Source of the DNA: Cyanobacteria bacterium CG_2015-22_32_23
GTDB taxonomy: Bacteria > Cyanobacteriota > Cyanobacteriia > Cyanobacteriales > Cyanobacteriaceae
Reading direction: 5' to 3'
Assembly: GCA_009993045.1 (NCBI GenBank)
Contig: JAACUG010000066.1
Coordinates: 1-59,326 of the forward strand
Length of the DNA stretch: 59,326 nt
Shown: one piece after another, positions 1 through 59,326 of the stretch
Layout of the letters: each line of letters starts with the position of its first letter
Position numbering within the stretch: position 1 is the first letter of the stretch
Translations under genes and position numbers: made by a program
Notes under the pieces: generated by a model
Seen by the model: only the letters and a program-made list of their open reading frames with translations
The model's database searches: none
Told to the model about the DNA's origin: nothing

Positions 1-1
1 T

Positions 2-166
2 CAGCAACAAAAATCTACCACTGCAAAAAAAAGCGATACTTCACAGGATTTATTAACAGATATTCAAGCTAAATTTCAACAACAAAAATCTACCACTGGG
101 AAAAAAAGTGATACTTCACAGGATTTATTAACGGATATTCAAGCTAAATTTCAACAACAAAAATCT
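2..166 (+). repeat. 75-bp in-frame tandem repeat (two full copies plus the start of a third)
   Basis: Copies at 2-76 and 77-151 are nearly identical in DNA, differing at a handful of bases such as ACTGCAAAAAAAAGC versus ACTGGGAAAAAAAGT. A third copy begins at 152 and diverges after 166. The period is a multiple of three, so copy-number changes would leave the reading frame intact. More copies may lie upstream of the window. Confidence 0.9.
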
Positions 167-463
167 GTCAAAAAATCTGATAAACAATCGTCTATTGCTG
201 AATCATCTTTACAAGATATAGCTAAAAATTTTAGTCAAAAACAGTCAGAAATAAAACAGCATAAAAAAGTAGATAATTTAGAAGAGATTAGACAAAAAGA
301 ATTAGAAAAACAAAGACAAGAAAAACAATTAAGAAGAAAAGCAGAAATTTGGTTAAAAAATTTAGATTCTTATTCCGATGAAGGTTTTTGGTTTGAACAA
401 TTTGCCTTATCTTATCCTTCTAAATTAGATGCTGCTATTGATTATCTTAGAGCATTACAGTGA
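2..463 (+). CDS. 3' end of a repeat-containing, Lys/Gln-rich cyanobacterial protein (partial; Slr1339-like?)
   Basis: The reading frame is open from the window edge to a TGA at 461-463; the start lies outside the window. The visible 153 residues begin with a 25-residue unit (QQQKSTTAKKSDTSQDLLTD... ending IQAKF) present at 2-76 and again at 77-151, with a third partial copy at 152-166. A charged, probably coiled or disordered stretch follows. The C-terminus, with motifs WLKNLDSYSDEGFWFEQFA and YPSKLDAAIDYLRAL, looks like a compact conserved domain. This ending resembles what I recall of the cyanobacterial 'salt stress protein, Slr1339 family'; that is recall, not a search. The stop overlaps the region just upstream of menE (ATG at 469), so the two genes are probably co-transcribed. 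Confidence 0.6.
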   Translation, partial: QQQKSTTAKKSDTSQDLLTDIQAKFQQQKSTTGKKSDTSQDLLTDIQAKFQQQKSVKKSDKQSSIAESSLQDIAKNFSQKQSEIKQHKKVDNLEEIRQKELEKQRQEKQLRRKAEIWLKNLDSYSDEGFWFEQFALSYPSKLDAAIDYLRALQ

Positions 464-468
464 TTTTA

Positions 469-1776
469 ATGAATAATAAATTATCTATATTATCACAGTT
501 AAAATTATTAAATACTCAATGGATATTTAACTATAAATCAGAAAATTTAGAAAAATTAATAACAGATTATATAACTAAAATTAATTGCTATAATGACATT
601 AAGATAAAACCAATTATTTTTATTGCTGAAACAGAATCTTATAAGTTTATTGCTGCTTTTTTCGCTAGTATTATTACTAATAGTTGTGTCTTTTTAATTA
701 ATCCTCATTGGCAGATAAGAGAATGGCAACAAATAGAGAAGATAGTTAAACCAGATATTATTTTTGGTAACATTAATTATAATTTTTCTTCTATTAATCA
801 AAATTCACCCAGTTTTACGGGAATTATGATTCCTACTGGCGGTACATCGGGTAAAATTAAATTTGCTATTCATACATGGGAAACTCTAACAGCTTCGGCT
901 ATGGGTTTTTATCAATATTTTGGTAATTTATCTATTAATTCTTACTGCTGTTTACCCCTTTATCATGTTAGTGGTTTAATGCAGGTTATACGCAGTTTTA
1001 TTACTGAAGGAAAGTTAGTTATTAATAGTTTTCAAAATGTCAAAAATAACTTAGAAATTATTGAAGATTATCAAGATTATTTTATCTCTTTAGTGCCTAC
1101 TCAACTACAATTTTTTCTCGATAATAACCCTCAATATTTAACAAAATTTAAAACTATTTTAGTTGGTGGTGCGTCTATTTATCCTCATCAAATACTATTA
1201 GCAAATAAACATAATATTCCTTTAGCTTTAACTTATGGTATGACAGAAACTGCTTCAGGTATTAGTATCTTAAAACCCCAAGAAATTCAAGAGAATAACT
1301 ATAATAATGGTCAAATTTTACCCCATGCTCAAGTTATTGTTAACGAGAAAAAAGACAGTATTATTAAGATAAAATCAACTTCTTTATTTAAAGGTTATTA
1401 TCCTCATGTTAAAACTATAGATATTTTTATTACCGATGATGTTGGTTATGTAGATAAAAAAGGTTATTTATATATTTTAGGGCGTAATAGTCAGAAAATA
1501 ATTACGGGGGGTGAAAATATTTTTCCTTTAGAAATTGAAAGGGCAATTTTAGCGACTAACTTAGTAAAAGATGTTTATATAATAGGGCAAAAAAATGATT
1601 ATTGGGGAGAAATTATTACTGCTTTTTATGTACCTCTTAATAGTAGTATTAAAACAGAAGATATAAAAGCAAAACTTGTATCTCAAATTGCTAATTATAA
1701 AATACCAAAAGTTTGGGAAAAAGTAACAGAAATACCTCGTAATTCTCAAGGTAAAGTTACCATAATTAATAATTAG
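469..1776 (+). CDS. menE: 2-succinylbenzoate--CoA ligase (MenE), acyl-adenylating enzyme
   Basis: This ANL-superfamily adenylate-forming enzyme activates o-succinylbenzoate to its CoA ester in phylloquinone (vitamin K1) synthesis, the electron carrier of photosystem I. The 435-residue protein shows the AMP/phosphate-binding loop PTGGTSGK at about 122-129, the adenine-site motif YGMTETASG at about 256-264, and GRNSQKIITGGENIFP from about 338, containing the hinge and the conserved GGENI of the C-terminal lid. Its length fits the short cyanobacterial MenE proteins. A GTG at 460 would extend it by three codons but overlaps the upstream stop; ATG at 469 is preferred. The acyl-specificity call (MenE rather than another acyl-CoA ligase) rests on the overall pattern and short length. 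No other men genes lie in the window. Confidence 0.85.
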   Translation: MNNKLSILSQLKLLNTQWIFNYKSENLEKLITDYITKINCYNDIKIKPIIFIAETESYKFIAAFFASIITNSCVFLINPHWQIREWQQIEKIVKPDIIFGNINYNFSSINQNSPSFTGIMIPTGGTSGKIKFAIHTWETLTASAMGFYQYFGNLSINSYCCLPLYHVSGLMQVIRSFITEGKLVINSFQNVKNNLEIIEDYQDYFISLVPTQLQFFLDNNPQYLTKFKTILVGGASIYPHQILLANKHNIPLALTYGMTETASGISILKPQEIQENNYNNGQILPHAQVIVNEKKDSIIKIKSTSLFKGYYPHVKTIDIFITDDVGYVDKKGYLYILGRNSQKIITGGENIFPLEIERAILATNLVKDVYIIGQKNDYWGEIITAFYVPLNSSIKTEDIKAKLVSQIANYKIPKVWEKVTEIPRNSQGKVTIINN

Positions 1777-1846
1777 ATAATATTTCCTTAAAAATTAATT
1801 ATTGGTAGAATAGTAATTTAATATTAACTATAAAAGATAAAAATTA

Positions 1847-2773
1847 ATGAAAATAGCGATTACTGGTGCAACAGGTTTTATCGGTACAAAATTAGTAGAA
1901 AAATTAGCCAAAGACAATCAAATTATTATTTTAACCCGTAATGTTGATAAAGCTAAATCCGTTTTTTCCCCTGCTATTTACTCGAATTTAGAATTTATTA
2001 ACTATACTCCGAAACAAGAAGGAATTTGGCAAAATAAAATTGATGGTTGTGATGCCGTTATTAACCTTGCCGGGGCACCTATTGCGGAAAGATGGAGTGA
2101 TAGTTATAAGCAGGAAATTCTTGATAGTAGGCAGTTAGGCACAAGAATTATTGTGGATGCCATAGCTAAATCTAATCAAAAACCCCAAGTATTAATTAAC
2201 GCTTCAGCCATTGGTTTTTATGGTACGAGTGAAACAGAAACTTATACAGAAATTAGTCCAGCAGGGGAAGATTTTTTAGCGCAAGTGTGTCAAGCATGGG
2301 AAGGGGAAGCCAACAAAGTAACAGAAATAGGAATAAGATTAGTAATTTTACGTTTTGGTATCGTTTTGGGCAATGGTGGCGCTTTAGCTAAAATGATACC
2401 ACCTTTTAAGATCTTTGCTGGAGGCCCTATTGGTGGAGGTAAACAGTGGTTTTCATGGATTCATCGAGATGACGTAGTAGAGATGATCATTCAAAGTTTA
2501 AAAGATAATAACATTCATGGTACTTTTAACGCCACTGCACCTTATCCTGTCACCATGAATAAATTATGTGAAACTCTAGGAAGTATTCTAAAACGCCCAT
2601 CATGGCTACCTGTACCGAGTTTTGCTTTAGAATTACTGTTAGGGGATGGTGCAAAAGTAGTTTTAGAAGGGCAAAAAGTGTTACCACAAAAAACTACAGA
2701 ATTAATGAATTATAATTTTCTTTATCCTAACCTTGAATCAGCACTAAAACAGATTATTACTACGGAGTTTTAA
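1847..2773 (+). CDS. TIGR01777-family NAD(P)-binding epimerase-like protein (YfcH/SulA-like)
   Basis: This is an extended short-chain dehydrogenase of 308 residues, the usual family size. The Rossmann motif GATGFIGTKL is at 7-16, followed by the typical VINLAGAPIAERW and NASAIGFYG blocks. A C-terminal DUF1731-like segment (RPSWLPVPSFALELLLGD) marks the TIGR01777 family, known in E. coli as YfcH and in plants as GC1/SulA-like. The biochemical substrate is not established for the family; an older link to cell or plastid division is indirect. The gene follows menE by 70 bp on the same strand, so co-transcription is possible. Confidence 0.85.
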   Translation: MKIAITGATGFIGTKLVEKLAKDNQIIILTRNVDKAKSVFSPAIYSNLEFINYTPKQEGIWQNKIDGCDAVINLAGAPIAERWSDSYKQEILDSRQLGTRIIVDAIAKSNQKPQVLINASAIGFYGTSETETYTEISPAGEDFLAQVCQAWEGEANKVTEIGIRLVILRFGIVLGNGGALAKMIPPFKIFAGGPIGGGKQWFSWIHRDDVVEMIIQSLKDNNIHGTFNATAPYPVTMNKLCETLGSILKRPSWLPVPSFALELLLGDGAKVVLEGQKVLPQKTTELMNYNFLYPNLESALKQIITTEF

Positions 2774-2782
2774 AAATTATTA

Positions 2783-2810
2783 TTTTCCCCAAACTTGGGG
2801 ATTAAGGGGC
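2783..2810 (+). repeat. Dispersed palindromic repeat, copy 1 (CCCCAA-AC-TTGGGG core)
   Basis: The core CCCCAAACTTGGGG at 2787-2800 is a perfect 6-bp inverted repeat with a 2-nt centre, followed by ATTAAGGGGC. It lies 13 nt after the TIGR01777 gene stop. The same core and flanking C/G runs recur at about 9323, 21799 and 45582 (in mixed orientations), each downstream of a gene stop. Confidence 0.7.
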
Positions 2811-2960
2811 AATTCTTCACCTATTTATCCCCAAAAAAAAGAGGAAACTTTGACATTTTTGTCTTTTAAGTCTCCCGTATTTCGATTAGTACTGAATATG
2901 TACTTAGTAATAATTAATTGTAATTGGATATTTGATGTGAAAAAAGAATTAACTAATCAA

Positions 2961-3584
2961 TTAAACGGTTTCTTTTTGTAATTGTTGTTTTTTTCTTTTC
3001 ATACCTACACCAATACCACCAGCAACTAAAGTACCTAAGATAGTTAAAGGTTCAGGAACGGCAGCAACTGTAACTGTACCACCAGCAATAGCAGCTGTTA
3101 AGGTTTGTCCATTAGAACCATATTGTTCATAAGAAGCGGCTAATGGGTTACGATTATTAGCGACTAAAGTAGTCGAATCACCTACATTAAGAAGGGTATT
3201 TAAACTATTATTAAATACAAAGACTAAATCTCTGTAAGGAAATGCTGTACTATCAGGAGAACTGATATAAAATTTAGTACCACTAGAAGGTATTACAGTA
3301 TTTATTTCCGCATTGGTGGTTGTATAAGTAAAGGGATTAGCTAGGGGTGCAGTGGCTGGAGCTAAAGTGGTAGAGGTACTTGTTAAATTCCAATTAGAAT
3401 AATTAGTACCATCATAGAAAAAACTACCAGTAATAGCTCCACCTGCGGCATAAGTACCATTTACATTAAATTTGAGGTTTACAGCCTCGGCAGAATTTGG
3501 AGCTAATAAAGAAGCAGTGGTAGCTAAACCAAGAGTCATTACTCCTACTGCTAATTTATTTTTGAAAAAGGATTGGTTAGACAT
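2961..3584 (-). CDS. PEP-CTERM sorting domain protein (secreted)
   Basis: The 207-residue protein has an N-terminal signal peptide (KLAVGVMTLGLATTASLLA, cleavage probably near SAEA). Its middle is beta-rich, low in charge and rich in Thr, Ala and Asn. It ends with a PEP-CTERM signal: VPEPLTILGTLVAGG, a short hydrophobic helix, then a basic tail (MKRKKQQ). PEP-CTERM proteins are believed to be processed by an exosortase at the cell envelope and are common in exopolysaccharide-forming cyanobacteria. No exosortase gene is visible here. The ligand or role of the middle domain is not recognisable. Confidence 0.9.
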   Translation of the reverse strand: MSNQSFFKNKLAVGVMTLGLATTASLLAPNSAEAVNLKFNVNGTYAAGGAITGSFFYDGTNYSNWNLTSTSTTLAPATAPLANPFTYTTTNAEINTVIPSSGTKFYISSPDSTAFPYRDLVFVFNNSLNTLLNVGDSTTLVANNRNPLAASYEQYGSNGQTLTAAIAGGTVTVAAVPEPLTILGTLVAGGIGVGMKRKKQQLQKETV

Positions 3585-3883
3585 TTATTCTTTTGTTTTG
3601 TTGGTTAAGGATTAACGATAATTAACACTCACATAATCTAATTAACGATTTTGAGTGATTTTTTTTGTCTAAAAGTACTTAATAGATTAAGTTTCTTTTT
3701 TAGTTGCGATGGATTTCACCGCTTAGTAGTGTCACCTACTATTTAAAGGGAATAATAACAGTTATTTCTGTCAAAGGGAATACTAAATTTAAGTTAAACT
3801 TTATTTTAGTTACTCTGAATTTAATACCGTCATTATATGCCCTAATAGTATCTTTTATTATATTTTTTTGTCAAGGGGGGAAA
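3585..3883. other. 299-bp intergenic region upstream of the PEP-CTERM gene
   Basis: This AT-rich gap separates two minus-strand genes and must hold the PEP-CTERM gene's promoter. A 63-codon plus-strand frame at 3704-3895 lacks family resemblance and overlaps the 3' end of the minus-strand gene, so it is probably not a gene. I see no RNA gene or clear hairpin terminator. Confidence 0.5.
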
Positions 3884-5110
3884 TTACTTAGTTAGAACTT
3901 TACAATAACTTAACATTAGCCATTCTTTGAAAGGAAAAATAAGATAAGTAAAAGGATTTATTGTTACTATAATATCACGAAAATCTCTGATGACTAAATT
4001 AACAATTTGCTTGGCTACCCAATCCCCTGACATAACGCCCATAGGGTTAAGTTTACTCTTGAAAGGACCTAGTATTAATTTGCGAATAATTATGGGAGAA
4101 TTAACTCTTTTTAAGGTTACTAAATCCCCCATTGTACGCTTACTAATTTCATAGAGAGGACTAAAAGCAGGATTTACTTCAGCTTCGGAAGTATTTACCC
4201 AGATTTCTTTTGTGGCTTTATCCTGATTATTCTTAACAGTTTTTAAAAATAATTCCATCATTCGCCAACCTGAAAAAGCATTTATTTCGTAAGATTTTTC
4301 AATGGCTTCGGCGGTTTTTTCTCCATAAACGTTAATGCCGTGATTGAGAATTAATATATCAATTTTTTCAAATATATTAGTTAAATTAGATTCTTCTCCC
4401 ACTTGCCATGAAAAGGTTTTAATGGGAATTTGCTCATTTTTAACGTTAATAAATAATTCTTGATTTTGAGATGTTAAGGCGGTAACTTTTGCCCCTTTTA
4501 AATATAATTGTTTGATTAATGCTTGTCCTAGAGTACCATTTGCCCCCGTAACGGCGATTTTTTTTCCTTTTAAAGATAATGCTGTACCCATGATGCGATC
4601 AACTATAGTAAATGTACCGCAAAAATAAGCATTTTGATCATCGAAATGGTGTCGCCAATGATAACTACGATTTACGAACCAATGAGCGGGAATAGTGGTA
4701 AAATCTCCTTGACGATGGGTAGCGTCGGTAATTTCGTCTGCATAGGGTACTCCTAAACCTCGGGCGATGGCACTACCAGTAAATGATAGGGTATAAAGTG
4801 ACCCTAACCATGCTAACCATTGATAGTTTGGTGAAATCCATCCTTGAGAGATGAATAATAAAGCAAAACCGATGCTAAATAGTAGCATAACTAAAGATTC
4901 TGGTACGTCATTATACCAATGGGCTTGACGATAAATTTCCACACTGTTAACGGATAAATCTGGTTTAAAGACTCGGTGATGCCATGAGTGTAAACGAGAT
5001 AAAGGTGTCCAAATATGGGCTAAATAATGGTAGTAGTCTCTGACTAATTCTACCCATATTATGGAGCATAGGGCGATGGCAAGAGCTATCAATAACGAGT
5101 TGTTAATCAT
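3884..5110 (-). CDS. Bifunctional sterol-desaturase-like / short-chain dehydrogenase fusion
   Basis: Two domains are visible in about 408 residues. The N-terminal membrane domain is of the fatty acid hydroxylase/sterol desaturase type, with di-iron histidine clusters HYLAH (28-32), HSWHH (41-45) and HWRHH (151-155) and hydrophobic segments between them. The C-terminal domain is an SDR with the nucleotide-binding motif TGANGTLG (about 188-195), LILNHGIN, and the catalytic pattern YEISK. This fusion is usually annotated in cyanobacteria as a bifunctional sterol desaturase/short-chain dehydrogenase; the substrate is unknown, a lipid or carotenoid being plausible. A TTG at 5161 could add 17 codons, but the in-frame ATG at 5110 places the first hydrophobic segment at the very N-terminus and is preferred. 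Confidence 0.8.
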   Translation of the reverse strand: MINNSLLIALAIALCSIIWVELVRDYYHYLAHIWTPLSRLHSWHHRVFKPDLSVNSVEIYRQAHWYNDVPESLVMLLFSIGFALLFISQGWISPNYQWLAWLGSLYTLSFTGSAIARGLGVPYADEITDATHRQGDFTTIPAHWFVNRSYHWRHHFDDQNAYFCGTFTIVDRIMGTALSLKGKKIAVTGANGTLGQALIKQLYLKGAKVTALTSQNQELFINVKNEQIPIKTFSWQVGEESNLTNIFEKIDILILNHGINVYGEKTAEAIEKSYEINAFSGWRMMELFLKTVKNNQDKATKEIWVNTSEAEVNPAFSPLYEISKRTMGDLVTLKRVNSPIIIRKLILGPFKSKLNPMGVMSGDWVAKQIVNLVIRDFRDIIVTINPFTYLIFPFKEWLMLSYCKVLTK

Positions 5111-5228
5111 GGAATAAATAAAAATACCAAAATTTTTGATAAAACTATAATATTGTAACAATAGACAATAGGCAATTCAATTAAACTTATTATATACTAA
5201 AAGAAAATTTAAAATAATCTAGTCAAAT

Positions 5229-5636
5229 ATGCCAAAAATTAAACTAGAAGCTCAATTATCTCAAGAAGATTTATTTCAAGCAGTTAAACAATTAACGATG
5301 ACAGAATTAGAAGAATTTACCCAGAATGTTATTGCTTTTAGGGCGAAACAAATTACTCCTAATTTATCAAAAAAAGAAGCTAATTTATTATTAAAAATAA
5401 ACCAAGATGTAGATGATAAAATTAAACAAAGTTACGAAATATTGATCAAAAAAAAAGAAGCGGAAAATTTAACAGAAAATGAATACCAAGAATTATTAAA
5501 TTTAACGGATATATTTGAAAAATATCAATGGAAACGCTTGAAAAATCTAACTGAATTAGCAACTTTACGGCAATGCTCACTTAGTCATTTAATTGAAGAT
5601 TTAGGAATTAAACCAACTAATAATGAAGGATTATAA
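5229..5636 (+). CDS. Small helical protein paired with an HNH endonuclease
   Basis: The 135-residue, highly charged, probably all-helical protein has no signal peptide or TM segment. Characteristic stretches are LTMTELEEFTQNVIAFRAKQ, NLSKKEANLLLKIN and LTENEYQELLNLTD, with a conserved-looking ending SLSHLIEDLGIKP. I recognise the pattern as a family frequently found directly upstream of small HNH nucleases in cyanobacteria, but it has no established function that I know. The last 14 nt overlap the HNH start (ATG at 5623), indicating translational coupling. A toxin-antitoxin-like or accessory-factor role is an inference from the pairing only. Confidence 0.6.
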   Translation: MPKIKLEAQLSQEDLFQAVKQLTMTELEEFTQNVIAFRAKQITPNLSKKEANLLLKINQDVDDKIKQSYEILIKKKEAENLTENEYQELLNLTDIFEKYQWKRLKNLTELATLRQCSLSHLIEDLGIKPTNNEGL

Positions 5637-6051
5637 ACTTACTGAAGAATTTAAAAATAGCGTTAGATTAAGAGCAAAAAATTGTTGTGAGTATTGTATT
5701 AGTCAAGAAAAATTTGCCACTCAAAAATTTTCCATAGAGCATATTTTACCTATTAGTAAAGGAGGTAAAAATAATTTAGATAATTTAGCTTTAGCTTGTC
5801 AGGGTTGCAATAATCATAAATATAATAAAACTGAAGGATATGATCAATTAAGTGATCAATTTGTCTCTTTATATCATCCTAGAAAAAATAATTGGCGAGA
5901 TCATTTTAGATGGAATAATAATTATGATTTAATCATCGGATTAACTCCTATGGGTAGAGTAACAGTAACGATTTTGCACTTAAATAGAGAAGGTTTAGTT
6001 AATTTACGTCAAATTTTGTACCCTATAGGAGAACATCCTCCGCTCAAATGA
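5623..6051 (+). CDS. HNH endonuclease
   Basis: The 142-residue protein carries a classic HNH fold: a first zinc knuckle CCEYC, then FSIEHILPISKGGKNNLDNL with the HxxP and NL(D)NL signature, then LACQGCNNHKYNK with the second Cys pair and the terminal Asn/His. Conserved Cys, His and Asn are all present, so it is likely active as a metal-dependent nuclease. The C-terminal half (LYHPRKNNWRDHFRW, ending in a Gly/Thr-rich segment) is shared by the stand-alone cyanobacterial HNH proteins. It overlaps the upstream small gene by 14 nt, so the two probably act together. Its target is unknown. Confidence 0.85.
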   Translation: MKDYKLTEEFKNSVRLRAKNCCEYCISQEKFATQKFSIEHILPISKGGKNNLDNLALACQGCNNHKYNKTEGYDQLSDQFVSLYHPRKNNWRDHFRWNNNYDLIIGLTPMGRVTVTILHLNREGLVNLRQILYPIGEHPPLK

Positions 6052-6086
6052 TAAACTAATGAAAATAATCTTAACAAATATTCATA

Positions 6087-7325
6087 ATGGCTAGAATTAA
6101 CGATAATTACTTAAAATTAAAAGCTGGTTACTTATTCCCAGAAATCGCAAGACGAGTTAATGTTTTTGCCCAAGAAAACCCCAATGCTAATATTATCAGA
6201 TTAGGTATTGGTGATGTTACCGAACCTTTACCAAAAGCCTGTCGTGATGCTATGGTTAAAGCTGTGGAAGATATGGGCGATCGCAGTAATTTTAAAGGTT
6301 ACGGGCCTGAGCAGGGTTATGGTTGGTTAAGGGAAAAAATAGCCCAACATGATTTTCAAGGTAGAGGGTGTGATATATCTGCCGATGAAATCTTTATCTC
6401 CGATGGTTCTAAGTGCGATACAGGCAATATTCTTGACATTTTTGGCAAAAACAACAAAATCGCCGTTACTGACCCTGTTTACCCCGTGTATGTGGATACT
6501 AACGTTATGGCAGGAAACACTGGGGATGTCAACGAAAAAGGAGAATATGAAGGTTTGGTTTATCTTCCTATTACCGCAGAAAATAATTTTACCGCCGAAT
6601 TACCTACCGAAGCAGTTGATTTGATTTACCTTTGTTTTCCTAACAACCCCACAGGGGCGATCGCCACAAGAGAATATTTGCAGTCATGGGTAGAATATGC
6701 GAAAAAACATGAAGCGATTATTTTGTTTGATGCTGCCTATGAAGCGTTTATTACTGATCCTAGTTTACCTCATTCTATCTATGAAATTGAAGGGGCGAAA
6801 GATTGTGCCATCGAATTTCGCTCATTTTCCAAAAATGCTGGGTTTACGGGTACACGTTGCGCTTTAACCGTAATCCCCAAAAATTTAACAGGAAAAGCGG
6901 AAGACGGCACAAAAGTAGAAATTTGGAAACTGTGGAATCGTCGTCACTGTACTAAGTTTAATGGTGTGTCTTATATTGTACAAAGAGGTGCAGAAGCGGT
7001 TTATTCGGAAGAAGGAAAAGTACAGATTGCGGAATTAGTCAAATTTTATTTAGAAAATGCCCAAATTATCAGAGAAGAATTAACTTCATCAGGGTTAAAA
7101 GTTTATGGTGGAGTTAATGCGCCTTATGTGTGGGTAAAAACTCCAGATGGTTTATCCAGTTGGGATTTCTTCGATAAGTTATTACATAATGTTAACGTAG
7201 TTGGTACGCCTGGATCTGGTTTTGGTGCAGCAGGAGAAGGTTATTTTCGTCTGAGCGCTTTTAATAGTCGTGAAAATGTCATTGAAGCCATGAAACGGAT
7301 TACAAATACCATGAGTTTTGTCTAA
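6087..7325 (+). CDS. dapL: LL-diaminopimelate aminotransferase
   Basis: This PLP-dependent class I/II aminotransferase converts tetrahydrodipicolinate directly to LL-diaminopimelate, the short lysine/peptidoglycan route of cyanobacteria, plants and Chlamydia. The 412 residues match the family length. Visible hallmarks are [12 protein letters not shown] near the N-terminus, the PLP-phosphate and ring contacts ([18 protein letters not shown]), the Schiff-base lysine in [12 protein letters not shown], and the C-terminal substrate Arg in [12 protein letters not shown] hairpin terminator follows at 7350. It is probably monocistronic, only 35 nt after the HNH gene. Confidence 0.95.
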
Positions 7326-7349
7326 CTCTTGCTCAAAATTTAGTCTTTT

Positions 7350-7386
7350 ATCTCCCTGAATTATATTAATAAGGGGGATTTTTTTA
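7350..7386 (+). terminator. Rho-independent terminator after dapL
   Basis: An 8-bp stem (ATCTCCCT at 7350-7357 pairing with AGGGGGAT at 7372-7379, one G-T pair) with a 14-nt AT-rich loop is followed immediately by a run of T residues to about 7385. It lies 25 nt after the dapL stop. Confidence 0.8.
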
Positions 7387-7481
7387 TTCAATTTTCAATT
7401 ATAAAGTTTTTACAATCAAAAAGCAGTTCCTAACTGTTGTAAGATCATCATCTATAAGCATCGAGCATTATATTTATTTTT

Positions 7482-9281
7482 ATGTCAAATCAATCTATTA
7501 AACTACCTCGCACCAGTGAATCTGAAAACTTAAAGAAAATTCGTCATACCACTTCCCATGTGATGGCGATGGCGGTACAAAAATTATATCCTAATGCACA
7601 AGTAACCATTGGTCCTTGGACAGAAAACGGTTTTTATTATGACTTTGATTTGTCAGAACCTTTAACAGAAAAGGATTTGAAGGTGATTAAGAAAGAAATG
7701 ATTAAAATTATTAATCGTAAATTGCCTGTAATTCGAGAAGTTGTCAGTAGAGAAGAAGCTCAAATGAGGATCAAGAGTATTCATGAACCTTATAAATTAG
7801 AAATTTTAGACGGAATTAAGGATGATACCATTACAATTTATCATTTAGCCGAAGAATGGTGGGATTTATGCGCAGGTCCTCACGTTGACACCACCGCAGA
7901 CTTAAATCCAAAAGCTATTGAATTAGAAAGTATTGCAGGAGCTTACTGGCGTGGTGATTCTAATAATAAACAGTTACAACGATTATACGGTACGGCATGG
8001 GAAACTCCCGAACAATTAGCAGAATATAAAAGACGGAAGGAAGAAGCCTTAAAACGAGATCATCGTAAACTAGGAAAAGAATTGGGTTTATTTATATTCT
8101 CTGATTTAGTGGGGCCAGGTTTGCCACTTTGGACACCAAAAGGTACTTTAATTCGTTCAACTTTAATGGATTTTTTGAAAAAAGAACAAACTAAGCGCGG
8201 TTATTTAGAAGTAATTACACCTCACATCGCTAGGGTTGATTTATTTAAAATTTCTGGTCATTGGCAAAACTACAAAGAAGATATGTTTCCCATGATGGCT
8301 GATAACGGTGAGGAAGCAGAAAAAGAAGTTGGTTTTGCTTTAAAGCCGATGAATTGCCCTTTTCATACTCAAATTTATAAAAGTGAGTTGCGCTCTTATC
8401 GTGATTTACCTATGCGTTTAGCGGAATTTGGCACGGTATATCGTTATGAACAATCTGGAGAGTTAGGCGGTTTAACAAGGGTTAGAGGCTTTACTCAAGA
8501 TGATTCCCATTTATTTGTAACACCTGATCAATTAGAAGAGGAGTTTATTAGTGTTATTGACTTAATTTTAACGGTATTTAACAGTTTAAAACTGAGTAAT
8601 TTTAAAACTCGTGTTAGTACTCGTGATCCTGAATCTGATAAATATATTGGTAGTGATGAAGGTTGGGAAAAGGCTGAAAATGCTATTCGTCACGCCCTGA
8701 AAATCAAAAAAATGGATTATTTTGAGGCTAAGGGAGAAGCGGCTTTTTATGGGCCAAAATTAGATTTTATTTTTCAAGATGCTTTAGAAAGAGAATGGCA
8801 ACTCGGTACAGTTCAAGTTGATTACAATTTACCTGAACGTTTCGACTTAGAATATACCGCTCCCGATGGTACTCGTCAACGTCCAATTATGATTCATCGT
8901 GCGCCCTTTGGCTCTTTAGAGCGTCTTATTGGCATCTTAATTGAAGAATATGCGGGGGACTTCCCACTGTGGTTAGCACCCGTTCAAGTGCGTTTAATGC
9001 CTGTTAATGATGATTTTTCGGGGTACTGTCAAGATGTTTGTCAAAAAATGTTACTCGCTGGTATTCGTGCGGAAGTCGATAACAGTAACGAAAGGTTAGG
9101 TAAGATGATTCGCAACGGTGAGAAGCAGAAAATTCCTGTTATGGCTGTGGTTGGCGGTAATGAGGTTGAAAATAATACTCTCAATATTCGCACTCGTGCT
9201 TCTGGGGAATTAGGCGCTATTTCCGTTACTGAAGTTATGGAAAAATTAGGTAGTGCGATGGTTAATCACGGAGATTTTTAG
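7482..9281 (+). CDS. thrS: Threonine--tRNA ligase lacking the N-terminal TGS domain
   Basis: This class II synthetase attaches Thr to tRNA-Thr. The 599-residue protein starts almost directly in the editing (N2) domain: the editing-site HxxxH is at H22-H26 (HTTSH), with the partner motif CAGPHVDTT further on. The catalytic core has the zinc ligand region MNCPFH, motif 2 around EFGTVYRYEQSG, TQDDSHLF, and motif 3 in IHRAPFGSLERLIGIL. An anticodon-binding HGTP domain (APVQVRLMPV) closes the protein. E. coli ThrRS is about 640 residues because of an N-terminal TGS domain that is absent here, which is also my recollection for other cyanobacteria. The ATG at 7482 follows an AT-rich leader in which I see no clear T-box. 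Confidence 0.95.
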   Translation: MSNQSIKLPRTSESENLKKIRHTTSHVMAMAVQKLYPNAQVTIGPWTENGFYYDFDLSEPLTEKDLKVIKKEMIKIINRKLPVIREVVSREEAQMRIKSIHEPYKLEILDGIKDDTITIYHLAEEWWDLCAGPHVDTTADLNPKAIELESIAGAYWRGDSNNKQLQRLYGTAWETPEQLAEYKRRKEEALKRDHRKLGKELGLFIFSDLVGPGLPLWTPKGTLIRSTLMDFLKKEQTKRGYLEVITPHIARVDLFKISGHWQNYKEDMFPMMADNGEEAEKEVGFALKPMNCPFHTQIYKSELRSYRDLPMRLAEFGTVYRYEQSGELGGLTRVRGFTQDDSHLFVTPDQLEEEFISVIDLILTVFNSLKLSNFKTRVSTRDPESDKYIGSDEGWEKAENAIRHALKIKKMDYFEAKGEAAFYGPKLDFIFQDALEREWQLGTVQVDYNLPERFDLEYTAPDGTRQRPIMIHRAPFGSLERLIGILIEEYAGDFPLWLAPVQVRLMPVNDDFSGYCQDVCQKMLLAGIRAEVDNSNERLGKMIRNGEKQKIPVMAVVGGNEVENNTLNIRTRASGELGAISVTEVMEKLGSAMVNHGDF

Positions 9282-9312
9282 GTATCGTACTCTAAAATTG
9301 TTGGTAAAATTT

Positions 9313-9344
9313 CGCCCCCTTGCCCCCAATTTTGGGGGAATTTA
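9313..9344 (+). repeat. Dispersed palindromic repeat, copy 2 (CCCCCAA-TT-TTGGGGG core)
   Basis: The core at 9323-9338 is a perfect 7-bp inverted repeat. It is preceded by CGCCCCCTTG and followed by AATTT. It is in the opposite orientation to copies 1, 3 and 4, and it lies 32 nt after the thrS stop. Confidence 0.75.
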
Positions 9345-9403
9345 ACTGATTATTTTCTTAGGAGTCAAATAGGATTGCTATATCAATTCAAAAGGACTTA
9401 TTT

Positions 9404-10231
9404 TTATCTATTTTTTTCGGTTAATTGGTAGTAGTTTTGGGTTAATTTATCGTAAGAAATACTATAATTCTGAGGAGAAAAACTCATTTTACTACTAGCA
9501 CCTAAGGAGGTTATTTTTACTTGTAAATGTCCTTGAGAATTAATCCCTGAAATTTCTCCTTTTATTTGTTCTATTGTCACTTTATCTTGGAAATTATACA
9601 TTAACTTATTATAATTATTTACAAGATGATTAATACCTAAATCAAGATATTCTTGATAACCTTTCAGAATACCTAAAATTATTATTGTGGCTAAATTATT
9701 AGCAGATTTTATGGTAACTTTATTCGTTTTTTGATAGTAATTGTTTAAGCTAATACTATTATTATAAATTTCGTTTTTATAATTTATTCCGACTCCCATT
9801 ACTACTTCTTTGATTATCTTTCCTTCGCTTCTGGTTTCACACAAAATTCCCCCTAATTTTTTACCTTCTAAAATTAAGTCATTAAGCCATTTTATTTGTA
9901 CGGGAATCTTATATGTTCTTAATTCTTTCACAATACCATAAACACTAAATAAGGTTAAATGATTAATAAATTCTATCGATAAGTTAATTTCTAATATCAT
10001 ACTTAAATACAACCCTCCTAATGGCGATCGCCAAATATTACCCCGTTGCCCTTTTCCTGCGGTTTGTTGTTTGGCAATAACGAAAAAAGGAGGCATAATA
10101 TTTTCTTGCCTTAATTGCCATATTTGATCATTTGTAGAAGATAAGTTGTCATAAATATAACCATTAATGGTATTGTGTTTTACAATTATAGATGAAAGAT
10201 TTTCAGGTAAATTAAGACTTATTTGCTTCAT
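9404..10231 (-). CDS. birA: Biotin--[acetyl-CoA-carboxylase] ligase, catalytic-domain form
   Basis: This enzyme activates biotin as biotinyl-AMP and transfers it to the AccB carrier protein. The 275-residue protein lacks the N-terminal winged-helix DNA-binding domain of E. coli BirA, so it should act as a ligase only. The signatures are STNDQIWQL, the biotinyl-AMP loop QTAGKGQRGNIW, GGLYLSM, and IKWLNDLILEGKKLGGIL. A small C-terminal SH3-like domain (VTIEQIKGEISGINSQGHL) is present. It is divergent from the unknown gene at 10264, sharing a 32-bp intergenic space. Confidence 0.9.
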   Translation of the reverse strand: MKQISLNLPENLSSIIVKHNTINGYIYDNLSSTNDQIWQLRQENIMPPFFVIAKQQTAGKGQRGNIWRSPLGGLYLSMILEINLSIEFINHLTLFSVYGIVKELRTYKIPVQIKWLNDLILEGKKLGGILCETRSEGKIIKEVVMGVGINYKNEIYNNSISLNNYYQKTNKVTIKSANNLATIIILGILKGYQEYLDLGINHLVNNYNKLMYNFQDKVTIEQIKGEISGINSQGHLQVKITSLGASSKMSFSPQNYSISYDKLTQNYYQLTEKNR

Positions 10232-10263
10232 TATTCCTATTAATATTAATAATATTTTATCTT

Positions 10264-10698
10264 ATGTTAGAAGAACAAGAAAACTTAATTGATGTGGAAA
10301 AAGTTAACAATACTCCCCATAGAATAAAACTAATTTATTTAGGAATTTTAGCATTAGGAATTAAGTTAGAATCAACGGTTATTCCTATTAGTAAATCTGA
10401 GTTAGATATTTTGATAGAATATTTAGCAGAACTTTTACAAAAAAATGATGAATTAATCAGAAGAGCTTGTTCTTTATTAGAACAAATTGATAGTTCAGAA
10501 AATACTAACTATTATTATGGTATAGTTAAGGACTATTTAGATAAGTTTTTATTGCTATCTCAATCTCATGAATCTTTGAGTATCGAAATTAACTCAGAAA
10601 TTCAAAATTCTTTAGCACTTAAAACTTTAACAGATTTATTATTTTATAGTAGTAAATCAGGAAAATATTTTCTGAAACATCAGCTACAATGTTTATAA
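10264..10698 (+). CDS. Unrecognised helical protein
   Basis: The 144-residue soluble protein is probably all-helical and rich in Leu, Glu, Ser and Asn. I recognise no domain. Features are HRIKLIYLGILALGIKLES, a hydrophobic or amphipathic helix near the N-terminus, and a Leu-rich second half (LDKFLLLSQS; LALKTLTDLLFYSSKSGKYF). It is divergent from birA and convergent with the hydrolase gene at 10711 (12-bp gap). Codon use matches its neighbours, so it is probably a lineage-level conserved cyanobacterial gene. Confidence 0.6.
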   Translation: MLEEQENLIDVEKVNNTPHRIKLIYLGILALGIKLESTVIPISKSELDILIEYLAELLQKNDELIRRACSLLEQIDSSENTNYYYGIVKDYLDKFLLLSQSHESLSIEINSEIQNSLALKTLTDLLFYSSKSGKYFLKHQLQCL

Positions 10699-10710
10699 AT
10701 TAAAATATTT

Positions 10711-11601
10711 TTATCCTAATTTTTCTGTTACCCAACTCGTAATTAAACCATTAATTTCTTCAGGTATTTCATCATGGGGACAATGACCAGCTTTAACATA
10801 TACTTGAGTTAAATTACTATAATGTTTTTTAAACTTTTCTCCTCTTTCTTGCGATCGCATCCAAGGATCAGCTTCTCCCCAAATATTAAGTAAAGGACAG
10901 TTCATTTTCTGTAATAATTGATCAATTTTTTCTCCTTGAGGACTTTTAAATACAGAACTAAATACTTGTAATGCACCATCATCACAGGAAGGGCGATAAA
11001 TATCTTCAACTAATTGATCGGTAATGGCAGTAGAATCTAAATAGACTTTTTCGAGAGTTTTGCGAATATTTTTTTTGTTGCGTAATCGCTGAAACAAAAG
11101 ATAAGTAATCCAATCTTGTTTTAATAACCAACCGCTAATTTTTTGAACAAAAGTAGTTTTTTTGGTTACAGTATCAGAAAAAGGGCCAGCACTATTAAGT
11201 AAAATAACCCCTTTAACATTGTGATGATACTCCGCCGCCGTACATAAACAAGCGTAACCACCTAAAGAATTTCCAGCAATAATGGTTGGTTGCTTAATTA
11301 CTTCTGTGATAAAGTCGTTTAGTTGTTCACGCCAAAGATTACCCGTATATTCCCATGACGGTTTACTAGATCTGCCAAATCCTAACATATCAATAGCCCA
11401 CACGGAAAAGTTTTCTTGTAACTGATGAATATTTTTGCGCCAATGGTCAGTAGATGCACCAAAACCATGTACTAATAATAAAGTTGGTTTATCATCATCA
11501 CAATTTCCTGCTTGTACATAGTATATTTTTTGTTCGCGCCATTGCCAATAGTTACCTTCTAAGGCGTTGACATAATGAATGGAATCCTTAGCAATAATCA
11601 T
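10711..11601 (-). CDS. Alpha/beta-fold hydrolase
   Basis: The 296-residue protein has the full alpha/beta hydrolase pattern: an oxyanion-hole HG motif (LLVHGFGASTDHW), AIDMLGFGRSSKP, a nucleophile elbow GNSLGGYA, an acid in the segment LLNIWGEADPW, and a catalytic His in AGHCPHDEIPEE. This arrangement is typical of the soluble cyanobacterial hydrolases often annotated as haloalkane dehalogenase-like or esterase-like; the substrate cannot be told from sequence. It has no signal peptide, so it is cytoplasmic. Confidence 0.85.
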   Translation of the reverse strand: MIIAKDSIHYVNALEGNYWQWREQKIYYVQAGNCDDDKPTLLLVHGFGASTDHWRKNIHQLQENFSVWAIDMLGFGRSSKPSWEYTGNLWREQLNDFITEVIKQPTIIAGNSLGGYACLCTAAEYHHNVKGVILLNSAGPFSDTVTKKTTFVQKISGWLLKQDWITYLLFQRLRNKKNIRKTLEKVYLDSTAITDQLVEDIYRPSCDDGALQVFSSVFKSPQGEKIDQLLQKMNCPLLNIWGEADPWMRSQERGEKFKKHYSNLTQVYVKAGHCPHDEIPEEINGLITSWVTEKLG

Positions 11602-11828
11602 TAATGTTATGTTTTATAAAGTTATGTTAACTATTATAAACAGATTAATAGCTGAGTAAAGCATCAAATTTTCAGGAAATAGAAGATAGAAATAAATGTA
11701 TATATTAAGCCTTAACTATTTATTTTTATCAATGATTGATTCCTGTTGCTAATTTTGCCCTAAAAAAAGTTTTTATTAATTCCAAAAATAATTGAAAATG
11801 TATTGAAAATATTATAATTTTTAATATC

Positions 11829-12308
11829 TTATTCGTTGTAACTATAATCAAAATTTTGACCTTGAGAATGACATTCAATACAGCTATTAATAGTAATAGT
11901 AGAAGAAAAATTTATTTGGGGATGAAGTGCGAAAAAATAACGAGATTGTGCCATATATTTTGGTTTAATTTCGTCTTTTAATAATTGTCTTGAATAATTT
12001 TGTAAATATTGCCACATTAATCTTTGAGTAAAACCAGTCAAACCCTCAACTTTTGTTCCATAATGATTTGTGGGAGTTTCTAAAATTTCTTGCCATGTTT
12101 CTTGAGGTAAAACTGACGGTGGAATAGGTATATGACAAGTTGCACAATTTTCTACATATAAATCTTCCCCAATTTTAAAATTTCCCGTGGCTTTATCTAC
12201 AGATGCCATCGCCATAGAATCAAAACTACGAGACGCACTCCAGCCGATAACGATACTCCAGCTAAGAATAAAGCTAATAATAATGGTAATCCAAGCTCTT
12301 TTATTCAT
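11829..12308 (-). CDS. Membrane-anchored diheme cytochrome c
   Basis: The 159-residue protein has an N-terminal hydrophobic segment (ITIIISFILSWSIVIGW) acting as an uncleaved anchor or signal. Two c-type heme sites follow: CATCH in ENCATCHIPIPP and CIECH near the C-terminus. The layout matches the diheme cytochrome c (DHC) family, with the IPPSVLPQETW region and a long helical spacer between hemes. It would face the periplasm or lumen. Its redox partner is unknown. It is the next minus-strand gene after moxR (57-bp gap), but a functional link to that cluster is not evident. Confidence 0.85.
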   Translation of the reverse strand: MNKRAWITIIISFILSWSIVIGWSASRSFDSMAMASVDKATGNFKIGEDLYVENCATCHIPIPPSVLPQETWQEILETPTNHYGTKVEGLTGFTQRLMWQYLQNYSRQLLKDEIKPKYMAQSRYFFALHPQINFSSTITINSCIECHSQGQNFDYSYNE

Positions 12309-12365
12309 TTTTAACCTTAATCAATTTTCATGACCTATTATAGTAATTAATTCAAGAGTGCTTAA

Positions 12366-13274
12366 TTATTCTACCGCCACGGTATTTAATAAACGAGCAA
12401 CGATTACTTTCGCATTTCTACCACCAGAGGGAATAAGACGATGAGATAAGACATTTGGCGCTAAAAATTTGATGTCATCAGGAATCACATAATCTCTACC
12501 CTCTAAAAATGCTAATGCTTGACTGGTTTTTTGCAATATTGATGTACCACGAGGGCTAACTCCTAAAGTAATATCATCATCATTACGGGAAGCGGTAATT
12601 AGATTAACTATATATTTTTGTATTTCGGGAGCTACTTTTACTTGTGAAACCTGTGTTTGTAAATCCATAACCTCGGCTAAAGTAATACAAGGAGAAAGCT
12701 CATTAATGGAGGTAGAATTTAATTGCTTTTCCAACATTTGCAACTCTTCTTCAAAGGAAGGATAACCTAAACTTAAAGATATAGCAAAACGATCCATTTG
12801 TGCTTCAGGAAGGGGAAATGTACCTTGATATTCAATGGGGTTTTGAGTAGCGATGACAAAAAAAGGTGAAGGTACAAATCTAGCGACACCGTCAACGGTG
12901 ATTTGTTTTTCTTCCATTACTTCTAACAACGATGATTGAGTACGAGGTGTTGCTCGATTAATTTCATCGGTTAATAATATATTAGCAAAAGCCGGTCCTG
13001 ATAAAAATTCAAATTCTCTAGTGCTAGGATTCCATATGTTTGTACCTGTAACATCACTTGGTAATAAATCAGGGGTACATTGAATACGCTGAAATTTTCC
13101 ATCAATTGAACGAGCAAGAGACTTGGCTAATAAGGTTTTTCCCACTCCGGGTACATCTTCTAGTAAAGCATGACCACCACTCAATAAGGCAACTATTACT
13201 AATTTTATCGCATCTTCTTTCCCTACGATTGTACGCGCTAAATTTTCTTTGAGAATGGTAATTTTATCTCTCAT
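12366..13274 (-). CDS. MoxR-family AAA+ ATPase
   Basis: The 302-residue protein is a complete MoxR AAA_3 ATPase. It has Walker A GVGKTLLAKSLA after GGHALLEDVP, Walker B LLTDEINRATPRTQSS, the sensor-1 region ATQNPIEYQGTFPLPEAQMDRF, and the sensor-2 region GVSPRGTSILQKTSQAL. MoxR proteins are chaperone-like ATPases that usually act with VWA-domain partners to assemble or activate complexes. A VWA-like lipoprotein is encoded two genes upstream on the same strand (14513-16111), with an X-domain protein in between, so it is the probable ATPase of that arm. The gap to the upstream gene is 103 bp, so it may also have its own promoter. Confidence 0.92.
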   Translation of the reverse strand: MRDKITILKENLARTIVGKEDAIKLVIVALLSGGHALLEDVPGVGKTLLAKSLARSIDGKFQRIQCTPDLLPSDVTGTNIWNPSTREFEFLSGPAFANILLTDEINRATPRTQSSLLEVMEEKQITVDGVARFVPSPFFVIATQNPIEYQGTFPLPEAQMDRFAISLSLGYPSFEEELQMLEKQLNSTSINELSPCITLAEVMDLQTQVSQVKVAPEIQKYIVNLITASRNDDDITLGVSPRGTSILQKTSQALAFLEGRDYVIPDDIKFLAPNVLSHRLIPSGGRNAKVIVARLLNTVAVE

Positions 13275-13377
13275 TAATGGTGATTTCCTGATATTTTTTC
13301 TTTCTTTAAGTATTTTATCTTAGATTTCTGCTTATAGTTATTACTTTTTTGATAAAATCTGACAAATTATACAACTA

Positions 13378-14448
13378 TTAAAAGCTAATTTCTCCTGATT
13401 CGATTAATAACCATATATCACCATTTTTTCTTAACTTTGCTGGTTTTTTGATCAGAATATTATTAGCAGACACAGCAACAGGAATTTCATTATCGGCGAT
13501 GAATAATTTAGTATAATTTGCTAATTTTAAAGTCATTTTATCAAAAATAATTTGAGGATCTAAAAATAAAAATTCTTCGTTATTTACTTTTTTTAAGATA
13601 TATTCTCCTTGACTATTAGCTTCTAAATTGATATTATTAATTTTATTTTCTAAAAAATTTTTAACGGTATCTTTTGTTAATTTTAATTTAGTAAATCCTC
13701 CTTCTGATTCAGCAAATTTAACAGGATTTTCGTAGTATAAATTAAGATATTCAACATAGGCTGGTTCTAATTTTTTTAATCGATTATCTAAAAATTTAAT
13801 GTCTTTTGCTAATTGAGAATTACCTTGATTTAATTTCTCTAAAACAGTTAATAATTGTTCTAAACTAGCTGGGATTTTATCTTCGTTATTAGTCAGATTT
13901 TGTAAACCTAAAACTATTTTTTTTATAGCAGTTTTTTTACCTAAAAATAGTTCTCCTTTTTGTTTTATCTGCCATTCATTGCCACTGGGCAAAATTTCTA
14001 ACATTGCTGGTTTAACTAAAGTAAATTCTTCTTCTTTATTATTTTCTTCTCCTCGAAGTAAGAATAAATAATTAATAGTTTTTAAACGATATATTTTTAA
14101 CTGAATATTACCATTTGGTAATAAATAATAGTTTTTTCCTTCATCATTTTCTAGTAAAATTACCCAATAATTTCCTTTATTAACTTGATTTAAAATTATT
14201 TTCCCTTCAGTTTGCTTTCTATAACTTTCCTCTGATAAAGAAACCGTTACAGCATAGGCATCTAAAATATGAGAAACATCGTTATAAAAATCAATTAATT
14301 GAGTCAAAGAAATTTCGAGAGACTTTGGTGATTTATTAGCTAAATTACCGTTAATAATTACTGCTTTTTCTGATTCTAATTTAGTTATTCTTTTTTCTAA
14401 TTTTTGTACATAAGTAATTATTTTTTCTAATTCAGTATTATTAGCCAT
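13378..14448 (-). CDS. Coiled-coil protein with two tandem copies of an unnamed 'X domain'
   Basis: The 356-residue cytoplasmic protein starts with a short coiled coil (IITYVQKLEKRITKLES). I see two divergent copies of one ~120-residue domain. Copy 1 is at about 52-175 (FYNDVSHILDAYAVTVSLSEES ... VKPAMLEI ... EWQIKQKGELFL) and copy 2 at about 235-356 (YYENPVKFAE ... YILKKV ... FLFLDPQIIF ... KKPAKL ... WLLIESGEISF). The same domain ends the proteins at 21902 and 22828. Shared features are an aromatic N-terminus, a Thr/Ser-Lys-x-T turn, a Y-I-hydrophobic strand, an L-D/P-N turn, a late PA dipeptide and a W-x-(L/I)-I-(E/D)-x-G-E/I ending. It lies between the VWA lipoprotein gene (64-bp gap) and moxR. 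I know no named family. Confidence 0.7.
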   Translation of the reverse strand: MANNTELEKIITYVQKLEKRITKLESEKAVIINGNLANKSPKSLEISLTQLIDFYNDVSHILDAYAVTVSLSEESYRKQTEGKIILNQVNKGNYWVILLENDEGKNYYLLPNGNIQLKIYRLKTINYLFLLRGEENNKEEEFTLVKPAMLEILPSGNEWQIKQKGELFLGKKTAIKKIVLGLQNLTNNEDKIPASLEQLLTVLEKLNQGNSQLAKDIKFLDNRLKKLEPAYVEYLNLYYENPVKFAESEGGFTKLKLTKDTVKNFLENKINNINLEANSQGEYILKKVNNEEFLFLDPQIIFDKMTLKLANYTKLFIADNEIPVAVSANNILIKKPAKLRKNGDIWLLIESGEISF

Positions 14449-14512
14449 AAATCATTATTACGTTATTAATAAGTTTAGTTAAATTATTATTTTGATAATG
14501 TTAGATTATAAT

Positions 14513-16111
14513 TTAATTTTTTTGAATAGCAAAACAAAAGTTTCCGATAACAGGATCATTTTCACTATTACTTAAATTTGCTAAACTTAAATTCTTTAAT
14601 TTATTCATAAAAATAGATAAATTTTGTGTTTTTGAACCATCATTATTCTGATTATTTGCATTCCAAGTATTCCACCAATCTAATCCGATTAAATCATCTA
14701 AAATTAAGTTAACTTCAAATAAATAAACATTAGAATTAGGTAAACTTTGTAAATTAATATCTGTGATAAATTGTAAAGTTTCTTTTTCTTTATCTAACTT
14801 TAAGTCTTTAACTACTAAACCTTGTTTTAAAGAGTTATTATTATTGAGTGTAAAAAATTGTTTATTAGAGGAATTTTGAGGTAAATTATCGATTTTTTCT
14901 GGGGTTTTTTCTTGAGGTTTATTTTCAGTTTCTTTATCGGATTCTGATTTTTCTTCTTGAGGTTTATTTTCAGTTTCTTTATCGGATTCTGATTTTTCTA
15001 CCGTGGATTCTGTTACTTGATTATCAGAAGAAAAAGTATATACTTTAGTGTCAGTTTTTAAATTATTTTCATCCATCGATAATGAATAATTACCACCTTT
15101 AATCTTCTCAACTGTGGGAAATGCAACTTGATAATTAAGGGTTAGTTTAGGTTCAATATTATCTATACTTAATAATTCATAAGGTTCATTATCAGGATTT
15201 TCAACACTAACAATAACGTTATTATCTTCTAAGGCAAAAACTCTCTCTAAAGAATTATTTTCTGGTAATGTACTTTTACTTTTTCTTTCATCAAGATTGC
15301 CTAAATTAATCATATTTTGTACTAAAACTTTTTGAGTAGGAAAAATAAACATTTCACTATTATTTTGAATTTCTTTATCTAAGGTTTTTAACTCATCAAA
15401 ATAGTTAGCAATTTGCTCATATTTACCGATAAATAACACATAAAAAGGACGAAAAGCCTCCTCGGTTTTACCTTCCGTGCTATAGTTAAATTTAGCTTTT
15501 CCCGTATTTGGATTATAAATAACACCATTAAATTGACTTTTTACTGCCCAAATTCCTACCGTATAATCTTGATTTTGAGGATCTTTATTTAAGTAATTTT
15601 GTGCTAAAACTTCAGCAATTTTCCCGCCATCATCTCCTTCTAAATCCGTAACGATTATAGTTAATTTATCTTTCCCGTTTACAGGAGGCAGTATCGCTGA
15701 ATGAATAGGACTTGAAACTGCTTTATAATTACTGTCATTACCATCATAAAAATTTTTAGAAGTAGCATTGTTGACAAAATTATTGCGAGTGAGAATTTTA
15801 TCATCTCCAATGCGTTTATATTCTAAATTAGTTTTATTATTGGTGTCAATAACGGCAGAAGCCAATAATTGCAAGGCTTTAATATAATTATTATTAGGAA
15901 TAGTAACATAGCCTACCATTGAACTACTACCATCAACATTAACCGATATATCTAAATTACTCCTGTTATTGTCAGTTTGAGTAGAAGTTTGTATTAAGTC
16001 TGTCATACAAGATAACGTTTCTACGGGAGTTTTTTGACAACTGGTTAAGAAAGATAAAGAAAAAATTAGAAAAAGTAAAGATTTAAAGGTATTTTTACCG
16101 ATGTTACCCAT
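14513..16111 (-). CDS. VWA-like lipoprotein
   Basis: A lipoprotein signal peptide ends in the lipobox FLTSC, reached from the ATG at 16111 (a TTG at 16168 would add 19 residues ahead of the signal and is unlikely), giving 532 residues. Just after the anchor comes LDISVNVDGSSSMVGYV, a D-G-S-S-S MIDAS-type metal site, and further on a VTDLEGDDGG acid cluster, as in von Willebrand A folds. A low-complexity Glu/Lys/Ser linker holds a 15-residue tandem repeat (KSESDKETENKPQEE). The C-terminal part has no recognised domain. It would sit on the outer face of a membrane. It is first in the minus-strand arm and divergent from the membrane protein at 16276, with 164 bp between the two ATGs. Confidence 0.75.
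   Translation of the reverse strand: MGNIGKNTFKSLLFLIFSLSFLTSCQKTPVETLSCMTDLIQTSTQTDNNRSNLDISVNVDGSSSMVGYVTIPNNNYIKALQLLASAVIDTNNKTNLEYKRIGDDKILTRNNFVNNATSKNFYDGNDSNYKAVSSPIHSAILPPVNGKDKLTIIVTDLEGDDGGKIAEVLAQNYLNKDPQNQDYTVGIWAVKSQFNGVIYNPNTGKAKFNYSTEGKTEEAFRPFYVLFIGKYEQIANYFDELKTLDKEIQNNSEMFIFPTQKVLVQNMINLGNLDERKSKSTLPENNSLERVFALEDNNVIVSVENPDNEPYELLSIDNIEPKLTLNYQVAFPTVEKIKGGNYSLSMDENNLKTDTKVYTFSSDNQVTESTVEKSESDKETENKPQEEKSESDKETENKPQEKTPEKIDNLPQNSSNKQFFTLNNNNSLKQGLVVKDLKLDKEKETLQFITDINLQSLPNSNVYLFEVNLILDDLIGLDWWNTWNANNQNNDGSKTQNLSIFMNKLKNLSLANLSNSENDPVIGNFCFAIQKN
14905..14999 (-). repeat. 45-bp tandem repeat inside the VWA lipoprotein linker
   Basis: Two nearly identical 45-bp units encode ESDKETENKPQEEKS-type sequence in the linker after the VWA-like region. 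The near-identity at silent positions points to recent duplication or slippage. The period keeps the reading frame. Confidence 0.8.
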
Positions 16112-16275
16112 GAATTGACGATAATTTTGTATAGGTTTATTTTCAATATATTTTAAGTTGTCGAACAAATATTGAATTATATTTCTTTTTTTAACATTAA
16201 GATTGGAGTTTAATATATATTAAAGTATAACAACTTTTTTATAAACACTAAATCTAATTATTGAGATTAAAAATA
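16112..16275. promoter_or_regulatory. Divergent promoter region of the two cluster arms
   Basis: The 164 bp between ATGs at 16111 (minus) and 16276 (plus) is strongly AT-rich (for example TTTTTTTAACATTAAG and ATATATATTAAAG) and must carry promoters for both arms. I cannot assign exact -35 and -10 hexamers with confidence. Confidence 0.4.
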
Positions 16276-16764
16276 ATGAAAGTCGGAGAAATTATTAGAA
16301 TTATTAGTTGTGGCTTAGTAGGACTGATTGTTATGATGTGGCTACAACCTTATTTGTATGACCAAAAGTTTTTTGGTGTAATTAAAAGCATTCCTCTTAG
16401 CGACTGGATTAAACAATATACTTTAGCAGCAGGTATTGTTTTTGTATTTTCTTTTGGATTTACAATTTTGTGGTATATTTTAACCTTAAAAAATCAAGAA
16501 TCAGATTCAAATTCTTTTAAATTAGTCTGGTATATTGGTTTATTTTTGTTGGTGATTATCGTTAGCCTTAGTGTTTATTTTAATAATCAAGATGAAAAAG
16601 GAAATTTAATTCAAGAAACATTAATTTCCATGATGGGATTATTTTTATTTAACTCTTTATTCCTATTATATTGGCTTCCTACCGTTACCAGTACTCCGGG
16701 GCTACATCGAAGAAGATTAGTGCCGGGGGCAAGAATCGTAAATGATCTTATTGGTAGAGAGTGA
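16276..16764 (+). CDS. Four-helix membrane protein of the tubulin/actin cluster
   Basis: From the ATG at 16276 (a TTG at 16261 is the alternative) the protein has 162 residues with four predicted TM helices: IIRIISCGLVGLIVMMWL, LAAGIVFVFSFGFTILWYIL, LVWYIGLFLLVIIVSLSVYF and LISMMGLFLFNSLFLLYWLP. It ends in a conserved-looking basic cytoplasmic tail (TPGLHRRRLVPGARIVNDLI). I do not recognise the family. It heads the plus-strand arm, 127 bp before the tubulin-like gene. A membrane anchor for the cytoskeletal-type proteins is a reasonable inference, not shown by sequence. Confidence 0.65.
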   Translation: MKVGEIIRIISCGLVGLIVMMWLQPYLYDQKFFGVIKSIPLSDWIKQYTLAAGIVFVFSFGFTILWYILTLKNQESDSNSFKLVWYIGLFLLVIIVSLSVYFNNQDEKGNLIQETLISMMGLFLFNSLFLLYWLPTVTSTPGLHRRRLVPGARIVNDLIGRE

Positions 16765-16880
16765 TAAATTTTGATAATTTAGGCATAATAATAACTAAAA
16801 ATAAATAATTATTTAAACATTGTAGTTAATCTTATTTTTAATTTTTAATTCATGTCTATATAATAGAAAAAAAACAAAAA

Positions 16881-16886
16881 AGGAGG
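16881..16886 (+). promoter_or_regulatory. Strong Shine-Dalgarno of the tubulin-like gene
   Basis: AGGAGG sits 5 nt before the ATG at 16892. This is much closer to consensus than most leaders in the window, which have little or no SD, and it suggests the tubulin-like protein is made in quantity. Confidence 0.8.
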
Positions 16887-16891
16887 AAAGA

Positions 16892-18394
16892 ATGGGTTTT
16901 TATGTAGTGGGTATTGGTGGCACTGGTGCAAAATGTATCGAAGCGATTATTCAATTAGCTTCCATCGGCTTAATTCCGACTAATAAGTTAAGAATTTTGT
17001 TTGTCGATGCTGATGAAACCAATGGTAACTTACAAAGAGTACAAACAAGTTTAAATATTTATAGGCAATGTTATCAAATCTTGAAAGGAAAACATGAAGA
17101 ATGTCCTTGGATGACTACGGATATTGAATCTTATCGAGTTTGGTCACCTTTTACGAATAGTAATACTGACAAAAAGTTAGGCTCATTTTTTACCTACGAC
17201 ACTCTAACACAAACCAATAAACCCTTAGCAAATTTATTTGATGTACTTTATACCGAAGAAGAAAGACAAGTTTCTTTGGAAGTAGGGTTCAGAGGCAGAC
17301 CAGCTATAGGTTCTAGCATTATAACTCAAATTAATTTAGAACGGTTAGAAGAAGAGCCTTGGCGATCGTTTATCAATCAAATTGAAGGAGATGCGAGTAG
17401 TGGCAGTGGGGCAAAAGTTCTCTTATGTGGCTCTATTTTCGGCGGTACAGGGGCTTCAGGACTACCCACTATAGGGAGATTGATCTCTAATAAATTAGAA
17501 CGAGACGGCGTTAGAGAGAGCGTACAAATAGGGTGTATTTTTGCTTTACCTTACTTTAATTTTCCGAAGGCAGGGGCAGATGAAAAAGTTTTCGCTAGTT
17601 CAGATTTATTCTTACTTAACACAGAAGCCGCTTTAAGATATTACAGAGAACAAGCTCAACAATTTGACACAAAATATCTCATTGGCAATCAAAGTTTTGA
17701 GAAATTAGGAGAATTTAGTGTTGGTAAAGATACCCAAATAAATCGCCCTCATTTTGTGGAATTTTACGCTGGTTTAGCCGCCCGTAATTTCTTCTGTGAA
17801 AATCCAGAAAAAGGAGTACACGTTATTAGTCGTAATCAAGCAGGTATCTTGAAATGGGATGATATTCCTTCCGTTGATGCGATTAAAAGTAATTTAATTA
17901 ACGCTGTGCGTTTTGCTTATATTTGGTTAGGGGATTTTGAAAAACAGTTAGAAGGAGCGAAAAATAAAGGGGTGAAAGAGTTAGATGGTTTTGCTTGGTT
18001 TGATAAGTTTTTTCAAGGGCCACCGAGAATGATGATTGGGCCTGCTCGAAGAAATTTACCTGATTTAAGCGAAACATCTCAACAGGAAGCGATAAAAATT
18101 ATCAATAACTGGTGTGAAGACTTTTTGCGATGGTTAGCCGATATTCATCAATGTGATAATGAAAAAATTGAACTATTCAAAGCCAGAGAACATTTTGCCA
18201 ATTCTAATCGGTTGGGTAATGATAAATTTTCTGATCTATTTTTTGATGATGCTAGAGGAAAAGAAACCTTAGACAAGGATACTCCTGTCGAGTTGAAAAA
18301 TACCCTTGGAGCTTTAGATATAAGCAAATTCGGCGAACCAAATCAAGGGGTTACGGGGTTAGCAAAAGCGATTTATGTTGCTTGTAAACTTTAA
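16892..18394 (+). CDS. Tubulin/FtsZ-like GTPase-fold protein (Tubulin_2 type)
   Basis: The 500-residue protein starts with a Rossmann-type beta-alpha unit GIGGTGAKCIEAI (7-19), equivalent to the tubulin/FtsZ T1 loop, then LFVDADETN (about 46-54; T3-like). At 184-190 it has FGGTGASG, the counterpart of the tubulin signature GGGTG(T/S)G that binds the GTP phosphates (T4), and then LPTIGRLISNKL. It has no FtsZ C-terminal tail or TM segment. It fits the 'tubulin-like' group distinct from FtsZ (Makarova and Koonin described such families next to VWA genes). An obvious T7 NxDxxD GTPase-activating loop was not found by eye, so hydrolysis is uncertain. The next gene starts 18 bp downstream. Confidence 0.78.
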   Translation: MGFYVVGIGGTGAKCIEAIIQLASIGLIPTNKLRILFVDADETNGNLQRVQTSLNIYRQCYQILKGKHEECPWMTTDIESYRVWSPFTNSNTDKKLGSFFTYDTLTQTNKPLANLFDVLYTEEERQVSLEVGFRGRPAIGSSIITQINLERLEEEPWRSFINQIEGDASSGSGAKVLLCGSIFGGTGASGLPTIGRLISNKLERDGVRESVQIGCIFALPYFNFPKAGADEKVFASSDLFLLNTEAALRYYREQAQQFDTKYLIGNQSFEKLGEFSVGKDTQINRPHFVEFYAGLAARNFFCENPEKGVHVISRNQAGILKWDDIPSVDAIKSNLINAVRFAYIWLGDFEKQLEGAKNKGVKELDGFAWFDKFFQGPPRMMIGPARRNLPDLSETSQQEAIKIINNWCEDFLRWLADIHQCDNEKIELFKAREHFANSNRLGNDKFSDLFFDDARGKETLDKDTPVELKNTLGALDISKFGEPNQGVTGLAKAIYVACKL

Positions 18395-18412
18395 TTATTG
18401 AGGTGAAAAATT

Positions 18413-21400
18413 ATGGCAGATTTACTGTTATCGAAATTAAAAGATGATACCAATATTACTAAAGGGCAACCGGGCAAATGGGAAGCTAAAGGAGATAATG
18501 CTTTTAGGGATGTCGCCGATAGTTTAGATTATCAAGCCCCGGGCGTAGTTAAAAGTGTAAGCTCTGTACCGACAATTTGGGCTCGTCCTTTAATTACAGA
18601 AATGGCTCTTTATGACCAAAATCACCCTATTCATGGTTCTATGGTGGGGCAGTGGCGAGGTATGTTAGCGGCGATCGCCTTAGCAGAAGTGGAAGGGTTT
18701 AACTTAAAAGTCCAGTTTTTAGACTTAGAAAGAGAACGATATGAGGCTTTTGGAGATGCCTTATATCAACTCATGCCAGAACCTATTAACGCAGTTTACA
18801 CCAGAGAAGGAAAAAATCCTTGGGAAGAAATTTACATTTTTTTGTGGAATGGTAAAGCTGTGGGGATGAGTAGCCCTAGTACCCTTATTTGTCCCTCAGA
18901 AGAAGGAAAATGGGAGGGGTTACGGTGGTGGCAAAATAAGATGTTAGTTAGCCCTGAACCTTATTTAAACCAAGAATCAAAGGAATTATTATGGCGGTGG
19001 TTAGAAAATATCCAAAATAAACTCATTGATTTTAATGGCAATCGCATAGCAGTAAATAAAATGATGGGGTTAATAGCCTCATTCCGCAATGATTTGCAAT
19101 TAGATAATCAAACCTTACCTGCGTTAAACCTTAGCACTAACCCTAACTTTTTCGGAGAAACTATTAACCGAGGAGCGTTAACTTTACTCAATAATCCCAT
19201 CAAAATTCCGCCGAAACCCTCAAATTTGCGAGTAATTCCCAGTGCTATCAACGCCAATCAAAAACCTCTGATTATCATTGACGAAAAAATAGCTGATTTT
19301 TGGGGGCAACCGAAACAGAATATTTGGGTACATCAAGATAAAACTTTAGCTTCTTTAAACGTTGAAGATCTCAAAAACGGTAACTTAGTTTGGGATGACG
19401 TGAATTGGATTACTTCCGAAGATTTATTTTTAGAAGAATTAGGATTTTTGGATTTAGAAGACGCTTTACCCGGTGGTATTGTACCAAAATCAAAATTACC
19501 CATCACTTTTAACGGTGAAAAAATAACCCCTTTAATTCCTCTCAATGATATTTTATTAGACTACTTCACCCCAGAAGATTTAGTCAGCAAAATTGAATTA
19601 GAGCCTTTTAATAACATTAATGGGCAAGGAATCCGCTTAACTCTTTCTATTCCCTTATCTGGTATCAGTAATCAAAAACAGTTGCAAGGGTATCGTTTGC
19701 AAAAAGAGTATATTCTCAAGGAAGAGAACGCCATTAAATATATTCCCGTATTAACAGTGTGGCCTAACTTTCGAGCCACTAACTGGAAAACTTACTATAC
19801 TTTTTACTACGATGGAGATTATGGCGATAAGACTTTTCAAGTTTATTTCCCTAATCCTACTCAACAACCTCGAACTTATAAAGATCCTAATGGTACTGGA
19901 TCATATCAACTTTCAACCCTTGATAAAATACCCACCCATGTTATTTGTAAAAATAGCCGTTATGAGAACATTGGTTTAATTTTATTGACAACGCCTCCTG
20001 AAATCAACTCACGAGGTATATGGCGAGTAGGGGTGGACTTTGGTACTTCTTTTACTAACGTTTATGTAAAAGGAGAGAATAGCGGTGATTTTCCTCTGGA
20101 TATTAACAAAGATTTACAATTAAATATCACCGAAAGTCCTATTGGTACTCGTTTACCTGCTTTGATTGAAAGTTTTATCCCTGATACATTTTTACCATCA
20201 GATGAACCTTTACCATTATGTACCGTCATCACCACTAAAAACGGCAATAATCAAGATGAACTGCAACCAATTTTAGACGGACGTATTTATATTCCAGATC
20301 CTGCGGAATTTGATCCTAATAAACAATGGATTAAGTTAGATTTAAAATGGTCAAATCTTAAGTTTTCTAAAGCCTTTTTACGACATTTAGCTTTACATAT
20401 TTCGGCTATCGCCACGTCATCGGGAATGAATGTCATTGAATGGTGTATTTCCTATCCCAGTGCTTTTTCCTACATCAACAAAACAACTTTTCATCGTAAT
20501 TGGCAAGATGTTTCTGAAGAATTAAGCCCGAAAACAGGGATTGACTATTCCACACCATTAATTGATGATATTCAGCGTTTTTGCACAGAAAGCGTAGCTT
20601 TAGCTCAATATTTCAATGATAAAGAAAACCAACCCTTAATTCGTACCACTTGTATTGATATTGGCGGCGGTACATCGGATATATCTATCTGGGAAAATCG
20701 CCGAATAGTCTATCAATGCTCAGTTTTATTCGCAGGGAGAAATATTTTTTCAGAAATTTTAGCCATGAATTCTCGCTATGCTGAAAAACTAATGAAAGAG
20801 TTTATTGGCGGTAATTGGGGCTTAACCAACGAAATGTCGATTATGACAAAAATTGATGTTTCTTTACGGCATAAAGCAGAAGAATGGCTCAATAAAAAAC
20901 GAGTTTACAAAAATGAAGATGCTTATTTTCAAAGATTGATAACTATTACAGCCATCGGCGTAGCTGGTTTATATTATTACGTTGGTTTAATTTTAAAAAC
21001 TTTGTATCAAGAGAAGAAATACAGTAAACCTCAGATAACCCCTGTTTATGTTGGCGGTAATGCTTCTCGTTTCTTTCATTGGCTTTCTCCCACAGGTAAA
21101 TATGATCACAACGCTGATTTTAATAAACTATTGAGTTTAATACTAAGTAAAGGCTCAGAATTTAAAGATAGTCAAGAGAAAACCCAACTAAGCACACGTC
21201 CGAAACATGAGGTAGCCTGTGGTTTAGTACTCAGTGAAGTAGAATTAATGGGTGTCAATGATAATACGGAGTTAGAACCCATTGCGGGGGAAAACTTTTA
21301 TGTAGAATACCAAGATGACGATGAAGAGTATAAAGAGCATAAAGATTGGCAATCTCGTCTTCATTTAGAAGGTAATATTACCAAATTTGAGATACCAGAG

Positions 21401-21712
21401 CTTTCTCATCTGGAAAACTTCCTTTATGAGTTTCATGCGGGGTTACAGTCGCTCAAAATTCAGAGTATTCAACCTTTAGCAAAATCTGATTATAAACCCC
21501 AAAAACCCATGGATAAAAGTGATGAAAATGCGGAGGCAGTGGTAGATAAAAATAGTGAATTGTGGAAAGAGGTTAAATATCATCTTGAAAACGAATTATT
21601 AGACATCAAAGGAGATGCGAAAACTATTCGAGAAAAAACACCTTTCATTATGGGTTTAAAATCTTTACTTCATGTTTTAGGTAGAAGATGGGCAGATTCT
21701 TATAAAGATTAA
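18413..21712 (+). CDS. Large protein with C-terminal actin/HSP70-like ATPase domain
   Basis: The 1099-residue protein has two parts. Residues 1 to about 335 are an unrecognised Trp-rich region (PGVVKSVSSVPTIWARPLI, HGSMVGQWRGMLAAIALAE). From about 343 (LGFLDLEDALPGG) to the end it matches the protein at 24352 throughout. Within this, an ASKHA fold is shown by phosphate-1 WRVGVDFGTSFTNVYV (D542, T545, S546), phosphate-2 CIDIGGGTSDISIW (D749, GGG 751-753, T754, D756) and adenosine motif VYVGGNAS (G881-G882). The intact loops predict ATP binding and hydrolysis. It resembles SrfB/HSP70-like proteins more than MreB or ParM. It has no TM segment. It follows the tubulin-like gene by 18 bp, so the two are surely one operon. 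Confidence 0.75.
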   Translation: MADLLLSKLKDDTNITKGQPGKWEAKGDNAFRDVADSLDYQAPGVVKSVSSVPTIWARPLITEMALYDQNHPIHGSMVGQWRGMLAAIALAEVEGFNLKVQFLDLERERYEAFGDALYQLMPEPINAVYTREGKNPWEEIYIFLWNGKAVGMSSPSTLICPSEEGKWEGLRWWQNKMLVSPEPYLNQESKELLWRWLENIQNKLIDFNGNRIAVNKMMGLIASFRNDLQLDNQTLPALNLSTNPNFFGETINRGALTLLNNPIKIPPKPSNLRVIPSAINANQKPLIIIDEKIADFWGQPKQNIWVHQDKTLASLNVEDLKNGNLVWDDVNWITSEDLFLEELGFLDLEDALPGGIVPKSKLPITFNGEKITPLIPLNDILLDYFTPEDLVSKIELEPFNNINGQGIRLTLSIPLSGISNQKQLQGYRLQKEYILKEENAIKYIPVLTVWPNFRATNWKTYYTFYYDGDYGDKTFQVYFPNPTQQPRTYKDPNGTGSYQLSTLDKIPTHVICKNSRYENIGLILLTTPPEINSRGIWRVGVDFGTSFTNVYVKGENSGDFPLDINKDLQLNITESPIGTRLPALIESFIPDTFLPSDEPLPLCTVITTKNGNNQDELQPILDGRIYIPDPAEFDPNKQWIKLDLKWSNLKFSKAFLRHLALHISAIATSSGMNVIEWCISYPSAFSYINKTTFHRNWQDVSEELSPKTGIDYSTPLIDDIQRFCTESVALAQYFNDKENQPLIRTTCIDIGGGTSDISIWENRRIVYQCSVLFAGRNIFSEILAMNSRYAEKLMKEFIGGNWGLTNEMSIMTKIDVSLRHKAEEWLNKKRVYKNEDAYFQRLITITAIGVAGLYYYVGLILKTLYQEKKYSKPQITPVYVGGNASRFFHWLSPTGKYDHNADFNKLLSLILSKGSEFKDSQEKTQLSTRPKHEVACGLVLSEVELMGVNDNTELEPIAGENFYVEYQDDDEEYKEHKDWQSRLHLEGNITKFEIPELSHLENFLYEFHAGLQSLKIQSIQPLAKSDYKPQKPMDKSDENAEAVVDKNSELWKEVKYHLENELLDIKGDAKTIREKTPFIMGLKSLLHVLGRRWADSYKD

Positions 21713-21790
21713 GTTGTAAGTCAATACTGTTTGGTTAGTCGCTTAAGTTATTTTGTTCGCCCCCTTTCCAATACTGGGGACTTTCATCAA

Positions 21791-21822
21791 GTTTAACTCC
21801 CCCAAAGTTGGGGGCTGGGGAG
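21791..21822 (+). repeat. Dispersed palindromic repeat, copy 3 (CCCCCAA-AG-TTGGGGG core)
   Basis: The core at 21799-21814 is a perfect 7-bp inverted repeat followed by CTGGGGAG. A second C-rich/G-rich pair (CGCCCCCTTTCC ... ACTGGGGAC) lies just before it. It sits within the gap between the actin-like gene and the zinc-ribbon gene, where it could act as a partial terminator. Confidence 0.75.
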
Positions 21823-21901
21823 CTTAACCGAGCAGTATTGAGTAACGAGGGACAAATTTTAATATTTGAAGGGGATACTATTAACAAAAGCCGATAAAAT
21901 T

Positions 21902-22807
21902 ATGCTTTCTAATCAACGGAATAAATGCCCAATTTGTGGCACTGAATATATTAAGAATCAACCACAGTGTAAAAGATGTAATTGGAATTTAACCTTATAT
22001 TCAAGAGTGCAAAAATTTTCTTCAGAGCAAATTATTCGATACGCTGAAATTTGGGCTAAAGATGCTTATATTAGAGCAATAAATTATAGAAAAGAAAGAA
22101 ATGAATTAAGAAAACAAATGGAAGAATCACCGAATTTTATGCAGGAGTTATTTGATATAAAATCAAGACTTTCTGATATAGAAAAACAATTAGATAGCCT
22201 GACGAATTTCCCCAGAGAATCTGATAGTTTTAAAGCTCAAATTATCTCAGAAGTTAAAGTTAGTTTACAAGAAATTATTGAAGATTCTTTAACTAATTTG
22301 TCATCCCAAAATCAAGATATTTATCCGATTAATATAAATAATACATCTCTTATTACACACACTGAATTTATTGATAATAAAGAGCAATCATATTCTAAAA
22401 ATAGTAATAATTTAGAAGTAAATAAAGTAGTAGAAATTAATCCTTATGAAGAATATGTGATTGAACAATATTATCAAAATTATAGCTTTTTAGCTGATCA
22501 TGCTTATAAAGTGACTACTACAAAAAAAACCTTAGAAGAGATTTATCTGAATAAAGTTAATGAGATAATATTTCAAGAATCAAATCAAAGTGATTATTTA
22601 ATAGTGGAATTAAAAAGTGGTGGTTTTTGTTTATTACCTGACTCAAATTTTAAAATAAATACTAATTTAAAAACTATTAAAACTATTTTTGATTTAGAAA
22701 ATTATCAAGAACATTTATCTAAAAGTTTTCGAGTTATACAAACAGCTAAAGTGATAGAAATTAAGAATCAATGGCAGTTAATTGACAAAGGTATTTTACA
22801 ATTTTAA
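21902..22807 (+). CDS. Zinc-ribbon, coiled-coil, X-domain protein
   Basis: The 301-residue protein (ATG at 21902; a TTG at 21866 is possible but adds nothing conserved) begins with a four-Cys zinc ribbon, C9-P-I-C12 and C23-K-R-C26-N-W. A long charged helical region follows (RYAEIWAKDAYIRAINYRKE; KSRLSDIEKQLDSL), likely coiled coil. The C-terminal ~120 residues (IEQYYQNYSF ... YLIVEL ... FCLLPDSNF ... WQLIDKGILQF) match the X domain of the proteins at 13378 and 22828. It has no TM segment, so it is cytoplasmic. The zinc ribbon plus coiled coil suggests an adaptor. It is separated from the lipoprotein gene by 20 bp with AGGAG in the leader. Confidence 0.7.
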   Translation: MLSNQRNKCPICGTEYIKNQPQCKRCNWNLTLYSRVQKFSSEQIIRYAEIWAKDAYIRAINYRKERNELRKQMEESPNFMQELFDIKSRLSDIEKQLDSLTNFPRESDSFKAQIISEVKVSLQEIIEDSLTNLSSQNQDIYPININNTSLITHTEFIDNKEQSYSKNSNNLEVNKVVEINPYEEYVIEQYYQNYSFLADHAYKVTTTKKTLEEIYLNKVNEIIFQESNQSDYLIVELKSGGFCLLPDSNFKINTNLKTIKTIFDLENYQEHLSKSFRVIQTAKVIEIKNQWQLIDKGILQF

Positions 22808-22827
22808 TTATTTTTTAGGAGTATATT

Positions 22828-24312
22828 ATGAAAAAAAAAGTTATTATTAAATTAATTATTTTAGGTTCTTTTTTGCCCTTATTATTAACAGGATGTAAAT
22901 CTAATTCTCTTCAAGGTGAAGATAACACTAAACAACCAAATAAAACAGTTAATTCTGTTGATTTTCAAAAATTATATGGTGATATAAATCAGAGTTATAA
23001 AACTTTTGCAGAAAATATCAAAGAAGATGGAAAATTATTAACTCAACTTAAAGAAGAAAGTCAAAAACCATCCTCTGAAATAAATAATATCGATAAAAGA
23101 ATAAGTACAGATTTTAGTAAATTAACCACTGCTATCGATAATTTTAATAAACAACTTCCTGATAATAATAAAAATAAACTTGAACCTTTATTATTATTGA
23201 TAGAAATCCCCAACAATTCTAGTAATGTTAATAACTCAAATCAACAAAATAATAAAATCAGAATAGCATCTATTATTAAATTATTTGATGATGGTAAATT
23301 AGAGAAAACTGAAATTTGTGAGGATATTCAAACACCTTTAAAAGTCCAAGGCTTAAATAATACTAATTGTGGTAATTTTGGTGAAAATACTTATAAAGAA
23401 TTAAATCAATATTTAACTGATCAAATTAAATCAATTGGTACGGAAATTAAAACATTAGAAAGTAATTTACCAGATTTAAGTAATCAAACTAATGATAATT
23501 CTTCTACAAATTCTCAAAATTCTAATAATAATAATCAATTCTTAATTCTAATAATAATTAACTCTATTTTAGGTTTAGGAGTTATTACTTTATTTATTTT
23601 ATATTATTTATTAATCAAAGAGATAGGTAAAGAAAATAAAGAATTAAAAGATAAAAATAATAGAAGAAAAAAACAAATAGAAGATTTAAAAACTACAGAG
23701 GCAAATCGGAATATACAGATTAATAAAATAGATGCTAAATTAAAAGATTTAAAGAACATATCTGACAATCAATCAATGTTAATACAACAATTACAAAATC
23801 AAAAAGAAAAATCTCAATTTCCGAGTAATTTATCCGACAATTCACCTAGTCAAGCAACACAAAATAATGATAATGCTAATATTTCTTATACTTCCTTTGA
23901 AAAAACTACTCCGCCTCCTTTACCCGAAAATCTAAGATTAGCTAATTTATATAAAGAAAACCCTCAAGGTTTAATACAAAATGCCATTCGAGTTAGTATG
24001 ACTAAAGAAACTCTCAATAAAGTTTTAGCTGGTACATGGGAAGAAATTGTCGAATTTGAAGCTAATAATCGTCAAGGAGAATATTATATTGTGGCAAATA
24101 ATAGCGGTGAATCTTACCTATTTTTAGATCCTAATACTATATTTAATATTCCCACTTTACAAAATATTAATAAATCTGAATTATTTATCTGTAATGGTAA
24201 TTTATCTCAGAGTTTTAAAGGTAGTGAAATTAATATTATTAAACCTGCTATTGTTAAACCAAATAATCAAAATTGGCGATTAATTGAGTCTGGAGAAATT
24301 CAATTAGTATAA
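22828..24312 (+). CDS. Lipoprotein/TM/coiled-coil protein ending in an X domain
   Basis: The 494-residue protein begins with a lipoprotein-type signal whose lipobox is LLTGC (C23). A ~210-residue Asn/Lys-rich extracytoplasmic helical region follows, then a TM helix at about 235-262 (FLILIIINSILGLGVITLFI). After it comes a cytoplasmic coiled coil (KELKDKNNRRKKQIEDLK; NQSMLIQQLQNQKEKS) and a Pro-rich spacer (KTTPPPLPENLR). The C-terminal X domain (NLYKENPQGL ... YYIVAN ... YLFLDPNTIF ... KPAIVK ... WRLIESGEIQ) is at about 375-494. A lipidated outer end plus a TM helix would tie the cytoplasmic X domain to the membrane, bridging both compartments. The domain architecture is one I do not recognise. 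Confidence 0.7.
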   Translation: MKKKVIIKLIILGSFLPLLLTGCKSNSLQGEDNTKQPNKTVNSVDFQKLYGDINQSYKTFAENIKEDGKLLTQLKEESQKPSSEINNIDKRISTDFSKLTTAIDNFNKQLPDNNKNKLEPLLLLIEIPNNSSNVNNSNQQNNKIRIASIIKLFDDGKLEKTEICEDIQTPLKVQGLNNTNCGNFGENTYKELNQYLTDQIKSIGTEIKTLESNLPDLSNQTNDNSSTNSQNSNNNNQFLILIIINSILGLGVITLFILYYLLIKEIGKENKELKDKNNRRKKQIEDLKTTEANRNIQINKIDAKLKDLKNISDNQSMLIQQLQNQKEKSQFPSNLSDNSPSQATQNNDNANISYTSFEKTTPPPLPENLRLANLYKENPQGLIQNAIRVSMTKETLNKVLAGTWEEIVEFEANNRQGEYYIVANNSGESYLFLDPNTIFNIPTLQNINKSELFICNGNLSQSFKGSEINIIKPAIVKPNNQNWRLIESGEIQLV

Positions 24313-24351
24313 TAATTTATCTGTTAATTCTAATTAATAATTCAACTAACT

Positions 24352-26577
24352 ATGCCCATTAAAAATTTATTTTTACCTGAGCTTTATTTTTTAGATTTAG
24401 AAGACGCTTTGCCCGGAGGTTTATTACCAAAGTGTATAAATACAATAACATTTAATGATGAAATTATCACTTTATTATTGCCATTTTATCCCGATATTTT
24501 TACATATTTGAATCCTGCTGATTTAATTAAAAATACGATTATTGAGGTTATTGATCAGGAATCTATTAACATTAGTTTAAAATATGAGAATCAAATCTAT
24601 AGTCAAATTTATTTATTGAAAGAAAATAATGCTATAAAATATATGCCAGTTTTAACTGTTTATCCTAATTTTCAAGCTAAAAATTGGCAGGAATACTATA
24701 CCTTTTATTATGATAGTGATTACGGAGAAAAAACCTTTTCTGTAAAATTTAAAAATTGTGAGGAAACAGAAAAATTTAGAGACTATAATGGTACTGGATC
24801 ATATCAAATTAATCGATTAAAAAACTTTCCAGAATATATTATTTGTACAAATTTTACTGAGAATATTATTGGTTTAATTATTCTTCCTCAACCGCCAGAA
24901 ATTAGCTTAAATTATGATTGGCGAGTGGGTATTGATTTTGGAGAAGAATTCACATATATATATATAAGTACTAAAAATAGCGGTGCTTATCCTTTTGACA
25001 TCAATAAAAATTTACAATTAAATATCACAGAAAGCTGCATTGGTTCTCGTTTACCTGCCTTAATTGAAAGTTTTATCCCTGATACATTTTTACCATCAGA
25101 TGAACCTTTACCATTATGTACCGTACTAACCACAAGAAATGGAAATTCTGATCAAGAAAGAGCTATTTTTGACGGTAGAATTTATATACCAGATCCTGCG
25201 GAATTTGATCCTGATAAATATTGGATTAAATTAAAGTTAACTTGGAAAAATAATAAAGATACTCGTTTATTTCTCAAAAACTTAGTCTTTATTATCAATA
25301 TAAATGCTGCTAGTAATGGAATTAAAAATATTCAGTATTCTCTTGCTTATCCTAATAATTTTTTGGCACAAGAAAAAGACGAAATATTAGAAGAAATGTG
25401 GCAGAAAATTTTTAAACAATTAGAACTAAAAACAGGAATTAAACAATTATTTCCTAAAAGAAATGATCAAGAAAATTATCGTTCAAAAAATTTAGCATTA
25501 GGCTACTATTGGAAATATAAAGAAAAAGGTTATTTACTCAGAACAACTATTTTAAATATTGATAGATATTTCACAGATATTTGTATTTGGCAGAGAAATG
25601 AAATTATTTATCAATGCTCTATTCCACTAGGTCATCATAATATTTTTTCGGAAATTTTAGCCATGAATCCCCGTTATACTGAAAAACTAACGAAAGAGTT
25701 TATTGGCGGTAATTGGGGTTTAACCAACGAAATGTCCATTATGAAGAAAATTGATGTTTGTTTGCGGCATAAAGGAGAAGAATGGCTTAAGAAAAAGCGA
25801 GTTTATAAAAATAATGATCCTTATTTTCAGAATTTTATAACTATTGTTTCATTAGGAATTACTGGTTTATATTATTATCTTGGTTTAATTTTAAAAACTC
25901 TTTATCAAGAGAATAAATATCATAGTAATGAAATAACTGCTGTTTATATTGGTGGTAATCATTGTAATTTTTTACATTGGCTTTCTCCTACAGGTATTTA
26001 TGACAAAAATGCTGAGGTTGGTAAATTATTGAGTTTAATATTAAGTAAAAGTTCAGAATTGAAAGATAGTCAAGAGAAAACGCAATTAAGTACTTGCCCG
26101 AAACATGAGATAGCCTGTGGTTTAGTATTAGGTGAAAATAATTTAATTGATAATAGTAAAAATATAGATAAAATTCCTATTTGTGGAGAAAACTATTTAT
26201 TAGAATATGAAGATAATAGAAAAATATTTAGAGAAAATAAAGCATGGAATTCTCAATTAATTTTAGACAAAAATATCACTAAATTTGATATACCTGAAAT
26301 TACCCATCTTCAAAATTTTCTTGATGAATTTCACATTGGCTTAAACTCACTAAAAATTGACAGTATCCAACCTCTAGCTGAATCTGATTATAAACTCCAA
26401 AAATCCATAGACAGGAATAGTGAATTGTGGAAAGAAGTCAGATACCATCTTGAAAACGAATTATTAAACATCAAAGGCGACGCTAAAACTATTCAAGAAA
26501 AAATACCTTTTATTATGGGTTTAAAATCTTTACTTCATGTTTTAGGCAGAAGATGGGCAGACTCTTATAAAAATTAA
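24352..26577 (+). CDS. Actin-like pseudo-ATPase, paralogue of the protein at 18413
   Basis: The 741-residue protein aligns with residues from about 343 to the end of the 1099-residue protein and lacks its N-terminal region. The active site is broken. Phosphate-1 is DFGEEFTYIYI (T545-S546 replaced by E198-E199). Phosphate-2 is NIDRYFTDICIW (D749 to N402; the three glycines replaced by D404-R405-Y406). The adenosine motif VYIGGN is kept. Several blocks are almost identical to the paralogue, including the segment around SFIPDTFLPSDEPLPLCTV and the last ~40 residues. It has full length, good codon use and no frameshift, so it is retained as a non-hydrolysing partner rather than a decaying copy. 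The ATG is 39 bp after the lipoprotein gene stop. Confidence 0.75.
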   Translation: MPIKNLFLPELYFLDLEDALPGGLLPKCINTITFNDEIITLLLPFYPDIFTYLNPADLIKNTIIEVIDQESINISLKYENQIYSQIYLLKENNAIKYMPVLTVYPNFQAKNWQEYYTFYYDSDYGEKTFSVKFKNCEETEKFRDYNGTGSYQINRLKNFPEYIICTNFTENIIGLIILPQPPEISLNYDWRVGIDFGEEFTYIYISTKNSGAYPFDINKNLQLNITESCIGSRLPALIESFIPDTFLPSDEPLPLCTVLTTRNGNSDQERAIFDGRIYIPDPAEFDPDKYWIKLKLTWKNNKDTRLFLKNLVFIININAASNGIKNIQYSLAYPNNFLAQEKDEILEEMWQKIFKQLELKTGIKQLFPKRNDQENYRSKNLALGYYWKYKEKGYLLRTTILNIDRYFTDICIWQRNEIIYQCSIPLGHHNIFSEILAMNPRYTEKLTKEFIGGNWGLTNEMSIMKKIDVCLRHKGEEWLKKKRVYKNNDPYFQNFITIVSLGITGLYYYLGLILKTLYQENKYHSNEITAVYIGGNHCNFLHWLSPTGIYDKNAEVGKLLSLILSKSSELKDSQEKTQLSTCPKHEIACGLVLGENNLIDNSKNIDKIPICGENYLLEYEDNRKIFRENKAWNSQLILDKNITKFDIPEITHLQNFLDEFHIGLNSLKIDSIQPLAESDYKLQKSIDRNSELWKEVRYHLENELLNIKGDAKTIQEKIPFIMGLKSLLHVLGRRWADSYKN

Positions 26578-26729
26578 TTTTAGTCTCCTAATAACCTCTA
26601 AATCTGGAGAAATTCAATTTAATTAATTCTGCATACAAAATAAATAAATATGAAATAAAAAAGTATTAAATTACGAAAATATGATACTTTATAGGCATAA
26701 AATAATAGTAATTACAGAGAAAAAAAATA

Positions 26730-27026
26730 ATGAATAAACTAGATAAAATATTAGACAAAGACAAAAAACAAAAAATATTAACTATTTGTGCTAAATATGG
26801 AGGCTATAATGTCAGAATTTTTGGTTCTTATGCCAGAGGTGAAGCCACAGAAAAAAGCGATTTAGACTTATTAATGGATATAAAAAAAGGAAAAAGTTTA
26901 TTAAATCGTATTGCCTTGAAACAAGAATTAGAAGACTTTTTGGGTATAAAAGTTGATATAGCTAAACCTAATAATCTCCACGAAATTATTAAAAAACAAG
27001 TTTTACAAGAGGCAATATTTTTATGA
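26730..27026 (+). CDS. mntA: MNT-domain nucleotidyltransferase antitoxin (MntA-like)
   Basis: This minimal nucleotidyltransferase has 98 residues and carries FGSYARGEATEKSDLDLL, exactly GSX10DXD, the catalytic signature of MNT proteins, with a third acid in the VDIAKP strand. In type VII HepT/MntA systems MntA adenylylates and silences the HEPN RNase toxin. The next gene overlaps by ATGA (27023-27026) and encodes a HEPN protein, here interrupted. The antitoxin looks intact while its toxin does not. Confidence 0.85.
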   Translation: MNKLDKILDKDKKQKILTICAKYGGYNVRIFGSYARGEATEKSDLDLLMDIKKGKSLLNRIALKQELEDFLGIKVDIAKPNNLHEIIKKQVLQEAIFL

Positions 27027-27319
27027 AAAATAATTCACTTTACTTAAACAATATTAAAGAATGTATAGAAAATATTGAAAACTATACAAGTGAAGGTGAA
27101 AAGGTTTTTTTTCAAAACAAAATGATGCAAGATGCTGTTATTCGTAACTTATAAATAATAGGAGAAGCCACCAAAAAATTATCTTTAGAACTACGGACAA
27201 AATACGATCAAGTACCTTGGCGACAAATAGCAGGATTAAGAGATATTTTAATTCATGATTATTTGAGAGTAGATTTACAAGAAGTTTGGAGTATTATAGA
27301 AGAAGAATTACCAGATTAA
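27023..27319 (+). pseudogene. hepT: HEPN toxin (HepT/DUF86-like) interrupted by an in-frame TAA
   Basis: The frame from ATG 27023 reads 43 codons, meets TAA at 27152-27154 inside the segment IRNL-stop-IIGEATKK, then continues in the same frame for 54 codons to TAA at 27317. The normal family sequence there is usually NLE(I/V)IGEA, so a single GAA-to-TAA change explains the stop. The RNase motif RX4HXY (RDILIHDY) lies after the stop and would not be made unless there is readthrough. The rest of the frame is well preserved, so the mutation is probably recent. Confidence 0.85.
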
Positions 27320-27349
27320 AAATCCAAATTAATGAAATTTTATTTGAGA

Positions 27350-29152
27350 TTAATAATTATGATTAATTTGATAAATTTCTTTTGTTTGTTTACCTTTATT
27401 TTCCGTAATTACTATAATTTTATTCTCCTTTAAAGGTGCGATACCAAAAGCACACGGTGCGATCGCCACAATGATTTTATCAAGATCGAACTCCCCTAAA
27501 TAATCCCCATTTAAACTCAAAAAAGCAATATTTCCCGACTGACTAGCACAAATAAATCCACTGTCACTAGGCAACCAAAAATCTGCTCGAAAATTAAGAG
27601 GAATACGACGAATAGAAAAAGGTTTAAACTTAATTAAAACTAAATTATTAGATTGTTTTTCTCTAGTTAAAAAAGTTTTCTTGAGCAGATAATGATCAAC
27701 AATAGGATGTAAATTTAAAGGAACGCTATAAGTGTCATACCAGTTGCCACGACGATTAAAAAAGCGGAAAAATGTTTGATTTTTTTCAATATCTGATTGA
27801 GTATAAATAGTCACTCCATGAGCGGAATCAATATTAACAATTTGCTGAGGTAAAAAATCTTTAATGATGGGAATAACAGGAGATAAATTTTGAGTTTTGA
27901 TAATTTCAAATCCTTGAGTTTCATCACAACTTCTAGTAATAGCAAACCATTGATTATTTTTAGCCACACTATAGATAAAATATTCACTTTTTACATCTTT
28001 TATTAACGTTTGAATTTCTTGATAATTAGAGTCACTATAAAATAAAGAATATTTATTAAAGTTGGATAAATCACGAGTAGCAATAATGCAACCAGAATCA
28101 ATCGTTTGTAAATTAATAATTTGTTGATTTAAGTCATATTTAACTTGTAAATTTACACTAATTTTATTACTATCTTCTTGATAATTTTCGATAATTAAAC
28201 CTTGGGAAGTAGCTTGATATATTAGATTATTTTTTACCGCTAATAATGTAATATTTTCTTCTATAGACTTTTCATAAACTAAATTAAAAGAAATTTCCTG
28301 ATGGGGAATAATATCATACAAAGATGAACTTTTTGTTTGTACTTTTAATGTGGATTCAAGAATATTATCTTTCATTTCTTGGGCAGTACGAAAACGATGT
28401 TGTGGCAGTTTTTGCAATGCTTCCATCAAAATTAATCGTAAAGACGGCGGTAAATCTTTGGGAAATTTAGGAGTTTGATTAATATGTCCTATCATAATTT
28501 CATAAGGACTACCACTAAAAGGGCGATAACCCATAAGTAACTCATAAAAAATAATACCAATAGAATAAAGATCAGAACTATAAGAATATTTACCGTAAAA
28601 TTGTTCGGGTGCCATATAAGCAGGAGAACCAGTGTCACCCATATTACTAATATTAATATCTTTATCTTCTAATTCAATTTTTGCCACTCCGAAATCGGAT
28701 ATTTTCCCATTCCAACCTTGAGGAGTTATAGATAAGATAATATTTTCTGGTTTTAAATCTCGATGAATAATCCCTTGTTTATGAGCATGATTTAAACCGT
28801 CTAAAATATCAGTAATAATTTTTAATTTTTGTGCAATACTGATTTTAAAAGGAGTCTCTAATAAATCTCTTAAAGTACCACCTTCACAATATTCGGTTAC
28901 TAAATATCTCCCTTGAGAATTATGTTCAATTCCTTGACAACGAACTATATTAGAATGTTCTAAAGTCAAAAGAATACGCATTTCTCGTAACAGTTTTTTA
29001 GTGGAAAATTTTTGGGGATTTAGTTCTTTTAACGCTACTAATTCACCTGTTTGACGATGAATAGCACTATAAACTTTCCCAAACTGTCCTTCTCCCACTA
29101 GGCTTAATGATCTATAGTGAGAATCTTTCACCATCTTATTTATATCACTCAC
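27350..29152 (-). CDS. Ser/Thr protein kinase with C-terminal beta-propeller-like sensor
   Basis: The 600-residue protein has a Hanks-type kinase domain at about 15-270: Gly loop GEGQFGKVY, VALKEL (ATP Lys), HRDLKPENI (catalytic loop), DFG, and GSPAYMAPEQF (activation segment/APE). All catalytic residues are present. The remaining ~330 residues contain repeated beta-strand-like units (for example ITLLAVKNNLIYQATSQG and FWLPSDSGFICASQSGNIAF) that look like a degenerate beta-propeller. No TM segment is evident, so it is cytoplasmic. The start is GTG at 29152; an ATG at 29134 is an alternative. It lies at the right edge of the cluster, convergent with it. Confidence 0.85.
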   Translation of the reverse strand: MSDINKMVKDSHYRSLSLVGEGQFGKVYSAIHRQTGELVALKELNPQKFSTKKLLREMRILLTLEHSNIVRCQGIEHNSQGRYLVTEYCEGGTLRDLLETPFKISIAQKLKIITDILDGLNHAHKQGIIHRDLKPENIILSITPQGWNGKISDFGVAKIELEDKDINISNMGDTGSPAYMAPEQFYGKYSYSSDLYSIGIIFYELLMGYRPFSGSPYEIMIGHINQTPKFPKDLPPSLRLILMEALQKLPQHRFRTAQEMKDNILESTLKVQTKSSSLYDIIPHQEISFNLVYEKSIEENITLLAVKNNLIYQATSQGLIIENYQEDSNKISVNLQVKYDLNQQIINLQTIDSGCIIATRDLSNFNKYSLFYSDSNYQEIQTLIKDVKSEYFIYSVAKNNQWFAITRSCDETQGFEIIKTQNLSPVIPIIKDFLPQQIVNIDSAHGVTIYTQSDIEKNQTFFRFFNRRGNWYDTYSVPLNLHPIVDHYLLKKTFLTREKQSNNLVLIKFKPFSIRRIPLNFRADFWLPSDSGFICASQSGNIAFLSLNGDYLGEFDLDKIIVAIAPCAFGIAPLKENKIIVITENKGKQTKEIYQINHNY

Positions 29153-29221
29153 AATAACGGATTAGATTATATCACTTCATCACTAATAAGCTAATCAAAA
29201 TTAAGATTCTTTTCCTTAAAT

Positions 29222-31027
29222 TTAATATTTTCCTTTAAGAGATTTTTCTATATCTTGACTACTTACAGGTTTACCAAATAAATAACCTTGTATATACTCA
29301 CATTTATATTCTTTTACCTTCACAAATTGTGCCTCGGTTTCCACTCCCTCTGCTACTACTTCCATATCCAAATTATGTGCTAAATTAACTATGGTTTTTA
29401 AAATTTTCTCTTTACGCTCATGTTTACCTATAGCACGAATAAAACAAGCATCAATTTTTAAAGTATCAATGGGAAATTTATATAAACGACTTAGAGAAGA
29501 ATAACCCGTACCAAAATCATCAATACAGAGTTTTACCCCTAATTCTTTTAACTCATTGAGCATTATATCTGCTTTATCATCGGTTTCTAAAATGGCGCTT
29601 TCGGTAATTTCTAATTTGATCAAATGGCGATCGCACTGAGTTTCTTGTAAAATTTGATCTACATGATGAACTAAATTAGATTGTTTTAATTGACGAGGAG
29701 AAAGATTAACATTCATAAATAAAGAGCGATTAGGAATTAATGTTTGCCAAAGACGAGATTGAATACAAGCCTGACGTAAAACCCACTGCCCAATTTCCAC
29801 AATTAACCCCATTTCTTCAGCTAGAGGAATAAAACCAGCAGGAGAAATAAAACCTTGTTGAGGATGATGCCAACGTAATAAACACTCAAAACCAGCAATA
29901 GATTGATTATTCACAAGAATAATAGGTTGATAATAAAGTTCAAATTGTTCTTTTTCTAAAGCCTTACGCAAATCTTGTTCTAAATTAAGCCTTTTAACTG
30001 CTACTTTGTGCATAGTTTTATTAAAAATAGCGGAACGAGACTTCCCTAAAGATTTTGCCCGATACATAGCTAAATCTGCGTCTCTAACCATTTCTTCACC
30101 AGTTTCATAACCCATAGTACTTAAAGTAATTCCTATACTTCCTGAAGTAAAGATCTCTTGAGATCCTAACATCAAAGGTTGTTGTAAAGCAGTTTGAATA
30201 TTGTGACTAATTTCAGAAACAATACTTAAATCTTTAACATCTTCAATAATAATAATAAACTCATCTCCTCCTAAACGAGCTAATTTATCTTGAGAACGAA
30301 TACTATTTTGAATTCTTTGTGCTACTTCTTGTAAAAAAATATCTCCCACAGAATGACCTAAAGTATCATTAATTAACTTAAAACCGTCTAAATCTAAAAA
30401 TAGTAAGCCAAAAATATAATCTTGATATTCATTAGCTTTTGCTAAACTATCTTGTAGTGCTTGTAAAAACCAAGCTCTATTATGAAGTCCTGTTAGAGAA
30501 TCATGGAAAGCATCATGAATTAATTTTTTTTCTCCATTTATTTTGTCAGTAACATCTCTTTGAATAGCCAAATAATGAGTTACTTCCCCTAAACTATTTT
30601 TAATCGGTTCGATATGCCACTGATTATAAAACTCTGTACCATCTTTACGATAATTAATAGCCTCACCGAAAAAAACTTGTCCATTTCTTAACTTTTCCTT
30701 TAAATCCTGAAAAACCTTGCGATCAGTATTTGGTCCTTGTAAAATACGAGGAGTTTTACCCATAACTTCCTGACTCGAATAACCAGTCATTCTTGTAAAT
30801 GCTTGATTAACAAAAACAATTTCTGGACCTGGATAATCTAATTCTGTAGTAGTAATAACAATAGAGTCATGAGAACTATGAACTGCGGCAGCTAATAACG
30901 TAATTTGTTCTTGACTATTCTCGATACAAGAATCAGAGAACTTATCTTGAGGCGTTGAAAATGATGGAAATATTTTTGTTTCAGGATTAAGAATTTTAGA
31001 ACTAATAGAATTATTATTTGTAACCAT
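29222..31027 (-). CDS. PAS-GGDEF-EAL cyclic-di-GMP signalling protein
   Basis: The 601-residue soluble protein has three domains in order: PAS/PAC at about 45-165 (IVFVNQAFTRMTGYSSQEV, TPRILQGPNT, typical of LOV/PAS-like sensors but without the photoactive GRNCRFLQ cysteine), GGDEF at about 170-330 (LARLGGDEFIIII with the RxxD inhibitory site RSQD five residues earlier), and EAL at about 345-595 (FECLLRWHHP, DDFGTGYSSL, VVAEGVET). The EAL motif itself reads ECL, a tolerated variant. Both synthase and phosphodiesterase halves look competent; which dominates cannot be told. Confidence 0.9.
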   Translation of the reverse strand: MVTNNNSISSKILNPETKIFPSFSTPQDKFSDSCIENSQEQITLLAAAVHSSHDSIVITTTELDYPGPEIVFVNQAFTRMTGYSSQEVMGKTPRILQGPNTDRKVFQDLKEKLRNGQVFFGEAINYRKDGTEFYNQWHIEPIKNSLGEVTHYLAIQRDVTDKINGEKKLIHDAFHDSLTGLHNRAWFLQALQDSLAKANEYQDYIFGLLFLDLDGFKLINDTLGHSVGDIFLQEVAQRIQNSIRSQDKLARLGGDEFIIIIEDVKDLSIVSEISHNIQTALQQPLMLGSQEIFTSGSIGITLSTMGYETGEEMVRDADLAMYRAKSLGKSRSAIFNKTMHKVAVKRLNLEQDLRKALEKEQFELYYQPIILVNNQSIAGFECLLRWHHPQQGFISPAGFIPLAEEMGLIVEIGQWVLRQACIQSRLWQTLIPNRSLFMNVNLSPRQLKQSNLVHHVDQILQETQCDRHLIKLEITESAILETDDKADIMLNELKELGVKLCIDDFGTGYSSLSRLYKFPIDTLKIDACFIRAIGKHERKEKILKTIVNLAHNLDMEVVAEGVETEAQFVKVKEYKCEYIQGYLFGKPVSSQDIEKSLKGKY

Positions 31028-31530
31028 TTTTATTAGTTTTCATTTATTAGTAACATTAGGAAAAAATCTCGGAGATCTATTTAAACTGTTAAAACTATAT
31101 TATATATAAATTGTGGGCAATTCTAAAATAAATATTAAGACTATAATAGTCAATATCGATAAAGAACCATCAGGGTTCATCTTAACTCAAAAAAAGATTA
31201 GTATTATACTACTACTTGAATCTCAATAATTTCTGAAACTTGAAACCTGAGTTCGAGATAAAAAACCTTTTAGAATAAAAGCCATTGAATAATAAGTGTT
31301 CAAATTTTAGGTATAGAAAATAATCAAATAAAAGTAAATAATAACAAAAAATGAATTTTTCATAAGTTTAAATCAATTCTTATTACTATTTCCCCGTTTC
31401 CTTTTATCTCCCTATTCCACTAAAATTTTATGATTCACTGAGGTTGATTAGTGTTTCTCACTCATCTTTTCCTTGAATAAGTTATCATTACTAAACAATC
31501 ATCAAAATTAATCAACAAATAGTTCAAGGC
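31028..31530. other. 503-bp divergent intergenic region
   Basis: This AT-rich gap lies between the GGDEF-EAL gene (minus) and the DUF3172 gene (plus). It must hold two promoters. I see no ORF of note, no tRNA and no strong inverted repeat. Confidence 0.5.
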
Positions 31531-32097
31531 ATGAAACGCCCACCAAGATCAAAAAATTCTTATCCTTATGATAACTATTCTGAGCCGAATAATCGAAAAA
31601 GCGGAAAATCATCTTCATTATTAGGAGGAATTAACTATACTTTAGCGGCTATTTGTGCTGGTATTTTTATTTTAGGTATTGGTGTTGGTATTGCCTTAAG
31701 CACAGGACAAGCTACGAATGGACCTAATGTAGCATCTCGTGAAGTAATTGATCGTAGTGCGCCTAACCCTGAAATTTGCGTACAATTTGGAGCTAGTGCC
31801 ATTGTTTCTGATTTGCGCGTATTTATCACTCTTAATCCTTTTAACGTTTATGTAACGCAACCGAATATGAAACCAGGATGTGTATTAAGAAAGAATAATT
31901 GGTCAATATTAGAGCAACAAAAGTTAATTACTGATGAGCAAGTCAGAGAATGTAAAAACCGTATGAATACTTTTGGTTTTACTGGTACTTTAGAAAGTTC
32001 TCCGAAAATAGAATGTATTTATCAAAACGATTCGGCTGGAAATTTATTTCTTAATCGCCCTGGCACAATCGATCCTACCCCTACAGAAAAATTCTAA
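31531..32097 (+). CDS. DUF3172 family membrane protein
   Basis: The 188-residue protein has a basic, polar N-terminus, one TM helix (YTLAAICAGIFILGIGVGIAL) and an extracytoplasmic domain with conserved Cys residues (EICVQFGASAIVSDLRVFIT; KPGCVLRKNNWSILE; IECIYQND). This matches my recall of the DUF3172 family of cyanobacteria and plastid-bearing plants; function unknown. The ATG at 31531 fits the family's short N-terminus. Confidence 0.7.
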   Translation: MKRPPRSKNSYPYDNYSEPNNRKSGKSSSLLGGINYTLAAICAGIFILGIGVGIALSTGQATNGPNVASREVIDRSAPNPEICVQFGASAIVSDLRVFITLNPFNVYVTQPNMKPGCVLRKNNWSILEQQKLITDEQVRECKNRMNTFGFTGTLESSPKIECIYQNDSAGNLFLNRPGTIDPTPTEKF

Positions 32098-32179
32098 GTT
32101 GTTATTCGTCATTAGACTTTTAATTGACACTTTGTTTATAAAATAAACTTATCAATATTTACTTAAATAATTATCAAAA

Positions 32180-32509
32180 TTGAACACCGTAGAAATAAAG
32201 CTATTAATAATTATTTTATTGTTTTTAATAATAGAGAAATTAATAACCCTAAGAAGTTTTTTCCATGCTCTGATTTTTTATCCTATCACAGAAATAATAT
32301 TTTTATTCAATCAAGTTAACTTTAGGAAATTCGGAAATATTATGCTTTTAGTGGGTTTTGTAACAGTCAATTTTTATGATGAAATTAACAATCCACAACA
32401 TCGTGGAATGTTTAAATTTTTTGATAGAGCTTTCATTGGTAAACCATTAAATGCTGATTTTATTGATAATTTATCAAAATTACCTCATTTTATTAATGAT
32501 AATTTATAG
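32180..32509 (+). CDS. Small putative membrane protein (TTG start)
   Basis: The 109-residue frame begins at TTG 32180; an in-frame TAA lies just upstream. Its N-terminal half is hydrophobic (IKLLIIILLFLIIEKLI), followed by a second hydrophobic segment (NIMLLVGFVTVNF) and a polar tail. I recognise no family. The lack of an ATG lowers confidence, although codon use is like its neighbours. Confidence 0.4.
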   Translation: MNTVEIKLLIIILLFLIIEKLITLRSFFHALIFYPITEIIFLFNQVNFRKFGNIMLLVGFVTVNFYDEINNPQHRGMFKFFDRAFIGKPLNADFIDNLSKLPHFINDNL

Positions 32510-32625
32510 ATAATTATTTTTTAAAAGAAGAAAAAGTATCATTATGTTGAAAATATATAATCATCTTTGGTAACAGAAAAAATGTTAACTAACAGAGTAT
32601 TAGTAGCGAAAAGTTTACCCTTTGT

Positions 32626-32631
32626 TATAAT
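32626..32631 (+). promoter_or_regulatory. Candidate -10 element of glmS
   Basis: A perfect TATAAT lies 32 nt before the glmS ATG. No convincing -35 hexamer is present at 16-18 bp upstream, so this is tentative. Confidence 0.35.
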
Positions 32632-32663
32632 GAGTCAAAATTAAATTATTTATTATTAAAATT

Positions 32664-34541
32664 ATGTGTGGAATCGTTGGTTATATTGGTACACAAACAG
32701 CTATTGATATTTTAGTTAGTGGTTTAGAAAAGTTAGAGTATCGTGGCTATGATTCTGCTGGAGTTGCTACTATTGTTGACAATAAAATACACTGTATTAA
32801 AGCGAAAGGTAAATTATATAATCTGCGCACAAAACTAGAAAAAGACACCAATAGTTCTAAGATTGGTATTGGTCATACAAGATGGGCGACTCATGGCAAA
32901 CCCGAAGAATATAACGCTCATCCTCACCTAGATAATAACGGTAAAATTGCGGTAGTGCAAAATGGCATTATTGAAAATTATCAAGAATTAAAAAAAGAAT
33001 TATCAGCAAAAAGATATAAATTTGTCTCTGATACCGATACCGAAGTTATTCCTCACCTTATCGCTGAATATTATAACCCCGAAACCGAAGATCCTTTTAT
33101 GGATGCCGTCAATAAAGCCGTTATTCGTTTAGATGGTTCATTTGCCATCGCCGTTTTATGTGCTGATTATCCAGATGAATTAATTGTAGCCCGTCAAAGT
33201 GCGCCTTTAACCATCGGTTTTGGGCAAGGGGAGTTTTTCTGTGCTTCTGACGTTACCGCTTTAGTTAACCATACCAACACTGTTTTATCTCTTGAAAATG
33301 GCGAAATTGCCCGTTTAACACCGTTAGGAGTCGAAATTTATGACTTTTCAGGAAAACGTCTCCGTAAAACTCCTCGTACCTTAGATTGGAGTCCTGTTAC
33401 TGTTGAAAAACAAGGTTTTCGTCACTTCATGCTCAAAGAAATTCATGAGCAACCGTCGGTAGTTCGTACCTGTTTGGAAGCCTATGTTAACCCTGATTGG
33501 CACTCAGAAACCAATCCTGAAGAAAATCCTATTACCCTAAACCTTCAGCCCGAAATATATGAAGATTTAGAGCATATCCAAATCGTTGCTTGTGGTACAT
33601 CTTGGCACGCAAGTTTAGTCGGTAAATATTTATTAGAGCAAATAGCCGAAATTCCCACTTTTGTACAATACGCTTCAGAATTTCGTTATTCTCCTACTCC
33701 CGTGATGCGTAATACCATAACCATCGGTGTCACCCAATCAGGAGAAACAGCTGATACTCTTGCAGCTCTTGAGATGGAGAGACAAAGAAGATCAGTGTTA
33801 ACTTCTGAATATCGCCCCCGTATTTTAGGTATTACAAATCGCCCTGAAAGTACATTAGGAAGTATGGTTGATCAAGTTATTAATACTTATGCAGGAATTG
33901 AAATCGGAGTTGCCGCAACGAAAACTTTTGTCGCTCAGGTTATCGGCTTTTATGTTTTAGCTTTAGATTTAGCTTGGCGAAGAAAAACCGTTACCCCTTC
34001 AAGGATGCAAGAAATATTAACTGGTTTATTACAGTTACCTACACAAATTGAGCAAATTATTCACTCTCAAGAAGCCAAAATAAAAGAATTAGCCCATCAA
34101 TTTCCTGATACCAGAGATTTTATTTTTCTTGGTAGAGGCATCAATTTTCCCATCGCTTTAGAAGGTGCGTTAAAACTCAAGGAAATTAGTTATATTCACG
34201 CTGAAGGCTATCCTGCTGGTGAAATGAAACATGGTCCCATCGCACTTTTAGATGCTCATGTACCCGTAGTGGCCATCGCCATGAATGGAAGTATTTATGA
34301 AAAAGTTATTTCTAATGCCCAAGAAGCTAAAGCTAGAGATGCACATTTAATCGGCATCCTACCTCAAAATTGCCAAGAAGACATCTTTCAAGATACTTTA
34401 TTTGTGTCGGAAGTGGAAGAAATTTTATCTCCTATTTTAGCCGTCATTCCTTTACAATTACTCGCTTACTATATTGCATCCATGCGTGGTTTAGATGTTG
34501 ATCAACCCCGCAACCTTGCAAAATCAGTAACAGTAGAATAA
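32664..34541 (+). CDS. glmS: Glutamine--fructose-6-phosphate aminotransferase (isomerizing)
   Basis: This enzyme makes glucosamine-6-phosphate, the entry to peptidoglycan and LPS amino sugars. The 625-residue protein has an N-terminal class II glutaminase domain starting MCGIVGYIG (nucleophile Cys after Met removal), with EYRGYDSAG and HTRWATHG. Two SIS isomerase domains follow (VACGTSWHAS, VTQSGETADT, LGRGINFPIALEGALKLKE), ending in DQPRNLAKSVTVE. All are characteristic. I see no glmS ribozyme upstream. A GGTGGGC hairpin repeat lies 6 nt after the stop. Confidence 0.97.
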   Translation: MCGIVGYIGTQTAIDILVSGLEKLEYRGYDSAGVATIVDNKIHCIKAKGKLYNLRTKLEKDTNSSKIGIGHTRWATHGKPEEYNAHPHLDNNGKIAVVQNGIIENYQELKKELSAKRYKFVSDTDTEVIPHLIAEYYNPETEDPFMDAVNKAVIRLDGSFAIAVLCADYPDELIVARQSAPLTIGFGQGEFFCASDVTALVNHTNTVLSLENGEIARLTPLGVEIYDFSGKRLRKTPRTLDWSPVTVEKQGFRHFMLKEIHEQPSVVRTCLEAYVNPDWHSETNPEENPITLNLQPEIYEDLEHIQIVACGTSWHASLVGKYLLEQIAEIPTFVQYASEFRYSPTPVMRNTITIGVTQSGETADTLAALEMERQRRSVLTSEYRPRILGITNRPESTLGSMVDQVINTYAGIEIGVAATKTFVAQVIGFYVLALDLAWRRKTVTPSRMQEILTGLLQLPTQIEQIIHSQEAKIKELAHQFPDTRDFIFLGRGINFPIALEGALKLKEISYIHAEGYPAGEMKHGPIALLDAHVPVVAIAMNGSIYEKVISNAQEAKARDAHLIGILPQNCQEDIFQDTLFVSEVEEILSPILAVIPLQLLAYYIASMRGLDVDQPRNLAKSVTVE

Positions 34542-34547
34542 CGGTAG

Positions 34548-34564
34548 GGTGGGCATTGCCCACC
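34548..34564 (+). repeat. GGTGGGCA-T-TGCCCACC inverted repeat after glmS
   Basis: A perfect 8-bp inverted repeat with a 1-nt centre, preceded by TAG. The same 20-bp sequence occurs after groEL at 41728-41747. Here it lacks the T-tract seen at groEL, so it is a repeat-type hairpin and at best a weak terminator. Confidence 0.85.
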
Positions 34565-34574
34565 TGTGTGAAAG

Positions 34575-34676
34575 CAGGGTTTTTTCAAAGTCGGGACAAA
34601 ATTTAAAAAAAGATGGATTTTTTGGTTATATAATCAACCATGTCCATCTTATTTTTTTGTTTATTTAAAATAAGTT
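34575..34676 (+). mobile_element. Probable left end of the ISAs1-type element, with a long hairpin
   Basis: This is the leader of the truncated transposase. It begins with CAGGGTTTTTTCAAAGTCGG, which resembles an IS terminal repeat, and contains a long interrupted hairpin: AAAAAAGATGGA (34605-34616) pairs with TCCATCTTATTTTTT (34643 on), with an inner GGTT/AACC. The matching right end was not found, in keeping with loss of the 3' part of the element. Confidence 0.5.
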
Positions 34677-35591
34677 ATGAACATTTTATTTCAGGTTTTT
34701 CGCTTTGTCAAAGATTTTCGCTCAAAGAGAGGGCAAAGATATGAACTATCTACTATTTTAACTATTATTTTCTCTGCTTTTTGCTGTGGTTCTTCTACAT
34801 ATCAAGAGATTTATCAATTTAGTCAAGAAAATGCCCAATTTTTTATTGATTTTCTCAATATCACTTCTAGAAAACTACCTTCCTACAGTACCATTAGAAG
34901 AGTGATTATGGGTCTTGAAGAAGAGGATTTCTTCTCAATTTTTTACCCGATGATTGATTCAAATTATGACCACGAAGATGTACCAGATTATATTGCTATT
35001 GATGGTAAAACTTTAAAAGGTACTGTGACTAATTATAAGGAAAAAAGTCAAAATACATTAAACGTTGTTTCTGCTTTTAGTTGTGAGGAAAACTTAATAG
35101 TAGTAATTACCGATCGCACTGACTTAGAAAAACAACTAGCAGAATCGGCAGTATTAACAGGTGAACCGATGCAAAAAGCTAAAAATGTGAGACAATTAGA
35201 GCAATTACTAGCTCAAGAGGGAGCTGGGTTAGTTTTCGGCATGATTCAGAAATTTAGAGGTGATACAGATACAGAAGAAGAAAATAGCAACAATAATCAA
35301 ATCAATATTAGTAACAATCTTAATCCCTCAGAAGATATTTTAGTGTTTATCGATGAAGCCCATCGCTCCCATACTAATACCCTACATCTCAACCTTTCTC
35401 AAGCCTTGCCCAACTGTGCCAAAATTGGCTTTACAGGTACACCGATTGTTAAAAGTATGCTCTTAACAGGGTTTAATGCACCTTTAGAACAAGTTTTATA
35501 TTTGGATCGTGCCATCAAAGAACATGAATTGCTACAGGCGATCGCCTGTGTGAATCAGATGCTTCCCCAGATTCGATGGCAAAAACAGTAG
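34677..35591 (+). pseudogene. Chimeric ORF: ISAs1 transposase 5' end fused in frame to a deleted HsdR fragment
   Basis: The 304-codon ORF has two unrelated origins. Residues 1 to about 140 are the N-terminus of an ISAs1/H-repeat transposase (LSTILTIIFSAFCCGSSTYQ; YIAIDGKTLKGT, first catalytic Asp only). Residues from about 141 are type I restriction HsdR helicase: VVITDRTDLEKQL, FIDEAHRSH (motif II), IGFTGTP (motif III). Then, after about residue 257, comes an abrupt jump to MLLTGFNAPLEQVLYLD and KEHELLQAIA, which normally lie several hundred residues later, so an internal deletion has occurred. Neither activity can survive. The downstream YgjP-like gene is typical of type I restriction loci. 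Confidence 0.8.
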
Positions 35592-36142
35592 AAAAACATC
35601 GCTTTTGGATTTACCGTCATTTACTCAAAAAAGAAACTTTAAACCAAGATCAACCAACGAAAGAATATATATCAGGGGAAGGATTTTATTATTTAGGACG
35701 TAGCTATAGACTGAAAATTATTAACGATGAGATTAATCATAATCCTCTAAATTTATATCAAGGAAAATTTTACTTATTAAATAGTGCTTTACCTTCAGCT
35801 AGAGAACATTTTATTGCATGGTATCGAACTCATTTACTTACTTATTTAAACCATAAAATTAGCCTTTTTTATAACCGCATAGGTGTCGAACCTAAATCCA
35901 TAAAAGTTAGAGAATTAGGGGCGAGATGGGGATCATGTACGGATAATAAAAACCTTTGTTTTCATTGGCGAGTAGCAATGCTTCCCCCTGAAATAATCAA
36001 GTATTTATTAGTACATGAGATGATCCATTTATTAGAACCATCCCATAATCAATTATTTTGGCAAAAACTAGAACAAGTTATCCCAGATTATTTAGAGAAA
36101 AAACAATGGTTAGCTTACAACGGTGTAAGGTTTAATCTCTAA
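35576..36142 (+). CDS. YgjP-like (WLM/DUF45) zinc metallopeptidase, 5'-truncated
   Basis: The 188-residue reading frame carries RELGARWGSC and the metal site VHEMIHLLEPSHNQLFW (HExxH plus distal His), which places it in the YgjP/DUF45 M48-like family often linked to type I restriction loci. Typical members are about 230-240 residues; the first ~50 residues are missing. The annotated ATG (35576) is probably an internal codon, because the same frame stays open upstream (reading D-A-S-P-D-S before it) into HsdR-derived DNA. The conserved metal site is intact, so it might still be functional if expressed, but it is best read as part of the restriction-locus scar. Confidence 0.7.
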   Translation: MAKTVEKHRFWIYRHLLKKETLNQDQPTKEYISGEGFYYLGRSYRLKIINDEINHNPLNLYQGKFYLLNSALPSAREHFIAWYRTHLLTYLNHKISLFYNRIGVEPKSIKVRELGARWGSCTDNKNLCFHWRVAMLPPEIIKYLLVHEMIHLLEPSHNQLFWQKLEQVIPDYLEKKQWLAYNGVRFNL

Positions 36143-36159
36143 ATCTTCTAATCTATTTT

Positions 36160-36690
36160 CTAATCCCAAAGACATTCCAAGTAATTAGCATTTACCCATC
36201 CAGTTCTGCCATTGACAGCTCGATTAGGTCCTTGAGTTACCCTCACATAATACCAAGGAAAATCTCCCCGAATATACTGAACTAAGTTATCATTATTTAG
36301 TCCCGCGATCGACTCTCCCCCTGGACTTTTACGCAAGGCTAATTGTCCTGTTCTTATATTACTAACTATACAACTTGGATTTTTAACAGATTCAGAATAA
36401 GTTTCAAAACGAATTTGGCTATGATGAATATAACCCCTTCTTCCACAAATATCCGTTATATACCAACCGTTACTAGAGCCATAAGTATTAATTGATGTAG
36501 TGCTATTAACAGAACAAAGAATTTGCCCGTTAGGAGTCGATCGAACATTAGAAGGAGGGTCAAAAACAACTGCTCTTGTAGTTTGAGCAGAAACCATTGA
36601 TTGTTGAGAGTTGAGGGGAATAGCCAAAGAGCCTAGAGTAACGCTAATTCCTAACAAAGTTTTCAGAGTTTGAGAAAAAAAATTAGTCAT
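36160..36690 (-). CDS. Secreted protein with two SH3-like (SH3b) domains
   Basis: The 176-residue protein has a signal peptide (LLGISVTLGSLAIPLNSQQ). It then has two bacterial SH3-type repeats: one around DPPSNVRSTPNGQILCSV with NGWYITDICGRRGYIH, the second around VSNIRTGQLALRKSPGGESI with FPWYYVRV and GRTGWVNANYLE. Such domains usually bind peptidoglycan or act in envelope-protein interactions. Paired Cys residues could form disulphides. It is followed downstream by the metallopeptidase scar in convergent orientation. Confidence 0.85.
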   Translation of the reverse strand: MTNFFSQTLKTLLGISVTLGSLAIPLNSQQSMVSAQTTRAVVFDPPSNVRSTPNGQILCSVNSTTSINTYGSSNGWYITDICGRRGYIHHSQIRFETYSESVKNPSCIVSNIRTGQLALRKSPGGESIAGLNNDNLVQYIRGDFPWYYVRVTQGPNRAVNGRTGWVNANYLECLWD

Positions 36691-36743
36691 ATTTTCTACT
36701 ATTAATTAATTAGGTGATATGTATATGGATTCTGTTCTTGAGC

Positions 36744-37277
36744 TTAATATGTCGATTTTCTTGGTTTAAAACCTTGAACAAAATTCAACCATTTATTTAC
36801 TTTATCACCTGTGATATTTAAAGTCGGAATATTTACCACATTGTCAGCACGATAATAAATAATATTAGTTGCTTGAGCCTTTCCTAAACCATAGGCTTGA
36901 GCTATATCTCTTGCTAATTTACAACAAGTAATATTGAATTTACCCATATCAATATTGCCATTGTCAGCCTCATAATACCATGAAATTCCTCGATACTTAA
37001 AATTAGAATCTTGACATTCGTGATGAGTAATCTCAAACATTTTTGCCATATGAGCATCATAACGTCTTAAGCCTCCACCAGCCGAAACAGTGGTATTTTT
37101 ATCTGATACTTGAAATTTGCCAACATTAAATCCATCGTCATCACCACCTATATTAACAGCAATAAAAGTAATAGGGAATGAGTTTTGAGCAGAAGCACTA
37201 ATACCAACCAAACAACTTGTCAAAAGAGAACCCGTCAAAACAGTGGATTTTAAGAATTTGTTAAGATTTTTTTTCAT
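36744..37277 (-). CDS. Secreted protein of unknown function
   Basis: From the ATG at 37277 (a TTG at 37289 adds four residues) the protein has 177 residues with a signal peptide (FLKSTVLTGSLLTSCLVGISASAQ, cleaved near SAQ). The mature part is rich in Gly, Asp and Asn with motifs NIGGDDDGFNVGKFQ, EITHHECQDSNFKYRG and ITCCKLARDI, including Cys residues that could pair. Two similar halves (DDGFNVGKF and NGNIDMGKF) hint at an internal duplication. No family recognised. It is co-oriented with the SH3 gene, 53 bp apart. Confidence 0.65.
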   Translation of the reverse strand: MKKNLNKFLKSTVLTGSLLTSCLVGISASAQNSFPITFIAVNIGGDDDGFNVGKFQVSDKNTTVSAGGGLRRYDAHMAKMFEITHHECQDSNFKYRGISWYYEADNGNIDMGKFNITCCKLARDIAQAYGLGKAQATNIIYYRADNVVNIPTLNITGDKVNKWLNFVQGFKPRKSTY

Positions 37278-37627
37278 GGTTTTTAGCAATTATTTATTCA
37301 TCTACTTACATATCAGTGAATAATTTGGAATTTATGCAATATTGTGAAAAAATTTTTTAATTATCATTATAAAGGAGAATCCGAGGGAAGAGAGACAGAT
37401 TTCATAGAGATATTATTGATCGTCGAGAATAACTGATGGCATATGGAAATAGTACGATCGCAGAGTGCTAAGAAAAAACTCGATCCCGAAGAGACCTGCT
37501 ACGCAGCAAGCCTCTGATCTTTTTACCAAGGAAATGAATTTATTTAATTTATTTTGATGATAGAGTTGTTATCAATAAAATGTAAATTATTATCGTCTCT
37601 AAATACCTATTCTGTAAAGGATTTAAA

Positions 37628-37775
37628 AATTATACAACTTTATTCCCTTGATTTTTAAAGCCTGTAATTTAAGATTTTCAAATAAAAATCAGAATTATAC
37701 AACTTTATTTTTGAACACTTCCAAAATAACAATGAAAAAAGTACCTTAGAGAAGGTTAAATTATACAACTTTATT
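37628..37775 (+). repeat. Three direct copies of AATTATACAACTTTATT, period 65-66 bp
   Basis: The 17-bp motif is exact at 37628-37644, 37694-37710 and 37759-37775, with unrelated 48-49-bp DNA between copies. Copies 1 and 3 share two more bases (one at each side). The spacing is regular but the conserved part is shorter than usual CRISPR repeats, and no cas genes are nearby. Iteron-like protein sites or a degraded array are possible. Confidence 0.85.
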
Positions 37776-37922
37776 CACCTATTACACATGGTTCTAAATT
37801 ATATTTTCCTACAGGATCATTGTTTCTATTTTTTGATAGTTGATTCGGAGTTTGACAAAAGAGGAATATATCTAATTTGGAAGAGATTTAATAACTATAT
37901 TTTAAAAATTTAAAAATTAAGG

Positions 37923-37952
37923 TTGCCAAACTTAACTATTTTTTGCTACAAT
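37923..37952 (+). promoter_or_regulatory. Promoter of tRNA-Ser
   Basis: A -35 TTGCCA (37923-37928), an 18-bp spacer and -10 TACAAT (37947-37952) lie 15 nt before the mature tRNA 5' end. Confidence 0.65.
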
Positions 37953-37967
37953 TTATAAATGTCTGTT

Positions 37968-38057
37968 GGAGAGATGGCTGAGCGGTTGAAAGCGGCTTCC
38001 TGCTAAGAAGTTGTGGGGTTTATAGCCCCACCGAGGGTTCAAATCCCTCTCTCTCCG
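37968..38057 (+). tRNA. tRNA-Ser(GCT)
   Basis: The 90-nt gene has a 7-bp acceptor (GGAGAGA/TCTCTCC, discriminator G), a D-arm with GGCTGAGCGGTTGAAAG, an anticodon loop CTGCTAA with anticodon GCT (codons AGC/AGU), a long class II variable arm (TTGTGGGGTTTATAGCCCCAC), and a T-arm with GGTTCAAATCC. The CCA is not encoded. Confidence 0.95.
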
Positions 38058-38159
38058 TTTTTAAGATTAGTAACTCATCTAACATTCTTTAATGTCTTTT
38101 TTTCTTCGATTCTTTCATGATAGAATAATCAGTCTTGATAGAAGAATTACATAAAATAA

Positions 38160-38927
38160 ATGTTAGCTAAAAGAATTTTACCTTGTTTAGATGTTAACGC
38201 TGGTAGAGTCGTTAAAGGTGTCAATTTTGTTGATTTAAAAGACGCTGGTGATCCTGTTGAATTAGCAAAGGTTTATAATGATGCTGGTGCTGATGAACTT
38301 GTATTTTTAGATATTACTGCTACCCATGAAGCTAGAGATACGATTATTGACGTAGTTTATCGCACGGCTGAGCAGGTTTTTATTCCTTTGACAGTGGGAG
38401 GAGGTATTCAAACCTTAGAAAATGTTAAAAATTTGTTACGAGCTGGAGCTGATAAAATTAGTATTAATTCTACGGCAGTGAGAAATCCTGATTTTATTAA
38501 TCAATCTAGCGATCGCTTTGGTTCTCAGTGTATAGTAGTAGCTATTGACGCTAGAAGAAGAAATGATCCTTATAATCAAGGCTGGGATGTTTATGTCAGA
38601 GGTGGCCGAGAAAATACAGGTTTAGATGCTGTTGAATGGGCGCAAGAAGTAGCCAAAAGAGGTGCTGGGGAATTATTAGTTACCAGTATGGACGCTGACG
38701 GTACTCAAGGGGGATATGATTTAGCTTTAACTCGTGCCATCGCTGAAAAAGTAGAAATACCAGTAATTGCTTCAGGGGGAGCTGGGAATACTCATCATAT
38801 CTACGAAGCCTTAACACAAGGAAAAGCCGAAGCTGCATTATTGGCTTCATTGTTGCATTACGGACAATTAACCGTTGCTGAAATTAAAGATTATTTACAA
38901 CAACATAAGGTAGTGGTAAGAAAATAA
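38160..38927 (+). CDS. hisF: Imidazole glycerol phosphate synthase subunit HisF
   Basis: This cyclase subunit, with HisH, closes the imidazole ring in histidine synthesis. The 255-residue protein is a TIM barrel with [12 protein letters not shown] at the N-terminus (catalytic Asp 11), [19 protein letters not shown] (second catalytic Asp region), [16 protein letters not shown] and [12 protein letters not shown] for the phosphate sites. The family length is 250-258 residues. No other his genes are in the window. Confidence 0.97.
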
Positions 38928-39016
38928 TTAATTAAGTTTCAAGGAAAACTCTTCATAAAAGTTAATATTTGATAGGAATATGTATTAAAATAAACTAAAC
39001 TTAAAATTATGAAGAA

Positions 39017-39208
39017 ATGTTAATTCCGATTCTCATTTTTGACGTAGCACTGGTGGCATGGTCGTTGCATTTAATGCAACAGGCTTTTGATCATCGTGAA
39101 TTTTCTTTAATGTTAGCAGGTACGTTAGTCGCTTTATGTGCAGCAGCGATGATGGTAGTATATTTTTTAGTTAATAATTGTTTGTCTTACCTTTCCAGAG
39201 TTCACTAA
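39017..39208 (+). CDS. Small two-helix membrane protein
   Basis: The 63-residue protein is mostly hydrophobic: LIPILIFDVALVAWSLHLM and a second helix MLAGTLVALCAAAMMVVYFLV, joined by QQAFDHREFS. It appears to be a small conserved cyanobacterial membrane protein of unknown function; I recall similar short ORFs but no name. ATG at 39017 with GAAGAA ahead. Confidence 0.55.
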   Translation: MLIPILIFDVALVAWSLHLMQQAFDHREFSLMLAGTLVALCAAAMMVVYFLVNNCLSYLSRVH

Positions 39209-39594
39209 TTGTGTATCTTTTTTAAGATTACTGTTTCTGTTTTTTTTGATTTTGTCTTGGTTTTTCCTTTGAATAAAGGATACTTTTTCTTTCAGAGAAT
39301 TAGATTTTTGTGAGATAGCAGAAAAGGAGTTAATTAGAATATTTTTCTATTCATTACCAACAATTTATTTGCCTTAATTATCCCTTTGATTGTTATAAAT
39401 TTGACAGTTTTATTTTTATTTTTTCTCTCTTCTCAGTTTTTCCCTTTGATCTTATTTCTTGATAAAGTTCGGAAACCCGTACAGTTGGGGTACTTGCTAT
39501 GGTAATGAATTTTCGGTTAAATTAGCACTCGTAAGGTGAGAGCGCTAAAAACGAATATCACCTCATTATCAATCAAAAAAGGAGTTAAAAATCC
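39209..39594. other. 386-bp groESL upstream region
   Basis: This AT-rich leader has T-rich tracts and no ORF. It carries the CIRCE operator near its 3' end and the groES ribosome binding site AAAGGAG ahead of the ATG at 39595. Confidence 0.6.
39522..39548 (+). promoter_or_regulatory. CIRCE operator (HrcA binding site) of groESL
   Basis: TTAGCACTC-N9-GAGCGCTAA matches the CIRCE inverted repeat (TTAGCACTC-N9-GAGTGCTAA) with one mismatch in the right arm. It lies 47 bp before the groES ATG. HrcA repression of groESL is established in cyanobacteria and expected here. Confidence 0.95.
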
Positions 39595-39906
39595 ATGGCT
39601 GCAATTACTATTAATGTATCAACTGTTAAACCTTTAGGCGATCGCGTATTTGTTAAAGTAAGTGAAGCAGAAGAAAAAACTGCTGGGGGAATTTATTTAC
39701 CTGATAACGCTAAAGAAAAACCTCAAATGGGTGAAGTTGTCACCGTTGGCGATGGTAAAGTAAATGACAAAGGCGAACGTATTGCTGTTGAAGTTAAAGT
39801 GGGTGATAAAGTACTTTACTCCAAATATGCAGGTACAGATATTAAACTTGGTACAAGTGATTATGTTTTACTCTCTGAAAAAGACATCCTCGCTGTAGTT
39901 TCTTAG
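39595..39906 (+). CDS. groES: Co-chaperonin GroES
   Basis: The 103-residue protein caps the GroEL ring. [27 protein letters not shown] (mobile loop), [16 protein letters not shown] and [11 protein letters not shown] are characteristic, and the size is typical. It is followed by groEL after 173 bp containing a heptamer repeat; CIRCE upstream indicates heat-shock control by HrcA. Confidence 0.97.
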
Positions 39907-39907
39907 G

Positions 39908-39942
39908 AAGGGCAAAGGGCAGAGGGCAAGGGGCAAAGGGTA
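39908..39942 (+). repeat. Heptamer tandem repeat (AAGGGCA)5 between groES and groEL
   Basis: Five consecutive heptamers: AAGGGCA, AAGGGCA, GAGGGCA, AGGGGCA, AAGGGTA. These are typical cyanobacterial STRR-type short tandem repeats. The array starts two bases after the groES stop. Confidence 0.9.
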
Positions 39943-40067
39943 ATTTTCTCCTAAAAGTTTCATTTTGTCTAATGTACTTAATCTCTTAAATATTTCCAAT
40001 ATTTCCAAAAAATAGAAGGATTCAATAACCTTCTCAAACAATTATTTTCAAATCTTAAACAAAATAA

Positions 40068-41705
<1,638 letters not shown>

Positions 41706-41730
41706 AATCAAGTTAAATAAATAACTGTAG

Positions 41731-41755
41731 GGTGGGCATTGCCCACCTTTTTTTT
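41731..41755 (+). terminator. Rho-independent terminator after groEL
   Basis: A perfect GGTGGGCA-T-TGCCCACC stem followed directly by nine T residues. The stem sequence, with a TAG just before it, is the same as the repeat after glmS (34548). Confidence 0.9.
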
Positions 41756-41860
41756 GTGCATTGTTATAAATATTCCTCGATTTAACCCATGATATTATTA
41801 AGATCAAATAATTAATAATATAGTCAAAAAATAGGTAAACGGTGAAGGGTGCTAAATTTC

Positions 41861-41895
41861 CTAACTCATTACTGTTACTTATTACTCATTACTCC
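41861..41895 (+). repeat. Short heptamer-like array (ATTACTC type)
   Basis: Imperfect tandem units of the form ATTACTN/TTACTT, related to the longer array at 55421. It lies in the 345-bp gap between groEL and tRNA-Asn, which otherwise shows only the terminator and the tRNA promoter. Confidence 0.6.
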
Positions 41896-42005
41896 ACTTC
41901 TGCAAGAAGTCTAATAAACTAATTTACTTTCTTTTGTCCAAACTCCAGTAACAGAACAAACTTATTAACTTAATAGATCTAAATTTCAAAAAAATAAAAA
42001 AAATC

Positions 42006-42034
42006 TTGCTTTTTTTTTTAACCTCCGCTATAAT
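42006..42034 (+). promoter_or_regulatory. Promoter of tRNA-Asn
   Basis: -35 TTGCTT (42006-42011), a 17-bp spacer, and a perfect -10 TATAAT (42029-42034), 16 nt before the tRNA 5' end. Confidence 0.75.
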
Positions 42035-42050
42035 AATTAAATGTGAGCAA

Positions 42051-42122
42051 TCCTCGATAGCTCAGTGGTAGAGCGGTCGGCTGTTAACCGATTGGTCGTA
42101 GGTTCGAATCCTACTCGGGGAG
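42051..42122 (+). tRNA. tRNA-Asn(GTT)
   Basis: The 72-nt gene has a 7-bp acceptor (TCCTCGA/TCGGGGA, discriminator G), a D-arm TAGCTCAGTGGTAGAGC, an anticodon loop CTGTTAA (anticodon GTT), and a T-arm GTAGGTTCGAATCCTAC. The CCA is not encoded. Confidence 0.95.
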
Positions 42123-42278
42123 TTTTAAAAAAATTATAGATTATTGTAATGATAAGTTAAAACAAGCAAATCCTTGTTGAAATTAAGGTAGTTTTTCTAT
42201 AAAAAAATCACTGAAGTTGTTTAACAGTGATTAGTTTAGTATTTAATTTTAATAAATTTTAAAATCCTAGATATAGTA

Positions 42279-42656
42279 TTAGACGTGTTGAACATCACAG
42301 GTTAAAGGACAAGAAGCATAAACGGAATTTTGAGAAATTTTACTATTATCTCGTAACCAGCCTAACCATTGTACTTCATCAGGACGAATGCCTTTGATGG
42401 TTAGCAACACAGAACTAAACATAATCACAATTGTAGTTACACCCAAAATACTACCTGAGACTAATAGAATAGCACTAGCAGGAAGAATTGATTGTAAAAT
42501 CACGGCGGCTAAAACTCCTACTGTCATCATAATGACTACTAAAGGAAATCCCACTACTAAAAAGCATACGGTTAATGTGAATGTCCAAACAAGAAAAGTT
42601 TTTATCATAGCGAATAAATAACTATTCCACCAACTGCTTTGATTAGATATTTGCAT
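42279..42656 (-). CDS. Two-helix membrane protein of unknown function
   Basis: The 125-residue protein has two or three hydrophobic segments (FLVWTFTLTVCFLVVGFPLVV, VGVLAAVILQSIL, ILLVSGSILGVTTIVIMFSS) and a cytoplasmic-looking tail with PDEVQWLGWLRD and a terminal Cys-bearing segment (SCPLTCDV). I recognise no family. ATG at 42656. Confidence 0.6.
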   Translation of the reverse strand: MQISNQSSWWNSYLFAMIKTFLVWTFTLTVCFLVVGFPLVVIMMTVGVLAAVILQSILPASAILLVSGSILGVTTIVIMFSSVLLTIKGIRPDEVQWLGWLRDNSKISQNSVYASCPLTCDVQHV

Positions 42657-43055
42657 TGCTTTTGATACTCCTTAAAAATCTTAACGACAACAATATTAAA
42701 GTTTTTGTAAACTTCAGTAGAAACAACTAACAATTGCGTTTCTATGTTTTCAGTATAAGAAAGATAAAACGGAATTGAGGGATTTTGTAACATTTATTCA
42801 TATTTAACCTAAAAAAACTGTGGTAATAAATGACCCTAGACCCTTAAAATCATTAATCTTCAGTTCTATTTCTGAGGGGTCTCCAGTTTTTGTTACATTT
42901 ATTTACATTCTCTCTGTTTTCTCTCATTTTTAAATATTTATTCTCTATTTTCGATTCTCTAATTCTTTAATTAATTATTGTTAATTGTGAATTGTTTTGC
43001 TAATGTCTAAAACATAGCCATTACGTTAGTTTATAAAGATTAAGTAAGAATACTC
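42657..43055. other. 399-bp divergent intergenic region upstream of gyrA
   Basis: This region lies between the minus-strand membrane protein gene and the plus-strand topoisomerase gene. It has a possible AGACCC/GGGTCT pair (42838 and about 42877) but no clear gene. The minus-strand 62-codon frame at 42605-42793 overlaps the gene at 42656 in another frame and is not supported. Confidence 0.45.
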
Positions 43056-45566
43056 ATGGTACAACAATTAAATTTATTAGGTCAAGGTCAAATTATTCCT
43101 ACTGCGTTACATACTGAAATGGAGCGATCTTACTTGGAATATGCCATGAGTGTTATTGTAGGACGTGCTTTACCTGATGTCAGAGACGGTTTAAAACCTG
43201 TTCATAGGCGCATTTTATATGCTATGTATGAATTAGGTTTAACTCCAGATCGTCCTTTTCGCAAGTGTGCTAGGGTAGTGGGGGACGTATTAGGAAAATA
43301 TCACCCCCACGGAGATCAAGCGGTATATGATGCTATGGTGCGCTTGGTACAGGATTTTTCTAGTCGTTATCCTCTATTATCAGGGCATGGTAATTTTGGT
43401 AGTGTGGACAACGATCCTGCTGCGGCTATGCGTTACACTGAAACGAGATTGGCAGGTATTTCCTATGAAACGATGTTAGAGGAAGTAAATGATTCTACGG
43501 TGGATTTTACCAGCAATTTTGATAATTCTCAACAAGAACCAGTAGTTTTACCTGCTAAATTGCCTATTTTACTTTTAAATGGTTGCTCTGGTATTGCCGT
43601 TGGCATGGCGACGAATATTCCCCCTCATAATTTAAACGAGATTGTTGATGGTTTAATTGCGTTGATTGATCAACCTGATTTAACCCATGAGAAGTTGTTT
43701 GAGTTGATACCTGGTCCTGATTTTCCCACTGGTGGTGAAATTCTCGATACAACGGGTATTAAAGAGGCATATTTGACGGGTAAAGGTATTATTCCCATGA
43801 GTGGGGTTGCAACTATCGAAATTTTGAAATCTCAGAAAAAACGAAGTCGAGAAAAAACCGCTATTATTATTACTGAGTTACCGTTTCAACTCAATAAAGC
43901 TGCATGGATTGAAAAAGTAGCAGAATTAGTTAATCTCGGTAAAATTACTGATATTGCTGATATTCGAGATGAAAGCGATCGCCAAGGTATTAGGGTTGTA
44001 ATTGAATTAAGGAAAGAAGCACAACCGCAAAACGTACTTAATCAGCTTTATAAACAGACAGCTTTACAAAGTAATTTTGGAGTAATTATGCTGGGTTTAG
44101 TGGATAAAAAACCTTGTCAATTATCTCTTAAAGAAATGTTAGAGCAGTTTTTACAGTTTAGAGAAATTACCTTAAATAGACAATATCAGTATGAATTAAC
44201 AGAAAAAAAAGAAAAATTACATTTATTAGAAGGCTTATTAATTGCTTTAAAAAATCTTAAAAAAGTGATTGAAATTTTAGCTAATTCTGTGGATGGAAGT
44301 AGTGCAAAAGTTACTCTACAGGAGAGGTTAAAAATTAGTGAGTCTCAAGCTAATTCTATTTTAGCCATGCCTTTAAGACGAATAACAGGTTTAGAAAAGC
44401 AAAAATTAGAGGAGGAATTTACGGAAATTCAAAGTAGAATCTCTCAATTAGAGATATTGTTAGCGGATAGGAAAGAATTATTAAAAGCGTTAAAAAAAGA
44501 ATTGCGTAGTTTTAAGCGTAAATTTGGGGATGATCGTCGTACTAAAATAATTAGTCATACTGCTATTGCTGTGAGGAAAACAGAAACAACAACCACAAAA
44601 AAGGAAAAAACGGCTAAATCTAGTGAAACAGAAACTTTACCCTTAATGTTAACGGAAGAATTACCTAGTGATGCCATAGTACAAATTACAGCCAAAGGTA
44701 AGATTTATTGGCAAAGACAAAATGCTATAGAAAAGACACCGATGGTGAAAAAAAATACTGATTTAATTGTTTATCAGTCATTAATTAACAAACAAGAGCA
44801 AATTATGGCTTTTTTTGATAGTGGAAAGGCTTATCCTCTGGCTACCTCTAATATTCCTGCTTATCCTACAAAACAGACTATTGAACGTTTAGTTTCCCAT
44901 AGCGCCATGCAAGACAATTATCAACCTATCAATTATTTATGTCTTAATTCCCATAACGATAAATCTAGCTTACTTTTATTAACCCAAGGAGGATTTTTAA
45001 AACGAATTAATGTCAAAGAGTTAGATGGTATTGGTAATAGAGGTTTTCAACTCATGAAATTGAAGCCATCAGATAAATTAAAATATATTTTCCCCGTTAA
45101 AGAAGGAGAAGAATTAGTCATTGCCACCAGTGGAGGAAGAATGGTGAGATATAATATTTTAGAGCAAAATATACCCATAATGGGAAAAGCAGCTCAAGGA
45201 AGCCAAGGCATAAAACTAAGATATGGAGAAGAAATTATTGGTTGTTTAGGGGTAAATAGTAATAGTAATTTAGTCTTAATTTCTCAATTAGGATACGGGA
45301 AAATTTTTCCTGTTAATAGTATTCGTAAAGTTAGTATCGGTGAAATCGGTTCTCAAGTTTTTAGATTTAAACAAAAAGAAGATCGTTTACAATCTATGTT
45401 ATTAGGAGATAATTGTCAAACGGTGGTAACAAAAACGAATCTTGATCAACGTTATTTAGTTGATATTAATAAATTATCCACCAATCAAGGACAAAATTTA
45501 GAAAAAGTAATCGTTAAATTACAACCTGACGAAATTATCACTTTATCATTAAATTGGTGGGGATAA
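43056..45566 (+). CDS. gyrA: Type IIA DNA topoisomerase subunit A (GyrA/ParC)
   Basis: The 836-residue protein starts with the DNA-cleavage domain: [37 protein letters not shown] (the E. coli Ser83 position is Gln), and the catalytic Tyr in [13 protein letters not shown] coiled-coil tower and C-terminal beta-pinwheel follow ([26 protein letters not shown]). The strict GyrA box QRRGGKG is not seen; the corresponding spot reads AAQGSQGI. Cyanobacteria often carry two A-subunit paralogues, so ParC-like action (decatenation) is possible. A dispersed repeat follows the stop. Confidence 0.85.
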
Positions 45567-45577
45567 ATAATCCGTTA

Positions 45578-45612
45578 ATTTCCCCCAAAATTGGGGGGTT
45601 AGGGGGGCGAAA
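45578..45612 (+). repeat. Dispersed palindromic repeat, copy 4 (CCCCCAA-AA-TTGGGGG core)
   Basis: The core at 45582-45597 is a perfect 7-bp inverted repeat, followed by GTTAGGGGGGCG. As a reverse complement it nearly matches copy 2 (CGCCCCCTTGCCCCCAATTT). It lies between the convergent gyrA and recR genes and may serve as a bidirectional terminator. Confidence 0.75.
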
Positions 45613-45622
45613 TCCCCTAAAG

Positions 45623-46216
45623 TTAATTCATATTTGTACGTCCTTCTAAAGCTCGTGCTAAAGTTACTTCATCAGCATATTCTAAATCTCCCCCCATAGG
45701 TAAACCAAAGGCAATACGAGTAACTTTTGTCAAAGGCTTTAACAATTGTCCTACATATAATGTTGTAGTTTCACCTTCAATACTAGGACTAATAGCAATA
45801 ATAACTTCTTTTATGTTACCTTCTCCCATTCTTTGTATTAAAGATTGAATATTAAGTTGTTCAGGTCCTATACCATCCATAGGAGAAATAATACCGCCTA
45901 AAACATGATATAAACCTTGATATTCTCTAGTTTTTTCTAAGGCAATTACGTCTTTAGAATCTTCTACTACACAAATAACATTTTGATCTCGATTTGGGTT
46001 ACGACAAATTTCGCAAATGGGATCAGCCGATAAATGAAAACATTTTTGACATAAACCAACTTTTCTTTTGGCATCAAGAATGGCTTGAGATAAGTCTTGT
46101 ACATCTTTATCCCCTCGTTTAAGGATATGAAAAGCTAATCTTTGCGCACTTTTTGGACCGATACCGGGTAATTTTTGTAATTGTTCAATTAATCTAGCTA
46201 ATGGAGGGGTAAAAAT
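45623..46216 (-). CDS. recR: Recombination protein RecR, apparently with an ATT start codon
   Basis: RecR works with RecO/RecF to load RecA at gaps. The reading frame gives 197 residues, the family's length: [25 protein letters not shown] (HhH region), a Cys4 zinc finger ([19 protein letters not shown]), then a Toprim domain ([25 protein letters not shown]). No in-frame ATG, GTG or TTG exists between the upstream in-frame TAA and the Toprim Met at 45880. The natural N-terminus falls at ATT 46214-46216, preceded by AAGGAGA about 9-10 nt upstream. ATT initiation (known for infC and pcnB) best explains this. A start at 45880 would remove the HhH and zinc-finger parts. Confidence 0.85.
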
Positions 46217-46268
46217 AGTTTTAAATCTCCTTTTATTTGATATTTTTTAACATTAATAATTATGACAT

Positions 46269-47078
46269 TTATTTAACAATGGAAGGATTTAACCAACGAG
46301 AAATTTCTTTGTGTAAATTGAATAAATCCTGAGAAAAATTTTCTTTAAACCATTGTCCAATTGTCTCCAGAGGATTAAAAATATCTCCTAATGGTATATC
46401 TATCTCTTGCCCTAATGGAGTTAAATGATTACCCTGTAATTTTAGAGTAGAAATCATATTAGGAAATAAATCTGTTAAGATTGGTTTTAATGTTAAAGTT
46501 TGATCTATGGTATCGTTATCAAATTGTACTAATAAATTGCGACGAATTTGATAATTTTCTTTAACAATAATTTTAGTTTCTTCAGGGGAAGGCGTAAATT
46601 CAATATCTAAATTAGTATCTATTTGCCAATAGTTTTTTAAGTTATTTTGAAGAGATGGAATGATATTTTGGGCAAAAGGAATTGCTTGTTTTAAAGGATA
46701 ATTATTAAAAGAAATAAAAATATTTCCTGCTCTTTGAATATCAAATAAACTACCGATTAATAAGTGTAATTTACAGCCCATACTATGGCCTAATCCGTAT
46801 ATTGGTAAATAATTTACGTCAATTCTTTCTTTATATTCTAAGCGGTATAAAATATTTTCCAGACGATTTTGAACATTGACAGCGATCGCTTTATGATCTA
46901 AAGTATTCAAAAAAGAAGTAGCAATAATAATATAACCTTGTTTTGCCAAATTTTCTAATAACCAACCATAGGTAATATGAGGAGCAGTTGCCACAAAAGC
47001 ACCCCCTAAAAAATGTATAATTCCATGGGGATTACGAGGAATTAAAACCCAATTACCTGAAAATTCTTGCCACTCCAT
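46269..47078 (-). CDS. DUF1350 family protein (alpha/beta-hydrolase-like)
   Basis: The 269-residue protein has the family pattern of cyanobacteria and plastids: a start WVLIPRNPHGIIHFLGGAFV, ITYGWLLENLAKQGYIIIAT, and a hydrolase-like elbow GLGHSMGCKLHLL with Ser. The function is unknown. It has no signal peptide. It lies 52 bp upstream of recR on the same strand, so the two may be co-transcribed. Confidence 0.85.
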   Translation of the reverse strand: MEWQEFSGNWVLIPRNPHGIIHFLGGAFVATAPHITYGWLLENLAKQGYIIIATSFLNTLDHKAIAVNVQNRLENILYRLEYKERIDVNYLPIYGLGHSMGCKLHLLIGSLFDIQRAGNIFISFNNYPLKQAIPFAQNIIPSLQNNLKNYWQIDTNLDIEFTPSPEETKIIVKENYQIRRNLLVQFDNDTIDQTLTLKPILTDLFPNMISTLKLQGNHLTPLGQEIDIPLGDIFNPLETIGQWFKENFSQDLFNLHKEISRWLNPSIVK

Positions 47079-47280
47079 AGTTATATTTAATTACGTTTTT
47101 TTTCGATTATAACAATCTTAAATCATTTGTGAAGAATAAATAAATGTAATATCTAAGTGTTTATCATTGTTAAAAGTTTTTATAACCTCCACTAACATTA
47201 AACAAGAGAAAATGATTATTCTGAATCAAACAAAGTTCTATAATGAATTATTCTCATTAATTTTATAACGAAATTAGATC

Positions 47281-48039
47281 ATGACAAATATATTAACGGT
47301 TAATAATAGCTCTCCCACAGGCATAATTCATTCCGTAGAAACTTGTGGTACAGTAGATGGTCCGGGTATTCGTTTTGTGGTTTTTACTAAAGGATGCCCT
47401 TTAAGATGTTTATATTGTCACAATCCAGACTGTAGGCATTTTGAAGACGGAAAAACCGTTACCGTAGATGAATTAATTATCGAAATCGAAAAATATAGAT
47501 CCTATTTCGAGTATTCTGGAGGTGGTGTAACTGTAACAGGTGGTGAACCTTTAATGCAGCCAGATTTTGTTGAAGCTATTTTTAAACAATGCCAAAGCAG
47601 AGGAATTCATACTGCTTTAGATACTTCTGGTTATGTGAATTTAAACACGGCAAAACCTGTTTTAGAATATACTGATTTAGTGTTATTAGATATAAAATCT
47701 TTTGATGAGACTATTTATCATAAATTAACCAGTGTTTCTCTTGAGCCTACTTTAATTTTTGCTCGTTATTTAGCCCAAATAAATAAACCCACTTGGATAA
47801 GATTTGTCTTAGTACCAAATTTAACAGATCCTGAACATAATGTTCGTGGATTAGCAGAATTTATTTCTCATTTTAAAAATGTCAAAAAAGTAGAAGTTTT
47901 ACCTTTTCATAAAATGGGTGAATATAAGTGGGAAACTTTAGGTTATGATTATCAATTAAAAAATACTGAGCCTCCTTCTCCAGAATTAATAACAAAGACA
48001 ATAAATATTTTTAAAAGTTATGGTTTACAAGTACAATAA
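47281..48039 (+). CDS. pflA: Pyruvate formate-lyase-activating-type radical SAM enzyme
   Basis: Radical SAM glycyl-radical-activating enzymes use the CxxxCxxC cluster, here CPLRCLYC preceded by VFTKG. VDGPGIRFVVF, SGGGVTVTGGEPLMQPDF and HTALDTSGYVN are the family blocks. The 252-residue length matches PflA. It would install the glycyl radical on pyruvate formate-lyase for fermentation. No pflB or other glycyl-radical enzyme is encoded in the window, so the target is elsewhere or different. The next gene starts 8 nt after the stop. Confidence 0.88.
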   Translation: MTNILTVNNSSPTGIIHSVETCGTVDGPGIRFVVFTKGCPLRCLYCHNPDCRHFEDGKTVTVDELIIEIEKYRSYFEYSGGGVTVTGGEPLMQPDFVEAIFKQCQSRGIHTALDTSGYVNLNTAKPVLEYTDLVLLDIKSFDETIYHKLTSVSLEPTLIFARYLAQINKPTWIRFVLVPNLTDPEHNVRGLAEFISHFKNVKKVEVLPFHKMGEYKWETLGYDYQLKNTEPPSPELITKTINIFKSYGLQVQ

Positions 48040-48047
48040 TTATAGTT

Positions 48048-49487
48048 ATGAAACGTTATTTATTTAGTTTTTTTAGTTTTTTATTTATCTTTAGCTCTTT
48101 TCCTATAAATGCTCAAGAATCAGTTAAAAATAATGAAAAGAAAGTCTGTGTTAGTCATCTTAAAAATGAGATAGAGTCTATTATTAATCAACCGTCAAGA
48201 CAACAAGAAAGTTGGGGAATTTTAATCGAGAGTATTAAAAATAATCAGGTTTTATATCAGTTAAATAGTAATAAATATTTTATTCCTGCTTCTAATGCAA
48301 AGTTATTAACTACATCAGCAGTTTTATTAAAATTAGGCTCAGATTTTACCATAAAAACTCCTGTTTATATAGAAGGAAAACCACCAAAATTAAACAGTTT
48401 AATTATTCAAGGAAAAGGCGATCCAACTTTTACGAAAAAATCCTTAGAAATTATCGCTCAAAAACTTAAAGAAGAAGGAATAAAAGAAGTAGATAATTTA
48501 GTGTTAATTGATGGTTATTTATCTTCACCAAGTACTAATTATAGTTGGGAATTTGAAGATATTTACTTTTATTTTGCTGTACCAGTTAATAGTTTAATTT
48601 TAGAAGAAAATACCGTTAATTTAACTTTAAATCCTAATAATCTTAACGAAAAAGTGTCTTTAAAATGGTCAGATGAATTAGCAGGAAAACAATGGAAAAT
48701 AGAAAATAATGTTTATACTAAAGATAAAGATAAAGAAGATAATATAATTATAAGCCCTTTATTTGCAAAGTCAAGTTTAGAAATAAAAGGAGATTTACCT
48801 ATAGATAAAGAATCAAATATTTGGCGATTATCGATATTAAATCCTGCTCAATATTTTCAAGAATCTTTGGTTAAAATTTTAAATAATAATGGTATTAGTA
48901 TAAAAAATACTGAAATTATAAACGGTAAAAATATTATTAGTAATAATCAACAATTATTATTAGAAATAAAATCTCCCAATTTAGCTGAATTAATTAAAGA
49001 AACAAATCAAGAAAGCAATAATTTATATGCAGAAGTTTTACTAAAATATTTAGGTGATGAATCATTAAATGAATGGGAATCTTTAGCGCAAATAATGACC
49101 AATTTAGGTATCTCACCTAACGATTATAAACTTAAAGATGGTTCAGGTTTATCTCGTCATAATCTTATTACTCCTCAAGCATTAGTTACTTTATTAAAAT
49201 TAATGAATAATAGTAAATATCAAGAGATTTTTCTTAATTCTTTAAGTATTGCTGGAGAAAATGGTACTTTAAAAAATAGATTTCAAAATACTAATATTGC
49301 TAATAATTTATATGGTAAAACAGGTACTTTAAGCGGAATATCTGCTTTATCAGGCTACTTAAAAACTGATAACTATGGTAATTTAGTTTTGACTATTATG
49401 GTTAATCAATCTTCCGCTAATTCTGGAGTTTTAAGAAATACTATTGATGAAATTATCTTATTATTAGGACAACTAAATAAATGTTAA
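48048..49487 (+). CDS. dacB: D-alanyl-D-alanine carboxypeptidase/endopeptidase (PBP4 class)
   Basis: The 479-residue S13-family protein has a signal peptide (LFSFFSFLFIFSSFPINAQ) and the three active-site motifs: SxxK in PASNAKLL, SxN in QESNNLYAE, KTG in LYGKTGTLSG. The large insert between the first two motifs is typical of the S13 family. It trims peptidoglycan cross-links in the periplasm. ATG 48048 is 8 nt after pflA, so co-transcription is likely, though their functions are unrelated. Confidence 0.92.
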   Translation: MKRYLFSFFSFLFIFSSFPINAQESVKNNEKKVCVSHLKNEIESIINQPSRQQESWGILIESIKNNQVLYQLNSNKYFIPASNAKLLTTSAVLLKLGSDFTIKTPVYIEGKPPKLNSLIIQGKGDPTFTKKSLEIIAQKLKEEGIKEVDNLVLIDGYLSSPSTNYSWEFEDIYFYFAVPVNSLILEENTVNLTLNPNNLNEKVSLKWSDELAGKQWKIENNVYTKDKDKEDNIIISPLFAKSSLEIKGDLPIDKESNIWRLSILNPAQYFQESLVKILNNNGISIKNTEIINGKNIISNNQQLLLEIKSPNLAELIKETNQESNNLYAEVLLKYLGDESLNEWESLAQIMTNLGISPNDYKLKDGSGLSRHNLITPQALVTLLKLMNNSKYQEIFLNSLSIAGENGTLKNRFQNTNIANNLYGKTGTLSGISALSGYLKTDNYGNLVLTIMVNQSSANSGVLRNTIDEIILLLGQLNKC

Positions 49488-49528
49488 TTATAGAAAAAAT
49501 AACTTTTATAATATTCTATATTTTATAA

Positions 49529-49858
49529 CTAAGAATTAGCTGATAAAGTGAGTAAAAAACTTAAGTTTGTTTCAGCATGAAGGCTATGGGATGCGTTACT
49601 TGGCATAACGATAAAAATACCACTTTTAAGAGTAATTTTTTTCCCTTCAAGGATTAATAATCCCTCTCCTTCTAAAACATTTACTACCGCGTTACGACTA
49701 GCTGTATGTTCAGAAATTTCTGTACCTTCAGCTAAACAAAAAAGTGTATATTGACAGTTATCATCTTTGAGTAAAACTTTACTTAAAATACCAGAAGATG
49801 GATATTCTATATAGTCTTTTATCTGGATAAAACTTGATTCAATGGATAAAATTGCCAT
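49529..49858 (-). CDS. Cupin-domain protein
   Basis: The 109-residue protein is one cupin barrel: FCLAEGTEISEHTASRNAVVNVLEGEG gives motif 1 (one metal-ligand His present, the others partly lost), and MPSNASHSLHAET gives motif 2. The function is not known; the short single-domain cupins of this type are usually small-molecule binding or stress proteins. Confidence 0.8.
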   Translation of the reverse strand: MAILSIESSFIQIKDYIEYPSSGILSKVLLKDDNCQYTLFCLAEGTEISEHTASRNAVVNVLEGEGLLILEGKKITLKSGIFIVMPSNASHSLHAETNLSFLLTLSANS

Positions 49859-49988
49859 AAAGTTATTACTTTTTAAAATTTAATAATGAGGATTAAAACT
49901 ATATTTTTTTGTTGCTAAAAAACAGAGCAAATTAGATTATATTCTGTATAAAATTATACTAATTACTTAAAAGAATTTAAGGAAAACT

Positions 49989-52136
49989 TTATATATCGTA
50001 AAACTTAGTTAATTTTACGGCACAGGCTTTTAATTCTGGTTGCTTAGAAATAGGACAGGCTTGAGGATGTGTTAAACTATTAGCCTCGGCGTTATCCGCC
50101 CATAAAAAACCCCAGTGCATAGGTACAAATACTGTTTTTGGTGCGATCGCCTTAGTAACTTTGACCTTAAATTTAGCTTTTCCTCGTAAGGATGTGACTA
50201 TCACAAAATCATCATCTAATAAATTAAGTTGCTGTGCGTCTTTGGGATGAATTTCTAAAAACGGCTCAGGGTGCATTTTTACTATTTTGTCAATTCTACC
50301 AGTCCTTGTCATGGTGTGCCAGTGTCCATATAATCGCCCGATAGTTAATACAAAAGGATAATCAGGGTTAGGTGGTTCGGCTAAACCTCGACTATGATAC
50401 GCTGAAAAGTTAGCTTTACCGTTATCTGTATAAAATTTAAAATCTGTGTAAAGTCTTCTACCATAACGATTTTTGGGATTACTGCCATCAGGAAAAGGCC
50501 ATTGTATTGCTCCATATTCTGATAAAATTTCGTGGGTTATACCAGATACATCACAAGGGCGATTCGCCGTTAAATGAGCAAATTCTTGATAAACTTGTGA
50601 GGAATCAGCAAAATTAAAATATTTTTCAAAGCCTAATCTTCTACCAACTTCAGCGAAAATTTCCCAATCGGCTTTTGCTTCTTTGGGGGGATTACTAAAT
50701 TGTGGACAATAAGTCACAACCCGCTCAGAATTAGTCATTGTACCAGCTTTTTCACTCCATTGAGCCGCAGGTAACAGTAAATGAGCATAACAAGCTGTTT
50801 CCGTGGGATAATAAGCATCTTGATAAACGGTAAAAGGCGACTTCAATAATGCTTTTTTAGTACCCTCTAAGTCTGGCATACTAACTACTGGATTTGTGGC
50901 GGCAATCCAATATATTCCTACTTCTTCCCTTTCTAAAGCGGTAATCATTTCCCATGCACTTTTACCTACTTTATCATCCATTGAGCCTTCAGGTAAACCC
51001 CAAACTTGTTCAACTTCTGCTCGATGTTGTGCATTTAAAACGCTACGATAGCCGGGTAAAAGTTGCGCTAATCCCCCTGCTTCTCTTCCTCCCATGGCGT
51101 TAGGTTGCCCTGTTAAAGAAAATGCACCACTGCCTTCAACGCCTATTTTACCCGTCATCAAGTGTAAGTTAATCAAACCTCTGACTTTTGCTGTACCTTC
51201 AGAAGACTGATTTAAACCCATAGAAAATAAGGATAATACTTTTTTCGATTCTGCCCAATAATCAACACAAGTTTTTAAGTCTTCGATACTAATACCGCAT
51301 TTTTGAGCGACTAATTCGGAAGGATATTGTAAGATAACGTCTTTAAAGTCATTAAAATAATTGGTATGTTGCTCAATAAAATCATAATCAAGGGCATTGC
51401 GTTGTAAAAGTAAATAGGCGATACCGTTAAATAAATCAATATCAGTACCAGGATTAATAGCTAAATGAAGATCAGCAACGTCAGCCGTAGCAGTACCACG
51501 AGGATCAACTACAATCATCTTAACGTGGTCATTTTTCTTATGATATGCCCTTAAACGGTTAAAAACGATGGGATGACATTCGGCGGTATTTGTACCCACT
51601 AAAAAAGCACAATCTGTTAATTCTAAGTCTTCATAGATACAAGGTGGCCCGTCAGCACCAAAACTACCAATATAACCTGAAACGGCGGAAGACATACATA
51701 AACGGGAGTTAGCATCAAAATTATTTGTACCTAAACACCCTTTTATCAATTTTTGAGCGATATAATAGTCTTCTGTTTGAAATTGTCCTGAACCATACAT
51801 ACATATACCGTCAACCCCCATGGTTTCTTTGACGATATTGATGCGATTAACGATCAAATTATAGGCTTCTTCCCATGTTATTTGATGAAATTCTTGCTCT
51901 AATGTTTCTCGATATAAAGGATATTCAAGGCGATTTTTGTGCATTGCTTCGGTGACAGTTGCACCTTTGACACACACTTTTCCTAAACTTGAAGGGTGAT
52001 TGCGATCGCCCATTACCTTCCAGATAGGATTACCGAGGGAGTCACAATTTGTAGTTTTACCTGATGAGGGAGGTTGAACTTCTAACCCACAACCAACGCC
52101 ACAATAAGGGCAAACCGTAGTAACTTTTTTACTCAT
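49989..52136 (-). CDS. narB: Ferredoxin-type assimilatory nitrate reductase
   Basis: This molybdopterin oxidoreductase reduces nitrate to nitrite. The 715-residue protein carries an N-terminal 4Fe-4S site (CPYCGVGCG, later KVCVKG), molybdopterin-dinucleotide regions (GSGQFQTEDYY, NTAECHPIVFNRLR, GTATADVADLHLAINPGTD) and a C-terminal beta-barrel (FVPMHWGFLW). Length and layout fit cyanobacterial NarB. It stands apart from nirA and nrt genes in this window. No perfect NtcA box was found upstream. Confidence 0.93.
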   Translation of the reverse strand: MSKKVTTVCPYCGVGCGLEVQPPSSGKTTNCDSLGNPIWKVMGDRNHPSSLGKVCVKGATVTEAMHKNRLEYPLYRETLEQEFHQITWEEAYNLIVNRINIVKETMGVDGICMYGSGQFQTEDYYIAQKLIKGCLGTNNFDANSRLCMSSAVSGYIGSFGADGPPCIYEDLELTDCAFLVGTNTAECHPIVFNRLRAYHKKNDHVKMIVVDPRGTATADVADLHLAINPGTDIDLFNGIAYLLLQRNALDYDFIEQHTNYFNDFKDVILQYPSELVAQKCGISIEDLKTCVDYWAESKKVLSLFSMGLNQSSEGTAKVRGLINLHLMTGKIGVEGSGAFSLTGQPNAMGGREAGGLAQLLPGYRSVLNAQHRAEVEQVWGLPEGSMDDKVGKSAWEMITALEREEVGIYWIAATNPVVSMPDLEGTKKALLKSPFTVYQDAYYPTETACYAHLLLPAAQWSEKAGTMTNSERVVTYCPQFSNPPKEAKADWEIFAEVGRRLGFEKYFNFADSSQVYQEFAHLTANRPCDVSGITHEILSEYGAIQWPFPDGSNPKNRYGRRLYTDFKFYTDNGKANFSAYHSRGLAEPPNPDYPFVLTIGRLYGHWHTMTRTGRIDKIVKMHPEPFLEIHPKDAQQLNLLDDDFVIVTSLRGKAKFKVKVTKAIAPKTVFVPMHWGFLWADNAEANSLTHPQACPISKQPELKACAVKLTKFYDI

Positions 52137-52393
52137 TATCTGGAATATATTGCCATGAACAGTTAATAATGAACAACTAATTAGTTTTAAAAAACAGTAA
52201 TAATTAATGTTCGTTCAAGGTTATAGTGTCATGAGATTTTCTGGTAAAAGGTATATTTTTATACAGATTTAAAGATTATATTTGTAAAACGCATTATATT
52301 TATGTTTTTTTTACATTAAACTTAGACACTATAGTAATAGACAATTAACAATGAGTATTAGACAATGAATAATGGATAAAATTAACATAAATT

Positions 52394-52852
52394 ATGGCTA
52401 AATTTTGGGTTTGGTTACAAGATTTTTTTAAGGATAGAAACTTTTTAAAATTAATTCATATAACAGAAAATGTTGTTTCTAAAATTCTTTCTATTGCTCT
52501 TATTATCGTTATTTTTGTGTCTTTATATGATTTAATGTTAGTTCTTGTTAGAGATTTATTTATTGAACCTACAGGGTTTTTTAATAGAACATTAATAGAA
52601 ATTTTTGGCTTTTTTCTAAATATATTAATAGCCCTAGAATTACTAGAAAATATAACCGTTTACCTGAGAAAACATATTGTACAACTAGAATTAGTTTTAA
52701 CTACTGCATTAATTGCCGTAGCCAGAAAAATTATCATTTTTGATCCTAGTAAATATCAAAAAATAGATTTAATTGCGCTAGGAGTTGCGATTATTTGTCT
52801 GGCTATTAGTTATGTTTTAATTCGTTATAGTCATAGTGAAAAAAGATTTTAA
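52394..52852 (+). CDS. PsiE-family (phosphate-starvation-inducible) membrane protein
   Basis: The 152-residue protein has four TM helices (SKILSIALIIVIFVSLYDLMLV; IEIFGFFLNILIALELLE; LELVLTTALIAVARKIIIF; LIALGVAIICLAISYVLI). The ELLENITVYL and ARKIIIFD segments match the PsiE family (PF06146), of unknown function. It is divergent from narB across 257 bp that hold both promoters. Confidence 0.85.
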   Translation: MAKFWVWLQDFFKDRNFLKLIHITENVVSKILSIALIIVIFVSLYDLMLVLVRDLFIEPTGFFNRTLIEIFGFFLNILIALELLENITVYLRKHIVQLELVLTTALIAVARKIIIFDPSKYQKIDLIALGVAIICLAISYVLIRYSHSEKRF

Positions 52853-52855
52853 TTG

Positions 52856-53926
52856 TTAATTTTTGATGCTATAAACTTCCTGATAATATTTTTGATAATC
52901 GGCGGATAAAAGTGGCTGCCACCATTGTTGATTATCAACATACCATTGTAAAGTAGTTCTTAAACCAGACTCTACAGTGGCTTCTGGTTTCCATCCTAAT
53001 TCTTTTTGTAGTTTACTGCTATCAATGGCATAACGGCGATCATGTCCTGCTCTATCTTTCACATAAGTTATTAACTGATGAGAAGGTTTAACGGGTAAAT
53101 TCGGGGCAATGTCATCCATAATTTGACAAATTAACTGCACTAAATCAATATTTTTCACTTCGTTATTACCACCAATATTATAAGTTTCCCCTTGTTTACC
53201 TTTACTTAAAACTACATCTAAAGCACTGCAATGATCTTTTACATATAACCAATCACGGATATTTTGCCCATCGCCATAAACGGGTAATGGTTTACCTAAA
53301 AGAATGTTAATCACCATTAAAGGGATAAGTTTTTCGGGGAAATGATAAGCACCGTAATTATTCGAGCAATTAGTGATTATTGTGGGTAAATTATAGGTAT
53401 GATAATAAGCTCTGGCAAGGTGATCACTTCCTGCTTTTGACGCTGAATAAGGGCTATTAGGTGCATAGGGTGTGTTTTCTGTGAAGGCTGAATCCTCAGC
53501 TTCTAAACTACCATAAACTTCGTCTGTAGAGACATGGAGAAAACGATATTCCGAGGGTTTATTGTGTTTTTCCCAATATCGACGAAAACTCTCAAGTAAG
53601 GTAAATGTGCCGATTACATTGGTTTGAATAAAAGCTAAAGGGTTTAAAATTGAACGATCAACATGGGATTCTGCGGCAAAATGGGCAATAGTAGTGATTT
53701 TCTCTTTCTCTAATAAATTATCGACTAATTTGCCATCGCAAATGTCACCGTGAATAAATAAAAAATTAGGATGATTTTCGAGGTTAACTAAATTTTGACG
53801 ATTTCCAGCATAGGTAAGGGCATCTAAAACAACAATTTTATCTTGGGGATAATTTTCATGCCAATAATTAACAAAATTTGAGCCGATAAAACCAGCACCA
53901 CCCGTAACTAAAAGATTTTTACTCAT
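52856..53926 (-). CDS. rfbB: dTDP-glucose 4,6-dehydratase
   Basis: This extended SDR removes water from dTDP-glucose to give the 4-keto-6-deoxy sugar for dTDP-rhamnose and other sugars. From ATG 53926 (TTG 53932 is the alternative) there are 356 residues with GGAGFIGSNFV, AAESHVDRSI, STDEVYGSLE, YSASKAGSDHL (YxxxK) and KDHCSALDVVLSKG. The match is unambiguous. Other rfb genes are not nearby. Confidence 0.95.
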   Translation of the reverse strand: MSKNLLVTGGAGFIGSNFVNYWHENYPQDKIVVLDALTYAGNRQNLVNLENHPNFLFIHGDICDGKLVDNLLEKEKITTIAHFAAESHVDRSILNPLAFIQTNVIGTFTLLESFRRYWEKHNKPSEYRFLHVSTDEVYGSLEAEDSAFTENTPYAPNSPYSASKAGSDHLARAYYHTYNLPTIITNCSNNYGAYHFPEKLIPLMVINILLGKPLPVYGDGQNIRDWLYVKDHCSALDVVLSKGKQGETYNIGGNNEVKNIDLVQLICQIMDDIAPNLPVKPSHQLITYVKDRAGHDRRYAIDSSKLQKELGWKPEATVESGLRTTLQWYVDNQQWWQPLLSADYQKYYQEVYSIKN

Positions 53927-54101
53927 TATCAATAGTGTAAATAATAATAACTAATCATTGTTCATGGTTGATCATTCTTTGTCAATTTTTAAGTATTTAT
54001 ACGGAAAAACAACAGAAATTTTAAGACTTATTTTAGTTCTTTTTGCTGAGATATAAGTTATAATCTTGATAAGACAATCTAAATTCTTACAGTAATAGCT
54101 T

Positions 54102-54575
54102 ATGACTAACAATTTTAGACAATGGATAAGTAAGAAAGAAACAATAGAAGAAAATAAAGAAAATTCTCCTTTATTATGGAATAATTCCTTAGAAGAAGAA
54201 CAAGAAAATATTGACAAAGTTAAAAAGCAATGGCAGAAAAAACAACATCAAGAATTTAAACGTATTCGTCATCAAGAGTTTGAAAAAAGAAATATTAAGG
54301 TAATTATCTCAAGTTTGCTGACAATAACTGTAATTGCTGTGGCTTTTCCTTATTTCCCTCATTGGTGGCAAACAGGAAAAAATATCATCGTTGAATTATT
54401 CCCTCAAGATAAACAAGAAAATAAAGAAGAAAATGTCACACAACCTGAGAAACAAGACTTAAAAGAAAAATTAGCAGAAAGTATGAAGAATATTCATGAA
54501 CATAATACAAATTTGCAAAAAGCAATAGATATTTCTGATGGCAAAGAAACATCTTTAAAAAAAGAAAAAAAATAG
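54102..54575 (+). CDS. Single-TM, coiled-coil protein of unknown function
   Basis: The 157-residue protein has a charged N-terminal helix (KKQWQKKQHQEFKRIRHQEF), one TM segment (VIISSLLTITVIAVAFPYF), then a Lys/Glu-rich tail (DLKEKLAESMKNIHEHNTNL). No recognised family. It is divergent from rfbB and upstream of the CRR7/moaE pair (59-bp gap). Confidence 0.6.
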   Translation: MTNNFRQWISKKETIEENKENSPLLWNNSLEEEQENIDKVKKQWQKKQHQEFKRIRHQEFEKRNIKVIISSLLTITVIAVAFPYFPHWWQTGKNIIVELFPQDKQENKEENVTQPEKQDLKEKLAESMKNIHEHNTNLQKAIDISDGKETSLKKEKK

Positions 54576-54634
54576 AATTACAGTAGTTATGACAAAATAA
54601 AAAACAATGATAATTTCCTAATTTATAATTATTT

Positions 54635-54892
54635 ATGACTGACTCAATTATGTATCAAGAAGATGGTTATGTGGTGTTAGAAACCAACCAACCCGAAGAA
54701 TTAATGACAGAATCGGAGTTATTACATAAACTAGAAACATTTTTGGCAACTCAGTCAGATTTACCCCAAGATATAACAAAATTTGACACCCTCAAAAAAC
54801 AAGCAGAATATTTACTCCATAATTATTGTGAATTTAACGCTGATGATAATAATTATTTACAATGGTATGTAGTGCGCTGGGAAAAAAAATAA
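54635..54892 (+). CDS. Chlororespiratory reduction protein 7 (CRR7/DUF3571) homologue
   Basis: The 85-residue protein matches my recall of CRR7: an N-terminus YQEDGYVVLETNQPEE, LHKLETFLA, LKKQAEYLLHNYCE, and an end LQWYVVRWEK. In plants CRR7 is needed to build the NDH-1 complex of cyclic electron flow; cyanobacterial homologues are annotated alike. moaE follows with 2 nt between stop and ATG. Confidence 0.75.
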   Translation: MTDSIMYQEDGYVVLETNQPEELMTESELLHKLETFLATQSDLPQDITKFDTLKKQAEYLLHNYCEFNADDNNYLQWYVVRWEKK

Positions 54893-54894
54893 AA

Positions 54895-55344
54895 ATGACT
54901 TGTTTGACTAATTTTCATCTTACTTTTGCACCTCTTTCTGTTAACGAAGTTTATCAATTAGCTGATAATGGTTCTAATGGTGCGATTGTCTTAATGAGTG
55001 GTACGGTAAGAGATCAAACGGAAGGAAAACCTGTTAAATACTTAGAATATCAGGCTTATGAACCAATGGCGATAAAAGTTTTTCAACAAATAAGTGATGA
55101 TATTATGGAAAAATGGCCTGATACCAACAGTATCATTATTCATCATCGTATTGGTAAACTCACCATAAAAGATATTAGCGTATTAGTTGCCGTGGGTTGT
55201 CCTCATCGTGGAGAAGCATTTTCCGCTTGTCAGTATGCTATTGATACTTTAAAACATAACGCCCCGATTTGGAAAAAAGAATATTTTGATGATGGCGTTA
55301 GTAGTTGGGTTAGCATTGGTATGTGTGAGCAATATTTTAAGTAG
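54895..55344 (+). CDS. moaE: Molybdopterin synthase catalytic subunit MoaE
   Basis: MoaE, with MoaD, inserts dithiolene sulphurs into precursor Z to form molybdopterin. From ATG 54895 it is 149 residues. An ATG at 54862 lies inside CRR7 and is unlikely. Blocks GAIVLMSGTVRDQTEGK, YLEYQAYEPMA, HHRIGKL and CPHRGEAFSACQYAID are diagnostic, with the active-site Lys in LKHNAPIWKKE. The cofactor product feeds NarB (49989). Confidence 0.93.
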   Translation: MTCLTNFHLTFAPLSVNEVYQLADNGSNGAIVLMSGTVRDQTEGKPVKYLEYQAYEPMAIKVFQQISDDIMEKWPDTNSIIIHHRIGKLTIKDISVLVAVGCPHRGEAFSACQYAIDTLKHNAPIWKKEYFDDGVSSWVSIGMCEQYFK

Positions 55345-55420
55345 GTTTACCTCATAGTATTGTTTGTTATTAAATATGAATATAATCATTGTATATATAA
55401 CAACATCAAAATCTTTATTT

Positions 55421-55560
55421 CTCCTTACTTCTTACTTCTTACTTCTTACTTCTTACTCCTAACTCCTATCTCCTTACTACTTACTTCTAACTCCTTACTC
55501 CTAACTCCTATCTCCTTACTCCTAACTTCTAACTCCTAACTCCTAACTCCTAACTCCTAA
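55421..55560 (+). repeat. Long heptamer array (CTTACTT/CTAACTC, STRR type)
   Basis: About 20 consecutive 7-bp units of the forms CTTACTT, CTAACTC and CTATCTC. Units interchange by single bases, as in cyanobacterial STRR arrays. The last unit supplies the TAG stop codon of the minus-strand kinase gene (55557-55559). Confidence 0.92.
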
Positions 55561-57185
55561 TTAATATTACAATCCATTATCCTAGACATGAGAGTATAAA
55601 TTCCTTTTTCTAATAATCCAGACATAGCCACGGAGGGAAGATGTCCTACTGGTGCTTTTACTGTGTACATCAAAACATCTTGAAATAACCATGTTCCATT
55701 TATACGCCAACCTAGGCGATCGCCAACAGTCTCCCAAACTTTTTTATCATAATCTCGTTTACCGCCCAAACTTTGATAAATACGTTTTTGGATAGAAAAG
55801 CCAAATTTACCTTTACTGTATTTTACCCAGAGTTGATCAATAGTTTGTAAATCTTGACAAGGAAATATCCTCATAGTATGGCGATCAATCCAGCCAGAAT
55901 CTTCTTTATTACTAGCTTTGAGCATTAATTTATGGGTTTGCTCATCGGCTTTATACCACTCTTGATTACTTAATAATTCTTCTAAATGACTATAATCTAT
56001 ACCAACTTCTGAGGCTAAAACTTCTTTTTCTGGTTTAATGACAGTTTTTTGAGCCATTATTTCCGTAACGATGGAATCTAATTCAGGAATAGAGGTGTTT
56101 TCCTTCTCCCTAAAAACATTAACGGGATTATTTTCAAATCGACTAGGAGAAAGGGGATCGTAATCATTTATAGTTTGTAGATTATTTTTAGTATTTTTAA
56201 CTTTTCTGACTTTTCGAGGGGTGGGTAAAAGAGGCACTGCCATAATCGGTAAATTAGTCGCAGGAGTATTTTTTATCGGAGAAGAAGTTGTGGAAGAGGA
56301 AGGTATTGTTGGGGAGGAAGAATTTTCCGAAGAAACCACAGGAATAGAAGAAGATAAAATAATTTCGATATTTTCTGTCAGTATATTTAACCATTCATCG
56401 ATAGATTGAGGGCGATTTTCAGGATGTAATTCCATTCCTTTGAGGATAGCTAAATTAGTGCGATCGCTAATGGTAGAATTATGTTGTTGAGGGGAAATTA
56501 AGTTAACACCTTGATTACGAAATTGAGCAGGAAAAGGAATCTGTAAAGTTACGATATAATATAACGTAGCAGCAAGGGCATAAACATCAGTATAAGCACC
56601 TCTTTTGGCATTGCGAGAATATTGCTCTAATGGTGCAAAACCCTCCGTGCGAGAGTTAGTATGAATTTGAGTTTTATCTTCAATAAAGTCTCTTGCTAAA
56701 CCAAAGTCAATTAAAACGGCTTCGTTATTTTCACGACGACGCATAATATTTGCTGGTTTTACGTCTCGGTGCAAAATTCCTTGTTTATGAATATAAGTCA
56801 ACGCACTACCAACTTGATAAATATAACGAATCGCTTCCACTTCAGCAAAACCACCTTGACGTTTAACTAAAGTTTCTAAATTCCCACCGTCAATATATTC
56901 CATTACCATACACCACAGATTACCTTCTTGACACACATCATCAACCCGAATCACATGAGCGTGAGTGCATTTTGCCAGACGAAAAGCCTCTTGAATAAAT
57001 CTTTCTTGATGTTTAGCAAAATTTTTTTGTGCTTGAATAGTAGCATTTAAGGTTTTAATGGCTACAACATTCCCTATCTCAACATCTTTGGCACGATAAG
57101 TAATACCAGCACCTCCAGCACCTAAGACTTTTTCAATAACATATTTACCTTTTTGAATAATACGCCCTGTTTTCCAATAACTCAT
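55557..57185 (-). CDS. Ser/Thr protein kinase with C-terminal GUN4 domain
   Basis: The 542-residue protein begins with a Hanks-type kinase at about 10-280: GAGGAGITYRA (Gly loop), VAIKTL, HRDVKPANIM, DFGLA and GFAPLEQY (APE-like). A Pro/Ser/Thr-rich linker (FSEENSSSPTIPSSSTTSSP-type) follows. The last ~150 residues are a GUN4 domain (YSHLEELLSNQEWYKADEQT, MRIFPCQDLQTIDQLW, GKFGFSIQKRIYQ, WETVGDRLGWR). GUN4 binds porphyrins and stimulates Mg-chelatase; kinase-GUN4 fusions suggest tetrapyrrole-sensing signalling. No TM segment. Confidence 0.88.
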   Translation of the reverse strand: MSYWKTGRIIQKGKYVIEKVLGAGGAGITYRAKDVEIGNVVAIKTLNATIQAQKNFAKHQERFIQEAFRLAKCTHAHVIRVDDVCQEGNLWCMVMEYIDGGNLETLVKRQGGFAEVEAIRYIYQVGSALTYIHKQGILHRDVKPANIMRRRENNEAVLIDFGLARDFIEDKTQIHTNSRTEGFAPLEQYSRNAKRGAYTDVYALAATLYYIVTLQIPFPAQFRNQGVNLISPQQHNSTISDRTNLAILKGMELHPENRPQSIDEWLNILTENIEIILSSSIPVVSSENSSSPTIPSSSTTSSPIKNTPATNLPIMAVPLLPTPRKVRKVKNTKNNLQTINDYDPLSPSRFENNPVNVFREKENTSIPELDSIVTEIMAQKTVIKPEKEVLASEVGIDYSHLEELLSNQEWYKADEQTHKLMLKASNKEDSGWIDRHTMRIFPCQDLQTIDQLWVKYSKGKFGFSIQKRIYQSLGGKRDYDKKVWETVGDRLGWRINGTWLFQDVLMYTVKAPVGHLPSVAMSGLLEKGIYTLMSRIMDCNIN

Positions 57186-57392
57186 AGTGACTACGACTTT
57201 TTCAAGAATGCTAATAAAACCGCTTGTTGTCTATTTTATACCCAAACACTTTGATAATTATTTATCATTGTACTTAATTTGATAATGATATTTTTTCAGT
57301 GTTAACTAACCTTAAAATAATTCATCTTTGGTTGGGGAATTAATAAATTTTCCATGGTGATTAATTATTTAATTTTTCTTTAAACTTTATTT

Positions 57393-57749
57393 TTAAAACA
57401 TTTCTTTCATAAAGGCTTTTAAACAAACATCATTATTGATAACATTATTCAATGTACCTTTCATAAAACTAATATTATAGTCATCATTTAAACTATCTTG
57501 TTGATCTAATTTACTTATTTTATCAGCTAATATCGTCATATTTTCTTCACCATATTTATTAATTAAATCTTGAGCAAATTCTTCCATTACTTTATCTTTA
57601 TCTCTCATACCTGAATCTGTTAATGATTGACATAAATAAGTGCCAAAAAAATTACCAAATTCTTCTGCACTAGGTAAAGTTTCAGCCTTAAGTATATTAG
57701 TAGAAAAAAGAGAGATAATTATTGACATTGGAATAGATAAATACTTCAT
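57393..57749 (-). CDS. Small secreted protein of unknown function
   Basis: The 118-residue protein has a signal peptide (IPMSIIISLFSTNILKAE). The mature part is helical and acidic, with Cys in TYLCQSLTDSG and NNDVCLKAFM that could pair. No family recognised. It is first downstream of the TIGR04376-like gene (31-bp gap), on the same strand. Confidence 0.6.
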   Translation of the reverse strand: MKYLSIPMSIIISLFSTNILKAETLPSAEEFGNFFGTYLCQSLTDSGMRDKDKVMEEFAQDLINKYGEENMTILADKISKLDQQDSLNDDYNISFMKGTLNNVINNDVCLKAFMKEMF

Positions 57750-57780
57750 AATTAGGCTTTTGCTTATTTTAGTAAAAACA

Positions 57781-58341
57781 TTATTTCTGTAAATTTTTCT
57801 TCATTTCTTGAAATTCTTGTTCAATTTCCCATTGATGAAATTTAGTTTCTAAATCATCCCCAGAATTATGATAATTTGAGTAGTTTTGATTAACGGTTTG
57901 ATTTTGATAATTATTTTGTTCATTGGCTTTAAGTTGTGCTATTTTTAAATCAACTTCTTGTTGTTTTGTTTCAATAGAAATTAATAACTTTTTACTATTA
58001 ATAATTTTTTGTTTCACTTCTTCCATTTTGCCCCAAAGTAAATTACCTTGAGTTAATAATAAAGTCTGTCTTTTCTCGGCTTCTGCTGCTAAATCTAGTC
58101 TTCCCGCTACGGTGGCTTTTTCCTTACGACTATACCATATTTGAACCTCTTTTCCTAAATTTAAAATCTCATTTTCTAGTTTTTTTTGCTCATTTTCTAG
58201 TTGAGAAATTAAATAAAGACTATCTTGTTTTTGAGTCTTTAATTCTTGAGAAATAATCATTAAATTTAGATTAGGATTACTCTGCAAAAATTCTTCTAAA
58301 CGAGATTCTAAAAAACTACTTAAATCTTCAAATAAACTCAT
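57781..58341 (-). CDS. TIGR04376-like coiled-coil protein
   Basis: The 186-residue protein starts MSLFEDLSSFLESRLEEFL and is a long coiled coil (ISQLENEQKKLENEILNLGK; ARKEKATVAGRLDLAAEAEK-like region; LWGKMEEVKQKIINSKKLL). Its pattern matches my recall of the cyanobacterial family TIGR04376 (function unknown). The tail is Asn/Gln-rich. It lies 21 bp downstream of the Pro-rich protein gene. Confidence 0.7.
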   Translation of the reverse strand: MSLFEDLSSFLESRLEEFLQSNPNLNLMIISQELKTQKQDSLYLISQLENEQKKLENEILNLGKEVQIWYSRKEKATVAGRLDLAAEAEKRQTLLLTQGNLLWGKMEEVKQKIINSKKLLISIETKQQEVDLKIAQLKANEQNNYQNQTVNQNYSNYHNSGDDLETKFHQWEIEQEFQEMKKNLQK

Positions 58342-58362
58342 AATATTAGTTAAATATAATAG

Positions 58363-59157
58363 TTAAAATGTTTCGCCTACCCTGAGATAAACCGACTGAT
58401 TTTGACGACTAATTACCGCTTGTGTACCATTAACCGTCATTAATACCCATCCTGTTGTGCCAATTTCTCCCCCAATGGCTACTTTTTCCGTGACATTATT
58501 AATGTTAAATAAAGCCATACTTCCAGTATCTCCTAATTCCACAATACCAATTAAAGTGTAATTATAGTTAGTCTCTTTTTTGATGTCGGTAGTAGTAGAA
58601 GTTAAATTTGGTAAATTATTTTTCTTTGTTTTATCTAAAGTATTTAAAACAGGTACTTTTGTTAATTTTGGAGGGGAGGGTAATGGTGGTGGTGGTGGTA
58701 TGGAGATAGAAGGAGGAGAAGGAGAAGGAGAAGATGATTGAATTGGTTTTGGAGGTTGAGGAATGGGAGTGGGTGAAATTTCTTGAAGGGTAGGAGGAGA
58801 CGGAAGGGGAAGGGGAGAAGGGGGAGGAGGAATAATATTACTGGCGATGTTACTATCAGGTAACGGTGGTATGGTTAAAGATGGTATCGGTAAAGGGGGA
58901 GAAGGTAATTTTGTTGTTTGTATATTTATTTGGGGTAAATTATCTTGAGGAGGAGAAATATTTTTAATATCTTGATTTTGAGGGTAATTATTACTAGATT
59001 TTTGCGTGGAATTATTAGTAATTGGCAATGATGAAATTTCTTGTTGTTTATGTTTCCAAAACCAAGCGGCTACAAACATTAAATATAAAGTAGCAAAAAG
59101 AAAGAGTAATTTATCTAAGTTTTTTTTAAAGCCAATTTTCTTATTTAGGTTATTCAT
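58363..59157 (-). CDS. Pro-rich membrane-anchored protein with PilP/GspC-like C-terminus
   Basis: The 264-residue protein has an N-terminal TM helix (LLFLFATLYLMFVAAWFW), a ~120-residue linker very rich in Pro and Ser (for example PLPLPSPPTLQEISPTPIPQ), and a C-terminal ~65-residue beta-domain (YTLIGIVELGDTGSMALFNI, GGEIGTTGWVLMTVNG, SVYLRVGE) that resembles PilP/GspC-type periplasmic domains. A role in a pilus or envelope complex is an inference. The first gene of a minus-strand group of three. Confidence 0.65.
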   Translation of the reverse strand: MNNLNKKIGFKKNLDKLLFLFATLYLMFVAAWFWKHKQQEISSLPITNNSTQKSSNNYPQNQDIKNISPPQDNLPQINIQTTKLPSPPLPIPSLTIPPLPDSNIASNIIPPPPSPLPLPSPPTLQEISPTPIPQPPKPIQSSSPSPSPPSISIPPPPPLPSPPKLTKVPVLNTLDKTKKNNLPNLTSTTTDIKKETNYNYTLIGIVELGDTGSMALFNINNVTEKVAIGGEIGTTGWVLMTVNGTQAVISRQNQSVYLRVGETF

Positions 59158-59326
59158 AGATATGGCAATATTAAATAGGTGATGTTTATTTTATCTCTAT
59201 TTTTCATCTTTAATTAAATTTTTGAGATATTCTTATTGACACTCACACCATCAAATCAAAGATTATGATGGGTGATTCTTGTTTCTTATCCTCTTAACTA
59301 GATTTCAAGATTACTCTCAAAATCCC

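Follow-up and report, generated by a model that had tools for sequence, protein, structure and literature searches.

What is the role of a small domain that recurs four times in three proteins encoded around a tubulin-like and an actin-like gene in a cyanobacterial genome? This question is raised by a 59,326-nucleotide stretch of contig JAACUG010000066.1 from Cyanobacteria bacterium CG_2015-22_32_23, referred to here as the window (Table 1). A sequence-only reading had described the repeated pattern, designated X, as an unnamed and old domain, proposing it as a shared docking module that joins a MoxR/VWA arm to a tubulin/actin arm. The operon encodes a VWA lipoprotein, a small membrane protein (TM3), a tubulin-like protein (TUB), an actin-like ATPase (ACT) and the X proteins, one of which spans the membrane (TM-X).

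Table 1. Positions of genes, domains and motifs within the window
Feature	Position	Strand	Remarks
MoxR gene	12366-13274		
356-aa soluble protein	13378..14448	-	N-terminal coil (by eye), X copy 1, linker, X copy 2
X copy 1 (c1)	13945..14295	-	sequence used for AlphaFold
X copy 2 (c2)	13381..13746	-	closest within the window: TM-X copy, 38% identity
VWA lipoprotein	14513..16168	-	VWA-type metal-site motif DGSSSM
TM3	16261..16764	+	small membrane protein, hydrophobic segments by eye; conserved beside TUB
TUB	16892..18394	+	FtsZ/tubulin-like protein; Pfam Tubulin_2, GGTGASG loop
ACT	18413..21712	+	actin/Hsp70-superfamily ATPase; fold of residues 534-950, conserved phosphate/adenosine motifs
Zinc-ribbon protein	21902..22807	+	C-terminal X; alternative ORF start 21866
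Zinc ribbon	21926..21979	+	CPICG...CKRC
X copy 3 (c3)	22460..22804	+	
TM-X protein	22828..24312	+	signal/lipobox, presumed periplasmic stretch, one TM, charged coil, C-terminal X
Transmembrane segment of TM-X	23542..23598	+	0 positive charges in 15 residues before, 3 after
X copy 4 (c4)	23941..24306	+	
Second actin-like paralogue	24352..26577	+	short N terminus, degenerate nucleotide motifs, no X
Nucleotidyltransferase	26730-27026		NTP_transf_2, 98 aa
Protein kinase	27350-29152		downstream of the operon, opposite strand
PAS-GGDEF-EAL protein	29222-31027		downstream of the operon, opposite strand

The X family

The X domain spans about 117 residues, and its four copies in three window proteins proved to be a single domain, as the sequence-only reading had it. 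BLASTP was significant for five of the six copy pairs, with E values running from 1e-19 for c2-c4 (38% identity) through 1e-9 for c3-c4, 6e-9 for c1-c3 and 1e-7 for c1-c4 to 4e-4 for c2-c3; c1 and c2, which lie in the same protein, gave no direct match (E about 2). A profile built from any three copies recovered the one held out, at E 2.6e-6 for c1, 8.4e-13 for c2, 4.3e-12 for c3 and 1.9e-21 for c4, against a best E of 0.099 among 2,000 shuffled window proteins. A search of the same genome returned no full copy beyond these four, with two marginal partial matches (E 0.015 and 0.017). The motifs listed for the domain stood in outline, though each is missing or altered in one copy: T-K-x-T is present in c2-c4 and absent from c1, the PA pair of c1, c2 and c4 is TA in c3, and W-x-L-I-[ED]-x-G, exact in c2-c4, reads W-Q-I-K-Q-K-G in c1. 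The near-invariant columns of the family (Y4, V18, L58, P60, F78, A97, W108, G114) are mostly hydrophobic or small, and no conserved charged cluster is seen in the alignment by eye.

Iterated searches of the window and 36 loci of related genomes yielded 85 X domains in 69 ORFs, and a wider profile, applied additionally to 80 and then 9 further loci, raised this to 244 domains in 205 ORFs with overlapping loci counted. The 80 added loci represent 80 of the 102 TUB relatives found, some being close relatives of each other. Among 60 nearer relatives, including the window's own genome, 23 had an X match at E<=0.01, three marginal. A tree was computed from 134 of 199 domains (all four copies from the window plus a random 130; 118 columns), in which many forks are unresolved. 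In this tree, c2, c3 and c4 each fall nearest the matching copy of another genome, as expected of an old domain, and c1 falls nearest an N-terminal X of locus L043, followed by the matching copy of L038. Grouping by architecture required 31 changes compared with 70.2 in shuffles, none of 200 shuffles being as low.

The domain was also rightly called unnamed. None of the above-cut-off matches to curated Pfam or NCBIfam families in ten genes (12366-29152) fell on an X region, although c1 is touched by two weak NCBIfam matches (E 0.014 and 0.074). When the 91 rows of an X alignment were compared with Pfam, 23 families appeared at E<=0.1, none in more than two rows (best E 0.0018). No family matched more than one row in PHROGs (best E 0.0098) or in NCBIfam, where the strongest was TIGR02904 in a single row (E 2.8e-4), and PDB sequences gave no match (best E 0.13). 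A single 115-aa query matched nothing in phages, plasmids gave one record with five places, and a scan of genome contigs with the whole double-X protein as query found no relative. By hhalign, no X was detected inside ACT, TUB, TM3 or VWA (probability 0.1 to 0.3 percent). The available portions of open-licence publications contain no description of the domain.

AlphaFold modelled c1 with confidence (mean pLDDT 89.6, pTM 0.83), predicting two short N-terminal helices followed by a mixed, strand-rich body that forms a compact alpha/beta fold. Foldseek returned no match to this model at E<=0.001 in either the PDB or BFVD, and a second structural comparison placed one of 996 chains at Z 2.0, so that no solved structure clearly matches. 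The modelled fold may be new, though a missing structural match is no proof.

Gene order and distribution

The common gene order is VWA lipoprotein, TM3, TUB, ACT and then X proteins. TUB matches Pfam Tubulin_2 just below the 27-bit cut-off (E 6.2e-6, 26.1 bits), and its GTP-binding loop GGTGASG is invariant in 13 of 13 rows. The VWA lipoprotein has no Pfam VWA match at E<=1; the DxSxS metal site of its family occurs in 13 of 15 aligned rows, L056 reading DGTPSM and L042 having no such motif. The L042 ORF (830-3082) places a kinase in one frame with the C-terminal portion of a VWA lipoprotein of this family, possibly an assembly chimera in a 67% complete genome; weak kinase matches are also contained in L037 and L038.

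ACT is an actin/Hsp70-superfamily ATPase with the MreB/FtsA/Hsp70 fold. Residues 534-950, which this assignment covers and which about 530 further N-terminal residues precede, match MreB at VIA Z 20.2 (279 aligned, rmsd 3.6), FtsA at Z 18.3 and DnaK/Hsp70 at up to Z 18.2, whereas Foldseek ranked DnaK/Hsp70 structures first (E 4.6e-7). The label actin-like is used because VIA scored MreB and FtsA higher and Sll0446 has been published as FtsA. Nucleotide motifs are conserved in nearly every full-length ACT.

X was also found beside tubulin-like genes elsewhere. Of 59 TUB loci (L071-L129), 47 could be judged, the 12 others comprising 8 with no full ACT and 4 with less than 1 kb after it; in 45 of the 47, the first ORF after ACT carries X. 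Within the sequence covered, 46 of these 47 loci also contain TM3 and 35 contain VWA; L074 and L125 have TUB and ACT with X undetected. In a phylum search of 386 genomes, scoring up to 11 X and up to 4 TUB candidates per genome, 23 held both X and TUB, 2 TUB only, 6 X only and 355 neither (totals of 29 for X and 25 for TUB; Fisher p 2e-29, a value that treats genomes as independent, which they are not). The two genomes with TUB only are G095, where ACT and TM3 are in pieces, and G089, where the contig ends within ACT. Those with X only comprise G042 and G245 with strong X, G101, G133 and G326 with weak partial X, and G092, a short contig with ACT and three X genes. X is almost certainly a real, old and undescribed domain and a standard part of the operon.

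The proposed bridge between just two arms did not survive, as most operons hold several X genes after ACT and X genes also occur alone, being found away from the operon in L039, L040, L046, L049 and L061-L063. The MoxR/VWA arm was not supported: the VWA lipoprotein belongs to the conserved set, but for the MoxR gene a search at E<=1e-5 across the ORFs of 125 other loci (36, 80 and 9, some overlapping or incomplete) gave no homologue, which led to its rejection as a conserved partner of the operon.

Outside cyanobacteria, X was detected in Acidobacteria and Nitrospirae records (L116, L118) and confirmed by whole-genome search, and more weakly in Pyrinomonadaceae (L120) and Ignavibacteriaceae (L128), all four records being metagenome bins. 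The whole-genome search at E<=0.01 found no X in the genomes of L120, L125 and L128, so its presence in L120 and L128 is taken from the smaller searches. In L128, a gene that is Hsp70-like in its N terminus by eye (10672-12234) lies between two X genes. Among TUB-ACT loci of Bacteroidetes or Clostridia type (L130-L150), none of the 15 judgeable ones contains X, which implies that TUB and ACT do not need it. Five proteins scanned in these loci included three TerD proteins and one OmpA protein.

The mobilizable plasmid NC_014503.1 of Gloeothece verrucosa PCC 7822 (L166, L170) carries a complete VWA-TM3-TUB-ACT-X set in which one X protein bears WD40 and ACT occurs a second time; a weak DivIC match (E 0.004, under the cut-off) falls in the X protein encoded first after ACT. 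The window's nucleotidyltransferase is 89% identical over 79 residues to the product of a gene in L035 that likewise stands beside X and actin-like genes. The NTP_transf_2-type family is often found with toxin partners.

Partners of X and the Synechocystis counterpart

X is joined to zinc ribbons, membrane-spanning proteins, coiled coils, WD40 repeats, FGE-like domains and degenerate actins, and homologues of the double-X protein occur at L036, L037 and L038. When architectures were classed by simple motif and hydropathy rules and counted from the nearest ACT ORF, a second, short ACT included, the first X gene after ACT encodes a zinc ribbon in 30 of 54 cases, the second a transmembrane segment in 36 of 45, and later ones soluble proteins in 35 of 47. 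In 134 of 208 domains, X sits at the protein end, followed by at most 6 residues. Positive charge is greater after the membrane segment than before it in 43 of 57 TM-X proteins, less in 7 and equal in 7, which by the positive-inside rule places X in the cytosol for most of them; the charges of the window's own TM-X protein likewise point to a cytosolic X.

Ten X proteins, most picked for long tails, were scanned, revealing WD40 in five (L072, L076, L088, L089, L099) and an FGE-sulfatase-like domain in two (L054, L062). Actin paralogues with variably degenerate nucleotide motifs number six (the window's, L035, L050, L080, L083, L088), and X is fused to the N terminus in three of these (L035, L050, L088). 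Judged by their motifs, these paralogues are likely non-catalytic actins. One X protein (L065:8217-9482) has a weak bacterial SH3 match on its presumed periplasmic side (E 0.01, under the cut-off).

A counterpart can be sought in Synechocystis sp. PCC 6803, where the available part of one report describes sll0443-sll0449 as a unit of seven genes (PMC2633013). The locus L065/L158, assigned to Synechocystis on the grounds that its proteins, compared by eye, hardly differ from those of S. salina L126, encodes VWA-TM3-TUB-ACT and three X genes, seven in all. In all four Synechocystis loci examined (L065/L158, L064, L126, L157), the ORF right after ACT carries X. Between TUB and ACT, L126 has two ORFs, L157 three and L064 one; after ACT, two X ORFs follow in L126 to the end of the stretch and at least three in L157, whereas L064 has one X gene there and one before VWA. 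By gene order, sll0443-sll0449 is presumed to be the counterpart of the window operon, and from the same order, which varies within the genus, we infer that Sll0447 carries X. Sll0447 has been reported with a DivIC domain and Sll0446 as FtsA in the portions available from this group of papers (PMC9880817, PMC2633013, PMC4759255); in L065 and L126, the first protein encoded after ACT gave no Pfam DivIC match at E<=0.5.

In the published sections available, disrupting sll0445, sll0446 or sll0447 by insertion impairs phototaxis, a phenotype that may also stem from genes downstream of the insertion, and altered fluorescence kinetics are described in the same work, with the proteins forming complexes with pilus assembly proteins and interacting with photosystem complexes (PMC9880817). 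A partly available table gives ratios of about 3.8 to 5.9 for sll0443, sll0444, sll0445 and sll0448, which we read as lexA mutant over wild type (PMC4759255), and in the portion available of another study, Sll0445 and Sll0446 are named as deregulated when comFB is mutated (PMC12313861). The window's own genome contains three type II/IV secretion-type ATPases, making pili possible in this organism.

Candidate roles and related systems

The sequences show X to be a single family whose genes directly follow TUB and ACT in most operons of this kind and whose members are attached to many different partner modules. The spread of X over several architectures fits the shared docking module first proposed, and we consider the chances about even that X serves a bacterial tubulin/actin machine as a cytosolic docking (adaptor) domain. 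All X proteins would then bind one common surface through X, most likely that of the ACT or TUB polymer; the TM-X protein, beside the VWA lipoprotein, and cytosolic zinc-ribbon, WD40 and FGE sensors would thereby be brought to the same filament. TUB and ACT are expected to polymerise from the families to which they belong, and the machine may act on type IV pilus-dependent movement or on the envelope, as the Synechocystis counterpart suggests. The co-occurrence of X with TUB, the place of X genes directly after ACT, the fusions to actin paralogues and to WD40 or FGE domains, the cytosolic side indicated for most TM-X proteins and the Synechocystis data speak for docking. X genes away from the operon, strong X without TUB in G042 and G245, and TUB-ACT loci in which X went undetected, among them L074, L125 and those of Bacteroidetes or Clostridia type, speak against it. 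More tentatively, X might be a general plug, by which any fused module becomes a client of one tubulin/actin filament, linking envelope and cytosolic signals to pilus-driven movement; a membrane sensor, a zinc ribbon, a WD40 or FGE receptor and a dead actin would be such clients, and the fold of the plug might itself be new.

It is unlikely that X is instead a homotypic assembly domain, through which X proteins would bind each other and form a hub with no docking to a filament. Up to seven X genes per locus (genome G028: L050/L051) and tandem XX and XXX proteins speak for such assembly, as do the effector-associated domains of MoxR-vWA systems, thought to be homotypic in the part available of their description (PMC7159879). 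Against it, the X copies are strongly diverged by architecture, and 10 of the 47 judged loci have a single X gene; some of these loci end soon after it, and several kb follow in L105, L109, L111 and L112. Less probable again is a ligand-binding sensor that would regulate the machine by recognizing a small molecule, nucleotide or peptide: a compact alpha/beta fold among sensor-like partners (zinc ribbon, WD40, the weak SH3-like match) is consistent with this role, but the hydrophobic or small nature of most near-invariant columns and the absence, by eye, of a conserved charged cluster argue against it. The least probable reading, a conflict or defence system in which X would recruit effectors and phototaxis would be only an indirect effect, draws on the patchy spread of the operon (TUB in 25 of the 386 genomes), its complete set on a mobilizable plasmid, the nucleotidyltransferase gene here and in L035, the WD40 and FGE domains on X proteins, of which FGE-type domains are named in conflict systems in the part available (PMC7159879), and LexA-linked expression in Synechocystis (PMC4759255, as above), but it is opposed by the PADLOC search, which matched none of the eight genes 13378-26577 at E<=0.01, by the lack of a toxin domain in the Pfam scan of X proteins, and by the motility phenotype of the published mutants (PMC9880817).

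Among the closest known systems are the FtsZl1/vWA operons, predicted to be membrane-remodelling machines (Makarova and Koonin 2010, PMC2875224). The available text describes an FtsZ-like protein, a possibly secreted or membrane-bound VWA protein, membrane proteins and lineage-specific extra genes, and mentions a cyanobacterial clade. The window operon resembles these in its tubulin-like protein with a GTP loop and its VWA protein with DxSxS. It differs in its actin-like partner and shared accessory domain, both absent from the main-text description as far as available. P-loop GTPases and OmpA proteins, given there as frequent or present in several genomes and not universal, did not appear when the eight genes 13378-26577 were compared with Pfam. 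A mechanism for the operons predicted in 2010 is still lacking in the literature available; X, by marking accessory subunits, makes it possible to catalogue the machine's components and gives a handle on cyanobacterial genes annotated as hypothetical. A concrete test is offered by Synechocystis, where mutation of three genes in the operon presumed to correspond impairs phototaxis. In that operon, Tubulin_2 and FtsA/actin-like genes stand in tandem within a unit of as many genes as L065/L158; the published text available makes no mention of X and gives Sll0447 a DivIC domain.

Other systems share single features with the window operon. The FtsZ-FtsA division pair consists of a tubulin-like protein and an actin-like partner, and ACT matches both FtsA and MreB; however, Foldseek ranks Hsp70/DnaK first for ACT, which carries some 530 extra N-terminal residues, and the Pfam family closest to TUB is Tubulin_2. 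Effector-associated domains of MoxR-vWA/GTPase systems are, in the part of their description available, likewise small domains on many partner proteins (PMC7159879), but none occurs among the 23 Pfam families matched by the 91 X rows, and operons of the window's type have no conserved MoxR component. In the Bacteroidetes loci, related TUB and ACT genes also stand in tandem; there X went undetected, and TerD-domain proteins adjoin the pair downstream in L131, L147 and L149, as does OmpA in L144.
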